Of a DNA stretch of 64,000 nucleotides, positions 1-64,000 are shown piece by piece. How positions within the stretch are numbered: position 1 is the first letter of the stretch; each line of letters starts with the position of its first letter. Under the pieces are notes generated by a model. It ran no database searches, was not told the origin of the DNA, and saw nothing but the letters and a program-made list of their open reading frames with translations. This DNA comes from Oscillospiraceae bacterium (lineage in GTDB: Bacteria; Bacillota; Clostridia; Oscillospirales; CAG-382): the NCBI GenBank assembly GCA_015064895.1, contig SVRI01000001.1:266787-330786 (forward strand), read 5' to 3'. Made by a program: the position numbers and the translations under genes.

Positions 1-3000
1 CGATTTTCTCATAGTGACATTTACAAACGCCGCCGCAAAGGAACTTTCCGACAGAATCAGAAATAAACTTTCGGAACGTGCGGCAAATGAACCGAGGAAT
101 AAAAAGATACTTAATAATCTTGCCCTTCTGCCTCTTGCAAAAATAAAGACCATCAACTCGTTTTGTTATGAGATTGTGCGTGATAACTTCCAGAAGCTGG
201 GGCTTTCGGCTTCGGTAAGAATTGCGGATGAGGCTGAAACGGACGTTATCCGTGAAAAACTCATGAATGAGGTTGTTGACGACTATTTTGAAACAAACGG
301 CGATGATAAAGCATTTATTGCCGCCTATGAGATTTTTGCATCGGCAAAGAATGATAAAGGTTTTGTAGCAACACTTCTCGATCTTGATAAGAAGCTCAGC
401 AATCTTACAGACAGAAACGCATTTTGCAAAGGCGTTCTGGATGCTTACATGCAGACTTCTGTCGGTCAAGAGTTCTTTGATACATATTACGGCAAAATCA
501 TGAAAGACAGCATCAAAAACGATGCTGAAAAGACCATGTCGGTGCTTGAAGGACTCATGCTTGAATGCGGAAAATACGATATTCTTACCGAAAAGTATTA
601 TCCCGTAATTGAGCATGAATATGAATTTGCAAGACTTGTCTACCATGAGTGCGATAAAGGCTATGAGGCTGTTTGCAACCTTGTAAATGACCATAAAATC
701 ATGACCTTTGCAGGCAAAATTGTACCCAAAACCTTTGAAAACAATATGCTAAAGGAATTGATATCCTCCACAAAAAAGGCGGCAGGAGACGGCTTTGTAA
801 ATAATCTTAAAAGCCTTTGCAGTTGTGATTCAAAGCTTTTACGCAGCTGTGCAAAGGATACCCATACAGTGTTGGCAAAGCTTTTTGAACTTGTGGAAAT
901 ATTCCGCAAAAAGCTTGATGAAAGAAAAAAAGAGCTTTCGATAATAGAATTTTCCGATGCCGAGGCATACACTCTTTCGCTTCTTGTCGAAAAGGAAAAT
1001 CCCTTTACCGTTACTGATTTTGCCAATCAACTGCGTAGCTCCTTCGAGGAAATATACATAGATGAATATCAGGACGTAAATCCGCTTCAGGATATGATTT
1101 TCAGGGCAATATCAAGACATAGTGACGGCAGAGAGTATAACCGCTTTATGGTTGGAGACATAAAGCAGAGCATTTACCGATTCAGAGGTGCAAGCTCGGA
1201 TATATTCATGTCATACCGAGATACTTTCGGGGATATCGGCTCTGACGATAAGACAAAACGCATATTCATGAGTAATAACTTCAGATGCTGTGAAAGCGTA
1301 ATAAAGCTTACAAACACGGTTTTTGAAAGACTTATGGGTTCATATTATACCGATGGCGACAGACTTGAGTTTTCACGTCCCGAGGAGAAAAAGAACACAC
1401 AGAAGGTGTGTATAAGCGCCTTTTATTATGATAAGGAAGAAGCAGACGGCGTATCTTCAACCGAACTTGAAGCGGCGCTTATCTGTGAAAAGATAAAGGA
1501 ATTTGTGCATAATCCCGCCTACACCAAAACCGACGGCAGTGAATATACATATTCCGATATAGGTATTCTCTCAAGGTCAAAGGCATCACTCAAGGTTTAT
1601 GAATCGGTGCTTAACGGAGCCGGAATACCTGTCCTTTCGGGTGTAGGTGAAAGCTTTTACGGTAAGAAGGAAATCATCCTTTGTCTTGATATACTCAATG
1701 CCATTGACAATCCCGAAAGGGATATATACCTTGCGGGCTTTATGAGGTCATTTGCAGGTAATTTCAGCGACGATGAGCTTGCACTTATCAGAAAAAAATA
1801 TAGAAACATGAGCCTTTACCGTGCGTTGGTTAAGTGCTCGGAAAATATAGCCGAGGATGGAGTACTTGGCGAAAAATGCCATTCCTTTGTCGAAAAGCTC
1901 AGAGATTACCGCGTGTTCTCAAGAGGAAAGAGTGCGGACAAGCTCTTGTGGAAGCTTTACAATGATATGGATATCATCAACATGTGCTCGTCGGACGGCT
2001 TCACAAATGACAAAACAAGTACTCGAAAGAACCTTTTGAAGCTTTATCAGATGGCACGCGATTTTTCAGGCACATCCTTCAGAGGTGTGGGTGCTTTTGT
2101 CGACTATATCAACGGCTCTATGGAAAAAAGCGATGTCAAGAGTGAACGCGAAAGCACCGGAAACTGCGTTGCACTCATGACCGTGCATGCATCAAAGGGA
2201 CTTGAATTTCCCATTTGTTTTGTGTCAAACCTTTCAAAGAAGTTCAACAAGAGCGATGAAAAGGAACGTCTTGTGTTTTCCGAAAAGACGGGAATTGCCA
2301 CAAATCTTTGTGACACTGAAGCGATTGAGAGTGTAGAAAGCAATACCGCGCTGATAAACATCAATACCCCCTTCAGGACAGTTATAAGCAACACTATTGA
2401 CAATGAGCTTACCGAAGAAGAGGTGAGAATTTTATACGTTGCCATGACACGTGCAAGGGATAAGCTTGTTCTTACATCGGCTTTTCCAAAAAAGACAGAG
2501 AATGCCATGAAGGAAGTTGTGACAATTCATTTTTCAAAGAATTATACCGACACCAACAACTATTTTACTATGCTTCTTGCATCGATTGCCGACATGAAGA
2601 GTCTTTCACCCTTTTATCTTGCGGCAGGAATGACACCATACGGTGACAATGACGCCTGTGACGATTGTCTTGAATGTGAGTATATTGAATGCGGCAAGGT
2701 GAAAGAAATGTATGATGCGTGTCAGAATAAGGATGATTTTGAAGAAGAAACGGGAAATGACGAATATGACGAAAAGCTTCTTGAAAGCCTGAAAAGTCTT
2801 TCCGCAAAGGTGCATGAATTTGATGAATCGCCTGCCAAGGTTACCGTTTCTCAACTTAAAATCGGTCTTATAGACCCTGAAAATGACGTAGAAACGGTAA
2901 ATGTCGATGTAGGTGACAAAGCCGATCCCGTTCCATACTTTGTAAGTGGCGAAAAAGAATTTGATGCGGCACAGAAGGGTACTGCCATGCATATGTTCAT

Positions 3001-3463
3001 GCAGTTTGCAAACTACGAAAACTGTGCTTGTGATTGCGGTAAGGAAGCCGACAGACTTCTGGAGCAAGGCTTTATTGATGAATTGCAGAGAAAACATCTT
3101 GATATTGAAAAGCTGACAAGATTCTTTGCTTCGGATTTCTATCTTGAAATTGCAAAAAGCAAGAGTATTTACCGTGAACAGCGGTTTAATCTTGATGTTG
3201 ATGCATTTGACAGCCCGCTTCGTGGTAATATTCTTGTTCAGGGTGTTATCGACCTTTTCTACCAAAACGACGACGGAACATACACTGTTGTTGACTTCAA
3301 GACTGACAGAGTTTTTGGTGACGGTGCGGAGCAGGTACTCATAGAACGTCATAAACAGCAGCTGATGTATTATAAGCGTGCCGTTGAAGAAATGACGGGA
3401 ATGCCTGTATCAAAGACGGTTATCTATTCCTTCTCGCTTATGAAGGAAATTGATATAGAATAA
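1..3463 (+). CDS. addA: ATP-dependent helicase/nuclease subunit A (AddA), 5'-truncated by the window edge
   Basis: UvrD-type helicase and nuclease subunit of the AddAB double-strand-break resection enzyme. The frame is open from base 2 and reads into the motif Ia stretch VTFTNAAAKEL, so the Walker A end lies outside the window and the listed GTG at 14 is not the start. Visible motifs in the ORF numbering are DEYQD (about residue 350, motif II), VGDIKQSIYRFRG (about 380, motif III), MTVHASKGLEF (about 720, motif V) and LYVAMTRARDKL (about 807, motif VI). The C-terminus has the RecB-family nuclease signature: GTAMHMFMQF, GVIDLF, VDFKTD and QLMYY. The length fits AddA once the missing N-terminus is added. 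addB would be expected upstream, outside the window. A terminator follows at once. Confidence 0.95.
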   Translation, partial: DFLIVTFTNAAAKELSDRIRNKLSERAANEPRNKKILNNLALLPLAKIKTINSFCYEIVRDNFQKLGLSASVRIADEAETDVIREKLMNEVVDDYFETNGDDKAFIAAYEIFASAKNDKGFVATLLDLDKKLSNLTDRNAFCKGVLDAYMQTSVGQEFFDTYYGKIMKDSIKNDAEKTMSVLEGLMLECGKYDILTEKYYPVIEHEYEFARLVYHECDKGYEAVCNLVNDHKIMTFAGKIVPKTFENNMLKELISSTKKAAGDGFVNNLKSLCSCDSKLLRSCAKDTHTVLAKLFELVEIFRKKLDERKKELSIIEFSDAEAYTLSLLVEKENPFTVTDFANQLRSSFEEIYIDEYQDVNPLQDMIFRAISRHSDGREYNRFMVGDIKQSIYRFRGASSDIFMSYRDTFGDIGSDDKTKRIFMSNNFRCCESVIKLTNTVFERLMGSYYTDGDRLEFSRPEEKKNTQKVCISAFYYDKEEADGVSSTELEAALICEKIKEFVHNPAYTKTDGSEYTYSDIGILSRSKASLKVYESVLNGAGIPVLSGVGESFYGKKEIILCLDILNAIDNPERDIYLAGFMRSFAGNFSDDELALIRKKYRNMSLYRALVKCSENIAEDGVLGEKCHSFVEKLRDYRVFSRGKSADKLLWKLYNDMDIINMCSSDGFTNDKTSTRKNLLKLYQMARDFSGTSFRGVGAFVDYINGSMEKSDVKSERESTGNCVALMTVHASKGLEFPICFVSNLSKKFNKSDEKERLVFSEKTGIATNLCDTEAIESVESNTALININTPFRTVISNTIDNELTEEEVRILYVAMTRARDKLVLTSAFPKKTENAMKEVVTIHFSKNYTDTNNYFTMLLASIADMKSLSPFYLAAGMTPYGDNDACDDCLECEYIECGKVKEMYDACQNKDDFEEETGNDEYDEKLLESLKSLSAKVHEFDESPAKVTVSQLKIGLIDPENDVETVNVDVGDKADPVPYFVSGEKEFDAAQKGTAMHMFMQFANYENCACDCGKEADRLLEQGFIDELQRKHLDIEKLTRFFASDFYLEIAKSKSIYREQRFNLDVDAFDSPLRGNILVQGVIDLFYQNDDGTYTVVDFKTDRVFGDGAEQVLIERHKQQLMYYKRAVEEMTGMPVSKTVIYSFSLMKEIDIE

Positions 3464-3470
3464 AAAAGAG

Positions 3471-3495
3471 CCGAGGCGGTTGCCTCGGTTTTTTT
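3471..3495 (+). terminator. Rho-independent terminator of addA
   Basis: Seven-base-pair stem CCGAGGC/GCCTCGG with a GGTT loop, followed by a run of seven T, eight bases after the addA stop. Confidence 0.9.
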
Positions 3496-3572
3496 GCACC
3501 AACCTTGTACCAACTTTGTACCAAACTTGCACCAAACTTGCACCAAACCTGTACCAAACTTGCACCAAACCG
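3496..3572. repeat. 11-bp tandem repeat, seven units
   Basis: Seven consecutive 11-mers of consensus GYACCAAACTT run from the addA terminator onward with only a few substitutions per unit. No start codon or ribosome site goes with them, so they look like non-coding minisatellite DNA. Confidence 0.9.
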
Positions 3573-3610
3573 AAACCAAGGTTTAACCGAAAACAACCGA
3601 ACTAAAACCT

Positions 3611-3740
3611 TAATGACAATGATAATGTAAAAGTTAATGCTAATGTAAATGTAAATGTAAATGTTAATGTTAATGTTAATGTTAATGTGAATGTGAAAGA
3701 AAAAGATAATGTTTCTGTAAATGTGTATGTGTATGTGTTT
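3611..3740. repeat. Degenerate hexanucleotide repeat (AATGTW)
   Basis: About 130 bp built from hexamers of the type AATGTA, AATGTT and AATGTG. The most regular part is near 3640-3690. In one frame it would read as alternating Asn-Val, which explains the odd ORF-track entries here. No ribosome site or promoter supports translation. Confidence 0.85.
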
Positions 3741-3773
3741 GATACCGTACGAAACACACACTCACAAAAAAGA

Positions 3774-3811
3774 GAAAAACAAGAGCCGAGGTTTTTAAGC
3801 CCCGGCTTTTT
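3774..3811. terminator. Probably bidirectional terminator between addA and the WbsX-like gene
   Basis: Stem AGCCGAGG/CCCCGGCT with one mismatch. It has TTTTT on the plus-strand side, and an A-rich tract on the other side that gives a T-rich tail to minus-strand transcripts leaving the gene that ends at 3816. Confidence 0.7.
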
Positions 3812-3815
3812 GCTT

Positions 3816-6800
3816 TTATTTAGTTGTAATATCAATTCTGTTGCTCTTTATCTCATACTTATATCCCGTAAGCTCGCAGAATGCGGAAAGCTCTATCATG
3901 GGAAGATTGTCGTAGGAGTAAAGAGGCTTATTGAGCTTGATTTCTCTGCCGTCGGAAAGTTTTACAATGTCACTTCCCTCGGTCCACAAGCTCTTTACAT
4001 TGTCCTTCTGAATCATAAGGGTTCTTGTTTCGGCATCCCATTCGTGATAAATGTGTGTAAGAACGCAGAAGTCACGAAGAGGCTCGAAGGGAACATAAGC
4101 TTTGCCGTCTTCTACCTTTGACTTGTGGTGGCTCTTATAGTGATTTTCGTCAATATAGGTTTCAATTATCTTTTTATCCTTGCCGATAAAGAGGATTTCC
4201 TCAACCTCAAATTTGCCCTGATTATCGCAGGGGTCAAATCTGAACGCCTTGATTCTGCCTTGCCATTTCATGTCGTCGCAGGGCATGAGCACGGCATACT
4301 CGCCGTCGTAGGCTCTTGGAGTAAGCTGCTTGTTATAGTGCCATTCGCCATCCTCGTCCGTAATGTAGTGGCACATGAGGTTGGCGGTTTTTGCCGTGGC
4401 ATTCGAAAAGTCGGAAAGACCGTTCTTTGCACGGATTTTGAATTTGATTATTGCAACATCCTCTGCATCAAAGTCAACTTCTGCTACAAACTTGGGGTCT
4501 GTGCCTGTAGACTCACCGTAGAGTTTGCCGTCGCGAAGTTCTATAAAACCTTCGCCGCTAAAAGTCCACTTGTCAATCTTTTCCTGTGTGTCAAAGTCGA
4601 GCTTTAGTGTAAGCTCACCCTCATCAGAATATGTCTTTTCAAGAAGGGGTGTCTGAATAATGGCACGTGGTCTGGGATAGAGGTAGCCGAGTCTGTCGAG
4701 AGCTTTGCCCGTAGGTCTGTCCGACTCGAAGTCGTCACCTTCGACAGTAAATGCACGTCTTACTTCATTAAGATAGCCAAAGCCGTTGATGTTTGAAGGA
4801 CACATGATAGTACCCTCGCCGTACTCGTTCCATGTAGCGAGCATTACAAACTTCTTTTTCCATGTTTCCTCGTCGTTTTCGTACTTTGAAATGACATCGT
4901 CACGCATCCATGTGAGCATCTGACCGAATTCTTTTTGACTTGTGAATGGCGAGCGGAATTCACGCCATGCAACGTCGTTGTAGCCTACGCAGGCGGTGGG
5001 AACGACGTGGAGCTTATCCTGCTGCATCTGGGACTCGATTCTCGACTTTACATAGTCAAAGCTGTAGCTCTGATGTCCCCAGTTGTATGCGTAAACCGAG
5101 GTGATGCCTGCTCTGTAAAGCTCGTCCGAAGGCTCGCCGCTGGTCATTGTGATAAGACCTGTATAGCCGAGACCTTTGAGTACGTCTTCAAGATATTCCA
5201 TCGCAATCTTGAAGGTTTCGGGACCGCCCATGGAGGCAATGGCCTTGTTAAGACCGAATATGGACAGAACCGCCTTGCCGTCAACACGGTAGTAGTTGGG
5301 GTGGGAGAAGTAGTGGTCAACCCAGTAGGGAACAAGGTACTTCTTGAAGCCGTCAAGGTCCGGACTTGAAGCATTTGCCGCTTCCCAAATGAGGGCAAAG
5401 TTCATTTCGTCGCAGTACTTTGCGTTGAAATATCCGTCGTCAAGAGCACCGCAGATGTGTGTCTTGAATATGGGGGCATCCGTCTGATTGTCAAACCAGC
5501 AGTAGAACTGAGCGTTTACGCCGTGTTCAACCATCCACTTGATTTCCCAGTCGGCAACTTCCGTAAGGGGCTCGTCATAGTAACCGAGGAAGGTTTTGTT
5601 TTCTTCAAAGGAGCTTATTGCGTCCCATCCCCAGTGTTCGCCGTTTCTCCAGAGGGAGCAGACGTTGATGCCTGTGGTGTAGCCGTTTTTCATTGTGGGT
5701 CTTACGGGAGGCTTGGGATAGTCTTCGGGTTCGGGCTGAATAACGAAGGCAAGAACATCGGTAAATCTCATATAGCCGTCCTTTTCGGGAGCGTAGGTTA
5801 TGGAAATACCGTCAAAGGAATCTGCATCAATGTCGAAATCAATTTCACCGCACTTTACGCCGTTGTGCTTGATAAGTGCCTTCTTTGTTGCAGTATCTGC
5901 TTCGATTCTCATAAACTGCCATACGTAAGGAGAGTGCTTTCTGAGAAGTGTACCGCCCGCGCTCTGGGAGTATGTACCTGTATCAACAACAGAAACAACA
6001 TCCTCCTCATCTTTAGTAAGGCACATAATTATATTGTCGCCCTCGCCCTTTGAGAGATACTTGACTTCAAAGCATACCTTGCCCGATACTTCTTCAAAGG
6101 GGTGATAAGCACAGACGGAAGAGCCTTGTGTCGCATGCAGTGCATAGGTTGTTTCGGGTTTACCCTCGTAGTAGGTAGAGGTGAAGGCATTTGCATTACC
6201 TTCGGCATACACAACCCAGTCATCGGGCATATCGGCATGCTGAACGGGATTCCAGTTTCTGTCGCAAACAAGGTAGTTGATATTGAGAACAACCTTGTAA
6301 ATGGTGAATTCGCCCGAGTTCTCGGCTTCATAGCCTGTCTTGAGAGACGAAAGAGAGTTTCCGCTAAGCGGCAGCCATGCACATTCTTTTCCCGAAAGTG
6401 AGAGAACGGCAATTTTTTGGTCTATATCAAATTCGATTGTGATATACTGCATTCCGTAAAGGAAGGGCGCGGGGACAACCGTATCACCCGACACGAGAGA
6501 ATGTCCCTTCTGCTTTAAAGAAAGGGTGACATTGCCGTCGATATCGTAGAAATCAAGATAAAAGCCGTCGCCGCTTTTAAGATGCATGGTGAAGGCAAAG
6601 CTTGCCTTGCCGCTTGTGAGGGGAAGAAATCTTCTTCTGAGGCTTACCGGTGCGTTATGCTCCTTGTCGGTGGAAATGTTAAAGCTTCTGCCGAACTGAT
6701 GAACTACAGGATTGATTGCACCGCGGCTGTCATAGTCCCAGCCTGAGGGTACGGGGTGGTTTGCGGTTCTTACCATATCGTCGTCGATAAGGTAGACGGC

Positions 6801-6827
6801 ATTTTTTGTTGTTCTTGTATCTACCAT
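3816..6827 (-). CDS. Large GH99/WbsX-like glycan-active protein with C-terminal copper-amine-oxidase-like domain
   Basis: About 1003 residues. The ATG at 6827 (MVDTRTT) is preferred over the upstream start at 6866 because AAAGGAGTT sits just upstream of it. Residues about 1-380 look like beta-rich carbohydrate-binding-type sequence. Residues about 385-720 match the Glyco_tran_WbsX/GH99-like TIM-barrel family (GINVCSLW, YYRVDGKAVLSIFG, ATWNEYGEG). Another beta-rich stretch lies near 745-880. The last 100 residues resemble a copper amine oxidase N-terminal-like domain (HEWDAETRTLMIQ). No signal peptide or membrane segment is visible, so it appears cytoplasmic. WbsX proteins occur in polysaccharide loci; activity is inferred from fold only. 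A smaller relative lies at 37869-38978. Confidence 0.8.
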   Translation of the reverse strand: MVDTRTTKNAVYLIDDDMVRTANHPVPSGWDYDSRGAINPVVHQFGRSFNISTDKEHNAPVSLRRRFLPLTSGKASFAFTMHLKSGDGFYLDFYDIDGNVTLSLKQKGHSLVSGDTVVPAPFLYGMQYITIEFDIDQKIAVLSLSGKECAWLPLSGNSLSSLKTGYEAENSGEFTIYKVVLNINYLVCDRNWNPVQHADMPDDWVVYAEGNANAFTSTYYEGKPETTYALHATQGSSVCAYHPFEEVSGKVCFEVKYLSKGEGDNIIMCLTKDEEDVVSVVDTGTYSQSAGGTLLRKHSPYVWQFMRIEADTATKKALIKHNGVKCGEIDFDIDADSFDGISITYAPEKDGYMRFTDVLAFVIQPEPEDYPKPPVRPTMKNGYTTGINVCSLWRNGEHWGWDAISSFEENKTFLGYYDEPLTEVADWEIKWMVEHGVNAQFYCWFDNQTDAPIFKTHICGALDDGYFNAKYCDEMNFALIWEAANASSPDLDGFKKYLVPYWVDHYFSHPNYYRVDGKAVLSIFGLNKAIASMGGPETFKIAMEYLEDVLKGLGYTGLITMTSGEPSDELYRAGITSVYAYNWGHQSYSFDYVKSRIESQMQQDKLHVVPTACVGYNDVAWREFRSPFTSQKEFGQMLTWMRDDVISKYENDEETWKKKFVMLATWNEYGEGTIMCPSNINGFGYLNEVRRAFTVEGDDFESDRPTGKALDRLGYLYPRPRAIIQTPLLEKTYSDEGELTLKLDFDTQEKIDKWTFSGEGFIELRDGKLYGESTGTDPKFVAEVDFDAEDVAIIKFKIRAKNGLSDFSNATAKTANLMCHYITDEDGEWHYNKQLTPRAYDGEYAVLMPCDDMKWQGRIKAFRFDPCDNQGKFEVEEILFIGKDKKIIETYIDENHYKSHHKSKVEDGKAYVPFEPLRDFCVLTHIYHEWDAETRTLMIQKDNVKSLWTEGSDIVKLSDGREIKLNKPLYSYDNLPMIELSAFCELTGYKYEIKSNRIDITTK

Positions 6828-6883
6828 AAGAACTCCTTTCTTTCGGAAAAGGACATATCCGAACATAAAGTTTTGATATTTAA

Positions 6884-6912
6884 ATTATAAACCATATAAA
6901 GTATAAGTTCAA
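6884..6912 (-). promoter_or_regulatory. Promoter for the WbsX-like gene
   Basis: On the minus strand, TTGAAC, a 17-bp spacer and a perfect TATAAT lie about 57 bp upstream of the chosen start. Confidence 0.7.
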
Positions 6913-6931
6913 TACAAAATGAGGATTTTGT

Positions 6932-6952
6932 CAAATTGTGCAATACAATTTG
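6932..6952. promoter_or_regulatory. Inverted repeat, possible operator upstream of the WbsX-like gene
   Basis: Perfect dyad CAAATTG-N7-CAATTTG about 20 bp upstream of the minus-strand -35 box, within a wider imperfect palindrome flanked by GTCAA and TTGAC. It may bind a sugar-responsive regulator; this is inferred from symmetry alone. Confidence 0.45.
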
Positions 6953-6970
6953 TATAAGTTGACAGTAATA

Positions 6971-7014
6971 GAACAAATGTTTTTGTGCACACCTACAAAA
7001 TCGAACCCGTGTTC
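6971..7014. promoter_or_regulatory. Two LexA (SOS)-type boxes upstream of the phage cassette promoter
   Basis: GAACAAATGTTT at 6971-6982 fits the Gram-positive LexA consensus GAACRNRYGTTY. GAACCCGTGTTC at 7003-7014 is a perfect GAAC-N4-GTTC palindrome ending 10 bp before the -35 box. LexA binding is inferred; lexA itself is not in the window. Confidence 0.65.
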
Positions 7015-7024
7015 TAAAAAATCG

Positions 7025-7053
7025 TTGACAAAAGGGTGATTTTGTGGTAAAAT
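7025..7053 (+). promoter_or_regulatory. Promoter of the phage head cassette
   Basis: TTGACA, a 17-bp spacer and TAAAAT, placed between LexA-like boxes and about 105 bp upstream of the first small ORF. Confidence 0.8.
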
Positions 7054-7116
7054 ACAGTCACAGAACAAAGAAAGTTCCGGTCATTCGTGTCCGGGATATT
7101 TTTTGCCGGCAATATA

Positions 7117-7128
7117 GAACAAATGTAC
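7117..7128. promoter_or_regulatory. Third LexA-like half-conserved box
   Basis: GAACAAATGTAC repeats the first box with one changed base. It sits in the leader between the promoter and the first ORF, where a bound repressor could add a roadblock. Confidence 0.4.
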
Positions 7129-7158
7129 TATATAAAAAGGAGGTGTAAAGCAACATAA

Positions 7159-7335
7159 ATGAGAACCGAAACATTTTCAGGGCACTATACTGTTTGTGCT
7201 CAATGCGGATACAGATTTGAAAGAGGAGATGAAGCACTCAGAATAAAGGAAACGGGGGATATTGTCCATAATGACTGTTATGTGGATTATATGGACGATA
7301 ATGTCACCGAGCTTGCAGAAAAAATTGAGTTTTAG
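7159..7335 (+). CDS. Small zinc-ribbon-like phage protein (58 aa)
   Basis: Missing from the ORF track. ATG at 7159 directly follows an in-frame TAA and the stop is TAG at 7333-7335. The protein carries CAQC near residue 13 and HNDC near residue 41, a possible four-ligand zinc site, in an acidic context. The nearest AGGAGG lies some 15 bases upstream, which is rather far. It is the first ORF of the head cassette, 8 bp before the terminase small-subunit gene, which supports it being real. Function unknown. Confidence 0.65.
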   Translation: MRTETFSGHYTVCAQCGYRFERGDEALRIKETGDIVHNDCYVDYMDDNVTELAEKIEF

Positions 7336-7343
7336 GAGGAAAA

Positions 7344-7730
7344 ATGAACAAGAAAAACGAAAGATTTATTGACCTTGAGCAGAGAATAAACGATTACTTT
7401 TTATATTGTGATGCCGTTAATGAGTCAAAAGAAGAGATGGTGAAGCCGTATACCCTTTCGGGACTGTTGTGTTACATCGGCATTTCAAGACAGGAATTTG
7501 AAAAAATATCAAAGACCAAAAGATACCAAAAGCTCATTTCAAGAGCTAAGTCCAAAATTGAAGCCTTTATAGAGGAAAACGCCCTGACCGGCGAGCTTTC
7601 AATAAGTGCTGCCACAAACAGCTTAAAATACAATTTCGGCTGGGGTGAAAAGGCAGACAGAAATGAATCGGAGGAACATGGACCGTTAACTGTTGTTCTT
7701 TCACCCGAGACACAAGAGTTTGCAAAGTAG
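7344..7730 (+). CDS. Terminase small subunit (TerS-like)
   Basis: 128 residues. It has a helix-turn-helix-like N-terminal half (SGLLCYIGISRQEFEKI) and the C-terminal pattern SAATNSLKYNFGW, typical of DNA-packaging small subunits that recognise pac or cos DNA and regulate TerL. AGGAGG lies just upstream of the ATG. It stands immediately before TerL, with 10 bp between stop and next start. The family call rests on position, size and these motifs. Confidence 0.75.
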   Translation: MNKKNERFIDLEQRINDYFLYCDAVNESKEEMVKPYTLSGLLCYIGISRQEFEKISKTKRYQKLISRAKSKIEAFIEENALTGELSISAATNSLKYNFGWGEKADRNESEEHGPLTVVLSPETQEFAK

Positions 7731-7740
7731 GTGATTTTGC

Positions 7741-9048
7741 TTGTCAAATAAAACAAAGCCAAAGCTGAATCTTTCAGGCTTTCCTCAGGAAAAGCAAAGA
7801 ATGTTTTTCCTTGCCGACACAAAATATATAGCCTACGGCGGTGCAAGGGGCGGCGGCAAAAGCTGGGCACTGAGAAGAAAGCTTGTACTTCTTGCACTTA
7901 ATTATGCCGGTATATCCATACTCCTTATTAGGCGAACCCTTCCCGAACTCAGGGATAATCATATAAGACCTCTCACAAAAGAGCTGTCGGGCTTTTGCAA
8001 GTATTCTGCCATGAAGAAGTGCTTTGATTTTCCCAACGGCTCGAGAATACAGCTTGGATATCTCGACAGTGACGGCGACCTTTTGCAGTATCAGGGGCAA
8101 GAGTATGACATTATTGCTCTTGATGAGGCAACCCAAATTACAGAGTATCAGTTTCACACGTTAAAGGGAAGCCTCAGAGGTGCAAACAGCTTCCCGAAAC
8201 GTATGTATATCACCTGCAATCCGGGAGGGGTGGGTCATGCATGGGTAAAACGTCTGTTTATCGACCGCAATTTCAGAGAGGGTGAAAATCCCGACGAATA
8301 CAGCTTTATTCAGGCACTTGTTTATGATAATGAAATATTGCTTAAAAAGAATCCCGATTATCTCAATCAGCTGAAAAGTCTGCCCGAATCATTGAAGCAG
8401 GCATGGCTCTGCGGCAGATGGGACGAATTTGAAGGACAGTTTTTTTCTGAGTTTGATTATTACAAACATACATGTCCCGTGTGTGAAATAAATGAAGATG
8501 TGCGTAAATACTGTGCCATTGACTACGGACTTGATATGCTTGCGGCGGTGTTTGTGGCGGTAGATAATAAGGGAAACTGTGTTGTTTATGATGAAATCCA
8601 CATGGAAAACCTTATAGTCAGCAAGGCTTCAGAACTTATAAAAGAAAAAATGGATGGTGTTTGCATGGTAATTGCACCCTCTGATTTGTGGTCAAGACAA
8701 AAGGATTCAGGCAAAAGCATTGCAGAGCTTTTTTGCGAAAACGGAGTGTATCTTACAAAGCTCAAAAGCGAAAGAATCGGCGGTTGGATGTGTCTTAGGG
8801 AATACCTGAAAAAAGACGGAAAACTTAAGATTATGCGTAACTGTCAAAATCTCATAAGATGTCTGCCTCTTCTTATGCACGACAAGACGAGAATAGGCGA
8901 TGCCTCGACAAAGCCCCATAACATTACCCATGCACCCGATGCTCTCAGATACTTTGCAGTATCTCGTTACAGCGATGTGTTTGCGGAAAATAAGGAAAAC
9001 ACGTCCATAAAGCTTAAAGATAAAATAAAGACAAAGAAGGAGTACTAA
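7741..9048 (+). CDS. Terminase large subunit (TerL)
   Basis: 435-residue packaging motor that translocates and cuts phage DNA at the portal. The ATPase domain has Walker A YGGARGGGKSW (about residue 32), Walker B IIALDEAT (about 125) and coupling motif ITCNPGG. The RNase H-like nuclease domain shows acidic residues in AIDYGLD, APSDLW and HAPDALRYF. The start is TTG at 7741 with AGGTGA seven bases upstream; no better ATG is in frame before the Walker A strand. The length is normal and all motifs are intact, so the gene should be functional. Confidence 0.93.
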   Translation: MSNKTKPKLNLSGFPQEKQRMFFLADTKYIAYGGARGGGKSWALRRKLVLLALNYAGISILLIRRTLPELRDNHIRPLTKELSGFCKYSAMKKCFDFPNGSRIQLGYLDSDGDLLQYQGQEYDIIALDEATQITEYQFHTLKGSLRGANSFPKRMYITCNPGGVGHAWVKRLFIDRNFREGENPDEYSFIQALVYDNEILLKKNPDYLNQLKSLPESLKQAWLCGRWDEFEGQFFSEFDYYKHTCPVCEINEDVRKYCAIDYGLDMLAAVFVAVDNKGNCVVYDEIHMENLIVSKASELIKEKMDGVCMVIAPSDLWSRQKDSGKSIAELFCENGVYLTKLKSERIGGWMCLREYLKKDGKLKIMRNCQNLIRCLPLLMHDKTRIGDASTKPHNITHAPDALRYFAVSRYSDVFAENKENTSIKLKDKIKTKKEY

Positions 9049-9049
9049 A

Positions 9050-10819
9050 ATGAGAAGAACAAAAACCTCAAGAACCATTTCAAAATCATCACTCTACGAT
9101 TATTCGGGTGTGCATGAAAGGGAAGAAAGCATAGCGTTTCTTCTTGATTACGCATCAAAGAGTAAATCGTCAACCGAACAGTACTGGAAGAAGATGAGAC
9201 GGTACTATGACGGAAAGCATGATATATCTGCCTCTACCGAAGAATTTGCATTGTCAAGGGAACTTACCTGGACACCGGCCCAATGTACCGACGGTTACAT
9301 TCATGTAGAAAGCCAGATAAACCCTGCTATTCCTGATTTTGAATTTTCACCCAGGGACAGAACAGACTATGACAAGGCAAAGCAGAGGGAAAGAATTGCA
9401 AAGTACATATGTGACAACAATGACATGACCTTTAAAAACTCAAGAAATGAGAGAAATCTCGGAATACTCGGCAGTGCGGTATGGAAGGTTTGCTGGGATA
9501 ACAATGCTCTTTACGGCGAAAGCAGAGGGGATGTTTCGGTGCTTGCACCGTATCCGGATGAAATCTTTACAGATCCTTCGGCTAAGGATGTTGATTCCTG
9601 CGAATATATAGGATACGTTTACAGACTCCATAAGCAGAAGGCAGTAAGAATCTTTGCCGATGATTTTAAGCGTGAAAATACAACCCTTGATGACTATCTT
9701 GACACGTCTTATTTCTTCAACTTAGGTACAAGCCTCAGTTCTGATGAGTATGACTGTGATGAAGACACGGTTAGTGTGACGGAATGGTGGTTCAGACAGC
9801 CGTGTGACGGTAAGGCGGACATAAGACAAAATGACAGAATCGTACATTACGAATGGAAGGCGGGAGATATCGCACTGTCGGTTCTCATAAACGGCAAGGA
9901 AGTAAGATATATTCCCAAATACTGGAAGAAAACAGACTTTGAAAACTTTCCGTTTGTTATATACTCAAGACTTCCGGGTGAAAAATCCATATGGGGCAGA
10001 AGCGAAATCGAGATGATTATTCCCCTTATTGACGCAAAGGACCGAGAGCTTACATACGCACAGCTCAATAACGCTTTTTCGTCAAATGACATAATTATAA
10101 CCGAGGAAAACGCCCTTTGCGACGGAGAAAACCTCGACAATTCACCGGGTGCTGTTTGGAAGGTAAGACCGGGAATGATGGGCAAGGTGGCAAGGCTTGG
10201 CAACATGGCGGCAAGCCAGAATTCCTTGTATTCGGGTGCCATGTACTGGCAGAATCTTATAGAAACCACTACAGGTAACTTTGAAATAAGCCAGGGTAAA
10301 GAGCCTTCAAGCGTAACTACGGCAACAGGTATCGCACTTCTTAATGAGCGTGCCGAGTCGAGAAAGAATCAGAAAAACATTGACAGAAATGCGGGATTTA
10401 AGAGGTTGTTTGAGCTTATAGACAAGACCGCACTTGAATGTTACAGCGACGGAAAGATTGTGAGAATCGGGGCGGCTGAGGACGAAATTGTTTACAAGTA
10501 CGGCGGCTTTGTCAAAAAGACAAGGGAAAGTATGTATATTCCTTCTGTTGACATTACTATTCACACAGGCTCTGCCATCACAAATTCCAAGGCATTTACC
10601 GTTTCTGCACTTACGTCTCTTATCGGTATGAATATAACCGATGATAACTATAAGCTTGTAAAGGCATATGTCGAAACAATCGGTATTCCCGAAAGAGCCG
10701 AAATATGCGAATACCTTGACAAAAAATTCGGCGGCGGTGACGACAGTCAGATTAATTACGATACTATCATGAAAATAATCGAAAACTCAATTATCAAGGA
10801 GGAAAGCGTTAATGAATAA
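9050..10819 (+). CDS. Phage portal protein
   Basis: 589 residues. The portal forms the dodecameric vertex ring through which DNA enters the capsid. It follows TerL by one base with GAAGGAG before its ATG. It has the portal-type helical start (EQYWKKMRRYYDGKHD) and a long central helix region (LIDAKDRELTYAQLNNAF). A later segment (TTTGNFEISQGKEPSSVTTA) is like those of podovirus-type portals, followed by a helical C-terminus. The scaffold gene overlaps its last 8 bases, so the two are translationally coupled. Confidence 0.88.
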   Translation: MRRTKTSRTISKSSLYDYSGVHEREESIAFLLDYASKSKSSTEQYWKKMRRYYDGKHDISASTEEFALSRELTWTPAQCTDGYIHVESQINPAIPDFEFSPRDRTDYDKAKQRERIAKYICDNNDMTFKNSRNERNLGILGSAVWKVCWDNNALYGESRGDVSVLAPYPDEIFTDPSAKDVDSCEYIGYVYRLHKQKAVRIFADDFKRENTTLDDYLDTSYFFNLGTSLSSDEYDCDEDTVSVTEWWFRQPCDGKADIRQNDRIVHYEWKAGDIALSVLINGKEVRYIPKYWKKTDFENFPFVIYSRLPGEKSIWGRSEIEMIIPLIDAKDRELTYAQLNNAFSSNDIIITEENALCDGENLDNSPGAVWKVRPGMMGKVARLGNMAASQNSLYSGAMYWQNLIETTTGNFEISQGKEPSSVTTATGIALLNERAESRKNQKNIDRNAGFKRLFELIDKTALECYSDGKIVRIGAAEDEIVYKYGGFVKKTRESMYIPSVDITIHTGSAITNSKAFTVSALTSLIGMNITDDNYKLVKAYVETIGIPERAEICEYLDKKFGGGDDSQINYDTIMKIIENSIIKEESVNE

Positions 10820-11555
10820 CGAATACACAGTTGAAAATGCATCACAACAGCCTAAAGAAGGCGATAACAATACACAGCAGGAAAAGACATTTACCCAGAG
10901 TCAGCTCGAAGAAATCATCCGTGAAAGACTTTTGAGAGAACGAAAGGTAAACGAATCCTTATCATCGGTAAAACAGCTTCTTAAAAGTGCATGCGAAAAG
11001 GGATATATCAAGGGGGCTTCTTATACCGAAATGGCAAAGGACCTTGTCGGAAAGCTGCAGGAAAAACAGCAGGCTGAATGTGATGAAGAGCCCGAAAAGG
11101 ACACAACATCCGTATGCGCAGATACGGACGGAAAAGAAACTGACGGTGATAATGCCGGTAATGACGTAGTGAAGGAAGACGCAGATAATAAGCAAGGCTT
11201 TATGGACACTCTTTCGAGAATCAAGGCAAAGTATCCTAAAAGTGCTGTTGAAAAACTGCTCGAGGGGAATTTGTTTGAAACCTTTGCCAGAGGACGAAGC
11301 GGAAGTGCAGAGGAAATATTTGACGATTACTATACCTTTGTTTCCATGGCAAATCCGGAATTTAAAAAGGCTCAGGATAACACCGACGGCACATTTTCAT
11401 CTACAGCGTTTTCTTCCCAATCGGGAGTTGCTGAAAGCGGCTCAAATCTTACAAGACAGCAGATGGATATAGCGAAAAGTGCAGGAATGTCTTACCGCGA
11501 ATATCAGAATCTTCTGGAATCCATTCCCACAAAAAACGGGAGAGCATTTAATTAA
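10812..11555 (+). CDS. Capsid scaffolding protein
   Basis: 247 residues, strongly acidic, and probably helical with a low-complexity middle. FTQSQLEEIIRERLLRERK near residue 30 is typical of phage scaffold proteins that guide procapsid assembly and then leave. Its AGGAGGAAAG site lies inside the end of the portal gene and the genes overlap by 8 bp. Its place between portal and coat supports the call. No protease domain is visible. Confidence 0.82.
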   Translation: MNNEYTVENASQQPKEGDNNTQQEKTFTQSQLEEIIRERLLRERKVNESLSSVKQLLKSACEKGYIKGASYTEMAKDLVGKLQEKQQAECDEEPEKDTTSVCADTDGKETDGDNAGNDVVKEDADNKQGFMDTLSRIKAKYPKSAVEKLLEGNLFETFARGRSGSAEEIFDDYYTFVSMANPEFKKAQDNTDGTFSSTAFSSQSGVAESGSNLTRQQMDIAKSAGMSYREYQNLLESIPTKNGRAFN

Positions 11556-11578
11556 AAAAAGAAAAGGAGAAATGAAAA

Positions 11579-12226
11579 ATGAAGTTTTTATATTCACTCG
11601 GCGGCGGTAATATCCCCGTTATCAGAGAATATGATATTGAAGCAAACAAGCAGTTCAAAAAGGGGCAGGTTGTAAAGATTTCACTTGAAGGTGTGATTTC
11701 AACAACTGCTGCAGGCGGCTGCATTGGTATTGCAGCAGAGGACCACACGGCTGAAAAGGATATCCTAAATGAAAGAAACAACGGTACAAAACTGAGAGTT
11801 GACATCACAAGACATGCAGTCTATGAGGTTGATGCACCGAGACTTGTTGCAACAGGCGGAAGCAATACTACTTTTGTTTGTTCTTCCACAGGTCTTATGG
11901 AAAACCTTGAAAATTCGACTCTTGTGCTTGTCCGCAAGGGTGAAAACTCTGAAAACACAGATACTGTTGGTACTGTAAGAAAGGTTTCGTTGATTTCCGT
12001 TTCCAATACATCAGCCACATTTACAATCTCTGACGGCGGCATTGTTTCCGAAGGCGATGTATATGCCCTTATACCCATATGCGGTTTTATGGGCAATGTT
12101 GGCGGCAACGACGGCTCTTTTAAATGTGTAAGCACGATGGATTCAACACCGGCTTTTGTCATGGCTTACAATACCGACACACTTACTCTTGAGGTTATGC
12201 CCAAGAAGGACTTTATTGCTTATTAA
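11579..12226 (+). CDS. Probable capsid decoration protein
   Basis: 215 residues, glycine- and threonine-rich and probably beta-sandwich, with little helix. The N-terminal part (YDIEANKQFKKGQVVKIS, GCIGIAAEDH) is like capsid-stabilising decoration proteins that bind capsomers from outside. It lies between scaffold and major capsid genes, the usual slot for such proteins. AAAGGAGAA precedes the ATG. The call rests on position and composition, not on an active-site motif. Confidence 0.6.
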   Translation: MKFLYSLGGGNIPVIREYDIEANKQFKKGQVVKISLEGVISTTAAGGCIGIAAEDHTAEKDILNERNNGTKLRVDITRHAVYEVDAPRLVATGGSNTTFVCSSTGLMENLENSTLVLVRKGENSENTDTVGTVRKVSLISVSNTSATFTISDGGIVSEGDVYALIPICGFMGNVGGNDGSFKCVSTMDSTPAFVMAYNTDTLTLEVMPKKDFIAY

Positions 12227-12244
12227 GGAAAGGAAGTAGAAACA

Positions 12245-13156
12245 ATGAACGATATTTATACATGGCACAATGACCTTTATCCTCTTATTAAAAAGAGATT
12301 TGACCTTCGTTATGCAAAGCGTCTTGACGCTATCAACCAGGTTTGTGATGTTGTTTGTCAGGATGACATTGACTATAGAATCGAGGGTATCGGCGGCTAC
12401 GGCGAAATGCCGGTATACGACGGTACAACCGTTGTGGGTGCCGACACCAAGAGAACATTTATTACAACAATCACACCCAAGGAGCACGCCCTCAAGGTGA
12501 CAAGTACATATAAAAAGGCAAAGCTCGACTATTCGGGTGAGTCTCAGAAGATAGGTACACGTCTTGCAGACTCTGCATACATGACGGTACTTAACGAGTT
12601 CTACAGACTCTTCGGCTCTGCCTTTACAAACATCGGCTCCGACGGTGTGGCATGGGCAAGCGACAAGCACCCCGTATCAAAGGACAGCAAGGAAACCTTC
12701 TCCAACCTTATGACAGAGAACCTTTCTGTTGCAGCCATCACAAAGGCACAGACAACGGCATCCCGTTTTGTAACTCCCGACGGTCTTCCCTTTGCCTGCA
12801 ACTTTGACCTTCTTCTTGTAAGCCCCGAGCTTGAAGCAAAGGCGAAGGAAATCTGCGGCCCTAATTCCAGACTTATCCCCGAAAACAACCCCGATACAGA
12901 CACAAATGCGGCAAATCCCGTATACGGCATGAAGTATCTTGTTGTGGGCGGCGGTAATGCAGGCTTTACGGGCAAGCAGTGGGCTGTTGCAGACTCTCTT
13001 ATGCTTTCCGAAGTATTAAAGCTCGTCTACATCACAAAGCCCACTGTTCTTGTGTCTCCTCAGGATAATCCTCTTATCACCGATTATATCGGTTATGTGG
13101 ATTTTGCCTTTGGCTTCGGTGATGCAAGACCCATTATCTTCTCTAATCCCAACTAA
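12245..13156 (+). CDS. Major capsid protein (HK97-fold type)
   Basis: 303 residues. Features typical of HK97-like coat proteins are a helical N-arm, a mid-protein segment SDGVAWASDKHP, a P-domain helix (ITKAQTTASRFVTPDG), LLVSPELEAKAKEI and a C-terminal beta segment (VDFAFGFGDARPIIF). Its codons are closer to the preferred set of highly expressed genes in this genome than those of the downstream phage genes, as expected for an abundant protein. It has an AAAGGAAGT ribosome site. Confidence 0.88.
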   Translation: MNDIYTWHNDLYPLIKKRFDLRYAKRLDAINQVCDVVCQDDIDYRIEGIGGYGEMPVYDGTTVVGADTKRTFITTITPKEHALKVTSTYKKAKLDYSGESQKIGTRLADSAYMTVLNEFYRLFGSAFTNIGSDGVAWASDKHPVSKDSKETFSNLMTENLSVAAITKAQTTASRFVTPDGLPFACNFDLLLVSPELEAKAKEICGPNSRLIPENNPDTDTNAANPVYGMKYLVVGGGNAGFTGKQWAVADSLMLSEVLKLVYITKPTVLVSPQDNPLITDYIGYVDFAFGFGDARPIIFSNPN

Positions 13157-13167
13157 GGAGTGTGAAG

Positions 13168-13431
13168 ATGATGGGCGGTTATTCCAGAATTCCCGTTAAG
13201 ACAAAAAACGAAGGGGTTATTTCTAACATTGAGTTTGAAATTGACACACAAGGTCTTGACTGTGTTATAAGAGCCGAGGGAACCGACCTTTTTGTTTATA
13301 CAAAATCAGGTGCGGATCAATCTGAAATGTATCTTGTAAAGGACGGCGAAACCTTCGAGTTCTGCGGCAAGATTTACTATCAGGTTGCCACTTCGGGAAC
13401 AGTATATACCTTTATGTATAACAGGCTTTAA
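13168..13431 (+). CDS. Small phage structural protein of unknown function (87 aa)
   Basis: ATG at 13168 is chosen over the GTG at 13162 because AAGGAGT lies seven bases before it. The protein is probably all-beta (SNIEFEIDTQGLDCVIRAEG and GKIYYQVATSGTVYTF). It lies between major capsid and an internal hairpin, so it would be expressed at capsid level. This could be a minor decoration or spike-like protein, but no family is recognised. Confidence 0.7.
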   Translation: MMGGYSRIPVKTKNEGVISNIEFEIDTQGLDCVIRAEGTDLFVYTKSGADQSEMYLVKDGETFEFCGKIYYQVATSGTVYTFMYNRL

Positions 13432-13438
13432 ACAAAAT

Positions 13439-13470
13439 GCCGTCTGCTTCGGCAGACGGCTTATATTTTA
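13439..13470 (+). terminator. UUCG-loop hairpin inside the head operon (attenuating terminator)
   Basis: Nine-base-pair perfect stem GCCGTCTGC/GCAGACGGC closed by TTCG, then TTATATTTT. It should end part of the transcripts after the capsid genes, lowering the connector and stabiliser genes relative to coat. It could also protect the upstream 3' end. Confidence 0.7.
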
Positions 13471-13485
13471 GAAAGGAGAAATGAA

Positions 13486-14406
13486 ATGTCAGAAAAAACA
13501 TACGGAACATTGAAAAAAAGAGTTTTCGACCTTCTTTTTGAGTATGCCCCCTCTGATGATACGGTTTTTATTGCCGACACAGACAAACAGCTTGTTTCTT
13601 CGAGAATGCCCGATGCGGTTAATTCTTCTTTTGTAAGAATGAGTGAGTCTCTTCCGTTGTGGACAAAAACGAGTATTCAAAAGCTGCATGATTTCAAAAA
13701 GGTTTTTACATATAACGGCATTTGCGATAAAGACACTCCGCTTGAGTTTGAGCTGACGGTTGACAGAATAGGTGTTTTCTTCAGGTTTTTCGGCAAGGGT
13801 AATGTAATTTTTTCGGACATGGATGGCAATCCTGTTTTGACAATTGAATGTGAGGGCTCAGGAAGCATCTCGTGCCATAAGAGTGTTGAGAATACGGACT
13901 ATACCGGTACTTGCCGTGTCTACACTGACGGCAACTTGTGTGTCAAGGGTTTTGCTGTTTATGAAAATGACTCAGAGCTTGACGAAAAAAGCCTTTGTGC
14001 CTTTAATGAAACAAGCTTTGAATTGCCGGAAGCGTTTGACAGACTTGTAAGTATAGAAGCTTCTTCGGGGAAAATAAACCGTGACAAAATATATGTCTGC
14101 GACGGATACGGATTTATATGCTCTGATTTGTGCAGGGGAGAAAACGAGCTTTGTATAGAGTATAAACGTAAGCCGTATACAGTTGGTGCACAAACGGCTG
14201 ACGATTTTGTGTTTGATGTAACGCACCTTGAATTTGAAGCACTTGTTTGCCTTGTTGCAAGTGAACTTTGCAGAGATGAAAACGCCGACTTATATGCAAG
14301 ACTTGTGTATAAATACAACGACCTTTGCGAGGGTATCAGAAGCTGTAATGTGTCAAAAAAAGGAAGAAACACCTTCTTTGGTGCAAAAATAAGACGGAGG
14401 TGGTAA
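13486..14406 (+). CDS. Probable head-to-tail connector/adaptor protein
   Basis: 306 residues. The N-terminus (YGTLKKRVFDLLFEYA) and the C-terminal helices (FEALVCLVASELCRDENADLYARLVYKYNDL) resemble podovirus adaptor proteins such as P22 gp4, which dock under the portal. The middle, about residues 50-220, is a long beta-rich insertion that I do not recognise. It lies after the capsid genes and one base before the stabiliser gene, the P22-like order. AAAGGAGAA precedes ATG 13486. Without a structure prediction the call is tentative. Confidence 0.55.
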   Translation: MSEKTYGTLKKRVFDLLFEYAPSDDTVFIADTDKQLVSSRMPDAVNSSFVRMSESLPLWTKTSIQKLHDFKKVFTYNGICDKDTPLEFELTVDRIGVFFRFFGKGNVIFSDMDGNPVLTIECEGSGSISCHKSVENTDYTGTCRVYTDGNLCVKGFAVYENDSELDEKSLCAFNETSFELPEAFDRLVSIEASSGKINRDKIYVCDGYGFICSDLCRGENELCIEYKRKPYTVGAQTADDFVFDVTHLEFEALVCLVASELCRDENADLYARLVYKYNDLCEGIRSCNVSKKGRNTFFGAKIRRRW

Positions 14407-14407
14407 A

Positions 14408-16198
14408 ATGGCATATCTACCCTTGAGCTTTGTTCCAAAGAATAAAAAAAGCTTTAAGAATGTTAACTACAGACTGCCTGTGGGCGGGGTAAGTCTTTCG
14501 GATAACACAAGGAATGTTGACGAAGGAAAGTGCAGTTATATGTGCAATATGGATATGCTTTCCGACAGAATAAAAAACCGTGTTTTGCAGGAGATGGTAT
14601 GCCATGGTTTTGCCGCTGAAGAAAAAATCAACGGATATTTCAAAAGCCGGTTTTATGATAAGCTTGTTTTCCATGCGGGAACGCATTTGTACTTGTTTGG
14701 CTCGGGTGATGAAAAACCGAGCATCATAGCAGATAATCTGCCGGATAAACCAAGCCTTTTCTGTATATTTCTGTCGAAAATCTATATTTATTGCGATACG
14801 CATGTTTATACTCTTGACAGCGAATTTAACTTTGCCGAGGAATTGCCCGATGCACCCCTGATTTACGAATCCTGCGTTGCCAACGTCAGATATTCGGGCA
14901 AAAGAACCGAGCTGCCCTTCAATCTTTTGGCACCGAGAATTACGGTTTCCTATTCTCAATGTACCAACCGCACATTTATTCTGCCGCAAAATGCGGATGT
15001 AAAACGCGGTGCTGTGGTATATAAAGACGGAGAGGAAATGCCGTGTGATGAATTTGAGCTACATGAAGATTATCTTGAGATTTCTGACGGTCACGGTGCC
15101 GTAAACAGACTTGTTTCTTTATCTTATTTTGTGAGTGAGCCTGAAAAAATGGAGTTTGAAAATGTAATTGCCGATTGTGAGCTTATTGCGGATTTCGGCG
15201 GAAATGCCGAGGGTGGTACAAGATTGTTCTTTACAGGCAATAAGAACAAAAAGGGCTATTACTATAAAAGCGATTTTCTTAATCCTTTGTATGTTGCCGG
15301 CGACGGCTTTGAAATCATTGGCAACGGCAGTGAAAATATTACGGCTTTAAAGAAAATGTACGGTAATATGATTGTATTTACCGAGCAAAGCGTCTTTCGC
15401 ATGGGATACACCCTGGATAAAGACGGTTCGTTCTTTTCTGTCAAGGAGCTGAGCTCTGAGGCGGGATGCGATTGTCCCGATTCTGTTCAGCTTATAGATA
15501 ACAGAGTGGTGTTTGCCAACTCAAAAAAGGGTGTTTTCATAATAGAATCAACCGGTGAAAACGGCGAACAGAATATAAAGCCCATATCGGGAAATATACT
15601 GAAAGGCAATGGCATGGGGCTTTGTGATATTCCTACAGAGGCTTTGAAAAAGGCAAAATCCATTGACTTTGACAGAAAATATATGCTCTTTGCTGACGGT
15701 AAAGCATATATCTGGGACTATGATGAGGCCGGTTTTTCGGGAAGTTCAAACTATTCAAGAGCAGAAGAACGCCTTAAGTGGTATATTTATGACGGCATTC
15801 TCGGAAGTGAATTTGTAGAGGTTGACAGAAGCCTTTTGTCCTTTGATGAAACAGACGGTGTGCGTATTTTCAGGTTTAATGAAGATGTGAAAAAGTCCGA
15901 TTGTGAAGGTGTGTTTTACTCGGGAAACTCGGTTTTATTTGCACCGAAAAAGAGAAAGCATGTGTACAGCATGAGTATTAAGTTGTCAAGAAGTGATAAT
16001 TGCGATATCACCCTCGGATTTTTCGGCGACGGTGAAAAATACTATGAAACAAAACTTCCCAAGTGTGAAAAGAATAAGGAAAAAATCATAATGAAGCTTC
16101 CCAAAAAGGCTCTTTATGACTTTGCTTTTTCAATAAAAGCATGCGGTGAATATGAAATACAGGATATAGCCTTCGGCTATTACGAAATAAAAGAGTAA
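14408..16198 (+). CDS. P22 gp10-like DNA-stabilisation / tail-hub beta-propeller protein
   Basis: 596 residues. The N-terminus has a short NMDMLSDRIKNR segment like the N-[x]-R-x-G start of podovirus stabilisation proteins. Repeated beta-blade segments follow. The stretch MIVFTEQSVFRMGY followed by CDCPDSVQLIDNRVVFANSKKGVF is a hallmark of these propeller proteins, which plug the portal after packaging and receive the tail needle or tube. GGAGG lies before the ATG and the gene starts one base after the adaptor stop. The C-terminal 100 residues are divergent. No tail needle gene follows. Confidence 0.65.
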   Translation: MAYLPLSFVPKNKKSFKNVNYRLPVGGVSLSDNTRNVDEGKCSYMCNMDMLSDRIKNRVLQEMVCHGFAAEEKINGYFKSRFYDKLVFHAGTHLYLFGSGDEKPSIIADNLPDKPSLFCIFLSKIYIYCDTHVYTLDSEFNFAEELPDAPLIYESCVANVRYSGKRTELPFNLLAPRITVSYSQCTNRTFILPQNADVKRGAVVYKDGEEMPCDEFELHEDYLEISDGHGAVNRLVSLSYFVSEPEKMEFENVIADCELIADFGGNAEGGTRLFFTGNKNKKGYYYKSDFLNPLYVAGDGFEIIGNGSENITALKKMYGNMIVFTEQSVFRMGYTLDKDGSFFSVKELSSEAGCDCPDSVQLIDNRVVFANSKKGVFIIESTGENGEQNIKPISGNILKGNGMGLCDIPTEALKKAKSIDFDRKYMLFADGKAYIWDYDEAGFSGSSNYSRAEERLKWYIYDGILGSEFVEVDRSLLSFDETDGVRIFRFNEDVKKSDCEGVFYSGNSVLFAPKKRKHVYSMSIKLSRSDNCDITLGFFGDGEKYYETKLPKCEKNKEKIIMKLPKKALYDFAFSIKACGEYEIQDIAFGYYEIKE

Positions 16199-16210
16199 AG
16201 GAGAATGATT

Positions 16211-16732
16211 ATGGCAAATCTTTGGAAATATGCATCTGTTCCCCAAAGGGAAAGACTCGACATGATAAGAAGCGGAAATGCTGATGTGTACAATGCTGAA
16301 AAGCGTCGAAACAACTCTCTCAAGATTTTAAGAGAATCCCTCGGTCTTTCAACACAGAATGTCGATGACTGGAATAAAACGGTAGATAACGCGTACTCCC
16401 TGTCGCAGCAAAAAACACAGGATAAAAGCGGTCTTCCAAAGTTTACGGGCGGCAAGTATGCAGAGATTAACAAGGCATTCAGCGAATCAATTAAAAACGT
16501 AAGACAGCAAAAGGACGAAAGCATAAAAGATGTGACAGAGGAAGCCGAAAGCACCTTAAGATACATCGGGGAATGGCTTGCCAATAACGGTTATTCCGAA
16601 AAGGGATACCTTGCAACTGCGGCAAAAAAGGAAATCAATGATGCACTTGAAGCGGCTCTTGAGGGCATTATTAAGGACTATGAAGAGGGTATCCAAAGTA
16701 TAAGAAGCAGGTTCCGTTCCATGGTTATGTGA
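16211..16732 (+). CDS. Helical phage-cassette protein of unknown function (173 aa)
   Basis: ATG at 16211 (MANLWKY) is preferred to 16205 because AAAGGAG lies seven bases before it. The protein is nearly all-helical and highly charged, with likely coiled-coil stretches (EINKAFSESIKNVRQQKDES and ALEAALEGIIKDYEEG). It is the last intact gene of the head cassette. Its position after the gp10-like gene suggests a structural or ejected internal protein, but no family is recognised. It stops 50 bp before a truncated ORF and may once have been longer. Confidence 0.7.
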   Translation: MANLWKYASVPQRERLDMIRSGNADVYNAEKRRNNSLKILRESLGLSTQNVDDWNKTVDNAYSLSQQKTQDKSGLPKFTGGKYAEINKAFSESIKNVRQQKDESIKDVTEEAESTLRYIGEWLANNGYSEKGYLATAAKKEINDALEAALEGIIKDYEEGIQSIRSRFRSMVM

Positions 16733-16745
16733 TGTTTTGCAAATC

Positions 16746-16774
16746 TTGACAATGTATGATTAAAGTATTACAAT
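16746..16774 (+). promoter_or_regulatory. Strong consensus promoter after the last head gene
   Basis: TTGACA, exactly 17 bp, TACAAT. It lies between the helical protein gene and the truncated ORF, and would drive that remnant and the lipoprotein at 17054. Confidence 0.75.
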
Positions 16775-16782
16775 AGGAGTAG

Positions 16783-16998
16783 AAAAACTCTGCGTTCTAT
16801 GATGATTACCGTCAGAGAAAATCAAAGGATTCTTCTCAAAATTCAACGTCGCTTTTTTCGAATGCAATTAAGAGTTCGTTTGACGGCATCAAAAAGAACA
16901 TTTTGGAAAATGCAGAGCATTATTCCAAGACGGATAAGGCAAAAACTGATACTGCCAAACGTAAGGGAAATGCCATTAAGAGCAATATTCAGAAGTAA
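16783..16998 (+). pseudogene. 5'-truncated phage gene remnant
   Basis: The frame is open from just after a TAG at 16780-16782 to TAA at 16996-16998. It encodes about 71 residues (NSAFYDDYRQRKSKDSSQNS and DGIKKNILENAEHYSKTDKA are typical stretches), hydrophilic and Lys/Ser-rich. There is no ATG or GTG near the open end and no ribosome site, so this is the 3' end of a lost or interrupted gene. It could be the former C-terminus of the preceding 173-residue protein, separated by a small insertion. The ATG ORF at 16799 in the track is in a different frame and is not supported. Confidence 0.6.
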
Positions 16999-17053
16999 CA
17001 TACGTTAACATTGGAAAATATATTAAATAATCAGAATTATTCAGGGGGTTAAT

Positions 17054-17902
17054 ATGCAGACTTCAAAGAGTAAATATGTTATTGCTTTGTTTGTTTTAAC
17101 CATATCGTTTTTGTGTTCGTCCTGCTCAGAAACAAAAGTGACAGAAACAAAAGTGGCAGAGAAGAAAAACGAATACCGTCTCGTCACACCGACTCAGGAA
17201 GAACTTGATGAAATTGTGCCTCGGTTAGAACCGATTTTGTCGATGTTTCACAAGGATTATGACTGCACAAAAGATAACATTTACGAGTATATGTTTCACT
17301 ATGACCACTTGGATTATGTTTATCCGGAATATGACTCCGAGATTGAAGCGTTTGTAGCTGAACCGTTCGGGGTATCTGATGCAGGTTTTGTGTTTTGGTA
17401 TGAATATGGAATTCCCGAGAATGATCCTCTTGGAAAATTCCCGAAAATACGTGATGAAATATATGATGAAAACGGAAATGTGAACGAAGACTTGGCATGG
17501 GATTTGCTTGAAACCCAAGATGTGTATTACCGTGATTTGATAATAGGGCATAATAAATTTTCAGGAAAGTATATAGACTGGTTGGTCGAGGGCATATGGA
17601 ACGGAAAGGCTGACCACAAAAGCTTTATGAAGTTTGAAGACGAAACAAGGCTTTATTACTACGACGGATTTTATTACACCCCGGAATGTGTTGGTGACAG
17701 GGGCGGCGGAATATTCTACTACCCTAAAATCCACAATATTACTCCTTTGGAAGACGGTAAGTATGAAATAGTATATCAGCTTTACAATGATGGAGATGAA
17801 TATGTTGCTGCAAACAAGGCGGTTGTCGGATTAAAAGAAATATCTTCAGGCTTCCGGTTTTGGTCGATTTTCAGTATTGATTATGACATAGACAAGGCAT
17901 AA
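17054..17902 (+). CDS. Lipoprotein of unknown function (282 aa)
   Basis: The N-terminus has basic residues, a hydrophobic stretch and lipobox LCSSC, so a membrane-anchored lipoprotein on the outer face is expected. A short imperfect repeat TKVTETKVAEKK follows the anchor cysteine. The mature part is acidic and aromatic-rich (YYYDGFYYTPE) and ends FRFWSIFSIDYDIDKA. GGGGG lies before the ATG. No family is recognised. A damaged copy of its 3' end lies at 19365-19417, so the lipoprotein cluster has been rearranged by duplication. Confidence 0.75.
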   Translation: MQTSKSKYVIALFVLTISFLCSSCSETKVTETKVAEKKNEYRLVTPTQEELDEIVPRLEPILSMFHKDYDCTKDNIYEYMFHYDHLDYVYPEYDSEIEAFVAEPFGVSDAGFVFWYEYGIPENDPLGKFPKIRDEIYDENGNVNEDLAWDLLETQDVYYRDLIIGHNKFSGKYIDWLVEGIWNGKADHKSFMKFEDETRLYYYDGFYYTPECVGDRGGGIFYYPKIHNITPLEDGKYEIVYQLYNDGDEYVAANKAVVGLKEISSGFRFWSIFSIDYDIDKA

Positions 17903-17950
17903 TCATTTTGCACAATTTGTTATGTTGAATATGGCGACAGAATTTATGAC

Positions 17951-17973
17951 AACAAGGAAGACATTTTGAAAGC
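17951..17973 (+). repeat. 23-bp direct repeat, copy 1
   Basis: AACAAGGAAGACATTTTGAA plus three further bases is identical to 18309-18331. Each copy lies 30-60 bp upstream of one of two similar small membrane-protein genes, which points to a duplicated gene-plus-leader unit. Confidence 0.85.
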
Positions 17974-18005
17974 CTTATCTTAACAATTCTACGAGGAGAA
18001 ACAAC

Positions 18006-18290
18006 ATGAAAAACAACAGTATTCGTATATTTATGACTATAGTACGAATTGCAGTAATTGTTTTATCGATATTCTGCATTTGTTTCGGCATCCTCATTTC
18101 TCAATATGATGAATGGAACCGTGTGGATTATGATATTGTTGATGTTGAAAAAACCGTTTTATTGTTGCTTTCAACTATAAATATTTTGTTTTCTGTGTTT
18201 TCAAAAAAGTCACATAAAGCTCTTTTTGTTATTAATGTTATTATTACGGTCATATGCCTCGTGCGTTTTTCGTGGCTGTTGACGTTGTAA
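18006..18290 (+). CDS. Small three-helix membrane protein (94 aa)
   Basis: Three hydrophobic segments (about residues 10-30, 50-62 and 72-92) and a conserved end CLVRFSWLLTL that matches the end of the next gene product (CFARLVWLLTL). ACGAGGAGAAAC precedes the ATG. Unknown function; a paralogue of the protein at 18366. Confidence 0.7.
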   Translation: MKNNSIRIFMTIVRIAVIVLSIFCICFGILISQYDEWNRVDYDIVDVEKTVLLLLSTINILFSVFSKKSHKALFVINVIITVICLVRFSWLLTL

Positions 18291-18308
18291 GCAGTAGATA
18301 AATCATAA

Positions 18309-18331
18309 AACAAGGAAGACATTTTGAAAGC
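18309..18331 (+). repeat. 23-bp direct repeat, copy 2
   Basis: Identical to 17951-17973, and upstream of the second small membrane-protein gene. Confidence 0.85.
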
Positions 18332-18365
18332 ATTATCATGATGTCATCACATTGGAGGTGTGAAT

Positions 18366-18674
18366 ATGAGCGGCAAGCCTGCAAACGGTATAAAATCAGT
18401 GGTCAAAACAGTACTTCATATTTGCTTGATTCTGGTAATGTGCGTTTACATATTTTTTGTTTTCACAGCAGGACCTTATGATGATCATTATATCTCCCAG
18501 AAAGTAATAAGTCCCTACAGACTTGAAATGAGCGTAAAAGCGTGTTTGGCGGGAGGAGTGTTTAATTCCTTTGTTGCATGGTTATCTTTCAAAAAATCAA
18601 AGGTGTTTTCTGTTATTTACATGATTTTGGGAAGCGTATGCTTTGCAAGGCTTGTGTGGCTGTTAACGTTGTAA
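18366..18674 (+). CDS. Small three-helix membrane protein, paralogue (102 aa)
   Basis: ATG at 18366 has GGAGGT six bases upstream, better than the GTG at 18360. It has hydrophobic segments near residues 14-35, 58-72 and 80-100 and shares its C-terminal signature with the protein at 18006. Unknown function. The pair plus the repeated leader indicates tandem duplication followed by divergence. Confidence 0.7.
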   Translation: MSGKPANGIKSVVKTVLHICLILVMCVYIFFVFTAGPYDDHYISQKVISPYRLEMSVKACLAGGVFNSFVAWLSFKKSKVFSVIYMILGSVCFARLVWLLTL

Positions 18675-18774
18675 TTTAAAACGTTTAAGACTGATTTGCT
18701 TTGTTTTTTGCAATTCCGCTTGTTTACTTCTGCATTACAGGGTGGACATTTATTTCGTTATCAGGAGGTAAATC

Positions 18775-19338
18775 ATGAAAACTAAATCAGCAAGGGTGTT
18801 TTTGATTCTAATAACATGTCTGTTACTTTTTGTTTCCTGCTCATCAAAAGAGGAATCATACACATTGAATGAGGAAAAATACGGAAATCATTATGGCAGA
18901 GATTATGGCGGACACGTTGGAGACGGAAAGTTTTTAATGATGCATATAGACGGTGCTGACCAACTGATGATTGCAGAGGATCCTGATTCATTACATACAA
19001 TTTTAGACTATGAATATGAACATAAATATGATGGCAATGATTTATATTTTTATTCGGCAGACGGTTATGCCGTTGTATATGCAAAGAGTAATTTGTGTAA
19101 GGTCTTGATAACCGATTTCCCTGAAGAATTGGTAACCGAAGTTGATGTAAAATATTCGATAAGAACAGAAGAAAACAATTACCGCATTGCCGAACTTGTC
19201 GGTGAAGAATACAAATGTATAATCTACCTCGACTCCTATGATGAATTCACAGAGTATGAACAGAAAATCCTTGGAGAATTAAAAGAAAAGCAGGATAGGG
19301 AAGATAAAATAACCGGTTTTTTTGACAGTGTTGGTTGA
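18775..19338 (+). CDS. Lipoprotein of unknown function (187 aa)
   Basis: Signal peptide with lipobox FVSCSS, CAGGAGGTAAATC before the ATG. The mature part is acidic and Tyr-rich with a His/Gly patch (YGNHYGRDYGGHVG) and a charged C-terminal helix. No family recognised. Last gene of the small envelope-protein cluster behind the phage cassette. Confidence 0.75.
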   Translation: MKTKSARVFLILITCLLLFVSCSSKEESYTLNEEKYGNHYGRDYGGHVGDGKFLMMHIDGADQLMIAEDPDSLHTILDYEYEHKYDGNDLYFYSADGYAVVYAKSNLCKVLITDFPEELVTEVDVKYSIRTEENNYRIAELVGEEYKCIIYLDSYDEFTEYEQKILGELKEKQDREDKITGFFDSVG

Positions 19339-19364
19339 ACCTGTTGAATAAATCGTTCCATCCG

Positions 19365-19417
19365 CCTGAAAGCTTTGGTTTCCGGTCGGTTTTCAGTATT
19401 GATATAGCATTGAATAA
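19365..19417 (+). pseudogene. Remnant of a second copy of the 17054 lipoprotein gene 3' end
   Basis: One frame reads SFGFRSVFSIDIALNN, clearly like the C-terminus GFRFWSIFSIDYDIDKA of the lipoprotein at 17054-17902. Nothing upstream continues the homology, so only the tail survives. Confidence 0.6.
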
Positions 19418-19423
19418 CACAGA

Positions 19424-19449
19424 ACGCCTCCTGAAAGGGAGGCGTTTTT
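19424..19449 (+). terminator. Terminator of the lipoprotein cluster
   Basis: Stem ACGCCTCC/GGAGGCGT with a six-base loop followed by TTTTTG. Confidence 0.85.
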
Positions 19450-19466
19450 GTGTGTTTTGGGTTAAA

Positions 19467-19507
19467 TGAAAAAATAATCCCGACCGCCGTGGGTTGGTGG
19501 TCGGGAT
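19467..19507 (-). terminator. Terminator for the Gfo/Idh/MocA gene
   Basis: On the minus strand the stem ATCCCGACC/GGTCGGGAT is followed by TATTTTTTC. It lies about 100 bp after the stop of the oxidoreductase gene. Confidence 0.7.
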
Positions 19508-19575
19508 GGGTAATCGTGCAAAAGAAGATATACTTAATGCCGAGAAACAGTTGGTGTCAAGCCATTTTCTCTTTG

Positions 19576-19607
19576 CTTACTTTCTCTTTTATCAAAGAGA
19601 AAGTAAG
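19576..19607. other. Perfect 14-bp-stem hairpin abutting the oxidoreductase stop codon
   Basis: CTTACTTTCTCTTT-TATC-AAAGAGAAAGTAAG is a perfect palindrome ending one base before the gene's stop codon. It has no T-run on either strand, so it is more likely an mRNA 3' stabiliser than a terminator. Confidence 0.75.
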
Positions 19608-20777
19608 TTAAATCTCAGGAATTACAACTTCGATTTCTCTGCCAAGCTCGTGGCTCTTTGCAATACCGTCGATGATAGCCTGATTGTAGATAATCTGGCT
19701 GGAGGGTACTGTCGGGCCCTTGGAGGGATCGATGATGGAATCGAGGAAGCTTCTTATCTTCTTGTCAAAGAGGTCTTTGCTGTCGCGGAGGATGGGAAGC
19801 TTTGTTTCTGTTTCAAGACCTGCTACATTCTTGTAGATGGTCATTTCTCCGCCTACAGAACCGTTCCAGCAGTCTGTGGAGGGGATTCTGAGACCGCCCT
19901 CTGTACCGAGGATGATTGTATCGCCGGGTGTGTTGATGTTCATTGCCCATGCAATTCTGAAGTCGAGGATGATGTCGCCTTCGAGTCTTACAAATGCTGC
20001 TGCAAAGTCGTCAACGCCGAAGAGCTTTGCATATTCTGCGGGTCTTCCGCTTTCTGTATATGTCTTTTCATTTGTGCCGAAGAATGCTGACTTGTAACCC
20101 GAAACTGTTAAAGGCTTGGGATAGCCCACAGCATTGAGAACCATGTCAAGGCTGTAGCAACCGATGTCACCGAGAGCACCGATGCCTGCAGTATCCTTTT
20201 CGATAAATGTTGTACCGAAGGGTGTAGGAATACCGCGTCTTCTGCCGCCGCCTGTCTGGATGTAGTATACTTTACCGAGCTCGCCCGATTCAACAATCTT
20301 CTTGATCATCTGCATATTAGGGTCAAGTCTTGGCTGGAAGCCGATAGTTAAAATCTTGCCGCTCTTCTTTTCAGCTCTCATTACTTCAACAGCTTCTTCA
20401 ACTGTTACAGTGAAGGGTTTTTCAAGCATTACATTGATGCCTGCTTCAAGTGCATGAATGGCACAGGGAGCGTGCTGACAGTTGTAAGTACAGATGCTTA
20501 CACCGTCAAGGTCCTTTTCGTTTTCAATCATTTCAACGTCGCTGTTGTAGCATCTTACGTTTTCAAGACCGTGCTTCTTGAAGAAAGCTTCAGCCTTGCC
20601 GGGAACGAGGTCTGCGCCTGCAACCACTTCAACGTCGGGCATATTGAGATAGCTTTCCATATGTGCATCGGCAATCCAGCCTGTACCGATAATACCGATC
20701 TTAAGCTTTCTGCCGCTTGTTTCAACCTTTTTTTCTGAAACCTGATTGGGGTCAAGGTTTGTCTTTGAAATTGCCAT
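19608..20777 (-). CDS. Gfo/Idh/MocA-family oxidoreductase
   Basis: 389 residues. NAD(P)-dependent sugar or polyol dehydrogenase family. The Rossmann motif GIIGTGWIADAH lies at about residues 28-39 and the family EKPFTVT motif near 117. The C-terminal alpha/beta domain has GGGRRRGIPTPFG and GDIGCYSLDMV, with the conserved GGxxxDxG...H region modified to ALGDIGCYSLD. AGGAGGAA precedes the ATG. Substrate unknown. It sits next to rhamnosidase and beta-galactosidase genes on the same strand, so processing of a released sugar is plausible. Confidence 0.88.
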   Translation of the reverse strand: MAISKTNLDPNQVSEKKVETSGRKLKIGIIGTGWIADAHMESYLNMPDVEVVAGADLVPGKAEAFFKKHGLENVRCYNSDVEMIENEKDLDGVSICTYNCQHAPCAIHALEAGINVMLEKPFTVTVEEAVEVMRAEKKSGKILTIGFQPRLDPNMQMIKKIVESGELGKVYYIQTGGGRRRGIPTPFGTTFIEKDTAGIGALGDIGCYSLDMVLNAVGYPKPLTVSGYKSAFFGTNEKTYTESGRPAEYAKLFGVDDFAAAFVRLEGDIILDFRIAWAMNINTPGDTIILGTEGGLRIPSTDCWNGSVGGEMTIYKNVAGLETETKLPILRDSKDLFDKKIRSFLDSIIDPSKGPTVPSSQIIYNQAIIDGIAKSHELGREIEVVIPEI

Positions 20778-20899
20778 GAGTTCTTCCTCCTGAACACAAT
20801 GATATTTTGAAGAAATTTGTTTTCCTCACATACACACTTATGTTAAACCATGTTTATGAAGTTGGTATTAACATTTTAACGTTTTTTCTGCTTTTTAAA

Positions 20900-23104
20900 T
20901 TATAATTCTATCACATTTTCCCCTGCAGTGAGTTTCTTTTTGACTCCGCATGAATCAAACGTTGCTTTTACTCCCTTGGGGATTGTAACAGTTATTTTTT
21001 TGCCCGAAATCTTAACGGAAATTCTGCCCTTTGGAACAGTAATGTAACCCTCAAGGTTCTGAAGTTCATCCACAAGGCAGGGACTTATCACAATGTCTGT
21101 ATAGCCGTAGGAATCCTTTGTCTGACGTATACCGAGAAGATACTTGAAGAAGGATGAAACGGGTGCCGAGAACATGGGGTGGTTGTGGCTTGCCTTGCCT
21201 GTCATGTATTCCCAGAAGGTTGTAGCACCGCAGTCTTTCATATAGCCGTAGGATGCCTTTTCCTTGTGGCTCGTCAAGAGCTTGAAGGCGAGGTTTGCCT
21301 TGCCGTTTTCAAAGAGAACACGGATAAGTGCGTCTGTCGCAAAGATACCGCAGTCAAAACCGCCGTATTGGCTGTATTTTCTTACAGTTTCATCAAGGGT
21401 TTTCTGTGTGCCGATACCGATGTCAATGGCAAAGGAGTTACCGCCCGAAAAATCGTTGTAGAAGCAGTTGTTCATGGGTGACATATAAGCGGCACGCATA
21501 GCCTTCTTTGAAAATTCTGCCTTTTCACGGCACATCTTCGCGTACTTTGGATGTCCGAGTGCTGTGGCGATTTCTTCCATACGCTGATAGTTCTTTACAT
21601 AGAAGTAGGTGTTTACATAGTTTGGACAGAGAAGCTGATAGTTTTCTTCCTCATACGGGAAGCCCCAGTCGCCGAGACACCAGCCTGTTTCTTCATTCGT
21701 TGCAAAGCCGCACTCACATCTTGAGTCCATATATGCCATCCAGCGTGTCATGTTGTGGAAATACTTTTCAATAACCGATTTATCGCCGTAGTACTTCCAG
21801 AGCTGATAGGGCACTTCTACGATTGCCGTACCCCAGCCGAGACCGCCTCCGCCGCCCTGATAGGGTGCCGTGTGGGGAACGTGACCTGTGTACATATCCT
21901 GAGAATCGGCAATATCGTCGAGCCATTTGAGATAAAATTCCTTGGACTCAACAAGATGTGTGCCGAGCTCGCATATAAGCTGACCGTCGCCTGTGTAACC
22001 CAGCTTTTCTCTTGTGGGGCAGTCAAAGGGAATACAGCCGTGAACGTTGTCAAGGAAAGTTCTGACTGCCGCATCGTACATCCAGTTGAGGGTTTCGTTG
22101 TCACAGTGGAAATAGCTGTCAACCTTGAGGTCTGTGTGAACTACAACAGTTTCTATAGGCTCTGCATTTGTGGTGCAGGAGAAGTATCTGAAGCCGTGGT
22201 ATGTAAAGTGAGGAACAAGGATTCTTCCCGAACCGTCGGTAGTATATTCATCGCACTGTTTTTTCTTCCAGAGATGGATGTTGTCGCCGTATATTTCGCA
22301 GTTTTCGTCGATTTCCTCGGCGTGGATAAGTTTTACGTATTCACCCTTCTTGTCACACTTTACTCTGACGTAACCCGTAATATTTTCGCCGTTGTCGTAT
22401 ACGGCATAGTCGCCGAAGTTCTTTATAAGCTTTGGCTTTATTGTTCTTATAACCTTGTCGGAGGGGAAATTCTGCAAGGAGTAGTTTGTTTCGGGAACAT
22501 AGGCTTCAACCGAGCTTTCGAGCTTTGAAATATCACTTTCGGGAAGAAGAAGAGATGTGTCAAACACATTCAAATCCTGCTTTTCACCGTAGAAAAGGTC
22601 ATTTTCGAGAATATGGCTGGGAGTCCATTTCATGTTTTTATCGGTATAGGAAGCAATAAACTCCTTACCGCCTTTTTTCTTCATAGTGATTTCAAAGCAG
22701 AGCTTTTCGTCGCCGTAGGGCTGACATTTTTCGTCGTGGTTACAGTCTATGCAGTACCAGCCTTTACCCACAAGTACCGCGACTCTGTTCTTGCCCTTGT
22801 TAAGATAGGGCATAAGGTCGTACTTTAAGTAGTAGCTTCTTTTTGTTTCTTCGTTGTAATAGATAAGACCTGCAATATGGGAGTTATCTCTCTTGTGATA
22901 GTCGCTGGTTGCAGGTGCGAAGATGTCGTCAGATACCTTCTTGCCGTTGATGTACAGTTCAAAAAGACCGTATCCGATGATGGAGATTTCACACTTTGAG
23001 ATGTTGTCCGGCACCTCTAAATCCGAAAGGAAATAGGGGGCTGTGCAGGTGTTGTCTGACGGTGAAATGTATTTTGCTTTTTTGAAAACCTGTGAGAATA
23101 CCAT
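20900..23104 (-). CDS. Alpha-L-rhamnosidase (GH78)
   Basis: 734 residues. Releases terminal alpha-L-rhamnose, for example from rhamnogalacturonan or flavonoid glycosides. It has N-terminal beta-sandwich domains (ISIIGYGLFELYINGKKV). The (alpha/alpha)6 catalytic domain carries the GH78 signature FDCPTREKLGYTGDGQL near residue 360, with WCLGDWGFP and SHNHPMFSAPVSSFF further on, and a C-terminal beta domain follows. No signal peptide, so cytoplasmic. GAGGT lies upstream of the ATG. A MITE-like element lies between this gene and the upstream beta-galactosidase gene, so co-transcription would have to cross it. Confidence 0.92.
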   Translation of the reverse strand: MVFSQVFKKAKYISPSDNTCTAPYFLSDLEVPDNISKCEISIIGYGLFELYINGKKVSDDIFAPATSDYHKRDNSHIAGLIYYNEETKRSYYLKYDLMPYLNKGKNRVAVLVGKGWYCIDCNHDEKCQPYGDEKLCFEITMKKKGGKEFIASYTDKNMKWTPSHILENDLFYGEKQDLNVFDTSLLLPESDISKLESSVEAYVPETNYSLQNFPSDKVIRTIKPKLIKNFGDYAVYDNGENITGYVRVKCDKKGEYVKLIHAEEIDENCEIYGDNIHLWKKKQCDEYTTDGSGRILVPHFTYHGFRYFSCTTNAEPIETVVVHTDLKVDSYFHCDNETLNWMYDAAVRTFLDNVHGCIPFDCPTREKLGYTGDGQLICELGTHLVESKEFYLKWLDDIADSQDMYTGHVPHTAPYQGGGGGLGWGTAIVEVPYQLWKYYGDKSVIEKYFHNMTRWMAYMDSRCECGFATNEETGWCLGDWGFPYEEENYQLLCPNYVNTYFYVKNYQRMEEIATALGHPKYAKMCREKAEFSKKAMRAAYMSPMNNCFYNDFSGGNSFAIDIGIGTQKTLDETVRKYSQYGGFDCGIFATDALIRVLFENGKANLAFKLLTSHKEKASYGYMKDCGATTFWEYMTGKASHNHPMFSAPVSSFFKYLLGIRQTKDSYGYTDIVISPCLVDELQNLEGYITVPKGRISVKISGKKITVTIPKGVKATFDSCGVKKKLTAGENVIEL

Positions 23105-23122
23105 GTTTTTTACCTCGTTTTT

Positions 23123-23288
23123 ACAATCCCTCAGTCACTTCGTGACAGCTCCCTTTGCACAAGGGAGCCGAAGTCACGGTTTGCAATAAGGGTGAAATGT
23201 TAATGTGTTGTTTTCGGTTTGTGTTTATCAGCCTCCCTTGTGTAAAGGGAGGTGGGTTTTGCTGTAGAGCAAAACTCGGAGGGATTGT
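23123..23288. mobile_element. MITE-like palindromic element, copy 1
   Basis: 166 bp with perfect 10-bp terminal inverted repeats ACAATCCCTC/GAGGGATTGT. Inner arms contain TCACTTCGTGACAGCTCCC and a CCCTTTGCACAAGGG hairpin. It has no ORF and directly abuts the stop of the beta-galactosidase gene. It is related to the element at 37717-37841. Confidence 0.8.
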
Positions 23289-26200
23289 TTATTCAATCAC
23301 ATCCGGCTTTATAACAATTGCACACGAAAAATCTTTTTCCGTGAATCTGTACTGCGGGAAGGGTTCGGGACCGCAGGACTGGGAGCCGATGCCGTGCATC
23401 TTGAAGTCCACGTATACATATGTCTCTTCACGCTCACACAGCTTATAGTCGTGGTCCGTATTTGTCAAATCCATTGCAGAATAGTGCATTGCATTGAAGT
23501 AGAAGGTGTCGTCCTTGTCGAATCTCTTGAAGGCGAGACCGTGCCCTGTTTCAGAACCGACAAAGCCGAAACGTGTTCCGATATGCGCACCGTTTTCCTG
23601 AGGCATTATGTAATGCTCAAAGTTGTCGGTAACAGTTGTATCAAAGAGGGAAATATAGCTTGAAAGCTGTTTGTCGCTGTAGGCATCGTGTGGACCCTTA
23701 CCGAAGTATCTCATTTTTTCACTGCCCTTTGGCATTACAATTTCAAGACCGAAACGGGGAATGTGAACTATCGGCTTTTCTATATTGACCTTTGATTCGT
23801 AGAGAATTTCGCCAAGGTTGTTAAGTGTTATGTGAAGTGTGATTCTGCAGAATGGTCTCTGATATCTCTTTGCAACTGCAAATTCGCTCTTTACTACGAT
23901 TTCCGAAGCGGTTTCCGATACAATCTCACAGCTTCTGCAGTCGTAGGTAAGGTCATCAAGACCGTGTTTCTGCCATTCATTTTTCATATGTCCGTCGTTA
24001 TCGGTGGGTGCACGCCAGAAGTTGAATTTTATAGGACTTGCCAATAAATCCTTGCCCTCGTTTATAATGCGTGTTATATGTCCCTTTGCCTTTTCGATAA
24101 CAATGCTTGTTTCACCCGATGAGATGGTAAAGAAACGGTCGTTTTCAATGAGCTCGGGTGCAAAGGAAAGAAGTGAATCCACCTCATCCTTTTCGTCGTC
24201 AACTACGTTTGCAACCTCAAGCTGTATAAAGCCGACTTCAAAGCCCGACTCGCACCAGAGTGTATCTACCTTTGAAACAAATCTGAGATTGAGGAAATAC
24301 TCGCCCTCATAACAGAGGTCGTCACCGTCAAAGAGGTTGTAAGTTTTTCTTGACTGAGGCTGTATTTTGAGCGTGTCAACACAGCCGGATTTTACTGCCT
24401 TTCCGTTACATTCGAGAGTCCATGACAGGCAAAGGTCGGAAAGGTCGGTAAAGAAGCGTCTGTTTTTGATCTGTACAGAGCCGCCCTGAATATCTAAAAG
24501 CTCTGCCGTAAAGGGCTGATATGCAGTCTTTAATTCCATAAATCCCACATGAAGACGTCTGTCGGGATAAACGTATCCGTCAACGCAGAAATTGTACTGC
24601 GTCGGACTGTCGCCGAAGTCCCCGCCGTAGGTGTATGCATGTCTGCCGTCAGGCAGTGTGATTTCCACCGAATGGTCGCAGTATTCCCACACACATCCGC
24701 CGAAAAATGCGTCATACTTCCAGAACATGTCGACGTATTCCTTGATACCGCCGGGGCCGTTGCCCATGCCGTGTGCATATTCGCAAAGGAAGAAGGGATT
24801 TGGTTCTTTCTTGTTTTTGATGGCGTTTTCGCACTGATCGGGAACAGTGTACATATGGCTGTCAAGGTCCATTTCATTATGATATTCTTTAGACTTTGGT
24901 GTATGACCGCCGGTACAGCTCTCGTAGTGAACAAGAGCATCCTTGTCACGGGACTTGATATAGTCACGCATTTTGAGATGATTTTTGCCCATACCCGATT
25001 CGTTACCCAGGGACCAGAACGCAACACAGGGGTGGTTCTTGTCTCTTTCAAAGAGCTTCTTTGCACGTGTAAGATAGACTTGTGTCCAATCGTCAGAATC
25101 GGAGAGCATGTCCCATTCGGAAGCACCGTAACCGTCACGCCATAAACACATTCCGTGGCACTCAAGGTCAGCCTCGTCTACAACGTAAAGACCGTACTTG
25201 TCGCAAAGCTCGTAGAATCTCGGGTCGTCGGGATAGTGGCTTGTTCTAATCATGTTGCAGCCCTGCTGTTTTATGATTTTAATGTCATTTTCCATGTGGT
25301 CAAGGGGCACAACATGACCGAGTCTCGGATGGCTTTCGTGTCTGTTTACGCCGAGAGCTTTCACCTTTTTGCCGTTGATGTAGATAACTCTGCCCTTCTT
25401 TTCGATTTTCTTGAAGCCGACCCTTACAAGCACAACTTCGTCACCGCAGAAAAGGTAGAGATCGTAAAGATTGGGTGCTTCACTCGACCATAATGAGGGA
25501 AGATTTACCTCGATTTTGCCGTTTTTCTTTATGCTTCCGCCGTCGATTTCGTAGCCTTCGGGAGAAAGAAGAAGATAGTCGAGACTTTTCGCCTTTACAT
25601 ATTCGGCATCAACCGAAATTACGCCCTTTTTGAAGTCGTCGGAAAGGGTGGGCTTTACAAAAATATCGGATATTCTTTCCTTGCTTCGACCAAGTATATA
25701 AACCTCTCTGAAGATACCCGAAAGACGCCACATATCCTGGTCTTCGAGGTAGCTCTGGGGGTTCCATTTTACAACAAGAACGGTTATTGTATTCTTGCCT
25801 GCCTTGGCATATTTGTTGATATTAAACTCGTTTGTCGAGTGGCTTACCGTCGCATATCCGACAAACTCACCGTTAACCCAGAGGTAGAAGCAGCTGTCAA
25901 CGCCCTCGAAGTTTAAGTACAGGTCTCTTTCACAAAAGGCCTCGGAAAGATAGAAATCTCTGTTGTAGATACCGCAGGGGTTATCTGTTGGAATATTTGG
26001 CGGGTCCATGATAAAGGGATATTCAACATTTGAATAGTTGGGCACATCATAGCCTCTTTCAAGGAACATCTGCCAGTTTGAGGGAACGGGAATCTTTTCG
26101 GTGAAATCTTCGCCCGTGAGGACAGAGATATCCTCGTCTATTTCCTCAAAGCTGTTGAAAAAACGGAAGTTCCATTCACCGCAAAGGGTTTTGAAATACT

Positions 26201-26324
26201 GCGACTTTGTTCTGTCGCCGACCCTTGCCTTTTCGGCATTGTCGTAGGGAATAAAATATGCCCTCGGAGCCTCAACACCCACGCTTATATTCTCGAGTTT
26301 TTTGTGAAGAGATTCAAATTTCAT
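23289..26324 (-). CDS. Beta-galactosidase, LacZ type (GH2)
   Basis: 1011 residues from ATG 26324 (MKFESLHKK), chosen because GGAAGGAGAA precedes it; the ORF-track extension would add a spurious hydrophobic start. The domain order is that of LacZ: jelly roll (NWQMFLERGYDVPNY), immunoglobulin-like domains, and a TIM barrel with acid/base motif WSLGNESG near residue 438 and nucleophile motif CEYAHGMGNGPGG near 513. A C-terminal small-chain-like beta domain follows (FWRAPTDND, FGKGPHDAYSD). No signal peptide: acts on imported galactosides. It is upstream of the rhamnosidase on the same strand. Confidence 0.95.
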   Translation of the reverse strand: MKFESLHKKLENISVGVEAPRAYFIPYDNAEKARVGDRTKSQYFKTLCGEWNFRFFNSFEEIDEDISVLTGEDFTEKIPVPSNWQMFLERGYDVPNYSNVEYPFIMDPPNIPTDNPCGIYNRDFYLSEAFCERDLYLNFEGVDSCFYLWVNGEFVGYATVSHSTNEFNINKYAKAGKNTITVLVVKWNPQSYLEDQDMWRLSGIFREVYILGRSKERISDIFVKPTLSDDFKKGVISVDAEYVKAKSLDYLLLSPEGYEIDGGSIKKNGKIEVNLPSLWSSEAPNLYDLYLFCGDEVVLVRVGFKKIEKKGRVIYINGKKVKALGVNRHESHPRLGHVVPLDHMENDIKIIKQQGCNMIRTSHYPDDPRFYELCDKYGLYVVDEADLECHGMCLWRDGYGASEWDMLSDSDDWTQVYLTRAKKLFERDKNHPCVAFWSLGNESGMGKNHLKMRDYIKSRDKDALVHYESCTGGHTPKSKEYHNEMDLDSHMYTVPDQCENAIKNKKEPNPFFLCEYAHGMGNGPGGIKEYVDMFWKYDAFFGGCVWEYCDHSVEITLPDGRHAYTYGGDFGDSPTQYNFCVDGYVYPDRRLHVGFMELKTAYQPFTAELLDIQGGSVQIKNRRFFTDLSDLCLSWTLECNGKAVKSGCVDTLKIQPQSRKTYNLFDGDDLCYEGEYFLNLRFVSKVDTLWCESGFEVGFIQLEVANVVDDEKDEVDSLLSFAPELIENDRFFTISSGETSIVIEKAKGHITRIINEGKDLLASPIKFNFWRAPTDNDGHMKNEWQKHGLDDLTYDCRSCEIVSETASEIVVKSEFAVAKRYQRPFCRITLHITLNNLGEILYESKVNIEKPIVHIPRFGLEIVMPKGSEKMRYFGKGPHDAYSDKQLSSYISLFDTTVTDNFEHYIMPQENGAHIGTRFGFVGSETGHGLAFKRFDKDDTFYFNAMHYSAMDLTNTDHDYKLCEREETYVYVDFKMHGIGSQSCGPEPFPQYRFTEKDFSCAIVIKPDVIE

Positions 26325-26397
26325 ACCGCTTCTCCTTCCAAGGTATATTATTACAAATATTATAACAACAACATATATAAAAGTCAATTATAATTAC

Positions 26398-26439
26398 AAA
26401 AATCCCAAGGCATAATCACATACATTCTGCCCCGGGATT
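26398..26439 (-). terminator. Terminator of the CoA-dehydratase-activase operon
   Basis: Minus-strand stem AATCCCNNGGCA/TGCCNNGGGATT with a 15-base loop followed by TTTTTG, just after the stop at 26447. Confidence 0.75.
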
Positions 26440-26446
26440 GGTTCTC

Positions 26447-27727
26447 TTATTTGTTGAAAATAGGTCTGTTATCCTCGCTTATGATTGCTGTTGAGAGCAT
26501 AAGCTTTATTCTGTTTTCCTGATTGATTTTTGTAGCACCCGAATCGTAGTCGATTGCAACGATATTTGCTTCGGGGTACTTTTCTTTTATGGGCTTCATC
26601 ATGCCTTTTCCGGCAATGTGATTTGGCAGACAACCGAAAGGCTGCGTGCATACAATATTCATTGCACCCTCGTGTATAAGCTCGATCATTTCAGCCGTAA
26701 GAAGCCAGCCTTCTCCCATTTTTACACCCATACCGATGATGCCTTCCGTTAACGGCGGTACTTCATGGAATGGCATGGGAGGATTGAAGGAGCCTTCGCT
26801 TTCAATTGCCTTTATAAGATCCATCTGATAGGATTCAAAGAATTTGATGAGGAACTTGTAAAGAAATGATGACTTCTTGTTTCTGCCGTAAAGCTTTCTG
26901 TCAAGAACACCGTTATAGACAACGTACAGGCAGAAATCAAGCAGACCCGGCACTACAACTTCAGCACCCTCCGAAACAAGGAAATCTTCGAGATTGTTGT
27001 TGCCGAGAGGGGAGAATTTAACAAATATTTCGCCAACGATTCCGACTCTTGGTTTGGGTGAGCCGCCCTTGGGAATCTTTGCAAAATCCTCAATTATAAG
27101 TGCATAATTCTTCTTTGCATTGCGTCTTGAAACCTTGCCCTTTGCCATTTCGGCAGTCAGCCTTTCGGTCCACAAATCGGCAAGCGCCTCGGCATCGCCG
27201 CTGTTAAGTTCATAGGGCTTGGTCTGATTTACAAGGTTCATAAGAAGGTCGCCGTAGCAGATGGCGTAAAGGAATCTGTGAAGAATGGCAGGAGTCATCT
27301 TAAAGGCACTTTCTTTTTCAAGTCCCGAAAAGTTGAGGGATATTACGGGTATATATCCGTAGCCTGCTTTTTCGAGCGCCTTACGCAGAAGATGTATGTA
27401 GTTTGAGGCTCTGCAGCCGCCGCCCGTCTGGGTAATCATAAGGGCAACTTTATTTTTGTCATATTTTCCGCTGTTCAGTGCATCAATCATCTGACCGATG
27501 ACAAGCTGAGCAGGGTAGCAGGTGTCATTGTGAACATATTTAAGTCCCTCGGTAATGACATCAGGACCCATGTTTTCAAGAAGCTCTGCCTTGTATCCGT
27601 AGGCTTTCATGATGCCTATCATTATCTTGAAATGACGGGGAAGCATGGTAGGAATAAGGATTGTATAATCCTTTTTCATTTCTTCCGTGAAAATGGGATA
27701 TTTTCTTATATGTTTTTCGTTGGTCAT
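26447..27727 (-). CDS. CoA-dehydratase-activase-associated protein (COG3581/DUF2229 type)
   Basis: 426 residues from ATG 27727 (MTNEKHIRKYP), with AAAGGA seven bases upstream. The family is usually the last part of a fused protein of about 1,400 residues with 2-hydroxyacyl-CoA dehydratase activase domains. Likely metal-cluster cysteines lie in HNDTCYPAQL, TGGGCRASNY and CTQPFGCLPNH. The N-terminal EEMKKDYTILIPTM is the typical junction sequence, so the usual fusion has been split here. Exact reaction unknown; the family is linked to radical dehydratases and related ATP-driven electron transfer. Confidence 0.82.
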   Translation of the reverse strand: MTNEKHIRKYPIFTEEMKKDYTILIPTMLPRHFKIMIGIMKAYGYKAELLENMGPDVITEGLKYVHNDTCYPAQLVIGQMIDALNSGKYDKNKVALMITQTGGGCRASNYIHLLRKALEKAGYGYIPVISLNFSGLEKESAFKMTPAILHRFLYAICYGDLLMNLVNQTKPYELNSGDAEALADLWTERLTAEMAKGKVSRRNAKKNYALIIEDFAKIPKGGSPKPRVGIVGEIFVKFSPLGNNNLEDFLVSEGAEVVVPGLLDFCLYVVYNGVLDRKLYGRNKKSSFLYKFLIKFFESYQMDLIKAIESEGSFNPPMPFHEVPPLTEGIIGMGVKMGEGWLLTAEMIELIHEGAMNIVCTQPFGCLPNHIAGKGMMKPIKEKYPEANIVAIDYDSGATKINQENRIKLMLSTAIISEDNRPIFNK

Positions 27728-27745
27728 ACTATCATCCTTTTGCAA

Positions 27746-27802
27746 GTTAGGAGTTAGGAGTTAGGAGTTAAATGCAAAATGCAAAATGCAAAATGCAAAA
27801 TG
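27746..27802. repeat. Two short tandem repeats in the activase gap
   Basis: About 25 bp of the 9-mer GTTAGGAGT, immediately followed by four copies of the 8-mer AATGCAAA. The same 9-mer recurs at 36560-36681. Confidence 0.9.
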
Positions 27803-27803
27803 A

Positions 27804-27985
27804 GTTTGACCGCCCTCGTTATGGCGGGCAAACGGGGTTATTTAAGCGACACCAAAGGTTTGTTTGTTGCAAACATATGCCGTGAATTTGCTGTCGGGCT
27901 GTCCCGACTGCCGACCAAACGGGGCTATTTAAGCGATAGCCGGGGCTTGTTTTATTGCGAGAATTTACCGTGAATTGCCCGCGGG
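27804..27985 (-). repeat. Dispersed structured intergenic repeat, copy D
   Basis: On the minus strand it begins inside the last codons of the 997-residue gene with hairpin GCGGGG-AAC-CCCCGC. It runs through two related units, each with a GYTATTTAAGCGA-type core when read on the plus strand. It ends with hairpin GTTTGaCCGCC/GGCGGgCAAAC at 27804-27833. A 39-bp stretch (27884-27922) is an exact inverted copy of 59443-59481. Confidence 0.85.
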
Positions 27986-30958
27986 GGTTCCCCGCTCATC
28001 AAGTGCTCCGATAAGGCTTCTGAGTCTTATTTTAACAGCACCCATGTTTGTGATTTCATCAATTTTAATTTGGGTATAGAGCTTGCCGCCGTTTTCCAGA
28101 ATATCGCGTGTTTCGTCTGTTGTTACGGCATCAACACCGCATCCGAAATAGACAAGCTGACAAAGCTCGGCATCGGAATTTTCGCAGACAAATCTTGCGG
28201 CATTGTAAAGTCTTGAGTGGTATGTCCACTGGTTGAGCACTCGTGTTTTCGGTTTTTCCTTTGCCAGCTTCCATACGCTGTCTTCACTTACCACAACAAA
28301 GCCGAGTGACTCACAAAGCTTGTCTATGCTGTGTCCCGTTTCCATGTCGATGTTGTAGGGACGTCCTGCAAGAACAAGGATTCGTTTACCGTGATTTCTT
28401 GCGTACTCTATCGCTTTTCTGCCTTCGTTTTCGATGGCATTCATGTACTTTTCGTGTGCCTCATATCCCGACTTTACGGCTTGCTTTACATCACTCTTTG
28501 TGATGTCGGAATAGTGTTTTGAGAGATAGTCGTAAAGCTCTTTTTCAAGCTCTTTTTTGTCCTCAATGTTGAGGTAAGGATAGAGGAATTTCTTTTCCTT
28601 TAGTGAATCCATATTGCCGTAAAGAAGTTCTGAATAATAGGCAACAACGGGACAGTTGAAGTGATTGTCGGCTGATTTTTCATCGAAATTATATGTAAGG
28701 CAGGGATAGAAAATCGCACCGACATTTTCGCATATCAGCTTTTCTATGTGACCGTGCATAATCTTTGCGGGGTAGCAAGCGGTATCTGACGGTATGCTGT
28801 TTTGACCGAGGGAATATATTTCTCTTGTCGACATGCCCGAAAGTATCACATCAAAACCGAGCTTTGTGAAAATGGCATGCCAGAAGGGTGCAAGCTCGTA
28901 CATACCGAGCGCAAGCGGGAAGCCAATGCTTCTTGTTGCAGAGGGATTTCTTTCAAGTGAAAGTATATAGTTGCGCTTGAACTGGTGAACATTAGGGGCA
29001 TTGCCTCCTGTCTTGGATTCGCCGAGTCCCTTTTCACACTTGTTTCCCGAAATGAATTTTCTTCCGTCGGAGAAGGTGTTTACGGTCAGCGAGCAGTTAT
29101 TTGTACAGCCTCTGCAGGTGGCGGATTTTGCCGTGTGCGAGAAGGCGGAAAGCTGTGCCGAAGTTATGGTGGTGGTAGAACCCGAGATGTTGTCTTTTGC
29201 ATAAAGTGCCGCACCGAATGCACCCATAAGACCTGCTATTGACGGGCGTATGACATCGTGACCTATTTCCTTTTCAAAGGCACGAAGCACGGCATCGTTG
29301 TAGAACGTACCGCCTTGAACCACTATGCTTTTGCCAAGCTCTTCGGCTGAATTTGCACGGATTACCTTGTATATGGCATTCTTGACAACACTTACCGAAA
29401 GACCTGCCGAAATGTCGGCAATCTCGGCTCCGTCCTTTTGTGCCTGCTTTACAGAGGAGTTCATGAATACGGTGCAGCGTGTTCCGAGCTGAACCGGCTT
29501 TTTTGCAAATAATGCCATCTTGGAAAAATCGGATATAGAATAGCCGAGGCTTTTTGCGAATGTTTCAAGGAATGAGCCGCAGCCCGACGAACATGCTTCA
29601 TTGAGCATGATTGAATCTATGGAATTGTTGCGTACCTTGAAGCACTTGATGTCCTGACCGCCGATATCGAGTATGAAGTCGACATCGGGTCGGAAATGCT
29701 TTGCGGCACCAAAGTGTGCCATGGTTTCAACAATGCCGAAATCTATGCCGAAGGCGTTCTTTATAAGCTCTTCACCGTAGCCTGTGACGCCCGATGCACA
29801 TATTTTGATTCTGTCACCGCAGACGGAATATATCTTTTCAAGCTGAGCTCTTACAATTTCAACAGGCTCACCCTTATTGGAATCGTAAAATGAGTAAAGA
29901 ATATTGCACTCATCATCAACCAATACAAGCTTTGTGGTAGTACTTCCGCAGTCAATGCCGAGATATGCATTACCCGAATAGGAGGAAATGTCCTTTTGTT
30001 CGACCGATGCTGACTTGTGTCTGTCCGAAAAAGCGATGTATTCGTCTTTTGTATTAAAAAGCGGTTCAAGTGTCTGTATCGTGCTTGTTGCACTTTGTGC
30101 TTTTTCAATACGTGAGCAAAGCTCCTCATATGTAAAGCTTACATCCTGCTTTGAGGCATAAATTGCTGCACCGAGAGCAACCGAAACCTTTGCATATGTC
30201 GGGAAAAACGTGTTTTCCTTTGAAAGCCCGAGAGTTTCGACAAAGCGTCTTTTAAGGCCTTCGTTAAAGCTTATGGGCCCGCCGAGGAACATGACTTTGC
30301 CCTCGATTTTTCTGCCCTGTGCAAGACCGGCTATGGTTTGGTTTACAACGGACTGGTAAATACTTGCGGCAATGTCCTCTTTTCTTGCACCCTGATTAAG
30401 CAGAGGCTGAATGTCGGTTTTTGCAAAAACGCCGCAACGGGATGCTATGGGGTATATTTTGTGACAGTCCAGAGAAAGCTCGTCGAGTTCGTCGGGAGTG
30501 ACGTTGAGAAGGGTAGCCATCTGGTCAATAAATGCACCCGTACCGCCGGCACAAGTACCGTTCATTCTCTGGTCAATACCACCCTTGAAGAAGATGATTT
30601 TTGCATCCTCACCGCCAAGTTCAATGACGACACTGACATCCGGAGCAATGCTCTTTGCCATTTCTGCGGTAGCAAAAACCTCCTGAACAAAGGGTATGCC
30701 CGTTTCTTCTGCAAGGCCGAGACCGGCAGAACCAGATATTGCAACCTTGACGGTTTTGCTTTCAAGATAAGGTGCTGCTTTTCTTACAAGCTCGAGGGTT
30801 TTTGCTCTTACCATTGAAAAATGACGTTCGTATCTTTCAAAAAGCACCTTGTCACCGTCGGCAATTACTATTTTTGCAGTGGTAGAACCTATATCTATAC
30901 CAATTTTTATATAATTTTCACCATTTTGAGTAATTTGTGCAGTTGTTGGTGTGTTCAT
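27965..30958 (-). CDS. Tandem 2-hydroxyacyl-CoA dehydratase activase-like protein (two ASKHA domains plus DUF2229)
   Basis: 997 residues. First ASKHA ATPase domain at about 17-270 (DIGSTTAKI) with cluster cysteines in NGTCAGGTGAF and RCGVFAKTD. Second at about 330-590 (IDCGSTTTKL, ACSSGCGSFLE, RCTVFMNSS). A Cys-rich link (CRGCTNNCS) near 615 and a DUF2229 region (GFPLALGMYELAPFW, SDTACYPAKIMHGH) complete it. HgdC-type activases use a bridging [4Fe-4S] cluster and ATP to inject an electron into a dehydratase. The last eight residues (GTPAGNSR) are encoded by the repeat element, so the original C-terminus was altered. It is co-oriented with the 426-residue partner. Confidence 0.87.
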   Translation of the reverse strand: MNTPTTAQITQNGENYIKIGIDIGSTTAKIVIADGDKVLFERYERHFSMVRAKTLELVRKAAPYLESKTVKVAISGSAGLGLAEETGIPFVQEVFATAEMAKSIAPDVSVVIELGGEDAKIIFFKGGIDQRMNGTCAGGTGAFIDQMATLLNVTPDELDELSLDCHKIYPIASRCGVFAKTDIQPLLNQGARKEDIAASIYQSVVNQTIAGLAQGRKIEGKVMFLGGPISFNEGLKRRFVETLGLSKENTFFPTYAKVSVALGAAIYASKQDVSFTYEELCSRIEKAQSATSTIQTLEPLFNTKDEYIAFSDRHKSASVEQKDISSYSGNAYLGIDCGSTTTKLVLVDDECNILYSFYDSNKGEPVEIVRAQLEKIYSVCGDRIKICASGVTGYGEELIKNAFGIDFGIVETMAHFGAAKHFRPDVDFILDIGGQDIKCFKVRNNSIDSIMLNEACSSGCGSFLETFAKSLGYSISDFSKMALFAKKPVQLGTRCTVFMNSSVKQAQKDGAEIADISAGLSVSVVKNAIYKVIRANSAEELGKSIVVQGGTFYNDAVLRAFEKEIGHDVIRPSIAGLMGAFGAALYAKDNISGSTTTITSAQLSAFSHTAKSATCRGCTNNCSLTVNTFSDGRKFISGNKCEKGLGESKTGGNAPNVHQFKRNYILSLERNPSATRSIGFPLALGMYELAPFWHAIFTKLGFDVILSGMSTREIYSLGQNSIPSDTACYPAKIMHGHIEKLICENVGAIFYPCLTYNFDEKSADNHFNCPVVAYYSELLYGNMDSLKEKKFLYPYLNIEDKKELEKELYDYLSKHYSDITKSDVKQAVKSGYEAHEKYMNAIENEGRKAIEYARNHGKRILVLAGRPYNIDMETGHSIDKLCESLGFVVVSEDSVWKLAKEKPKTRVLNQWTYHSRLYNAARFVCENSDAELCQLVYFGCGVDAVTTDETRDILENGGKLYTQIKIDEITNMGAVKIRLRSLIGALDERGTPAGNSR

Positions 30959-30986
30959 GCCTTTTCCCCCGTGATATTTCGGAAAA

Positions 30987-31043
30987 AATGTCGTATTTTG
31001 TAATTTTCTTTCCTATTATAATACATTGATTACGACATTTCAA
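30987..31043 (-). promoter_or_regulatory. Promoter with flanking dyad for the activase operon
   Basis: Minus strand TTGAAA (31038-31043), 17 bp, TATAAT (31015-31020). Inverted 9-mers AATGTCGTA (30987-30995) and TACGACATT (31031-31039) flank the -10 box, one overlapping the -35, which is a plausible repressor arrangement. Confidence 0.6.
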
Positions 31044-31083
31044 TATGTATTTTGAAATATCAAGTAAATATTTCATTAATGAG

Positions 31084-31116
31084 AAAAATCAAAACTCCGC
31101 ACCCGAAAGTGCGGAG
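31084..31116 (-). terminator. Terminator of the metal ABC transporter operon
   Basis: Minus-strand stem CTCCGCAC/GTGCGGAG with a six-base loop followed by TTTTGATTTTT, just after the permease stop. Confidence 0.85.
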
Positions 31117-31122
31117 CAATAA

Positions 31123-31944
31123 TCAATTTTTGTTTGTTATAAGACCTGCTATCCAGAATATTATAAAGGCACCGATGTTTGCAATAACTATGCTTGCACC
31201 CGTCGGCATGTTGAACAGCACCGAACCGAATATGCCGAGGATAAAGCATGTTACCGAAACAAAGCATGAGCATATCATGACGCTTTTATAGGTTCTGCAT
31301 ACACGCATTGAGGTAAGTGCGGGAAAAATTACAAGACTTGATATGAGAAGTGCACCCATAAGCCTCATTCCCACAACTATAATTAGTGCCGTCAGAACGG
31401 CTACAAGGGCATTGTATATTTCGGTTTTCACACCCGTTGCCTTTGAAAAAGTCTCGTCAAAGGTTACGGCAAAAATTTTGTTGTAAAAAAGAATAAACAG
31501 TATCAGAACGGGAACCGAAACGGCAATGCTCAGAATTACGTCGCTGTCTGACAAACCGAGAATCGTGCCGAACATGTAGCTGTTGAAATCCTGGTTCATA
31601 CCGCCCGATAAGGACGAAACCGCAACACCTGCGGCAAGAGCACCCGTTGACACTATTGCCACTGCGGCATCACCCTTGATTTTGCTGTTTTCCCCAAGTC
31701 TTAATAGAAGAAATGCAAAGATTACAACCACGGGAATTGCAACCGCAAGAGGTGCAAATCCGAGAGCCGTTGCAATAACCGCAGCACCGAAGCCCACATG
31801 TGAAAGACCGTCACCTATCATGGAATAGCGTTTGAGAACAAGGCTGACACCAAGCAGTGAAGCACAAAGTGAAATGAATATGCCGCCGATTAAAGCTCTT
31901 TGCATAAAGGGTTGTGAAAGTATTATAACCAATGTATCAATCAC
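31123..31944 (-). CDS. znuB: Metal ABC transporter permease (ZnuB-like, ABC-3 family)
   Basis: 273 residues with about eight hydrophobic segments. RYSMIGDGLSHVGFGA near residue 38 is typical of zinc/manganese ABC-3 permeases. The start is GTG at 31944, whose GTGA overlaps the TGA stop of the ATPase gene. AGGTG sits in the end of that gene, so the two are translationally coupled. It forms the membrane channel with the ATPase and binding lipoprotein. Zinc is favoured over manganese because of the His-rich partner protein. Confidence 0.87.
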   Translation of the reverse strand: MIDTLVIILSQPFMQRALIGGIFISLCASLLGVSLVLKRYSMIGDGLSHVGFGAAVIATALGFAPLAVAIPVVVIFAFLLLRLGENSKIKGDAAVAIVSTGALAAGVAVSSLSGGMNQDFNSYMFGTILGLSDSDVILSIAVSVPVLILFILFYNKIFAVTFDETFSKATGVKTEIYNALVAVLTALIIVVGMRLMGALLISSLVIFPALTSMRVCRTYKSVMICSCFVSVTCFILGIFGSVLFNMPTGASIVIANIGAFIIFWIAGLITNKN

Positions 31945-32657
31945 TTGTTTTCACCTCCGAAAAAGTTTATTCCCGTTTCGGAAGAACGGTATTCCTCTGC
32001 TGTGCCGAAGAAGAATCTGTCGCCCTTAAGGTGAAGAATGTGGGTTGAATATTCAAGTGATGCACGTATGTCGTGCGAAACCATAATAATAGTTATTTTA
32101 TGCTCTTTGTTCAGGTGATATAAAAGGCTGTAAAGCTCTTCCGCCGCTTTTGGGTCAAGACCCGTAACGGGTTCGTCAAGCAAAAGAAGGGTGTCTGTTG
32201 CACATAAAGCTCTTGCAAGAAGTGCTCTTTGCTGTTGACCTCCCGAAAGATTGCGGTAGCACTTGTTTTTGAGCTCGGATATTCCGAGCATTGACATGTT
32301 GTCAAGAGCCTTTCTCTTGTCCCGGGCAGAATAGAATCCGAAAAGATTCTTTTTGCCGAGAGTTCCTGACAGTACGACCTCGTAAACGGATGCAGGAAAG
32401 TCCTTTTGGGATACCGTCTGCTGGGGAAGATATCCTATCTGGTTCTGTTTTAAACCTTCGAGAAAATGCAGATGTCCCGATGAGCATTTCTTGAGACCCA
32501 GTAATGCTTTTATAAGTGTCGATTTGCCCGAGCCGTTTTCACCGACAACGCAGAGATAATCACCTTTGTTTACGTTGAAGGTGAGACCCGTTACAACGTC
32601 TGTTCCGTCATAACCGAGACTTACGTTTTTAGCTTCTATAAGTGCCATTTTATTCAC
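31941..32657 (-). CDS. znuC: Metal ABC transporter ATPase (ZnuC-like)
   Basis: 238 residues. Walker A GENGSGKST, signature LSGGQQQR, Walker B LLLLDEP and H-loop VSHD are all present. The GTG at 32657 has AGAAAGG six bases upstream and would overlap the end of the lipoprotein gene by 8 bp. The ATG at 32648 is possible but stands 15 bases from that site. Energises the importer with the permease that overlaps its stop. Confidence 0.88.
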   Translation of the reverse strand: MNKMALIEAKNVSLGYDGTDVVTGLTFNVNKGDYLCVVGENGSGKSTLIKALLGLKKCSSGHLHFLEGLKQNQIGYLPQQTVSQKDFPASVYEVVLSGTLGKKNLFGFYSARDKRKALDNMSMLGISELKNKCYRNLSGGQQQRALLARALCATDTLLLLDEPVTGLDPKAAEELYSLLYHLNKEHKITIIMVSHDIRASLEYSTHILHLKGDRFFFGTAEEYRSSETGINFFGGENK

Positions 32658-33573
32658 ATAAAGCCTTTCTTAAATTAGAAATGTTCTGATTCATAAGGTC
32701 ATAGTAGGTGATGCCGTTTTCAAAATCCTCTTTGGATACATTGTGGCAGGAATGAAGTGTCAGAATTTTTGCATCTGTTCCTTCTATGACATTTTTTGCG
32801 ATTTTCTGATTTGAAAATTCTATGGTAAATACATATGGGATTTTTTCGTTTTTCACTCTTTCCGAAAGCTCCGCCACAACCACGGCACTCGGCTCTGTGC
32901 TTGATGAACAGCCAGGGTACGCGGCATGATATTTCAGCTTGTAATGGGTTGCAAAGTGGGTAAAGGGGAATCTGTCGGCAACTATTATCGAATCACGCTC
33001 GGCATTTGCCAAAACGTCTGAAAACTCCTTGTCCAGCTGTGAAAGCTTTTGTGTGTAAGAGGCAAGATTTTCATTGTATTTGTTGGCATTTTCACTGTCA
33101 GTTTCGCAAAGAACCCTTGTGATTTCTTGGCAAATGGTTTGTGAAAACAAGGGGAGTGTCCATACATGTTCATCGTATTCATGATTGTGGTCATGACCTT
33201 CATGTTCTTCTTCGTTACCGTCGGCAGAGCAGATGTCCATAAAGGAAATGACTTTCATGTCTTCATTATCTGCGGATTCAATGATTTTCTTTGCCCATGT
33301 GTCGCTTTCGCCGCCCGTGTAGATGAAAACATCACAGGTGGAAACAGCAAGAATGTCGGAAGGAGACGGTTCGTATGTATGTACCTCGTTTCCGGGAGAA
33401 ATAAGCATTTTTATTTCAACGTTATCGACGTTTTGTGTTATTTGTCTTGCAAAATCATAGTGCGGAAATGCCGTTACTACTATTGTCAACTTTCCGTCAT
33501 CCTTATTTCCGCCGCAGCCGACAAGAACAAGCATCAGCAGTATGCATGCAAGCATCAAAGCTGTTTTTTTCAT
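32650..33573 (-). CDS. znuA: Zinc-type ABC transporter substrate-binding lipoprotein (ZnuA-like)
   Basis: 307 residues. Signal peptide with lipobox LVGCGG. Metal-binding cluster A-I features include VVTAFPHYDFARQ, NEVHTYEPSPSD and a His/acid-rich loop EEHEGHDHNHEYDEHVW near residue 125, characteristic of zinc-binding ZnuA proteins. A later segment DRFPFTHFATHY supplies further His ligands. First gene of the znuA-znuC-znuB operon, read leftward from the promoter at 33622-33650. Confidence 0.92.
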   Translation of the reverse strand: MKKTALMLACILLMLVLVGCGGNKDDGKLTIVVTAFPHYDFARQITQNVDNVEIKMLISPGNEVHTYEPSPSDILAVSTCDVFIYTGGESDTWAKKIIESADNEDMKVISFMDICSADGNEEEHEGHDHNHEYDEHVWTLPLFSQTICQEITRVLCETDSENANKYNENLASYTQKLSQLDKEFSDVLANAERDSIIVADRFPFTHFATHYKLKYHAAYPGCSSSTEPSAVVVAELSERVKNEKIPYVFTIEFSNQKIAKNVIEGTDAKILTLHSCHNVSKEDFENGITYYDLMNQNISNLRKALCE

Positions 33574-33593
33574 ATACTCACCCCGAAACGAAA

Positions 33594-33650
33594 TTGAAAA
33601 CCGTTTTCATATTGTCATGAAAGTATATCACAGTATACCGTATTTGTCAA
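33594..33650 (-). promoter_or_regulatory. znu operon promoter with palindromic operator
   Basis: Minus strand TTGACA (33645-33650), 17 bp, TATACT (33622-33627). The palindrome TGAAAAC-C-GTTTTCA (about 33595-33609) lies just after the expected transcription start. Position suggests a metal-responsive repressor such as Zur, though the sequence is not the Bacillus Zur box. Confidence 0.65.
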
Positions 33651-33670
33651 GGATGTTTGTGCAAATAAAG

Positions 33671-33699
33671 TTGACACGCAATGGATTATTCTGTATAAT
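33671..33699 (+). promoter_or_regulatory. Perfect consensus promoter of the AraC-family gene
   Basis: TTGACA, 17 bp, TATAAT, divergent from the znu promoter with the two -35 boxes only 20 bp apart. Confidence 0.85.
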
Positions 33700-33752
33700 C
33701 AAGGCGAGATTGAAAAATTTATATAAAAACGGCTATATAGCAGGAGGTAAAA

Positions 33753-34610
33753 ATGTTTTATCCTGTAAAACAGATATCGGTTGACGGTGTATACACTATT
33801 ATTGATTCAAAAAAGAAACCCGACTTTCGCTTTGAGGGCGAAAGCCACCCCTTCTGGGAATTAGTTTACGTCAAGGAGGGAAATGTCGGTATTTCCGCCG
33901 ATGAAAGAATTTACAGCCTTTCGGCAGGGGATGTAATATTTCACAAGCCCATGGAATTTCACAGAATATGGTCAAGCGAAAACTCAAGCCCCGAGATTTA
34001 TGTTCTCACCTTTGAGGCAAGCGGCGAGAGGGTGAACGAGCTTGAAAATCTTTCCATGAAGCTTAATGAGGCGAGTATAATTTTGCTTGAAAAATGCGTG
34101 AATCTCGGAAAAAAAGCGTTTGACTTCAACAGAGGCAGAAGTGTTATAGATGTTATCGACAAAAGGCTTTGTCAGGAATACTGCAACTTTCTTGAGGTAT
34201 TCATGCTGTCGCTGGTTTCAAGAGGCTCATCCGAAAAGCTGCCTATTGAATCCTCCTCCGATTCGAGACTTTTCTCGGACGTGGTGCTGTTTTTGCGTGA
34301 TAACATTGATGAAAAGCTGACTATCGATGTTATTGCCGACAGATTCTTTGTCAGCCGTTCGAGAATAAAGAAGCTCTTTTCCAAATATTCGGGACTTGGC
34401 GTTATCGGATATTTCAACAACATGAAAATACTTGAGGCTCAAAAGCTGTTGCGTGAAGGTCTGACGGTTGCCGAAACTGCCGAAAAACTCGGTTTTTCCA
34501 ATCAGTTTTATTTTTGTACTGTATTCAAGAAGATTACTGCTTTAACCCCTTCTGAATTCAGGCGCAGAGAAATGTTAGAAATTGCAAAAAAGCTATTGAC
34601 AAATAAATAA
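33753..34610 (+). CDS. AraC-family transcriptional regulator
   Basis: 285 residues with AGGAGG before the ATG. The N-terminal cupin-like sensing domain (HPFWELVYVKEGNVGIS, MEFHRIWSS) and two C-terminal helix-turn-helix units (IDVIADRFFVSRSRIKKLF; VAETAEKLGFSNQFYFCTVF) are complete. Probably senses a sugar or other small molecule. Its target is not obvious: it is divergent from znuABC and upstream of the phosphate cotransporter gene. Confidence 0.88.
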   Translation: MFYPVKQISVDGVYTIIDSKKKPDFRFEGESHPFWELVYVKEGNVGISADERIYSLSAGDVIFHKPMEFHRIWSSENSSPEIYVLTFEASGERVNELENLSMKLNEASIILLEKCVNLGKKAFDFNRGRSVIDVIDKRLCQEYCNFLEVFMLSLVSRGSSEKLPIESSSDSRLFSDVVLFLRDNIDEKLTIDVIADRFFVSRSRIKKLFSKYSGLGVIGYFNNMKILEAQKLLREGLTVAETAEKLGFSNQFYFCTVFKKITALTPSEFRRREMLEIAKKLLTNK

Positions 34611-34624
34611 CAATCAACTACAAT
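34596..34624 (+). promoter_or_regulatory. Promoter of the Na/phosphate cotransporter
   Basis: TTGACA, 17 bp, TACAAT, overlapping the end of the AraC gene. It gives a long leader of about 140 nt in which I see no known riboswitch. Confidence 0.7.
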
Positions 34625-34769
34625 CTATACTGGAACAAGTTGGGAATATAATAAATAGGTAGAAACGTGACAGGAAGTACAGATTTGTTGTGTCCTCTAA
34701 CAAATTCCCCCACACCCACACTATAGGATATTCCACACCATTGAACGAAAATTTTAAGGAGAAAGTTTT

Positions 34770-36530
34770 ATGACAGTTCAAAACGTATTAACTATGTTAA
34801 TGGGTCTTGTGCTTTTCCTCTTTGGTATGAACCTTATGGGTGAAGCACTCGAAAAACGCGCGGGGAATAAACTCAAAGATATTCTCGCAACACTTACATC
34901 AAGTAAAATCAAGGGCTTTATACTCGGTCTTGTGGTTACTTGTGTTATTCAGTCTTCCTCGGCAACAACTGTTATGGTGGTCGGTTTTGTAAACTCGGGT
35001 ATCATGACACTCGGTCAGGCAATTCCCGTTATTATGGGTGCCAACATCGGTACAACTATCACCTCATGGATTCTGTCGCTTTCGGGACTTTCCGGTTCAG
35101 CATGGTACATCACAATGTTCAAACCCGCAACCTTTGTTCCGATACTTGCCGTAATAGGTATAGTGTGCTTTATGTTCCTCAAAAAGGCAAAGTACAAGGA
35201 TGTAGGTCTTATACTTATTGGCTTTTCAACCCTCATGTTCGGTATGGAAACCATGTCGGGTGCCGTTAAGGTGCTTAAAGACGTTCCCGAATTTGCAAGT
35301 CTTCTTACGAAATTTGAAAATCCCATACTCGGTGTTATTGCCGGTGCAGTTATCACGGGTATCATTCAGTCGTCCTCGGCTTCCGTCGGTATCCTTCAGG
35401 CACTTGCCGGAGCTACCGGTGCGGTTACAATAGGTGCAACCGTTCCCATTATAATGGGTCAGAATATCGGTACATGTGTTACTGCCATGATTTCCTCTGT
35501 AGGAGCAAACAAGAACGCAAAGAGAACGGCGGCAGTGCACCTTTACTTCAACATAATCGGTACGGTTGTGTCGTTAACGATATATTCGATAGTGACAAGC
35601 TTTATTCATATCCCTGTTCTTTCGCAGTCAGCCGACCAGTTCAGCATAGCAGTTGTGCATACGGCGTTTAACGTTATCTGTACGCTTATTCTCTTCCCGT
35701 TTGCTTCCCAGCTTGAAAAGCTTGCTGTAAAAACAGTCGGAAACAAGAAGGGCGAGGTTGACAAGACTATCATGCTTGACGAACGTCTTATCGCAACTCC
35801 TGCAATTGCAATTGCACGTTGTAAGGAAGTTGTAAACGATATGTCAAAGCTTTCGGTTGATGCACTTGGCAAAACGTTTGATATGTTCGGTTCTTTCAGC
35901 GAAAAGACCTACGACGAAATCCAAAGACTTGAGGATGAGGTCGACAAGTATGAGGATACAGTCGGTACATATCTTGTAAAGCTTTCGGCTTCAAATCTCA
36001 CTCCCGAAAACTCAAGAGAGGTTACAAAGCTTCTCCACACCATCGGCGACCTTGAAAGACTGTCTGACCACGCAGTAAATATCGCAAAGTCATTGCAGGA
36101 AATGTCGGATAAGAAGCTTAGATTCTCCGAAAAGGCAAACAAGGAAATTGCAACAATGATTGAGGCTGTGCGTGAAATCACATATCTTGCACATAATTGC
36201 TTTGTTGACAGCAACCTTAAAACAGCATATCTTGTAGAACCTCTTGAACAGGTTATCGACTACTTAAAGGCTGAAATTAAGAAGGGCCATATCCAGAGAC
36301 TCCAAAAGGAAGAATGTACAATCGAAATGGGATTTGTGCTTTCCGACCTTATCACAAACCTCGAACGTGTTTCCGACCATTGCTCGAATATCGCAGGCTG
36401 CGTAATCGAGCTTACAAAGGACGAGCTTTCCTTGCATGAATACTACCACGAAATCAAGGACGGCGACGACTTCAGAACGGAATACTTCAACAAGAAGTAC
36501 AATATGTACATGGAAAAGTACGCTATATAA
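34770..36530 (+). CDS. Na+/phosphate cotransporter with C-terminal PhoU-like domain
   Basis: 586 residues. Two inverted membrane repeats each carry the family QSSSA signature (VIQSSSATTVMVVGF near residue 52; IIQSSSASVGILQAL near 200). The cytoplasmic C-terminus from about 345 is a PhoU-like helical bundle (LLHTIGDLERLSDHAVNIA; LERVSDHCSNIAGCV). Family members take up phosphate with sodium. AAGGAGAAAG lies before the ATG. Single-gene unit with its own terminator. Confidence 0.93.
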   Translation: MTVQNVLTMLMGLVLFLFGMNLMGEALEKRAGNKLKDILATLTSSKIKGFILGLVVTCVIQSSSATTVMVVGFVNSGIMTLGQAIPVIMGANIGTTITSWILSLSGLSGSAWYITMFKPATFVPILAVIGIVCFMFLKKAKYKDVGLILIGFSTLMFGMETMSGAVKVLKDVPEFASLLTKFENPILGVIAGAVITGIIQSSSASVGILQALAGATGAVTIGATVPIIMGQNIGTCVTAMISSVGANKNAKRTAAVHLYFNIIGTVVSLTIYSIVTSFIHIPVLSQSADQFSIAVVHTAFNVICTLILFPFASQLEKLAVKTVGNKKGEVDKTIMLDERLIATPAIAIARCKEVVNDMSKLSVDALGKTFDMFGSFSEKTYDEIQRLEDEVDKYEDTVGTYLVKLSASNLTPENSREVTKLLHTIGDLERLSDHAVNIAKSLQEMSDKKLRFSEKANKEIATMIEAVREITYLAHNCFVDSNLKTAYLVEPLEQVIDYLKAEIKKGHIQRLQKEECTIEMGFVLSDLITNLERVSDHCSNIAGCVIELTKDELSLHEYYHEIKDGDDFRTEYFNKKYNMYMEKYAI

Positions 36531-36534
36531 AAAA

Positions 36535-36559
36535 GTGCCGTCGTAAGACGGCACTTTTT
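36535..36559 (+). terminator. Terminator of the phosphate cotransporter gene
   Basis: Perfect stem GTGCCGTC-GTAA-GACGGCAC followed by TTTTT, five bases after the stop. Confidence 0.92.
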
Positions 36560-36681
36560 AGTTAGGAGTTAGGAGTGTAGGGACAGGCGTCCTCGACTGT
36601 CCGAGTTAGGAGTGCGGAATGAGCTGCGGCTCGCCGCTTAGGAGTTAGGAGTTAGGAGTTAGGAGTTAGGAGTTAGGAGTT
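36560..36681. repeat. 9-bp tandem repeat array (GTTAGGAGT) with embedded hairpins
   Basis: Two units of the 9-mer come first, then a GGACAG/CTGTCC hairpin segment and a GCGG/CCGC-rich segment. At least six further consecutive 9-mers run to about 36680. Related to the short array at 27746-27770. Confidence 0.88.
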
Positions 36682-36698
36682 GGGGATGAGATATCAAC

Positions 36699-36722
36699 AA
36701 AAAAAGCCACCCGACGGGCGGC
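36699..36722 (-). terminator. Terminator of the aldose epimerase gene
   Basis: Minus-strand stem GCCGCCC-GTC-GGGTGGC with one mismatch, then TTTTTTT. Confidence 0.85.
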
Positions 36723-36737
36723 TTTGATATTCGTGTA

Positions 36738-37604
36738 CTATGCTTCAACCTTGTATCCAACCGAATATTCTTCACCCGGCTTTAACATTGTGATGTAAGG
36801 CTTGTCCTCGAACTTTCCGCTTTCGCCGATTATCGGAGGGAGTCCGTTCCAGGGTTCAAGACAGAGATAAGGTGACTGCTTGCCCGGTGCTGTCCAGAGA
36901 ACCAGCTCCTTGAAGCCTGTGTAGTCGAATGTAAGGTGAACATCGTTTGTTTCCTTGTTGACAATGGAAACCTTGTTACTCTTTACACCCTTGACAAAGA
37001 GTGCGTCAATGTCGAAGTCTGCGTACTTGAGTTCCCACTGCTTGCCTTCAAGTCTCTTTTCTATAACAAACTCGTCGCAGTACTGTGACTTTTCGTTGCA
37101 GTAGCCGATGTCGCAGTTTTCGTCCTGTTCAAATACAAGCTTGTAGCTTTCGATTCCTTCGGGAAGAAGGAAACCGGGATGACCGCCTACGCAGAAGGGC
37201 ATATCACGCTCATCAAGATTCTTTACGGTAAATGTAGTGGAGAAACCGCTGTCGGAAATTTCGTGTGTTATCTTGAAGGAGAACTTGAAGGGATAATTCT
37301 TGAGTGTTTCGGCTGTTTCACGAAGCTCAAACACAACCTTTGTATCACTTGATTCGATAAGACTGAGTTCACTCTGTCTTACAAAACCGTGACGTGTGGG
37401 TATTTCACACTCCTTGCCTTCAATAAGCGTTTTGCCGTCAACAAGACTGCTGACAAAGGGGAAAAGGGCAGGGGCTCTGCCGGGCCAGTACTTTTCGTCG
37501 CCGGTCCATACGTATTCCTTGCCGTTCTTCTTGTAGGAGATAAGCTCACCGCCGAGAGTTCTTGCGGTAGCCTCAATGCCGTTTTTCTTTAATGTTACGT
37601 TCAT
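36738..37604 (-). CDS. Aldose 1-epimerase family protein (LacX-like)
   Basis: 288 residues of the galactose-mutarotase-like beta-sandwich fold. IPTRHGFVRQSEL and CVGGHPGFLLPEG hold the conserved His residues of the catalytic site; the end has ELVLWTAPGKQSPYLCLEPWNG. Interconverts sugar anomers, likely supporting galactose or a related hexose released by the nearby glycosidases. AAGGAGG lies before the ATG. Confidence 0.88.
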   Translation of the reverse strand: MNVTLKKNGIEATARTLGGELISYKKNGKEYVWTGDEKYWPGRAPALFPFVSSLVDGKTLIEGKECEIPTRHGFVRQSELSLIESSDTKVVFELRETAETLKNYPFKFSFKITHEISDSGFSTTFTVKNLDERDMPFCVGGHPGFLLPEGIESYKLVFEQDENCDIGYCNEKSQYCDEFVIEKRLEGKQWELKYADFDIDALFVKGVKSNKVSIVNKETNDVHLTFDYTGFKELVLWTAPGKQSPYLCLEPWNGLPPIIGESGKFEDKPYITMLKPGEEYSVGYKVEA

Positions 37605-37641
37605 AATATGCCTCCTTGGAGTATTTTTGTTTTACAAAAAC

Positions 37642-37670
37642 AGTATAAAACAAAACGGAGTTTTTTTCAA
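37642..37670 (-). promoter_or_regulatory. Promoter of the aldose epimerase gene
   Basis: Minus strand TTGAAA, 17 bp, TATACT, about 40 bp upstream of the ATG. Confidence 0.65.
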
Positions 37671-37679
37671 GTATCCGGG

Positions 37680-37708
37680 TTGACTTTTTGAGATTAATTA
37701 TGTAGAAT
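37680..37708 (+). promoter_or_regulatory. Promoter upstream of the second WbsX-like gene
   Basis: TTGACT, 17 bp, TAGAAT. It ends eight bases before the MITE-like element, which therefore forms the leader of the transcript. Confidence 0.65.
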
Positions 37709-37716
37709 TATCGTAT

Positions 37717-37841
37717 AAGCCTTCCCCGAAGAACGGGGAAGGTGTCACGAAGTGACGGATGAGGATGAATTCGGAATGTTTTGGTATCACCTCCTCAGTC
37801 ACCTTGCGGTGACAGCTCCCCCTTTATAAAGGGGAAGCCTT
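37717..37841. mobile_element. MITE-like palindromic element, copy 2
   Basis: 125 bp with ends AAGCCTTCCCC and GGGGAAGCCTT (one mismatch as inverted repeats). The arms contain GGTGTCACGAAGTGACGGATG and CAGTCACCTTGCGGTGACAGC, clearly related to the element at 23123-23288. It would fold into one long hairpin in the 5' leader of the next gene. Confidence 0.78.
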
Positions 37842-37868
37842 GAAGACTTCGTCGAAAGGATGAAATAT

Positions 37869-38978
37869 ATGTCACAAAAATACGACGTTGCAGCATTTAT
37901 ATGGCCGTCTTACACAGGCGATGAACCCAGAAGCAGAATTTTCTGGCCCGAGGGTTACGGCGAATGGCAGACGGTAAAGGCGTTCAAAGGATATATACCC
38001 GAGGAAAAATGGCCGAGAAAACCGCTGTGGGGATATGTCAATGAAGCAGATCCCTATGTTATGGAAATGGAAATTGAGGCGGCGGCAAGCCACGGTGTAA
38101 ATGTATTTATCTATGACTGGTACTGGTTTGACGGACGTCCTTTTCTTGAACAGTGCCTTGACAACGGTTACCTTAAGGCGAGAAACAATGATAAGGTGAA
38201 GTTCTATATCATGTGGGCAAACCATACGGCAACAAGCCTTTGGGATAAAAGAACGGCAGAGCTTGGTGTTCCGATTTGGGACGGAGCTGTTGACAGAAAG
38301 AATTTTGATATAATTGTCCGCAAGACGATTGATATGTACTTCTCCCATCCGTCATATTATAAGATAGACGGCAAGCCGGTGTATATGATTTATGACCTTG
38401 CAAACTTAATCAGAGGTCTCGGCGGTATGGAACAAACAAAGAAAGCACTTGATTATTTCAGAGAAGAAACGGTAAAGGCAGGCTATCCCGGTCTTGAGCT
38501 TCAGTTGACCCTCAGGAGCGAAGGTACTATGAATGCTACCGGCTTTGATGCGGCATTTGACGGAAATCTTGTTGATGCGGTGCATACCCTCGGCTTTGAC
38601 AGCGTGACGCACTATCAGTTCGCCCACTTTGCAAATCTTGACAGGGACTATCTTGAAATACTTGAAGAAGCAAAACAAGAATGGGAAAAGATGGAAAAGA
38701 TGTTTAATATCCCTTATTACCCCCACATTTCGTTGGGCTGGGATACTTCACCGAGATACAATAAGCTTACGGGTGCGGTGGTAAGAAATAACACCCCCGA
38801 AAACATCAAAAAGGGAATGGAAATGGCAAAGGCGTATGTTGATTCTCACAAGAATCTCAAAGCACCCCTTGTCACCGTCAATAGCTGGAACGAATGGACA
38901 GAGACCAGCTACCTTGAACCCGATGACCTTTACGGTTACGGATATCTTGAAGCAATAAGAGATACATTTTTGAATTGA
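37869..38978 (+). CDS. GH99/WbsX-like glycan-active protein
   Basis: 369 residues from ATG 37869 (MSQKYDV); AAAGGA stands eight bases upstream, whereas ATG 37860 is too close to it. It consists of a single WbsX/GH99-like TIM-barrel domain: MEIEAAASHGVNVFIYDWYW, YFSHPSYYKIDGKPVYMIYD, NSWNEWTETSYLEPD. No signal peptide. WbsX-like proteins are annotated as glycosyltransferases, but the fold is shared with endo-mannosidase family GH99; reaction unproven. It shares the core of the larger protein at 3816-6827. Confidence 0.83.
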   Translation: MSQKYDVAAFIWPSYTGDEPRSRIFWPEGYGEWQTVKAFKGYIPEEKWPRKPLWGYVNEADPYVMEMEIEAAASHGVNVFIYDWYWFDGRPFLEQCLDNGYLKARNNDKVKFYIMWANHTATSLWDKRTAELGVPIWDGAVDRKNFDIIVRKTIDMYFSHPSYYKIDGKPVYMIYDLANLIRGLGGMEQTKKALDYFREETVKAGYPGLELQLTLRSEGTMNATGFDAAFDGNLVDAVHTLGFDSVTHYQFAHFANLDRDYLEILEEAKQEWEKMEKMFNIPYYPHISLGWDTSPRYNKLTGAVVRNNTPENIKKGMEMAKAYVDSHKNLKAPLVTVNSWNEWTETSYLEPDDLYGYGYLEAIRDTFLN

Positions 38979-38992
38979 GGATGGTGTTTGAT

Positions 38993-40012
38993 ATGAAAAA
39001 ACTGTTATTATTAATTTTGGCTTTGTTAACGGCATGCTCTGTTTTGCTTTCGGGATGTTATTTGAGTCTGTCGAATGTAGACAATGACCGTGATGACAGC
39101 GATGAGGATGAAGAAGACGAGAGAGGTGAAGCGTTGATTGTTGCCACGGGCGGTAATTCCGGAACTTACTATGCGTACGGTATGGCTATGGCTCACGTAA
39201 TTTCCGATGAAACGGGTATTGAGCTTGACGTTCAGTCAACAGGTGCATCCAAGGCAAACATCCAGCTTATCCGGGCAGGCGAAGCAGATGTCGCCATGGT
39301 TCAGAACGATGTTATGTACTATGCTTATACAGGAATAAATCATTTTGACGGAGAAATGTATCGCGGCTTCTCTGTGTTGGCAACTCTTTATCCGGAGCTT
39401 GTGCAGATTGTTGCAAGAAAGGACAGCGGCATTACAACAGTTTCAGACCTTGCAGGTAAGAGAGTTTCGGTAGGCGATGCAGGCAGCGGTACTGAATTAA
39501 ACGCAAAGCATATTCTTGGCGCATGCGGTATAGATATTGAAAATGATATAGAAAAGTATAACTTTGACTTCGGTAAGTCTGCAGATGCTCTCAAGGAAGG
39601 CACAGTAGATGCATTCTTCTGCGTAGCAGGTATTCCTACAACAGCTATCACAGAGCTTGCAATAAGCCACGAAATCGTTGTTGTTTCCGTAGATGATTAT
39701 GTCTATAACAACCTTTATGACGATTATCAGTTCTATACACAGCAGACAATCCCTGCAGGTACATACAAGGGTGTTGACAAAGATATTAAGACCGTAGCGG
39801 TAATGGCAACATATATCGTTGACAACGACCTCGATGAAGAAACAGTATACGAATTCACAAAGGCTCTCTTTGAAAAGAAGGACGATATTGCCGATGCTCA
39901 TGCAAAGGGTGACGAACTCGATGTAGAAACAGCCATCAACGGTATTCCCGAAGAAGTGCCGATTCATCCCGGTGCAGAAAAGTATTATAAAGAAGCAGGA
40001 ATTATTCGCTGA
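38993..40012 (+). CDS. TAXI-family TRAP transporter solute-binding lipoprotein, paralogue 1
   Basis: 339 residues from ATG 38993 (MKKLLLLILALL), which gives a clean lipoprotein signal peptide with LLSGC. The earlier TTG and ATG codons lack it. TAXI receptor motifs: TGGNSGTYYAYGMAMA, STGASKANIQLIRAGEADVAM, GKRVSVGDAGSGTELNAK, DAFFCVAGIPTTAI. The linker after the cysteine is very acidic. It is about 60 percent identical by eye to the receptor at 41602 and has no permease of its own. It has its own terminator. Confidence 0.9.
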   Translation: MKKLLLLILALLTACSVLLSGCYLSLSNVDNDRDDSDEDEEDERGEALIVATGGNSGTYYAYGMAMAHVISDETGIELDVQSTGASKANIQLIRAGEADVAMVQNDVMYYAYTGINHFDGEMYRGFSVLATLYPELVQIVARKDSGITTVSDLAGKRVSVGDAGSGTELNAKHILGACGIDIENDIEKYNFDFGKSADALKEGTVDAFFCVAGIPTTAITELAISHEIVVVSVDDYVYNNLYDDYQFYTQQTIPAGTYKGVDKDIKTVAVMATYIVDNDLDEETVYEFTKALFEKKDDIADAHAKGDELDVETAINGIPEEVPIHPGAEKYYKEAGIIR

Positions 40013-40052
40013 TTGAACTTATTTTATGAATTTAAAAAGTGTAAATAATTCA

Positions 40053-40080
40053 GAAATCCGCCGTCGGCGGATTTCTTTTT
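40053..40080 (+). terminator. Terminator after TAXI receptor 1
   Basis: Perfect stem GAAATCCGCC-GTC-GGCGGATTTC followed by TTTTTG. Confidence 0.92.
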
Positions 40081-40091
40081 GTGTTATGGGA

Positions 40092-41201
40092 TTACTTTAA
40101 ATATCTGTCTGCAAAGTCCATAAAGAGTTTCCAGTCGTGTTCTTCAAGGTTGTGGTCGCCGGGTGCTCTGTGGTAGGCAATTGTACCTTCATGATAAGGT
40201 TTGTTGATTTCGACCTTTTCGTCATCCATGATAAAACCGGGAAGTCCGTAAAGCTCATATACGGGAGAAGCAAGCTTGCAGGAACGAAGTTCTTCATCGG
40301 GACCTGCCCATGCATCATCCTCGTTGCTCTTGACATATAGAGGTCTCGGCGCAATTGCGGCAAGTAACATATGCTGGTCGCAGGGAAGCATTTCTTCTCT
40401 TTCGTTGAACTTGTGATAATTGCCGCAGAACCAGTCGGAAATGTTTATGTTCCATATGCGCTCAACACCTTCGCTGTCGCCTCGTGTAAATGCTGCACCC
40501 GAACAGCCTGAATCGTTGGAAATGCAAAGGGCAAATCTTTTGTCTGTTGCCGATGCCCAGAGAGCCGCTTTGCCTGCACGGGAGTGACCTGAAATTGCAA
40601 CCTTTGTGTGTTCAACATCGATGTCTGTTTCGAGATAGTCCATGATTCTCGAAGCACCGTACGCCCATCCTGAAACATTGCCCCACGAATGGTTGTCTCT
40701 GTCACTTGCATCGGGTTGTACTGCGGCGAAAACGCCCTTTTTGAATTCAGGCTTGTGTATCCAGTCGGGAGAAACATCAAGTGTTGACATTACCGCACAG
40801 CCGTAACCTCTTTTTGCGATTTCCGTTATGGGTAAAAAGTAGTTTTCGGGGTTGTTTACGGGATCAACCTTCTGCATGTGTGATTCGTTGAGTACGTGAA
40901 GGAAAACAGGCACAGGAGTTTTTTTATAGCATTCTTTGGGAAGGAAAAGGGTAAAGGGCATTGAAAAGCCGAGGAAGGATATTGTGATGTCCTTCTTCAC
41001 GAGAGGGTAGGACATGTAGTCCTCTGTAATTCTGTCAACGCTGAAGGATAAATCGTGGGGCTTTTCCATGGGTCTTACGCCGTATATGAAGTTTGATAAA
41101 AGCACCATGATTTCTTCTCGTCTGTAGGTTTCCCAATCGTATACGTTCTGTATTTTTTCTCCGCTTATTGAAATCAGCGGATCAAGGCGTGAGTAGTCCA
41201 T
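40092..41201 (-). CDS. CE15-like glucuronoyl esterase / alpha-beta hydrolase
   Basis: 369 residues. Alpha/beta-hydrolase with the nucleophile elbow SGHSRAGKAALWASATDKR, comparable to the GCSRxGKGAL motif of CE15 glucuronoyl esterases, followed by ISNDSGCSGAA. The likely catalytic His is in APGDHNLEEHDW near the C-terminus. CE15 enzymes cut esters between glucuronoxylan and lignin alcohols. No signal peptide, so it may act on imported fragments. Another acetyl-xylan-esterase-like role is possible. It lies between the two TAXI receptor genes, on the opposite strand. Confidence 0.72.
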   Translation of the reverse strand: MDYSRLDPLISISGEKIQNVYDWETYRREEIMVLLSNFIYGVRPMEKPHDLSFSVDRITEDYMSYPLVKKDITISFLGFSMPFTLFLPKECYKKTPVPVFLHVLNESHMQKVDPVNNPENYFLPITEIAKRGYGCAVMSTLDVSPDWIHKPEFKKGVFAAVQPDASDRDNHSWGNVSGWAYGASRIMDYLETDIDVEHTKVAISGHSRAGKAALWASATDKRFALCISNDSGCSGAAFTRGDSEGVERIWNINISDWFCGNYHKFNEREEMLPCDQHMLLAAIAPRPLYVKSNEDDAWAGPDEELRSCKLASPVYELYGLPGFIMDDEKVEINKPYHEGTIAYHRAPGDHNLEEHDWKLFMDFADRYLK

Positions 41202-41240
41202 GAACTGTTCTCCTTGAGTCTGAATTTTAATATTGTATTC

Positions 41241-41268
41241 AGTATAATACTTTATTCGGATTTGTCAA
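41241..41268 (-). promoter_or_regulatory. Promoter of the CE15-like gene
   Basis: Minus strand TTGACA, 16 bp, TATACT, about 40 bp before the ATG. Confidence 0.7.
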
Positions 41269-41350
41269 TAGAATATTTGCCGTGATAAAAAACAATTTGC
41301 GTAAAAACTTTGCCTTTGGAAATAAGGCTGATTTTTGAAGTAAAATGAAG

Positions 41351-41389
41351 TGCAGGAAGCCCGATTTTGACGGATTTCCTGCATTTTTT
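41351..41389 (+). terminator. Orphan intrinsic terminator in the 400-bp gap
   Basis: TGCAGGAA/TTCCTGCA stem with an inner CCG/CGG pairing, then TTTTTT. No plus-strand gene precedes it, so it may end a small RNA or read-through transcript. Apart from this and two flanking promoters, the gap 41202-41601 holds no coding sequence. Confidence 0.6.
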
Positions 41390-41514
41390 GCATAAACTGA
41401 CGCGGAAATATTCGAAAAACACCCCGTCGTTTAAGTTTCTGACTGCACTTTCTTGCCGAAAAAACATATAAATCTGTAAAAATGTGCAATTTTTGACATA
41501 TTTTATATAAAGTA

Positions 41515-41543
41515 TTGACTTTTTTATGATTCGTAATTATAAT
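41515..41543 (+). promoter_or_regulatory. Promoter of the TAXI-TRAP operon
   Basis: TTGACT, 17 bp, TATAAT, 58 bp upstream of the receptor ATG. Confidence 0.8.
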
Positions 41544-41601
41544 ATGAAGTGAATAATCTCTTTAATAATTATTCAAATAAGAATTTTCGGAGGTAACTCA
41601 A

Positions 41602-42594
41602 ATGAAAAAGACATTATGTCTCGTACTCGCAGTGCTTATGGTTTTCACAGTAGTACTTACAGGCTGTGGAAAGAAAGCGGATGGCGATAATGGCGAAAAG
41701 AAAACTGAAAAGATCATTCTTACAACAGGTGGCGAAGCAGGTACATATTATGGTTACTGCACAGCTATGAGCGGTGTTCTCACAGACAATACTGGAATTG
41801 AATTTAAGGTTCTCACTTCCGGTGGTTCCAAGGCAAACATTCAGCGTATTCAGGTTGAAGATGCAAATATGGCTATTGTTCAGAACGACGTTATGTATTA
41901 TGCATACACTGGTACAGACCTTTTCACCGGTGAACAGACACAGGACTTCTCTGCAATGGCTGTTCTTTACCCCGAACTCTGCCAGATCATCGCTACTAAG
42001 GAAAGCGGCATCAAGACTGTTGCTGACCTCAAAGGTAAGCGTGTATCTGTAGGTGACGCAGGCAGCGGCGTTGAATTCAACGCAAAACAGATTCTTGAAG
42101 CTTACGGCATTGATATGAACAAGGATATTGAAAAGCAGAACCTTGGATTTGATGCTTCCGCTGACGCTCTCAAGGACGGCAAGATAGATGCATTTTTCTG
42201 CGTAGCAGGTATTCCTACAACAGCCATCACAACACTTGCACTCAATAACGAGATTGAAGTTGTTGAAGTGGAAGACGACAAATTCGAAGAACTTGCTTCC
42301 AAGTACGGATTCTATACAAAGCAGATCGTTCCCGCAGGCACATACACAGGTGTTGATGAAGACAAGCAGACTGTTGCAGTTATGGCTACATACATTGTTG
42401 ATAACGACCTTTCTGAAGAAACTGTTTACAACATGACAAAGGCTATGTTTGAAAACAAGGATGCAATCATTGCTGTTCACAAGAAGGGTGAAGAACTTGA
42501 TGTGAACAAGGCGATAGAAGGTATTCCTGCTGAAGTACCCCTCCATCCCGGTGCAGCGAAGTACTACAAGGAAGTTGGCGTACTCGCTGAATAA
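41602..42594 (+). CDS. TAXI-family TRAP transporter solute-binding lipoprotein, paralogue 2
   Basis: 330 residues. Signal peptide with lipobox VLTGCG; same TAXI motifs as the 38993 protein (TGGEAGTYYGYCTAMS, GKRVSVGDAGSGVEFNAK, DAFFCVAGIPTTAI). Its leader GGAGGTAACTCAAATGAAAA is identical to that of the SLH gene at 46873, suggesting strong translation. It binds an organic solute, unknown here, for the TRAP permease encoded 180 bp downstream. A terminator between receptor and permease would keep the receptor in excess. Confidence 0.92.
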   Translation: MKKTLCLVLAVLMVFTVVLTGCGKKADGDNGEKKTEKIILTTGGEAGTYYGYCTAMSGVLTDNTGIEFKVLTSGGSKANIQRIQVEDANMAIVQNDVMYYAYTGTDLFTGEQTQDFSAMAVLYPELCQIIATKESGIKTVADLKGKRVSVGDAGSGVEFNAKQILEAYGIDMNKDIEKQNLGFDASADALKDGKIDAFFCVAGIPTTAITTLALNNEIEVVEVEDDKFEELASKYGFYTKQIVPAGTYTGVDEDKQTVAVMATYIVDNDLSEETVYNMTKAMFENKDAIIAVHKKGEELDVNKAIEGIPAEVPLHPGAAKYYKEVGVLAE

Positions 42595-42625
42595 TATTTA
42601 GATTAACTTGATGTCAAACTAATCG

Positions 42626-42665
42626 CAGCCGTAGTTGTGCTAACGATTACGGCTGTGGTTTTTTA
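42626..42665 (+). terminator. Terminator between TAXI receptor and TRAP permease
   Basis: Stem CAGCCGTA/TACGGCTG with a long loop, followed by TGGTTTTTT. Partial read-through would couple low permease expression to high receptor expression. Confidence 0.8.
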
Positions 42666-42775
42666 TGCGATTATTGTTGGATTTATATATTTTCCTTAGT
42701 GAACGTAATGTGCTTTACGTAGGAGCGTATATAAGTTCAACAGAACAGCAACAACAGAAACAGGAGGAATTTGGT

Positions 42776-44908
42776 GTGTCCAATAACGACATTGAAAAGA
42801 TAACGCAAATAGACACGGATGAGTTGATGGCTGAATTTGACCGTGAATCAAACACTCGCAAATTCAGAGGCGTATTTAAAACGGTACTTACTGTTCTTTT
42901 TGTTTTATTTGCGGCTTTTTTGTTTGCTACAAGATTCAAGACGTTTTCAGAAACTATGCCGGCATTTCTCGGTATGATTATGTTACTTGGCTTTTTGATT
43001 TATCCTGCATATAAAAAGCAGTCCAAAAGAGTCAACTTCGTCCCGTGGTATGATGTTATTTTTGCAATAGTGGCTGCAACTCCTTTCTTTTATCGTGTGA
43101 TAAAAGCCGATTACATTCTCAGAAATCCTATTATGATTAGAAAAGATGTCTTGGCAATATCTCTCGGTGTTGTGGCTATTGTGGCAATATTTGAGCTTTG
43201 CCGCAGAGCTGTAGGCTTACCCATTCTTTTCGTGGCAGGAGCTTTTATTGTATATGATGTATATGTAATATGTGCTGATAAGGATTTCGATATCGAAGTG
43301 TTTGACGTTGTGGCAAGAGTTGTAACTGACCTTTTCTATACACAGAGCGGCGGCGTGTTCAGTTCTCCAATCAATGTTTGCTCTACGTTTATTGTATTCT
43401 TCATCATACTTGGTGCTTTTCTTGAAAAGACAGGTATTGGTAATTTTTTTGTTGACCTTGCAAACTCCATTGCCGGATGGGCAAGCGGCGGACCTGCAAA
43501 GGTTGCGGTTATTTCCTCGGCACTTGAAGGTATGTACTCGGGCTCTTCCGTTGCAAATACTGTAGGAAGCGGCTCCATTACAATTCCCACAATGAAGAAA
43601 ATCGGATATAAGCCCGAATTTGCGGCGGCGGTAGAAGCGGCAGCCTCTACAGGCGGTCAGATTATGCCTCCTATAATGGGTGCTGCGGCATTCCTTATGA
43701 CAGAGTATACGGGTCTTCCTTATCCGACAATCGCTGTTGCTGCCATTCTTCCTGCAGTACTCTATTTTGCCGGTATCTTTATGATGATTCACTTTGAGGC
43801 AAAGAAACTCGGACTCAACGGACTTCCCAAGGAAAGCATTCCTAACTTTTTTAAACTGCTTTTCAGCAAAGGTTATCTCCTTCTTCCTATTGTTGTACTC
43901 GTTGCCATGATGTCGGGTGGAAGTTCTCCTGCACAGGCGGCAAGTACTGCTATTGTTACAACCCTTGCTATTATGCTTGCCATGGATGTTGTAACAATTG
44001 CGAAAGATTCCAACAAAGGTTTTAAAAAGCCTGTTGACTTTGTTATATTTGTTCCACTTGTTGTATTTGCGGTATTGAAGTTTGCTCTTGGCATGGAGCT
44101 TGAAAACGCAGGCCTTCTTTCAGGTTTTGTATATGTTGCGGTTGCATTTATTAGTAAAAACACGAGAGAATCGGGCAAACTTGCCATTGATGCTTTTGAA
44201 ACCGGTGTCAAGAATACAATGGGTGTTGCAGCGGCTTGTGCTATTGCAGGTATTGTTTCGGGTGTTGTTTCTGCAACGGGTCTCGGTATTACACTTATTT
44301 CCGTTGTAAAACAGGTATCCAACGGTAATCTCTTTATTGCTCTCTTCTTTACAATGATTGCTTGCATAATTCTCGGCATGGGTGTTCCGACCACCGCAAA
44401 CTATGTAATTATGGCAACAACAACAGCTCCGATTCTTGCAACATTTGGACTTCCTCCCCTTGCGGCACACATGTTTGTGTTCTACTTTGGTATTGTTGCC
44501 GACATCACGCCTCCCGTAGCTCTTGCAGCCTACGCAGGAAGTGCCATTGCAGGTTCCAATCCATTGAAGACGGGCGTTACGGCGACAAGACTTGCGATTG
44601 CTGCGTTCATTATTCCGTATATGTTTGCACTTAATCCTAAAATGTTGTTTATTGATGCAACGGTTCTTGAGGTAATTCTGATTATAATTACTTCATGCAT
44701 CGGTATCTTTGCTCTTTCTTCGGCACTTGAGGGATATATGTTCAGAAGAATGAAGGTGTATGAAATCATACCCCTTGTTATCGGCGGCCTCCTTATGATT
44801 TATCCCGGTCACATTACCGATTTGATTGGTTTTGTGATTGTTTCGGCGATAGTTGTTGTTCAAATTATTATGAGCAAACGCGACATAAGACTTCAGAGAA
44901 GAAGCTGA
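42776..44908 (+). CDS. TRAP transporter fused permease (4TM/12TM)
   Basis: 710 residues from GTG 42776 (SNNDIEKITQ), with AGGAGG eight bases upstream; the longer ORF-track start has no ribosome site. After an acidic cytoplasmic N-terminus come about four and then about twelve to fourteen hydrophobic segments, the fusion of small (DctQ-like) and large (DctM-like) subunits usual for TAXI-TRAP systems. DctM-type motifs include SSALEGMYSGSSVANTVGSG, GGQIMPPIMGAAAF and MGVPTTANYVIMA. It imports the receptor-bound solute using an ion gradient. Confidence 0.93.
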   Translation: MSNNDIEKITQIDTDELMAEFDRESNTRKFRGVFKTVLTVLFVLFAAFLFATRFKTFSETMPAFLGMIMLLGFLIYPAYKKQSKRVNFVPWYDVIFAIVAATPFFYRVIKADYILRNPIMIRKDVLAISLGVVAIVAIFELCRRAVGLPILFVAGAFIVYDVYVICADKDFDIEVFDVVARVVTDLFYTQSGGVFSSPINVCSTFIVFFIILGAFLEKTGIGNFFVDLANSIAGWASGGPAKVAVISSALEGMYSGSSVANTVGSGSITIPTMKKIGYKPEFAAAVEAAASTGGQIMPPIMGAAAFLMTEYTGLPYPTIAVAAILPAVLYFAGIFMMIHFEAKKLGLNGLPKESIPNFFKLLFSKGYLLLPIVVLVAMMSGGSSPAQAASTAIVTTLAIMLAMDVVTIAKDSNKGFKKPVDFVIFVPLVVFAVLKFALGMELENAGLLSGFVYVAVAFISKNTRESGKLAIDAFETGVKNTMGVAAACAIAGIVSGVVSATGLGITLISVVKQVSNGNLFIALFFTMIACIILGMGVPTTANYVIMATTTAPILATFGLPPLAAHMFVFYFGIVADITPPVALAAYAGSAIAGSNPLKTGVTATRLAIAAFIIPYMFALNPKMLFIDATVLEVILIIITSCIGIFALSSALEGYMFRRMKVYEIIPLVIGGLLMIYPGHITDLIGFVIVSAIVVVQIIMSKRDIRLQRRS

Positions 44909-44917
44909 TATATTTAA

Positions 44918-44957
44918 CGGGCATCCGTTTTGGCGGGTGCCCGAGAATTTTTTTAAA
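44918..44957 (+). terminator. Terminator of the TRAP permease gene
   Basis: Stem CGGGCANCC/GGNTGCCCG with a seven-base loop, followed by AGAATTTTTTT. Confidence 0.85.
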
Positions 44958-44975
44958 ATATTTTTGATAAAACAC

Positions 44976-45004
44976 TTGACAAAGCGAAAAGTGTGTGTTA
45001 TTAT
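44976..45004 (+). promoter_or_regulatory. Promoter of the infC-rpmI-rplT operon
   Basis: TTGACA, 17 bp, TATTAT, with a second possible -10 (TATACT) three bases later. Confidence 0.8.
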
Positions 45005-45009
45005 ACTTA

Positions 45010-45175
45010 GGACAAAGAAGCAGAGCAATCTCACCCGGCGTTAATTGCGACGTAAGGTTAATATCCGAAGACGGCAAAAGCGGGAGGCACTTGTAATGGG
45101 TGTGGATCGTAAAGCTGTGTATTGGGTGTGTTGTTTTGCGAAGGTTATTTTAGCCTTCGTTTTTTGTTGTGCCGA
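45010..45175 (+). ncRNA. L20-type autoregulatory leader with terminator
   Basis: A roughly 165-nt untranslated leader before infC, G/A-rich with several short helices. It ends in an intrinsic terminator CGAAGG/CCTTCG followed by TTTTTT at about 45137-45170. In Firmicutes, ribosomal protein L20 binds such leaders and triggers premature termination. The call rests on position before infC-rpmI-rplT and the terminator; I did not model the L20 pseudoknot site. Confidence 0.75.
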
Positions 45176-45203
45176 AAGGTAATCTTTTTGGAGGTGTTAT
45201 ACC

Positions 45204-45758
45204 ATAGCAACTAAGGAACTTTGCATCAACGAAGAAATCAAAGCAAAAGAAGTAAGACTTATTAATGACGCAGGCGAACAGCTTGGTGTTGTAGCAACAT
45301 CAAAGGCTCTTTCCATGGCGTACGAAAAGGGTCTTGACCTCGTTGAAATCTCTCCCAATTCCGAACCTCCCGTATGCCGTGTTATGGATTACGGTAAGTA
45401 CAAGTTTGAGAGGGAAAAGAAGGAAAAGGAACAGAGAAAGAAGCAGACAACAATCGATATCAAGGAAATTCAGCTTTCCTGCAGAATCGACACCCATGAC
45501 TTTGAAACAAAACTCAAGCACGCAAGGAAGTTTCTTGAAGGCGGTGCAAAGGTTAAGGTTTGCATAAGATTCAAGGGTAGAGAACTCAGCCACACTGCGA
45601 TTGGACTTGAAGTAATAACAAAGTTCGGTGAAGCGTGCGAGGATATCGGTGTTATTGAAAAGAAGCCGGTTCTTGACGGCAAGCAGATGATTATGTTCTT
45701 GAACTCAAAGCAGAATGTTCCTCAGAGCGGCTCCAAGAAAGCGCCCAAGGCAGAATAA
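45204..45758 (+). CDS. infC: Translation initiation factor IF-3, with probable ATA start codon
   Basis: 184 residues when started at ATA 45204. The ORF-track ATG at 45315 would cut off the conserved N-terminal domain (KELCINEEIKAKEVRLINDA). GGAGGT stands eight bases before the ATA and no ATG, GTG or TTG is nearby in frame. infC is known for AUU or other rare starts that allow IF-3 to repress its own synthesis. The C-terminal domain is intact (RIDTHDFETKLKHARKFLE, RFKGRELSH). First gene of the infC-rpmI-rplT operon. Confidence 0.95.
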   Translation: MATKELCINEEIKAKEVRLINDAGEQLGVVATSKALSMAYEKGLDLVEISPNSEPPVCRVMDYGKYKFEREKKEKEQRKKQTTIDIKEIQLSCRIDTHDFETKLKHARKFLEGGAKVKVCIRFKGRELSHTAIGLEVITKFGEACEDIGVIEKKPVLDGKQMIMFLNSKQNVPQSGSKKAPKAE

Positions 45759-45810
45759 AAAGCAAGGGCAACGTAAACAAGTATTTTATAATTGAAAGGA
45801 ATGTTATTAA

Positions 45811-46008
45811 ATGGGAAAGCAGAAGTCACACAAGGCTACAGCAAAACGTTTCAGCGTTACTAAGGGCGGCAAGGTAAAGTACAATCAGAGCCTCAGACGT
45901 CATAAGCTCGGTATCAAGACTCCTAAGAGAAAGCGTCAGCTCAGAGGCGGCGCAATCCTCAGCGAAAGCTTCGCTCCTACAATCAAGAAGCTTATTCCTT
46001 ACGCATAA
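45811..46008 (+). CDS. rpmI: 50S ribosomal protein L35
   Basis: 65 residues, very basic, with the family pattern KSHKATAKRFSVTKGGKVK and KTPKRKRQLRG. GAAAGGAATG lies before the ATG. Middle gene of the operon. Confidence 0.98.
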   Translation: MGKQKSHKATAKRFSVTKGGKVKYNQSLRRHKLGIKTPKRKRQLRGGAILSESFAPTIKKLIPYA

Positions 46009-46054
46009 GCGTAAAAAACAACCTAAATTTGAAATCGAAAGGAAAGTGACATAA

Positions 46055-46408
46055 ATGGCAAGAGTAAAAGGCGCTCTTATGACAAGAAAGAGACGTAATA
46101 AGGTATTAAAGGCAGCTAAGGGTTACTGGGGTGCAAAGTCTAAGCACTTCAAGATGGCAAAGCAGGCTGTAATGAAGAGCGGCAACTACGCATTTGTTGG
46201 CAGAAAGCTCAAGAAGAGAGACTTCAGAAGACTCTGGATCACAAGAATCTCCGCTCAGGCTAAGGCTGAAGGCATGAACTATTCTACATTCATGAACGGT
46301 CTTAAGAAGGCAGGCGTTACACTCAACAGAAAGATGCTCGCTGAAATCGCAGTATCTGACAAGGCTGCATTTGCTGCTCTCGTAGCTCAGGCGAAAAACG
46401 CACTTTAA
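46055..46408 (+). CDS. rplT: 50S ribosomal protein L20
   Basis: 117 residues, basic, with [21 protein letters not shown] and [16 protein letters not shown]. Early 23S rRNA assembly protein and likely repressor of this operon through the leader. GAAAGGAAAG lies before the ATG. Confidence 0.98.
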
Positions 46409-46416
46409 GTTAAATT

Positions 46417-46447
46417 GCACCGACGGTATGTCGGTGCTTTTTTTATT
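46417..46447 (+). terminator. Terminator of the infC-rpmI-rplT operon
   Basis: Perfect stem GCACCGAC-GGTAT-GTCGGTGC followed by seven T. Confidence 0.93.
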
Positions 46448-46528
46448 TGCGGCGGCACGGAACGGGGAAATTGAAAATGCAAAGTGCAAAAGGGTAACAG
46501 ATGTGATGAAAAAAGTAATATACATTAT

Positions 46529-46548
46529 ATATAATAAATAGGTAGAAA
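46529..46548 (+). repeat. 20-bp element shared with the phosphate cotransporter leader
   Basis: ATATAATAAATAGGTAGAAA is identical to 34646-34665; both are in intergenic leaders. Confidence 0.7.
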
Positions 46549-46630
46549 ACCGAAAAATGTGTCGGCTGATGATCTGAAGAGTCAAAAATCGCTGTAACAT
46601 TACTGTAATCTACCTGTAACCTTTGTGTTG

Positions 46631-46809
46631 TTGTATGCTATATAAATAAATGGTATAATGTGAATACAAAAGGGAAGAACACCAAACTTTCCTTTTACAT
46701 AATACCGGTTTTTTGCATTTGCCTTTTGTGTTTTGCATTTGTAACAATGTTACACTTATGTTACACTTCAAAAAAATGTATTGCAAAAAAATAACACTTG
46801 TATTATGAT
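46631..46809 (+). promoter_or_regulatory. Promoter region of the first S-layer gene
   Basis: Two candidate promoters lie in the 464-bp gap before the SLH gene: TTGTAT-17-TATAAT (46631-46659) and TTGCAA-17-TATGAT (46781-46809). The second has the direct repeat TGTTACACTTATGTTACACTT at 46748-46768 before its -35 box. The rest of the gap has only repeat-like A/T-rich DNA. Confidence 0.7.
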
Positions 46810-46872
46810 AGTAGCGTAACAAAACCCTAAAAGTTTTGCTATACAAAAATATCTTTACAGGAGGTAACTCAA

Positions 46873-49800
46873 ATGAAAAACTTTAAGAAGTTTCTCACAC
46901 TCGTTCTTGCAGTTATGATGGTTGTAAGCTCCATGGCTTTCTCCACATCCGCTGCAACAACAAAGTTCGAGGATGTTGACGCTGATAACGAAGCTCTCGT
47001 TAAGGCTGTTGACCTTCTCAGCTACATGGGCGTTGCTAAGGGTAAGTCCGAAACTAACTTCGGCGCTGAAGAAGCAGTGACTCGTGAACAGTTTGCTCTC
47101 TTCATTTACAGACTTATGAAGGGTGGCAAGGATGCTCCCGCTAACGCATCCAACACAACAAAGTTTACAGACCTTGAAGACAGCACTTACTTCTATGCTA
47201 TTAGCTGGGCAAATGCTGAAGGTATCGTAAACGGTAAGTCCGAAACATCCTTCGGTCCCAAGGATGGCATCAAGCTTCAGGAAGCTTACGCTATGATCGT
47301 AAGAGCTCTTGATTGGGAAGAAGAAAACGACCTCGTTTATCCTTACGGCCACATCGAAGTAGCTGAACAGGAAGGCGTTGAACTCGACAAGGGTCTCGAC
47401 TCCAAGGTTGGCTACGCTGATACTCTTACAAGAGGCGACATGGCTATCCTTCTCTACAACGCATTCTTCGCTGAAACAGGTGTTGAAGAAGTTGCTACAA
47501 GAGAAAGAGAAATCGGTACAGGCAACAATGCTACATGGGTACTCGAAGAATACACAACTAACCCCAGACTCTGCGAAAAGGCATTCGACGTTATCGAAGT
47601 TGAATATGATGTAACAGCTACACCTAACTACTTTGTAGGTGATGCAGAAGCAACATATGACCTCGGCTACGATGCAGTTTACGTAGAAAAGGTTGAAGAC
47701 AGCGAAGTTAACGCTGACGCTACAGAAGCTCCTAACGCAGCTTATGTAACAGCTGAAGACCTCGGTGTTGAAGCAGCTGAACTTAACGACTACTTCCTCG
47801 GCCGCGTTACAATGTTCGTAACAGTTGACGACGAAGAAATCGAAAAGGTTCTCTTTGCTGACTGCAACATGGTTAAGAAGACTGTAACTGAACTCAAGCT
47901 CGGTGAAGTTTCTTCCAACAAGGCTGATAGCTACTTTGCAGCATCCGAAGGCGAAGCTAAGCTTCTCTCCGGTAAGATCACAGCAGGCGAAGACGTTATG
48001 TACGTATTCAACGCTCCTTACTCCTATGCTAAGGAAACATATCCTCTCAACGCTGACGCTGAAACAAAGTACGCTGTAAGAAACAGCAAGAACCTCAAGG
48101 CTATCTCTATCGCTAAGGTAGAAGAAGATGACGAAACTCCTATCTACACAGCAGAAGTTTCCGAAATCGTTGAAGATGTATATGATGCAGACGGCTTCTT
48201 CGCACCTCAGGCTGAAGCACTCGTTGGTGCACTCCAGCAGGTTTACTACGAAGGTCTTTACGAAGCTGACCTCTACGACGTAGACGGCGACGGCATCTAT
48301 GACTACATCGATTACAAGCCTTACTGGCTCTTCCAGGTTGACTCCGACGAAGAAGAATACTTCGAAGATTCTGACTTCGAACCCGGCGACCTCTCTGAAT
48401 TTGATCTTCCTTACATCTACACTAACGAAGCAACAGTAGTTGGTGAAGACTTTGCTGATGAAGACGTTGTTATCGGTTACTACTCCGAAGCAAACGAATT
48501 CGTTAAGGTAGCAGCAGTTGTTAAGCCTGTTGTTACAACAATCGACAGCTTCTCTAAGAGAAACGGCACACTCACACTCGGTAACGGTGATGTAGTTGAC
48601 GCTGTAAGCGCTTGGAAGCTTCTCGGTCACCTCGATCCTACAGAAGAAGTTATATTCGACGAAGACCTCGTTAAGGACGAAATCGTTGAAGACGAAGAAG
48701 GCTACTTCACAACAGCAGTACTTGACAGCGATGACGAACTCGAACTCTACGTTCACGACGGCGTTCTCCTCTTCGGTACAGATGTTGACACAGTATCCAA
48801 GTTCTCCGAAAACCTCTTCATCCCCACAGAAATCAAGGGCATCAAGGAAGGTCCCTTCGATCCTGCTACAGGTAGCGTAACATACTACATCTACGCTTAC
48901 GTTGATGGTGATGTTAAGTACGTTCCCGTTGCAATTGACGAAGATATCGACAATCCTATCGTTGACGAAGACGGTAACTACAACCGTGATTACACAGATA
49001 CACTCTGCACATACACAGTTAAGGACGGCATCTACACAATCGTTCCCCTCGAATTCGACCTTCTCGCTGACGGCGACGTTGAAAAGGAAGCTCTCTCCAC
49101 AGATGTAGAACTTCTCGACGACGAAAAGAAGGAAGAACAGGTATTTGCAGCTGACCTCGGTTCCACAATCACAAAGATCGCTGGTTCCAGATTTGACATC
49201 GGCTTCGAAAGATCCGTTGACTTCAAGTCCTACTCCAAGATCATCATCAGAGTTTATGACGCTGAAGAAGATGAATATGAATACGTTGAATACGATGCAG
49301 CTACATTCAAGAAGTCTCTCGACGAAGAAACAACTCTTGAAAACATGAAGGCTATCATCTCCAACAACGTTGACAGCACATCCAGAGAAAACCTCGTTCT
49401 TCTCTATGCTGAAACAGATAACCTCGCATTCGCAGGCAGGGCTGACAAGGACGGCTACAGAATCGTTTCTGTATACGACATCGCAGCTGACGCTGAAGGT
49501 CTCTGGAGAAACTACTACGAACTCTACGATCCTTACACAGGTGCAAAGGTAACTGACGTTGCTTCTGTTGAAGGTGAAAAGAAGTCCGGTAACCTCCAGA
49601 CAGCTCTCAACCCCGGTACAATCATCGAACTCGTTGAAGGCCAGGTTGAAGATACAAAGGATAAGTACATCGTAGCTGAAGAAATCTCTACAGACAACCT
49701 CGTTTGGATTGCTGAAGTAGATGAAGCTGAAGGTTACTTTGTAGCTGTTCCTTACGATGAATCCCTTACTGATAAGGACGAAATCGACGCATACGTTGAA

Positions 49801-50160
49801 GGCGCTACAGGCGATGCTATCAATGATATCTACGGCGAAGAAATCCCCGGTAACTTCATCGACTTTGATAAGAACACAGTAGTATCTGTTATGAAGTACG
49901 ACGAATACAACTCTTCCTTCTGGAAGTGGGGTACAATGAGCCTTTCTAACATGAGCGCAATCGCTGATGCTAAGAAGGAAGTTCTCTGCTGGAACGATAA
50001 GGCAGAAGACAGAAGCGGCAACTTCGTAACTAAGTACGCTGACTACGTTAAGGCTTATGTATCTGTTGATGCAGAAAACCTCGACGAAGACGAAAATCCT
50101 GTAGCTGAATTCATCATCGTTATCGTTAACGGTGCTGAAAACGCAGCTCTCGATGCATAA
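46873..50160 (+). CDS. SLH-domain S-layer-type surface protein 1
   Basis: 1095 residues. Signal peptide (MKNFKKFLTLVLAVMMVVSSMAF...SAA). Three SLH domains at about 29-83, 96-148 and 155-205 (VTREQFALFIYRLMKGG; ANAEGIVNGKSETSFGPKDG; LTRGDMAILLYNAFF) anchor it to cell-wall polymer. The long remainder is very acidic (Glu/Asp-rich) and beta-rich. It has almost no rare codons (GCT, CTC, GAA, AAG, AAC, TCC preferred), typical of an extremely abundant protein. The last 250 residues form a module shared with the proteins at 50556 and 59666 (YADYVKAYVSVD...AEFIIVIVNG). Confidence 0.93.
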   Translation: MKNFKKFLTLVLAVMMVVSSMAFSTSAATTKFEDVDADNEALVKAVDLLSYMGVAKGKSETNFGAEEAVTREQFALFIYRLMKGGKDAPANASNTTKFTDLEDSTYFYAISWANAEGIVNGKSETSFGPKDGIKLQEAYAMIVRALDWEEENDLVYPYGHIEVAEQEGVELDKGLDSKVGYADTLTRGDMAILLYNAFFAETGVEEVATREREIGTGNNATWVLEEYTTNPRLCEKAFDVIEVEYDVTATPNYFVGDAEATYDLGYDAVYVEKVEDSEVNADATEAPNAAYVTAEDLGVEAAELNDYFLGRVTMFVTVDDEEIEKVLFADCNMVKKTVTELKLGEVSSNKADSYFAASEGEAKLLSGKITAGEDVMYVFNAPYSYAKETYPLNADAETKYAVRNSKNLKAISIAKVEEDDETPIYTAEVSEIVEDVYDADGFFAPQAEALVGALQQVYYEGLYEADLYDVDGDGIYDYIDYKPYWLFQVDSDEEEYFEDSDFEPGDLSEFDLPYIYTNEATVVGEDFADEDVVIGYYSEANEFVKVAAVVKPVVTTIDSFSKRNGTLTLGNGDVVDAVSAWKLLGHLDPTEEVIFDEDLVKDEIVEDEEGYFTTAVLDSDDELELYVHDGVLLFGTDVDTVSKFSENLFIPTEIKGIKEGPFDPATGSVTYYIYAYVDGDVKYVPVAIDEDIDNPIVDEDGNYNRDYTDTLCTYTVKDGIYTIVPLEFDLLADGDVEKEALSTDVELLDDEKKEEQVFAADLGSTITKIAGSRFDIGFERSVDFKSYSKIIIRVYDAEEDEYEYVEYDAATFKKSLDEETTLENMKAIISNNVDSTSRENLVLLYAETDNLAFAGRADKDGYRIVSVYDIAADAEGLWRNYYELYDPYTGAKVTDVASVEGEKKSGNLQTALNPGTIIELVEGQVEDTKDKYIVAEEISTDNLVWIAEVDEAEGYFVAVPYDESLTDKDEIDAYVEGATGDAINDIYGEEIPGNFIDFDKNTVVSVMKYDEYNSSFWKWGTMSLSNMSAIADAKKEVLCWNDKAEDRSGNFVTKYADYVKAYVSVDAENLDEDENPVAEFIIVIVNGAENAALDA

Positions 50161-50194
50161 TTTAGTTAACAGTTAAAGTTACTGAATAACATGG

Positions 50195-50224
50195 GCCTCG
50201 GTCGAAAGACCGAGGCTTTTTTTG
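50195..50224 (+). terminator. Terminator of S-layer gene 1
   Basis: Perfect nine-base-pair stem GCCTCGGTC-GAAA-GACCGAGGC (GNRA tetraloop) followed by seven T. Confidence 0.95.
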
Positions 50225-50228
50225 TCGG

Positions 50229-50333
50229 GCGGCAAGTTGCCGCTGACGGCACACGTTATATGCCAGAAGTAAGCAAGCCTTTAGTGTCGCATAACGAACT
50301 TTACCCGACCGTCAAACAACGACAGTCGGGTAA
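50229..50333 (+). repeat. Dispersed structured intergenic repeat, copy A
   Basis: Starts with hairpin GCGGCA-AGT-TGCCGC followed by TGAC, has the core AGTGTCGCATAA, and ends with hairpin TTACCCGAC/GTCGGGTAA (50301-50333). The remainder of the gap to 50440 has no coding sequence, only a short GCTGTCGGGCTGTC match to copy D. Confidence 0.8.
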
Positions 50334-50440
50334 TTATTAATTCCGGATGTTGGAGACGGCTGTCGGGCTGTCTGTAGTTATAAGCACGAGCTTTGAATTT
50401 TGGGCTTTTTGCCTTGGTTCTGTTGTCTTGTCGTCCATTC

Positions 50441-50501
50441 TGTTACATTTGTGTTACAAAATAAAAAAAGACTTGCAAAAAGAAGAATAGTGTTGTAGAA
50501 T
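50441..50501 (+). promoter_or_regulatory. Promoter of S-layer gene 2 with shared upstream direct repeat
   Basis: TTGCAA (50473-50478), 17 bp, TAGAAT (50496-50501). The direct repeat TGTTACATTTGTGTTACA (50441-50458) precedes the -35 by the same distance, within 1 bp, as at S-layer gene 1. Confidence 0.75.
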
Positions 50502-50555
50502 ATAACATGTAAATTACTCTATTTATGAGCAAAATTATTAGGAAGGGGTAACAAT

Positions 50556-53500
50556 ATGAGAAATTCTAAATTTCTTGCTACCACAATAGTTGCATTGTTG
50601 CTTGCATGCGTTCTCGCAGTAGCATCCTTTGCAGCTGTAACACCGTTCACAGATGTCGATGACAAAAAGAACGAAACACTTTCCGATGCAGTTTCACTTC
50701 TTAACGGTCTTGGCGTTGCTAAGGGCGTATCTGAAACAAAATTCGGTACAATGGATTTGGTAACACGTGAGCAGATGGCTGCTTTCGTTTACAGACTTAT
50801 GAAGGGCGGCAAGTCTCTTGAGGGCGGTTCCAACACAACTCCCTTTACAGACCTTACCGACAGCACATACTACGGTTATGTTTCCTGGGCTAACGGCACA
50901 GGTGTAATCAAGGGTACAAGCGCAACAACATTCAATCCCAAGGGCGGTATCACTCTTCAGGATGCATATACAATGGTTGTTCGTGCTCTTGACCATGAAA
51001 CAGATTCCTATGTATATCCTTTCACTTATATCGATAAGGCTGAAGAACTCGGCCTCGATGAAGGTCTTGACTCGGTAGTAACCTACACAACAAAGCTTAC
51101 ACGCGGCGACGTTGCTATAATTCTTTACAATACATTCTTTGCAGAAACAGGTAAAGAAGAAACAAAGCAGGTTGAAAGACTTATCGGCGGCGGCAAGAAG
51201 TGGGTTCTTGAAACAAAGACATACAATCCCACAGTTGCTGAAGATATCTACGATGTAGAAGTTGGCAGCTTCGAAGTTCGTGCAACTCCTAAGTTTGCAT
51301 TCAACGAAGATGAAAATTCCGACGAATACATTCCTCTCTGCGACGACTTCGAAGTGGACATGCTTCACCTCGTAGCTGCAGATGAAGACGAAGCACTTCA
51401 GAATATCTACTGCGAATTTGCTGACACAGGTCTTTCGGGTTCTGCTGATGACTACATCATGTGCGGTGTAGAAGTATTCTATACATATGAAGAAAAGAAC
51501 GGTAATAAGGAACTCGAAAAGATTTACTTTGTAAACGGTTCCCGTAAGGTTCTTGAAACAGGTTCTGCGAACTATGAATATGTAGATCCTTCCGAAAAGG
51601 GTGACTACTACTACTACACAAGAGGTACCAAGGAAGGTACATACAGTGACTATGAAAAGGTAAAGGGCTTCCTCACAGTAGGTAATGAAACAATTTACTT
51701 CTTTGACGCTCCCTATTCCTACACAAAGCCTACTTTCACAGTTGATATGACAGCTGATGAAAGATACGAACTCGTAAATGAAAAGAACGCAAAGCTCATT
51801 AATATCAAGTGCCTCGATGAATCAAAGGGTACATACTCCTACTATGTAGATGAAGTTAATCAGCCCACAGGCGATGCTAATGATATGATGAAGACTCTCC
51901 TCAGAGTATACTCCAGAGGTGTATATAAGCTCAAGTTCTATGATATCGACTGCGACGGCATTTATGAATATGCTCACTATATGCCCGCAACCTACGGTTT
52001 CATGGACGGAGACGATAATAAGCTCTTCTCCACAGATATGGACAGCAACAAGCCTGTAATGGAACCCAAGACAGGTTCTTCACTTGATGTTTCCTTCACA
52101 CCTACAATCTACTATAACGAAGCTAATATTTCCGGTGCTGCATTTGAAGACGGAGATATGGTATTTGCATACCTCAATCCCGCTGCAAACATGATCGAAG
52201 TAATGACTGTTATCAAGCCTTACAACGGTTATGTCAGCCAGGTTAGACCCGAACACGGTATGGTAAAGATTGACTCTACAACATTCCAGTCTGCTTACAC
52301 ATGGAGAATTATTGAAGAATTTGACGATGACAGCTCACTCTACGAGCAGTACAATTTGATTTCAAATACTTCACACGACTTCTTTACACTTCCTTCATTC
52401 GGTTCCGGCAGTACATTCCCCACTCTTATGAGCCAGGATGCTGTTGGTGAAATCTGCGATATCTATGCTTATAAGACAAACGGATGGAACCCTGTAATCG
52501 TTTACTACGATCACGTTGAAGATGCTTCCATGTCCTTCGGTCTTGATGAGCTTGCAATTGTTGTAAGTAACGAAGACAACGACGCTGAAACATATACAAA
52601 GAGTAAGTTCGATGCAAAGATCGGCGATTCCATCCAGTATGCTAAGGTATACTACAACGGTAAGGTTTCCTACCTGCCTCTCGATACAGAAGAAATGTAT
52701 CCCGAACTTGATGACAGCGCATATGTTGACGGCGTATTCAACCTTTCCGAAATCACAGGTCAGAACGGCTATAGAGCATATGTAGATAAGGTTGCTAAGG
52801 TTAAGGTTAATTCCGACGGTCAGTATGCACTTATTCCTCTTCTCCATGCAGAAGATGAAGACGGCGAATACGTAGGCGTTGGCAGAGACAGCCTTGTTCT
52901 TCTCGATGAAAAGACAGTTAAGCAGTTCGGTAACGACCTTGACTTCGAAACAGAAGGCTTTATCAAGAAGGTAGCAGGTAACAGATTCCAGCTCGTTGAC
53001 GGTAACGGCGAAACACTTCTCGGCGATATCTACAACGTAAACGGTACTACTGTTAACTACTTCAATATGACTGCCGGCACAAGAATCATTATCAAGAATA
53101 AGATTTCCGGCGGTGATAATGAATACGAATACCTCGAATTTGACGCTACAACATTCAAGGAATCCAGCGAAAACGCTCTTACAAACATTCAGTACATCCT
53201 CAAGAATGTTCCTGAATCCACAACAAGAGCAGACCTCGTTCTCCTCTATGCTGAAGCAGAAGACTTCGAATTTACAACAAAGGCTGTAAAGAACGGCTGG
53301 AGAATCGTTGCAGGCTCCGAAATCAAGAAGGATGCTGAAGGCGACTACAGACACTTCTATAAGCTCCTCAACCCCTACACAGGTGAAGTTGAAGAATCCG
53401 TTGCAGGTAAGTACTATGACGATAAGGCAGCTGACCTTGAAGATGCTGTTGAAGTAGGTACAATCATCGAAGTTAAGAACGGTGTTGTTGACGAAGAAGG

Positions 53501-54083
53501 CGATGTTCTCGGTACAATCGACACATCCGTATCCGAAGGTCTTGTATACCTCACAGAATACGATGCTGAAGAAGGCTATGTAACATTCGTTCCCGTTGAA
53601 GCAATCGAAAGCGATGTATGCTGCGGCGATGACCTTAAGGACTTTGTTGAAACATACAAATACGAAGGCGCTGAAGTTAACTTCGACGGCGAAGAATTCC
53701 TTCTCACAGTTGACCGCAACGACGATCCCATCTATGGTAAGGCTCTCAACTATGCTATCACAGAAGATACAGTAATCTCTGTACTCGTAAGTGATGAAGC
53801 AGGCGCTGATGCAGTAGAAGGCGAATTCAAGGTTGCAGGTGTTGAAGCTATCGAAAAGGCATCCAAGGAATATAAGTGCTACAACGAAAAGGTACTCAAT
53901 AAGAAGGGTAACTACGGCACAGAATACGCAGAATATGTTAAGGCATATATCTACGGTTCCAAGGCTCCCAAGAACGAAGACGAACTTCCCGTTGCTGAAT
54001 ACATCATCATCGTTGTAAACGGCGGCGAACAGCTTATCTTCACAGATTTCGACGATAACTTCTACCCCGATTCTCACGATTAA
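50556..54083 (+). CDS. SLH-domain S-layer-type surface protein 2
   Basis: 1175 residues. Signal peptide (MRNSKFLATTIVALLLACVLAVASFAA) and three SLH domains within about the first 205 residues (TPFTDVDDKKNETLSDAVSL; VTREQMAAFVYRLMKGGKS; LTRGDVAIILYNTFFAETG). It is paralogous along its length to the 46873 protein, sharing the CDGIYEYAHYMP/DGDGIYDYIDYKP-type segment and the C-terminal module (YAEYVKAYIYG...AEYIIIVVNGG). Strong codon bias, slightly weaker than gene 1. GGAAGGGG stands before the ATG. Likely a second or alternative array protein of the cell surface. Confidence 0.92.
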   Translation: MRNSKFLATTIVALLLACVLAVASFAAVTPFTDVDDKKNETLSDAVSLLNGLGVAKGVSETKFGTMDLVTREQMAAFVYRLMKGGKSLEGGSNTTPFTDLTDSTYYGYVSWANGTGVIKGTSATTFNPKGGITLQDAYTMVVRALDHETDSYVYPFTYIDKAEELGLDEGLDSVVTYTTKLTRGDVAIILYNTFFAETGKEETKQVERLIGGGKKWVLETKTYNPTVAEDIYDVEVGSFEVRATPKFAFNEDENSDEYIPLCDDFEVDMLHLVAADEDEALQNIYCEFADTGLSGSADDYIMCGVEVFYTYEEKNGNKELEKIYFVNGSRKVLETGSANYEYVDPSEKGDYYYYTRGTKEGTYSDYEKVKGFLTVGNETIYFFDAPYSYTKPTFTVDMTADERYELVNEKNAKLINIKCLDESKGTYSYYVDEVNQPTGDANDMMKTLLRVYSRGVYKLKFYDIDCDGIYEYAHYMPATYGFMDGDDNKLFSTDMDSNKPVMEPKTGSSLDVSFTPTIYYNEANISGAAFEDGDMVFAYLNPAANMIEVMTVIKPYNGYVSQVRPEHGMVKIDSTTFQSAYTWRIIEEFDDDSSLYEQYNLISNTSHDFFTLPSFGSGSTFPTLMSQDAVGEICDIYAYKTNGWNPVIVYYDHVEDASMSFGLDELAIVVSNEDNDAETYTKSKFDAKIGDSIQYAKVYYNGKVSYLPLDTEEMYPELDDSAYVDGVFNLSEITGQNGYRAYVDKVAKVKVNSDGQYALIPLLHAEDEDGEYVGVGRDSLVLLDEKTVKQFGNDLDFETEGFIKKVAGNRFQLVDGNGETLLGDIYNVNGTTVNYFNMTAGTRIIIKNKISGGDNEYEYLEFDATTFKESSENALTNIQYILKNVPESTTRADLVLLYAEAEDFEFTTKAVKNGWRIVAGSEIKKDAEGDYRHFYKLLNPYTGEVEESVAGKYYDDKAADLEDAVEVGTIIEVKNGVVDEEGDVLGTIDTSVSEGLVYLTEYDAEEGYVTFVPVEAIESDVCCGDDLKDFVETYKYEGAEVNFDGEEFLLTVDRNDDPIYGKALNYAITEDTVISVLVSDEAGADAVEGEFKVAGVEAIEKASKEYKCYNEKVLNKKGNYGTEYAEYVKAYIYGSKAPKNEDELPVAEYIIIVVNGGEQLIFTDFDDNFYPDSHD

Positions 54084-54106
54084 TCGGATAGTTAAATCAA
54101 ACATTA

Positions 54107-54136
54107 ATCCCCCGACTTTGGTCGGGGGATTTTTTG
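54107..54136 (+). terminator. Terminator of S-layer gene 2
   Basis: Perfect stem ATCCCCCGAC-TTTG-GTCGGGGGAT followed by TTTTTG. Confidence 0.95.
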
Positions 54137-54196
54137 TATATATTCGTATAACAATAAAAAAACCTCAATATAATGAAATATATCGGGGTGAAGAAT

Positions 54197-55732
54197 ATGT
54201 ATAATAATTTAAGTAGAACTGCAATGTCGAGCCGCAATTTCACGGTCAGTGTGATGGGAAGAATCGTGGGAATGCTTACAAGTTTTGCCGGCAGGGCTGT
54301 TTTTGTAAAGGTGCTGAGTGCAGAATACCTTGGACTTGGCGGTTTTTTCGGCAATATCCTATCTGTTGTTTCGCTGTGCGAATTGGGAATAGGTGCGGCA
54401 ATTTCTCAATCACTTTATAAACCTCTGGCTGAAAATGATGAATATGCAGTTGCAGCGATAATGACTTACTATAAAAAAATCAGTAAAATAACTGCATTTG
54501 TAACGCTTGTGTTGGGGCTTGCAGTATTGCCGCTTATTCCGAATTTTACAAAGACGGATATAGATTCAAAAGTGATTATTGCAGCCTTCCTTTTATTTAT
54601 CATACATAATACTGTGTCATATGTTTTGTTGCCGAAATGTGCTCTGGTAATATGTGACCAAAGAATGTATGTAATAACTGCCGTAAGAAGCATTTTCGGG
54701 ATAGTTGCTTTGATACTTCAGAGTGTTATGCTTGTTGTAACGGGTAATTATCTAATATATCTTGCATCAAGGATACTCGTTTTGACGGTTGAGGATGTTT
54801 TGATTAATGTATATGCCGAAAAGAATTATCCTTGTCTTGCTTATAAAATGTCTGTAACAAAAGAGTATAAAAAAAGCCTTTTTACAAATGTAAAGGCTCT
54901 GGTATGGCATAAAGCAGGGGGCGTCATGTCTAGAAGCACCGACAGCCTTTTGCTTACATATTTCGTTGGACTTTCGGGTATGGGAAAATACTCTAATTAC
55001 GCACTTGTCATAGGCACAATCGGTGCATTTTTCGATGTGGCAATAAATGCAGTGTCGGCAAGTGTGGGAAACCTCGGTGCCGGTGACAGAGGTGAAAAAA
55101 GCGAAAAAATAATGCGTAAGCTTTATTTTATGAATTTCTGGATGCTGACGGTCGGAACAAGTGTAATACTGTGTACTCTTAATCCTTTTATACAGATTTG
55201 GCTCGGAAGAGAGATGCTGTTTTCCAACATTGAAATGGCGGTAATAGTATCGGTGTTTTATTTTTCGTGCGTAAGAGATCCGGTGCAGATTTTTGTATCG
55301 ACCTATGGCTTGTTTAAGGAAAGTAAATATATTCCGATTCTACGAGCCCTTTCAAATCTTGTTCTGTCTGTAGTTTTTGTAAAACAAATGGGAATTGCAG
55401 GCGTTTTTCTCGGAACTGTTCTGTCTACGGTGCTTGTGCCGCTTTTCGGTGAAGTGAAGGTGCTTTATAAACATGGATTTTCCATGAAACCTTCAAAATT
55501 CTATAAAGAAATGCTGTCATATATCGGCATTTCATTTCTTTGTGTATCGCTGTGCTTTTTGCTGACATATACGGTGAAAATCTCACTTGTGGGAGTGATT
55601 GTACGGGGAATATCCGCTTTTTGTGCTTCAAATGCAGTTTTGTTTCTTTTCTGCTCTGAAAATGAATATTTTTACGGTGCATCGTTGGTTATAAAACGAG
55701 TACTGTCAAAAAAGAATAAATCAAAGCTTTGA
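54197..55732 (+). CDS. Wzx/MATE-type polysaccharide flippase
   Basis: 511 residues from ATG 54197 (MYNNLSRTAMS), which has GGGGTG upstream; the ATG at 54173 lacks a ribosome site. About twelve to fourteen hydrophobic segments; N-terminal GRIVGMLTSFAGRAVFVKVLSAEYLGLGG is the usual start of oligosaccharide-flippase family members. It would move lipid-linked glycan across the membrane, for example for the cell-wall polymer that SLH proteins bind. No polymerase or transferase genes adjoin it. Its 3' end overlaps the convergent AraC gene by 12 bp. Confidence 0.85.
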   Translation: MYNNLSRTAMSSRNFTVSVMGRIVGMLTSFAGRAVFVKVLSAEYLGLGGFFGNILSVVSLCELGIGAAISQSLYKPLAENDEYAVAAIMTYYKKISKITAFVTLVLGLAVLPLIPNFTKTDIDSKVIIAAFLLFIIHNTVSYVLLPKCALVICDQRMYVITAVRSIFGIVALILQSVMLVVTGNYLIYLASRILVLTVEDVLINVYAEKNYPCLAYKMSVTKEYKKSLFTNVKALVWHKAGGVMSRSTDSLLLTYFVGLSGMGKYSNYALVIGTIGAFFDVAINAVSASVGNLGAGDRGEKSEKIMRKLYFMNFWMLTVGTSVILCTLNPFIQIWLGREMLFSNIEMAVIVSVFYFSCVRDPVQIFVSTYGLFKESKYIPILRALSNLVLSVVFVKQMGIAGVFLGTVLSTVLVPLFGEVKVLYKHGFSMKPSKFYKEMLSYIGISFLCVSLCFLLTYTVKISLVGVIVRGISAFCASNAVLFLFCSENEYFYGASLVIKRVLSKKNKSKL

Positions 55733-56545
55733 ATACTTTTTTCTGTATTCCGAAGGCAAAACCTTGTAAAGCTTTGAAAATGCTTTTGCAAAATAAGAAG
55801 GATTGTCAAAACCGCATTCATAGGATATTTCAGCAATGGTTTTTGATGTTTCTCTGAGTAAAAAGCCTGCGTTTTCACACCTTATTGCATTTATATGTTC
55901 AATAACCGTAAAGCCCGTGTTTTCCTTGAAAATGCGGGCAAAATGATATCTTGAAAAGCCGGCATGTGATGATAATTCTTCCAAGGTGAGTTTTTGTGAA
56001 AAGTGCGTGTTTATGTGTTCGACGGCATTTAACACTGCGGCATAGCTTTTTGAGAGACTCCTTGTTTCTGCTTTGTTTTTTACAGAGTGATTTTTACAGA
56101 TGTACACTATAAACTCAAGCACGGCAAGACGAGTTTCGGCAACAGAAAAAGAATTTTCGTTTGAACTGAAAATGTCTGCAATTTTCATTATAAGCTCACC
56201 TGCCTTTTGGTCGCAGATGCTCTGATGGAAGGATATAGCTTCAATTTCAATGCCGTTATCCTTGAAGAAAGAATTGTCAACAATGAGACAGTGATATTTC
56301 ACTTCGGTGTTTGTACTTACTGCATGAAGCTGTTTTGCGTTAATGATAACGGTTGTACCTTTTTTCATGGAAATGTCAGATGCATCACAGTTGACTTTGC
56401 CTTCTCCTTGAATACAATAAAGAATTTCTGTGTTTTCGTGCCAGTTTGCAGTTCCGCTTTCATTGTGAATGCAAATATCGGTATGAAATATGAATGGCAG
56501 GTCGGGATTGGGCATAAGATGATGCTCGTATTTGATATCAATCAT
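55721..56545 (-). CDS. AraC-family transcriptional regulator
   Basis: 274 residues. N-terminal cupin-type sensor (GTANWHENTEILYCIQGEGK, MKKGTTVIINAKQLHAV) and C-terminal double helix-turn-helix (LTLEELSSHAGFSRYHFARIF; IAEISYECGFDNPSYFAKAF). GAGGTT precedes the ATG. Divergent from the two isomerase genes, so it probably controls them; tandem GCACAATT sites lie at the -35 box between them. Confidence 0.9.
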   Translation of the reverse strand: MIDIKYEHHLMPNPDLPFIFHTDICIHNESGTANWHENTEILYCIQGEGKVNCDASDISMKKGTTVIINAKQLHAVSTNTEVKYHCLIVDNSFFKDNGIEIEAISFHQSICDQKAGELIMKIADIFSSNENSFSVAETRLAVLEFIVYICKNHSVKNKAETRSLSKSYAAVLNAVEHINTHFSQKLTLEELSSHAGFSRYHFARIFKENTGFTVIEHINAIRCENAGFLLRETSKTIAEISYECGFDNPSYFAKAFSKLYKVLPSEYRKKYSKL

Positions 56546-56583
56546 AAAAAAACCTCAAAAAAGCAATATTATTTTATTAGATG

Positions 56584-56625
56584 GCACAATTTTGTCTTGA
56601 TTTCAGCACAATTATATTATATAAT
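56584..56625 (+). promoter_or_regulatory. Isomerase operon promoter with tandem AraC-type half-sites
   Basis: TTGATT (56597-56602), 17 bp, TATAAT (56620-56625). GCACAATT occurs at 56584-56591 and again at 56606-56613, 22 bp apart (two helix turns), flanking the -35 box. Confidence 0.65.
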
Positions 56626-56677
56626 GAAATTGAATTAAAAGCAAGAGAATGCTTTGAAAAGAAAGGAAGACAGAAAA

Positions 56678-57535
56678 ATGTATAAGTTTCCAATAGGCGT
56701 AATCATTGACTCCTTCAGACTCCCCACACGTGATGCCATAAAGGCAGCAGCAGACATCGGTGCAGCAGGTATTCAGATGTACTGCACAAAGGGTGAAAAC
56801 TCCCCTGAAAATCTCGTGGGTGAAAAGAGAAAAGAACTCCTCAAGTACGTTAAGGACAACGGTCTTGTATTCTCCGCAATCTGCGGCGACCTCGGTCAGG
56901 GCTTCGGTCACAAGGAAAAGAACCCCGAGCTTGTTGAAAAGTCCAAGAGAATTCTTGACCTTGCAAAGGAACTCGAAACAGATATCGTTACAACTCACAT
57001 CGGCGTAGTTCCCGAAGACCATAATCACGACAGATTCAAGGTTATGCAGGAGGCTTGCTTTGAGCTTTCAAGATATGCTGATTCCATCGGCTCTCACTTT
57101 GCTATTGAAACAGGTCCCGAAACAAGTGCAACATTAAAGTCCTTCCTTGACACACTCGATTCCAAGGGTGTTGCAGTAAACCTTGACCCTGCAAACCTCG
57201 TTATGGTAACAGGTGACGCTCCCGTTGTTGCCGTACATAACCTTAAGGACTACATTGTACATACACACGCAAAGGACGGCGTAAAATTAAAGCACGCAAA
57301 TCCCGAATACCTCTACGGTGCGGTTCATCCGATTCCTCAGGAAATTCTTGAATCCAGACACTACGAAGAAGTACCTCTCGGACAGGGCAGCGTTCCTTAT
57401 ATCCACTACCTCAAGGCACTTGAAGAAGTCGGCTACAAGGGCTTCTTAACCATCGAAAGAGAAGTTGGCGACAATCCTGCAAGAGACATTAAGATTGCTA
57501 TAGATTATCTCAACAAGATAATGGAGGAAAACTAA
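56678..57535 (+). CDS. Sugar-phosphate isomerase/epimerase-like TIM-barrel protein 1
   Basis: 285 residues from ATG 56678 (MYKFPIGVIID) with AAAGGAAG upstream; the TTG start in the track is not needed. AP-endonuclease-2/xylose-isomerase-like fold: TTHIGVVPED, FAIETGPE, VNLDPANLV, HTHAKDG, LGQGSVP and TIEREVG carry the usual metal-binding His/Glu/Asp residues. Substrate unknown. Translationally close to the next gene (one base between stop and ATG). Confidence 0.85.
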   Translation: MYKFPIGVIIDSFRLPTRDAIKAAADIGAAGIQMYCTKGENSPENLVGEKRKELLKYVKDNGLVFSAICGDLGQGFGHKEKNPELVEKSKRILDLAKELETDIVTTHIGVVPEDHNHDRFKVMQEACFELSRYADSIGSHFAIETGPETSATLKSFLDTLDSKGVAVNLDPANLVMVTGDAPVVAVHNLKDYIVHTHAKDGVKLKHANPEYLYGAVHPIPQEILESRHYEEVPLGQGSVPYIHYLKALEEVGYKGFLTIEREVGDNPARDIKIAIDYLNKIMEEN

Positions 57536-57536
57536 A

Positions 57537-58421
57537 ATGAAAGTTTCAGTAAGCTCATATTCTTTCCAGCAGTACATAAGTGCCGGAAAAATGACACAGC
57601 TTGACTGTGTTGCAAAGGCAAAGGAAATGGGTTTTGACACAATCGACTTTATCGAAATGAAGAACGGTCAGAATCCCACACTTGAAGAACAGAAGGAATA
57701 TGCAAGACAAATCAGAGCAAAGGCAGACGAGCTCGGCATGAACATCGAAGCATATTTCGTAGGTGCACACCTTTACTATGACACACCTGAAGAAAACGAA
57801 GCAGAAGTAAAGCGTGTATGTGACCAGCTTGACATTGCCAAAATTCTCGGCTGTAAGATTATGCGTCACGACGTATGCTATCACCTTACAAAGACAGGCA
57901 ACGGCAAGAGCTTTGACCTTCAGCTTCCCACAATCGCCGAAAACTGCCGCAAGATAGCAGACTACGGTCAGGCTCTCGGCATCAAGACATGTGCCGAAAA
58001 CCACGGCCACATTGCACAGGATTCCGACAGAATGGAAAGACTCTTCAATGCAGTAAACCACGACAACTTCGGTCTTCTTGTAGACTTCGGCAACTTCTCC
58101 TGTGCTGATGAAGACCACATCACAGCGGTATCCCGTGTTGCTCCTTATGCAGTAAACGCACACGCAAAGGACATGCACCTCTATAGCGGCAGAGATTCCG
58201 TTCCCGGCTTCTGCAGCCCCACAAGAGGCGGTAACTTCTTCAGAGGCTCTATCATCGGTCAGGGAGACGTTCCCGTAAAGCAGTGCATCAGAATTATGAA
58301 GAGAGCAGGCTACGACGGCTACCTCTGCATCGAATTTGAAGGCAAGGAAGACTGCATCCTCGGTATCGAACAGGGCTTCGCAACACTCAAGCGTTACATC
58401 GCTGAAGTAGAAGCCGAATAG
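57537..58421 (+). CDS. Sugar-phosphate isomerase/epimerase-like TIM-barrel protein 2
   Basis: 294 residues. Same superfamily as its neighbour: IMRHDVCYH, KTCAENHGH, VDFGNFS, NAHAKDMH, IGQGDVP, CIEFEGKED hold the metal-binding residues. GGAGG lies inside the end of the previous gene. The two adjacent members may act in sequence or as a complex on a keto sugar. The stop codon TAG is followed at once by a hairpin of the dispersed repeat. Confidence 0.85.
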   Translation: MKVSVSSYSFQQYISAGKMTQLDCVAKAKEMGFDTIDFIEMKNGQNPTLEEQKEYARQIRAKADELGMNIEAYFVGAHLYYDTPEENEAEVKRVCDQLDIAKILGCKIMRHDVCYHLTKTGNGKSFDLQLPTIAENCRKIADYGQALGIKTCAENHGHIAQDSDRMERLFNAVNHDNFGLLVDFGNFSCADEDHITAVSRVAPYAVNAHAKDMHLYSGRDSVPGFCSPTRGGNFFRGSIIGQGDVPVKQCIRIMKRAGYDGYLCIEFEGKEDCILGIEQGFATLKRYIAEVEAE

Positions 58422-58610
58422 GCACGGAGTCCGTGCTGACATTTTCGCGGGCAAGTTTCGCGATTAACATACCATCGGTGTCGCACAAATAACTTTTTGT
58501 TGCCGTCAATCAGCAAGACGGCAACAAAATTGCAACACCGACGCAGTATTGAACAGCACACACCTTTATATCACGACTGTCCGTTCACAACCGTCAAACA
58601 CCGACGGTTG
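58422..58610 (+). repeat. Dispersed structured intergenic repeat, copy B
   Basis: Begins one base after the TAG stop with GCACGG-AGT-CCGTGC and then TGAC. The core GGTGTCGCACAAATAAC lies at about 58476-58492. Further hairpins are GTTGCCGTC/GACGGCAAC (58499-58525) and CAACCGTC/GACGGTTG (58588-58610). It fills nearly all of the gap before nagB, and no separate promoter is obvious. Confidence 0.82.
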
Positions 58611-58659
58611 CGAACTGCAAAATTATTTCGCACTACACCAAATGAAAGGAAAAATAATC

Positions 58660-59370
58660 ATGAAAATAGTAGTATGTAACACTTATGACGAACTCAGCCA
58701 GTACATCGCTGACAGAGTAGCTTCTCTTGTAAACGAAAAACCCGAATGTATCCTCGGTCTTGCAACAGGCTCAACACCCGTCGGTGCTTATGAAAAGCTC
58801 GGCGAAATGTGCAAAGCAGGCAAGGTAGACTTTTCCAAGGTTCGTTCCTTCAATCTTGACGAATATCTCGGTCTTACACCCGACAACGACCAGAGCTACC
58901 GTTACTTTATGAACAAGAACCTCTTTGAAAAGATCAACATTGATATCAACAACACTCGTGTTCCCTCCGGTATTTCCGAGGATCCCGACAAGATGTGCAA
59001 GGAATACGACGAAGCAATTGATGCCGCAGGCGGCATTGACCTTCAGCTTCTCGGTATCGGTGAAAACGGACACATCGCATTCAACGAACCTGCCTCTCAG
59101 CTTTACAGCGGTACACACGTAACAGATCTTACAGAAAGCACAATCAAGGCAAACTCCAGATTCTTCGAAAAGATTGAGGATGTTCCCACACAGGCAGTTA
59201 CCATGGGTATCGGCTCTATTATGAAGGCAAAGAGCATCATCATCGCAGCAAACGGTGCAAACAAGAAGGCTGCCGTTGACGTTCTCAGAAGCGGCATGAT
59301 TGATACAAATTGCCCTGCAAGCGTTCTCAACGCACACAGAGACGTAACTCTCGTAGTTTGCGGCTGCTAA
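58660..59370 (+). CDS. nagB: Glucosamine-6-phosphate deaminase
   Basis: 236 residues from ATG 58660 (MKIVVCNTYDEL) with GAAAGGA upstream; the ORF-track start at 58549 reads through repeat DNA. Converts glucosamine-6-phosphate to fructose-6-phosphate and ammonia. Motifs: GLATGSTPVGAYEKL (phosphate loop), SFNLDEYLGL, GIGENGHIAFNEPA, and MGIGSIMKAKSII. Length fits the short Firmicute NagB type. nagA is not in the window. Hairpin repeat starts straight after the TAA. Confidence 0.95.
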   Translation: MKIVVCNTYDELSQYIADRVASLVNEKPECILGLATGSTPVGAYEKLGEMCKAGKVDFSKVRSFNLDEYLGLTPDNDQSYRYFMNKNLFEKINIDINNTRVPSGISEDPDKMCKEYDEAIDAAGGIDLQLLGIGENGHIAFNEPASQLYSGTHVTDLTESTIKANSRFFEKIEDVPTQAVTMGIGSIMKAKSIIIAANGANKKAAVDVLRSGMIDTNCPASVLNAHRDVTLVVCGC

Positions 59371-59533
59371 CGGCGAGTCGCCGCTGACATATTCGCGGGC
59401 GATATTTGATTGAAAAAAGCTTTTGGTGTCGCGTAAATAACACCGTTTGGTCGGCAGTCGGGACAGCCCGACAGCAAATTCGCGGGCGATACTTGATTGA
59501 AACGAGCTTTTGGTGTCGCGTAAATAACACCGA
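59371..59533 (+). repeat. Dispersed structured intergenic repeat, copy C (87-bp period)
   Basis: Starts directly after the nagB stop with CGGCG-AGT-CGCCG and CTGAC. Two units of 87-bp spacing each begin ATTCGCGGGCGATA and contain TTTTGGTGTCGCGTAAATAA. Between them lies the 39-bp segment 59443-59481 found inverted at 27884-27922. Confidence 0.9.
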
Positions 59534-59562
59534 CAAAGCCATAACGTAATTAACAGTTATAC

Positions 59563-59600
59563 ATCCCGACTGCCAAAAAGGCGGTTGGGATTTCTTTTGC
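59563..59600 (+). terminator. Terminator after nagB and repeat C
   Basis: Stem ATCCCNACNGCC/GGCNGTNGGGAT with loop AAAAA, followed by TTCTTTT. Confidence 0.8.
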
Positions 59601-59606
59601 GTTTTA

Positions 59607-59635
59607 TTGACATTTTTCTTTTGGTGTGATACAAT
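59607..59635 (+). promoter_or_regulatory. Promoter of the InlB-repeat surface protein
   Basis: TTGACA, 17 bp, TACAAT, 30 bp before the ATG. Confidence 0.8.
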
Positions 59636-59665
59636 ATCCAGAGTATTAATTCACGGAGAGTATTG

Positions 59666-62053
59666 ATGAAAAGAATAAAGCAAACCATTCTATTACTTGT
59701 TTTGACAATTTTAATATGTACCGTGACAGCTTTTGCACAAAGTCCTGAAATAACCGGCACTTCCGTGCGTATAGAAGAGCCTGTCGGCATTCGTGTGATT
59801 GCTGAAATCGGCGCAGACTTTGCCGAAAGCTCTGTCGAAGAATATGGTTTTCTTGTTGCCCGTAAGGTGTTTCTTACTAAAGACGGTCTTGAAAATACAG
59901 ACCTGACACTGGACAGCGGTGTCCGTTACACGAAGGGCATTTCGTATGGATTTGAAAACGGAGAGCCGGTCGACCGCTTCTTTGACAAAAACGATGAGAT
60001 AGTTGCTTTTGCTGCAAATGCTCACGGTGTACCCGAACGTTTTTATTCCGAATCACTTGTAGTACGTCCTTATGCCGTTTTGAAAGACGGCAGTGTAAGT
60101 TACGGTGCTCCGACTCAAACGAGCATTTACGGCGAAGCCAAAAAACTTGCCGCCGATACCGACCTTTATGAGTCGCTGTCAAACGAACAAAAAGCGTTAG
60201 TTTACGGTGTTATACTTGCGGTTGAGGGCGAGCCTTATATCCTTAACAGGGACGATTTTCGGATTGTACTTTCAAGCGAGGTTGTCAAGAACGAGAACCC
60301 TTCATATTCTGTAAGTTACAAGCTTTTTAACCCATTTACAGGGGAGATTCTTGAAAGTGTCAAGGGAAGAAAGAGATCTAAAATTCGCAGTGAAATCGAC
60401 GAAATGCTTTTGTCTTCCGGCTGTATTGTCCCCGTGTATGACGGTGTTGTTCAGGACACAACAGAGGGGTATGTTGTTGGCAACATTTCCGATTTTGTAC
60501 CTATGTGGATTGGAAATACCGACCTTGACGAAGGCAGAATATACCTCTCGGTATACGATAAAACCCTTGCCTGCAAGGACTGTATAGGTGAATATATATC
60601 GGAAAATCCGATGTCTGTATCGGCCAACATCAATACACCCGTGTCCGTTTTTGGCGGAAAACTTGAAAATCCGCAGTTTGCTTTGTCGGATATGACAAGG
60701 GTTGTCTCAAAGGATAAGTCCCTTCTTTGCCGAAACGGTGATGTTTACTCCGACTATGTAAAGGCATATGTTTCGATTGATGCAAGCCAAAATGCCGAAT
60801 ATATTATTGTTATTTCGGATACAGACGAAAGTATAACAGATGAAAAGTGTCAAAAACACACATTTTTTGACGTAAGCTTTTATATTGACGGTGAGCTTTA
60901 CGAAACAAGAAGCGTGCTTTTCGGCACAAGCACAAGTCTTCCCGAAGTTCCCGAAAAGGACGGCTACACCTTCCTCTACTGGTCGCAGTCTGAGAACGGC
61001 GAGGCGGTAAATGTTGAATCGGAAGTGATTACTCAAAGCACAACTTATTACGCCGTATTTGAAAAAAATCCCGTTTACTATGAAGTAAAGTTCATAGTAA
61101 ACGGCGAGGAATATGCGTCACAGCAGGTACTTGAGGGCGAGTGCTCTACACTTCCGCAAACTCCCGAAAAGGACGGCTACACCTTCCTTTACTGGTCGCA
61201 GTCTGAGAACGGAGAGCCTGTAGACGTCGAATCAAATGCAATAACCCAAAACACCTCATACCATGCCGTGTTCAAGAAAAATCCCGTATACTATGAAGTA
61301 AAGTTTACGGTAGACGGCGAGGAATATGTTTCCGTACAGGTGCTTGAGGGTGAGTGTCCTACACTTCCGCAAGAGCCTCAACTTGAAGGATATGCCTTCC
61401 TCGGCTGGTCTATATCTGAAAACGGAGCAGTTGTATATCCCGAAGACATCCCTGTAAATTCCGATGCAGTATACTTTGCCGTATTTGAAAAGCTGATAGT
61501 CTACCACAGTGTTACATTTATTTTTGACGGACAGATACTCACAGAGTATAAAGTACTGTCGGGCGATGCGGTAAATGCACCCGAAAATGTACCCGAAACG
61601 GCAGAGGAATATAAGTTTATGGGCTGGTCAATGGAAAATGACAATGACAGAACAGGCATTATTGATGTTTCTTCCGTTACCATTGAAAGCGATACGGTTT
61701 TCTATTCCGTAATTATAACAAATCCCAACTCCGAGGAATTTATGCTCAAGATTAACAAGGGATATGATGAGCTTGACAAAATCAAGCGAGTTACGGGAAA
61801 CGCAAAGAAGGCACTTACCTTAATCAGAGATACCATTAAACTTGTCATCGATGATGCAAACGATTTCAAATATGTCGACCGAAACTATGTAATTGACATT
61901 TACGGCGATAAAATCGAGGAAGTTAAAAAGATAATCAAGGTAGATATGACAGAAGCGGAAAGAAGCCAGTTTGCAAATCTCATAAAGAGTAACGTAACAG
62001 ACGAGGTTGAAGAATTCCTCAAGGTTTACTTCAAATTCACCATAGAAATATAA
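59666..62053 (+). CDS. Secreted surface protein with InlB-type (Flg_new) repeats and S-layer-like module
   Basis: 795 residues from ATG 59666 with CGGAGAG upstream. Signal peptide ends near TAFAQ. Residues about 25-190 form an unrecognised domain (SVRIEEPVGIRVIAEIGADF). Residues about 195-395 match the C-terminal module of the two SLH proteins (LFNPFTGEILESV; YSDYVKAYVSIDASQ; AEYIIVISD). Four InlB B-repeat-type units follow, about 410-690 (VPEKDGYTFLYWSQSENGEA repeated with changes), then a helical C-terminus. No LPxTG or SLH domain is visible, so attachment is unclear; it may bind the S-layer through the shared module. Confidence 0.85.
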   Translation: MKRIKQTILLLVLTILICTVTAFAQSPEITGTSVRIEEPVGIRVIAEIGADFAESSVEEYGFLVARKVFLTKDGLENTDLTLDSGVRYTKGISYGFENGEPVDRFFDKNDEIVAFAANAHGVPERFYSESLVVRPYAVLKDGSVSYGAPTQTSIYGEAKKLAADTDLYESLSNEQKALVYGVILAVEGEPYILNRDDFRIVLSSEVVKNENPSYSVSYKLFNPFTGEILESVKGRKRSKIRSEIDEMLLSSGCIVPVYDGVVQDTTEGYVVGNISDFVPMWIGNTDLDEGRIYLSVYDKTLACKDCIGEYISENPMSVSANINTPVSVFGGKLENPQFALSDMTRVVSKDKSLLCRNGDVYSDYVKAYVSIDASQNAEYIIVISDTDESITDEKCQKHTFFDVSFYIDGELYETRSVLFGTSTSLPEVPEKDGYTFLYWSQSENGEAVNVESEVITQSTTYYAVFEKNPVYYEVKFIVNGEEYASQQVLEGECSTLPQTPEKDGYTFLYWSQSENGEPVDVESNAITQNTSYHAVFKKNPVYYEVKFTVDGEEYVSVQVLEGECPTLPQEPQLEGYAFLGWSISENGAVVYPEDIPVNSDAVYFAVFEKLIVYHSVTFIFDGQILTEYKVLSGDAVNAPENVPETAEEYKFMGWSMENDNDRTGIIDVSSVTIESDTVFYSVIITNPNSEEFMLKINKGYDELDKIKRVTGNAKKALTLIRDTIKLVIDDANDFKYVDRNYVIDIYGDKIEEVKKIIKVDMTEAERSQFANLIKSNVTDEVEEFLKVYFKFTIEI

Positions 62054-62058
62054 TAGAA

Positions 62059-62085
62059 GCACACCGCTTTGGCGGTGTGCTTTTC
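62059..62085 (+). terminator. Terminator of the InlB-repeat protein gene
   Basis: Perfect stem GCACACCGC-TTTG-GCGGTGTGC followed by TTTT. Confidence 0.9.
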
Positions 62086-62087
62086 AG

Positions 62088-62330
62088 TTATCTGATTTCT
62101 TGCTCAAGGTTGTCAAACTCGGGTGTTGAAAAGAATTCTCCCAGAGTTATTTCCAGACCGTCACAGAATTTCTTTATGGTTCTTATGGATATTTCACGTC
62201 TTGATTTGTCCATCATGCTGTAGGCTGTTGACGGAGTTACACCCGAAATGTTTGCAAGCTCATTGATTTTTATATTTCTTTCTTCACATAGTTGAGTAAA
62301 GCGGTTTACCACTGCGTCTTTTATGTCCAT
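62088..62330 (-). CDS. XRE-family helix-turn-helix regulator
   Basis: 80 residues from ATG 62330 (MDIKDAVVNRFTQL), chosen because AAGGAGG lies upstream; the longer ORF start is spurious. A complete HTH_3-type domain: NIKINELANISGVTPSTAYSMM with IRTIKKFCDGLEITLGEFF. Divergent from the protease gene; the symmetric site at 62365-62396 is a likely operator. Confidence 0.88.
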   Translation of the reverse strand: MDIKDAVVNRFTQLCEERNIKINELANISGVTPSTAYSMMDKSRREISIRTIKKFCDGLEITLGEFFSTPEFDNLEQEIR

Positions 62331-62364
62331 TTTTTTAATCCTCCTTAGTAATATTGTAAAAAAT

Positions 62365-62396
62365 ATTACGTTTTTGCGTATACGCACTTGCGTAAT
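62365..62396. promoter_or_regulatory. Composite palindromic operator near the XRE gene
   Basis: ATTACG and CGTAAT 20 bp apart enclose the perfect 10-bp palindrome GCGTATACGC. It lies 35 bp upstream of the XRE start, so autorepression is plausible. Confidence 0.6.
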
Positions 62397-62470
62397 AGAT
62401 GGACTTGTGATAAAATAATGTAAAAATACACGTATATGTTGTATTTTGCAAACAATTAACCATTAGTTGA

Positions 62471-62499
62471 TTGACATACAAGTGTATAGATGATATACT
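62471..62499 (+). promoter_or_regulatory. Promoter of the HtrA-like protease operon
   Basis: TTGACA, 17 bp, TATACT, about 30 bp upstream of the coding start. Confidence 0.8.
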
Positions 62500-62528
62500 G
62501 AAAATATTAAAACCGAGGAGATGATTTT

Positions 62529-63647
62529 ATCAAAAACAGCAGAAAAGCAGTTGCCTTGATTCTGGCAGTATGCTCTATACTATTACTAACCTCTTTTGAA
62601 AGCGCAGATGTTAAGGTATACGTAAACGGAATGAGAGTAAATCAGCCGGCATATATACAGGACGGCTCCACATATATTCCTCTTCGTGCCGTTAGTGAAA
62701 CTATGGGAGCAGAGGTTGAGTGGGATGCAAAAACACGAAGTGTGTACGTTTCCTATACCGAAGACGATGCCGTTTCAAAACTTGTTGAGGATGTCAGCAA
62801 AAGCGTTGTTACAATAGTGGGAAACTATGACGGCGACGGCGATGTATATAAGTATAACAACCCAACAGCACACGGAAGCGGTGTTATATATAAGAGTAAC
62901 GGATATATTATTACGAATGCCCATGTTGTGGAGAACATCAAGAATCTTACTGTTGTATTGAATGACGGTCAGAGTCTTGCCGGAAAGGTGCTTCTTTCCA
63001 GTACCGAAGCAGATCTTGCGATAGTAAAAATAGATAAAATCGGCTTGAGTCCTGTAAAATTCGCAGAAAAGAGCACTATTCTTTCGGGAAAAACGGCTAT
63101 TGCCATCGGGACACCTATTTCTCTTACCATGAGAAACACCGTAACCAAGGGTATTGTAAGCGGCTGTGACGTTGCGCTTCCCGATTCACACTATAAGCTT
63201 ATTCAGACCGATGCTGCCATAAATCCCGGCAACAGCGGCGGGCCTCTTGTAAATGCAAAGGGTGAGCTTATAGGTATCAACTCCTCAAAGTTTGTAAGCA
63301 CCGACATTGATAATATCGGCTTTGCAATTCCCGTTGATACGGTGAAGCACGTCATTTCCCTATATGATAAATACGGAAGATTTACTATTCCCGATCTCGG
63401 TTTTTCCTTCGATGAGAGCTGGGAGGCAAAGATAGGTCTTCCCACTAAGAAGGGGCTTATCGTCAAAAAGTCCGATGCAGATATTATTCCTGTGGGAGCT
63501 GAAGTTACAAAGGTTGGCGGTGTTGAGGTTCACAGCATTGCCGACTATAACGAGGCAATAAAGGTAAAGTATGACATGGATGTAAATGTGATATCTGTTA
63601 CTTATATTCATAACGGCGAAACAGTTGAAACAAAAATTTACGGATAA
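62529..63647 (+). CDS. HtrA/DegP-like serine protease with N-terminal copper-amine-oxidase-like domain; probable ATC start
   Basis: Envelope quality-control protease, 372 residues if started at ATC 62529. GAGGAG lies eight bases before that codon, which gives a normal signal peptide (KNSRKAVALILAVCSILLLTSF). The track's TTG at 62556 would lose the basic region and has no ribosome site. The ATG at 62521 abuts the ribosome site and hits a stop after 12 codons. An approximately 50-residue CuAO_N1-like domain (YIPLRAVSETMGAEVEWDAKT) precedes a trypsin-like domain with triad His in TNAHVVEN, Asp in TEADLAIVKI and Ser in NPGNSGGPL. A C-terminal PDZ domain follows. It may be cotranscribed with the next gene (18 bp gap). 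Confidence 0.88.
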   Translation: MKNSRKAVALILAVCSILLLTSFESADVKVYVNGMRVNQPAYIQDGSTYIPLRAVSETMGAEVEWDAKTRSVYVSYTEDDAVSKLVEDVSKSVVTIVGNYDGDGDVYKYNNPTAHGSGVIYKSNGYIITNAHVVENIKNLTVVLNDGQSLAGKVLLSSTEADLAIVKIDKIGLSPVKFAEKSTILSGKTAIAIGTPISLTMRNTVTKGIVSGCDVALPDSHYKLIQTDAAINPGNSGGPLVNAKGELIGINSSKFVSTDIDNIGFAIPVDTVKHVISLYDKYGRFTIPDLGFSFDESWEAKIGLPTKKGLIVKKSDADIIPVGAEVTKVGGVEVHSIADYNEAIKVKYDMDVNVISVTYIHNGETVETKIYG

Positions 63648-63665
63648 ATCAAAAGGAGAAAAAAG

Positions 63666-64000
63666 ATGAAAAAATTATCAGCATTTATTTTGGCAGCACT
63701 CTTGCTTATGACCTTTGTTTTTGCGGAAGATGCGGCAGACGAAAAAGTTAATGACGGCAGAGTTGAAATTGAATTCTGTGTCGGAGATGCAACACTTCTC
63801 ATAAACGGCGAGGAAGTTACCGTTGAGAAGCCCTATGTTGTTGGCGAAGGTGTGACACTTGTACCCGTAAGAGTTATTACCGAGGCTTTTGGAGCAGAGG
63901 TTGGCTGGGAAGCATCTACCAAGACAATTACGCTTGAATATCCCGATGTAAGTATTGTTCTTCAGATAGGCAATCCCACAGCTGAAATCAACGGCAGAGC
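63666..64000 (+). CDS. Secreted copper-amine-oxidase-like domain protein, 3'-truncated by the window end
   Basis: Missing from the ORF track because no stop is reached. ATG 63666 has AAAGGAGAA upstream and a signal peptide (MKKLSAFILAALLLMTFVFA). The mature part begins with acidic residues and contains a CuAO_N1-type domain (VPVRVITEAFGAEVGWEAS), like the N-terminus of the adjacent HtrA. 18 bp after the protease gene, so a common operon is likely. The rest lies outside the window. Confidence 0.85.
   Translation, partial: MKKLSAFILAALLLMTFVFAEDAADEKVNDGRVEIEFCVGDATLLINGEEVTVEKPYVVGEGVTLVPVRVITEAFGAEVGWEASTKTITLEYPDVSIVLQIGNPTAEINGR

Follow-up and report, generated by a model that had tools for sequence, protein, structure and literature searches.

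Introduction

REPs of the GTAG superfamily are palindromes that carry the tetranucleotide GTAG on one side and are associated with a RAYT (Y1) transposase, and a REPIN consists of two inverted REPs that form a replicating unit. Hairpins are also found at the ends of IS200/IS605 elements, where they are recognised as single-stranded DNA. BOX, RUP, ERIC, NEMIS/Correia and other MITE-like intergenic repeats are modular, fold, and occur in tandem and mosaic forms. In the CGTC superfamily of REPs, a CGTC (or TGTC/CCTC) tag lies by a stem of 8-9 bp with a loop of 4-5 nt (PMC3733652). E. coli REPs located no more than 15 nt from stop codons stall ribosomes and lower translation (PMC12306157).

Here we describe a family of repeats present in a 64,000-nucleotide stretch of Oscillospiraceae DNA, called the window below. 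They resemble REP/BIME elements and REPINs (PMC3733652, PMC3116915, PMC12306157) in being small, high-copy extragenic palindromes that form lineage-restricted families, in showing compensatory changes and inverted doublets (here in genome G186), and in lying in many cases near stop codons. Unlike those elements, they combine a conserved core with a second, long hairpin, they can carry the stop codon inside the hairpin, and most of the genomes that carry them have no RAYT. As far as could be checked the family is undescribed, being REP-like and outside the described families.

Repeat copies in the window

The layout of the family is a first hairpin (HP1) of 6 bp with a loop of 3-4 nt, a linker of ~40 nt, a core GTGTCGCNYAAAYAAC and a long hairpin (HP3, mostly 8-13 bp). 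Copy A (50229-50333, plus strand) has HP1 GCGGCA-AGT-TGCCGC at 50229-50243, the core at 50284-50299 and HP3 at 50301-50333 (TTACCCGAC...GTCGGGTAA). It lies 68 nt downstream of the stop codon of an S-layer-type gene (46873-50160), and a terminator-like hairpin with a T run is found between the two. Copy B (58422-58618, plus strand, fold z -5.5) has HP1 GCACGG-AGT-CCGTGC at 58422-58436, which starts on the base after a TAG stop codon (58419-58421), the core at 58478-58493 and HP3 at 58495-58529; 3' of HP3 there is an inverted ACACCGAC and then another hairpin extending to ~58618.

Copies C and D consist of two tandem units each, with a unit of ~87 bp. Unit 1 of copy C (59371-59456, plus strand) begins with HP1 CGGCG-AGT-CGCCG (59371-59383) on the base after the TAA (59368-59370) of a nagB-like glucosamine-6-phosphate isomerase gene, and contains a core at 59426-59441 and the left arm of HP3. 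Unit 2 (59457-59535, plus strand) has HP1 GTCGGG-ACAG-CCCGAC at 59457-59472 and its core at 59513-59528. The bodies of these two units are 93% identical and yet their HP1s differ, which first indicated that HP1 can be separated from the body. Copy D is on the minus strand: unit 1 (27909-27995) has HP1 GCGGGG-AAC-CCCCGC at 27995-27981, and unit 2 (27804-27908) has HP1 GTCGGG-ACAG-CCCGAC at 27908-27893, a core, and HP3 at 27833-27804. The gene upstream of copy D (27965-30958, minus strand) ends inside unit 1, ~30 nt into the element.

A sequence-only reading of the window had described hairpins of the same geometry and different stem sequence, each accompanied by a core and a second variable hairpin, with two copies right after a stop codon; all of this can be read directly in the copies above, B and C being the two. 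It had also put forward that no Rfam family is known to have this form. The repeats share with Rfam structured RNAs a conserved, covarying structure, but the window gave no Rfam match at the gathering threshold, and the region 58300-59700 only chance-level matches.

The window contains other repeats as well. Arrays of the heptamer AGTTAGG, at 27745-27780 and 36553-36694, sometimes adjoin the elements, and several copies in the genome start directly after such an array. At 60938-61363, inside an open reading frame, 213 bp are directly repeated in tandem with 79% identity, and the segments 39212-39995 and 41791-42574, 2579 bp apart and 70-73% identical, are probably paralogous genes.

Family size and architecture

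The proposal that this is a dispersed, structured repeat is borne out across the genome, where the core pattern has 51 matches as compared with 4 for a reversed control, and where a DNA search likewise revealed dozens of copies. Copies were then collected from this genome and its relatives with a covariance model (R1) built from the GC class of copies, as had been suggested, giving at least 78 copies in the genome itself and at least 70 and at least 77 in two congeners. The other 60 genomes searched in the bacterial family have 0-2 weak matches each. The model matches all six units of the window, including the two GTCGGG units that were outside the training set (3e-16 and 2e-14). None of 199 distinct copies was called inside a gene. 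With this location and copy number, the elements are REPs in the broad sense of small, high-copy, extragenic palindromic repeats.

In copies read in register, the HP1 loop has either 3 nt (AGT, AGC, AAC, AAG, TGC) or 4 nt (NNAG). On its 3' side HP1 is followed by a flank NGAC, NGGC or NGCA (GTCN, GCCN, TGCN on the other strand), then by AATTC[A/G]CGGG, the linker, GTGTCGCNYAAAYAAC and HP3. HP1 thus differs from the CGTC REPs in its 6-bp stem and 3-4 nt loop, and TGTC is found only in the AGT class, one base off the stem. Stems of at least 8 bp occur 3' of the core in 142/198 copies, against 13/198 random windows. The commonest HP3 is GTTTGNNNNN-CATAAANNCAA-NNNNNCAAAC; there are variants with different stems, and a second type of loop is seen around CAAACACCG. 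We considered a linker helix (HP2) as a further family feature and rejected it: linker stems of at least 5 bp are found in 29/177 linkers and in 16 after shuffling, a weak excess, the helix is absent from the covariation scan described below, and only single copies fold there.

Units occur in tandem, nested in other repeats, and as inverted pairs, and in three places (L065, C26 3320, L180) HP1 and its flank are duplicated ahead of HP1. This modularity, together with folding and the tandem and mosaic forms, is common to BOX, RUP, ERIC, NEMIS/Correia and other MITE-like repeats, but no long terminal inverted repeats were seen in the genus. To our knowledge the repeats have no known parent transposon and are unrelated in sequence to BOX, RUP, ERIC or NEMIS/Correia. 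A second mosaic repeat system (GTGAGAGGTAAGCCGCCGCGG..., GTTCTTTTGTCCCGAAACAAAAGAAC...) with nested GTCGGG-class units was also observed (L025, L027, L030, L033 around 1500), several copies of which are at contig ends.

Covariation of HP1 and HP3

Covariation in HP1 was measured over 115 distinct copies from two congeners; these copies were outside the model training, yet the alignment was fitted to the model, and in it HP1 is 97.9% paired (37-73% for slid controls), with double changes at all six pairs and a covariation score of 0.453 compared with 0.097 after shuffling. Copies of the window's own genome give the same picture, and the HP1 pairs rank first in a scan of all pairs with no structure given. 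HP3 covaries too, its inner pairs being 94% Watson-Crick, against 51% when arms were shuffled among copies. The compensatory hairpins first noticed in the window therefore pass a covariation test in a large alignment. Such covariation is one argument for a view that follows the sequence-only idea of selection for RNA structure, namely that the repeats are a cis-acting structured RNA on the 3' side of mRNAs, kept for each host gene because of a role in translation termination, mRNA decay or the downstream gene.

Two further correlations lie outside the stems. The all-pairs scan also picked out the last base of the HP1 loop with flank position +3, which are Watson-Crick matched within the genus (C:G 56, T:A 26, G:C 8). 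We discarded a true base pair as the cause, as distant HP1s have T:C at these positions in 9/50 cases, indicating a looser correlation, and a link of 2 nt could not reach across the stem. In alignment A4, columns 38/79, the variable base of CACGG/CGCGG in the linker covaries with the base after the TCGC of the core, linker A going with T or A and linker G with G, a pattern that is not Watson-Crick.

HP1 changes as a block at orthologous loci

We made 24 comparisons at orthologous places, recognised by shared flanking genes. Among the 144 HP1 stem pairs compared, 112 are unchanged, 28 have both bases replaced and 4 have one base replaced; transversions are required for 19 of the double changes. 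Between L045 and L143, three HP1 pairs differ although the remainder of the element is ~98% identical, and there are symmetric insertions and deletions in both arms; between L024 and L180, a single HP1 pair differs and the element behind it is otherwise the same. If stems were compensated step by step through G-U intermediates, single changes should be more numerous than the 4 seen. HP1 is therefore swapped as a block from another copy, or one arm is copied from the other. In either case HP1 covariation alone is no proof of selection on RNA, so the claim that two-sided changes show such selection is not supported in that form, and the inference from compensatory change to RNA structure is weakened for these repeats. 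Compensatory changes are frequent in REPINs too (PMC3116915). The blockwise manner of change speaks against a cis-acting RNA. Retention of the hairpin on one stop codon across two or three species, despite its altered sequence, speaks for it.

Palindromes might instead be kept by mutation, with template switching at near-palindromes copying one arm onto the other and yielding a perfect new stem per event. The ratio of double to single changes, the many transversions and the symmetric insertions and deletions of L045/L143 all agree with this, as does the hairpin of L067, whose 5' arm resembles the end of the gene itself. We nevertheless regard it as unlikely to be the explanation, since it accounts for neither the dispersal nor the conserved core and flank nor the position at stop codons, and since recurring stems and loop classes suggest exchange among copies. 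In L067, L069, L153 and L173 alike, HP1 has a 5' arm that looks like the native gene end and a 3' arm complementary to it. HP1 could then belong partly to the host and partly to the element, the gene end with its stop codon serving as 5' arm and the element supplying a 3' arm that pairs with it. The left end would pair with the last codons of a gene, either because some enzyme inserts the element at stop codons guided by this pairing or because the element adapts by it; we consider this an improbable account.

Stop codons at HP1

Using gene calls based on codon usage, we counted a copy as stop-adjacent if the gene upstream on the same strand had its stop codon within -10 to +6 nt of HP1. This is the case for 64/199 distinct copies, about ten times the count per bin over the seven 17-nt bins that follow (4-10 each), in line with the adjacency noticed at copies B and C. 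The stop codon is found in three registers: TAA or TAG directly before HP1, TA completed by the first G of HP1, or a stop within HP1 (GTGAGG, GTAGGG, GCGG-TGA, GCGGG-TAG). A plain TA target before HP1 can be ruled out as the reason for this adjacency, because most copies remote from stop codons have GG, CG or TT ahead of HP1. In the unrelated host G121, 4/22 HP1 matches are on a stop codon, compared with 2% of control positions. In G070 (L228:1038), an HP1 GCGGGC-AGT-GCCCGC follows a tRNA-Ile gene with no base between them.

All four copies in the window are on the same strand as their upstream gene, as had been reported. Beyond the window this is a bias and no rule: in tandem gene regions, 105 copies are co-directional with transcription and 33 opposed. 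With the stop-adjacent copies removed the numbers are 51:33 (p=0.06), so most of the bias arises because so many copies sit on a stop codon. The sharp excess at stop codons and the co-directional bias again favour a cis-acting RNA, but copies occur in both orientations, and copy A lies downstream of a terminator-like hairpin.

An RNA effect of elements at stop codons is plausible. The likeliest consequence, by analogy with the E. coli REPs, would be ribosome stalling at stop-adjacent copies, with reduced translation as a result. Being GC-rich and placed after stop codons, the hairpins could also be intrinsic terminators, and T runs do follow a few HP3 variants. However, HP1 and most HP3s lack the T run on either strand, and the terminator-like hairpin ahead of copy A is separate from the element, making termination a most unlikely function.

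Distribution and the search for a mobilising enzyme

Across the order and class we searched with R1 and with a short covariance model of HP1 and its flank (R2). Copies are abundant in the genus, and outside it the distribution is patchy: G121 and G186 are rich in copies, G136, G290 and G679 have a few, some genomes have single weak matches, and G160, of the same genus as G121, has none. HP1 at both ends of an element, in inverted orientation, is regular in G186 and occasional in the window's own genus. Copies are also present or absent at orthologous gene ends in different species. G002 is without the element behind nagB, G003 without the elements of L020 and L069, and the window's own genome without those of L153, L173 and L179. 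None of the compared gene ends offered a clean empty site with a target duplication; most sites lacking the element differ across the whole spacer and so show no clean insertion ends. L069 and L131 could differ by a deletion bounded by short repeats of CGGT.

No mobilising enzyme came to light: the Y1 transposase domain (PF01797) has no match in the copy-rich genomes G000, G002, G121 and G186 and a single match in G003 only, and the window's own genome has neither a TnpB-type domain (PF07282) nor a reverse transcriptase (PF00078). The HP1 pattern had no match in viral contigs, nor copy C in plasmids. The elements resemble IS200/IS605 in having hairpins near an end whose structure outweighs their stem sequence, but differ in that their genome lacks both Y1 transposase and TnpB domain. 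The idea that they are classical REPs made by a RAYT transposase draws on their small, palindromic, extragenic nature and on the inverted doublets of G186. It is largely refuted, and in our view very improbable, because HP1 has the flanks given above in place of a GTAG foot and PF01797 is missing from the four copy-rich genomes.

Discussion

On balance we favour the view that the repeats are a high-copy family of REP/REPIN type, made up of small palindromes that are mobile but non-autonomous and that would act as stop-codon hairpins when transcribed. Copy number, patchiness, block exchange and the tandem, nested and inverted arrangements all point to mobile palindromic DNA, as does presence or absence at orthologous gene ends. 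Covariation of HP1 and HP3 and placement on stop codons, in G121 too, likewise agree with this view; the missing usual REP enzyme and the failure to find a clean empty site with target duplication count against it. Patchiness, nesting, tandem units and inverted pairs fit such an element better than a stand-alone regulatory RNA, and for these reasons, along with those given above, we think a cis-acting RNA kept for each host gene somewhat unlikely.

In the REP-like reading, the left end of the element would be the 6-bp HP1 with its short flank, next to which come the short core and the long HP3. The hairpins may be kept because folded single-stranded DNA or RNA is the substrate of the machinery that copies and moves the element, with HP1 exchanged as a unit. 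Copies would survive where they do least harm, and thus often precisely where a gene ends, its stop codon lying either immediately ahead of HP1 or within the 5' arm. Once transcribed, HP1 might fold just behind the terminating ribosome and slow its release or shield the mRNA, comparable to the REPs of E. coli.

What is unusual here is that stop codons are built into a hairpin, that hairpins are exchanged as blocks at fixed gene ends, and that REP-like abundance is reached without RAYT. The block exchange is a warning that compensatory change in repeats is by itself no proof of selection for RNA structure. Because some copies are at contig ends, the repeats may also help break the assemblies of these ruminant-gut genomes. 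If our reading is true, a gut lineage of Clostridia has REP-like hairpins at its stop codons without the transposase thought to make REPs, and would provide a new setting in which to ask what makes REPs and whether stop-codon hairpins are tolerated passengers or are used.
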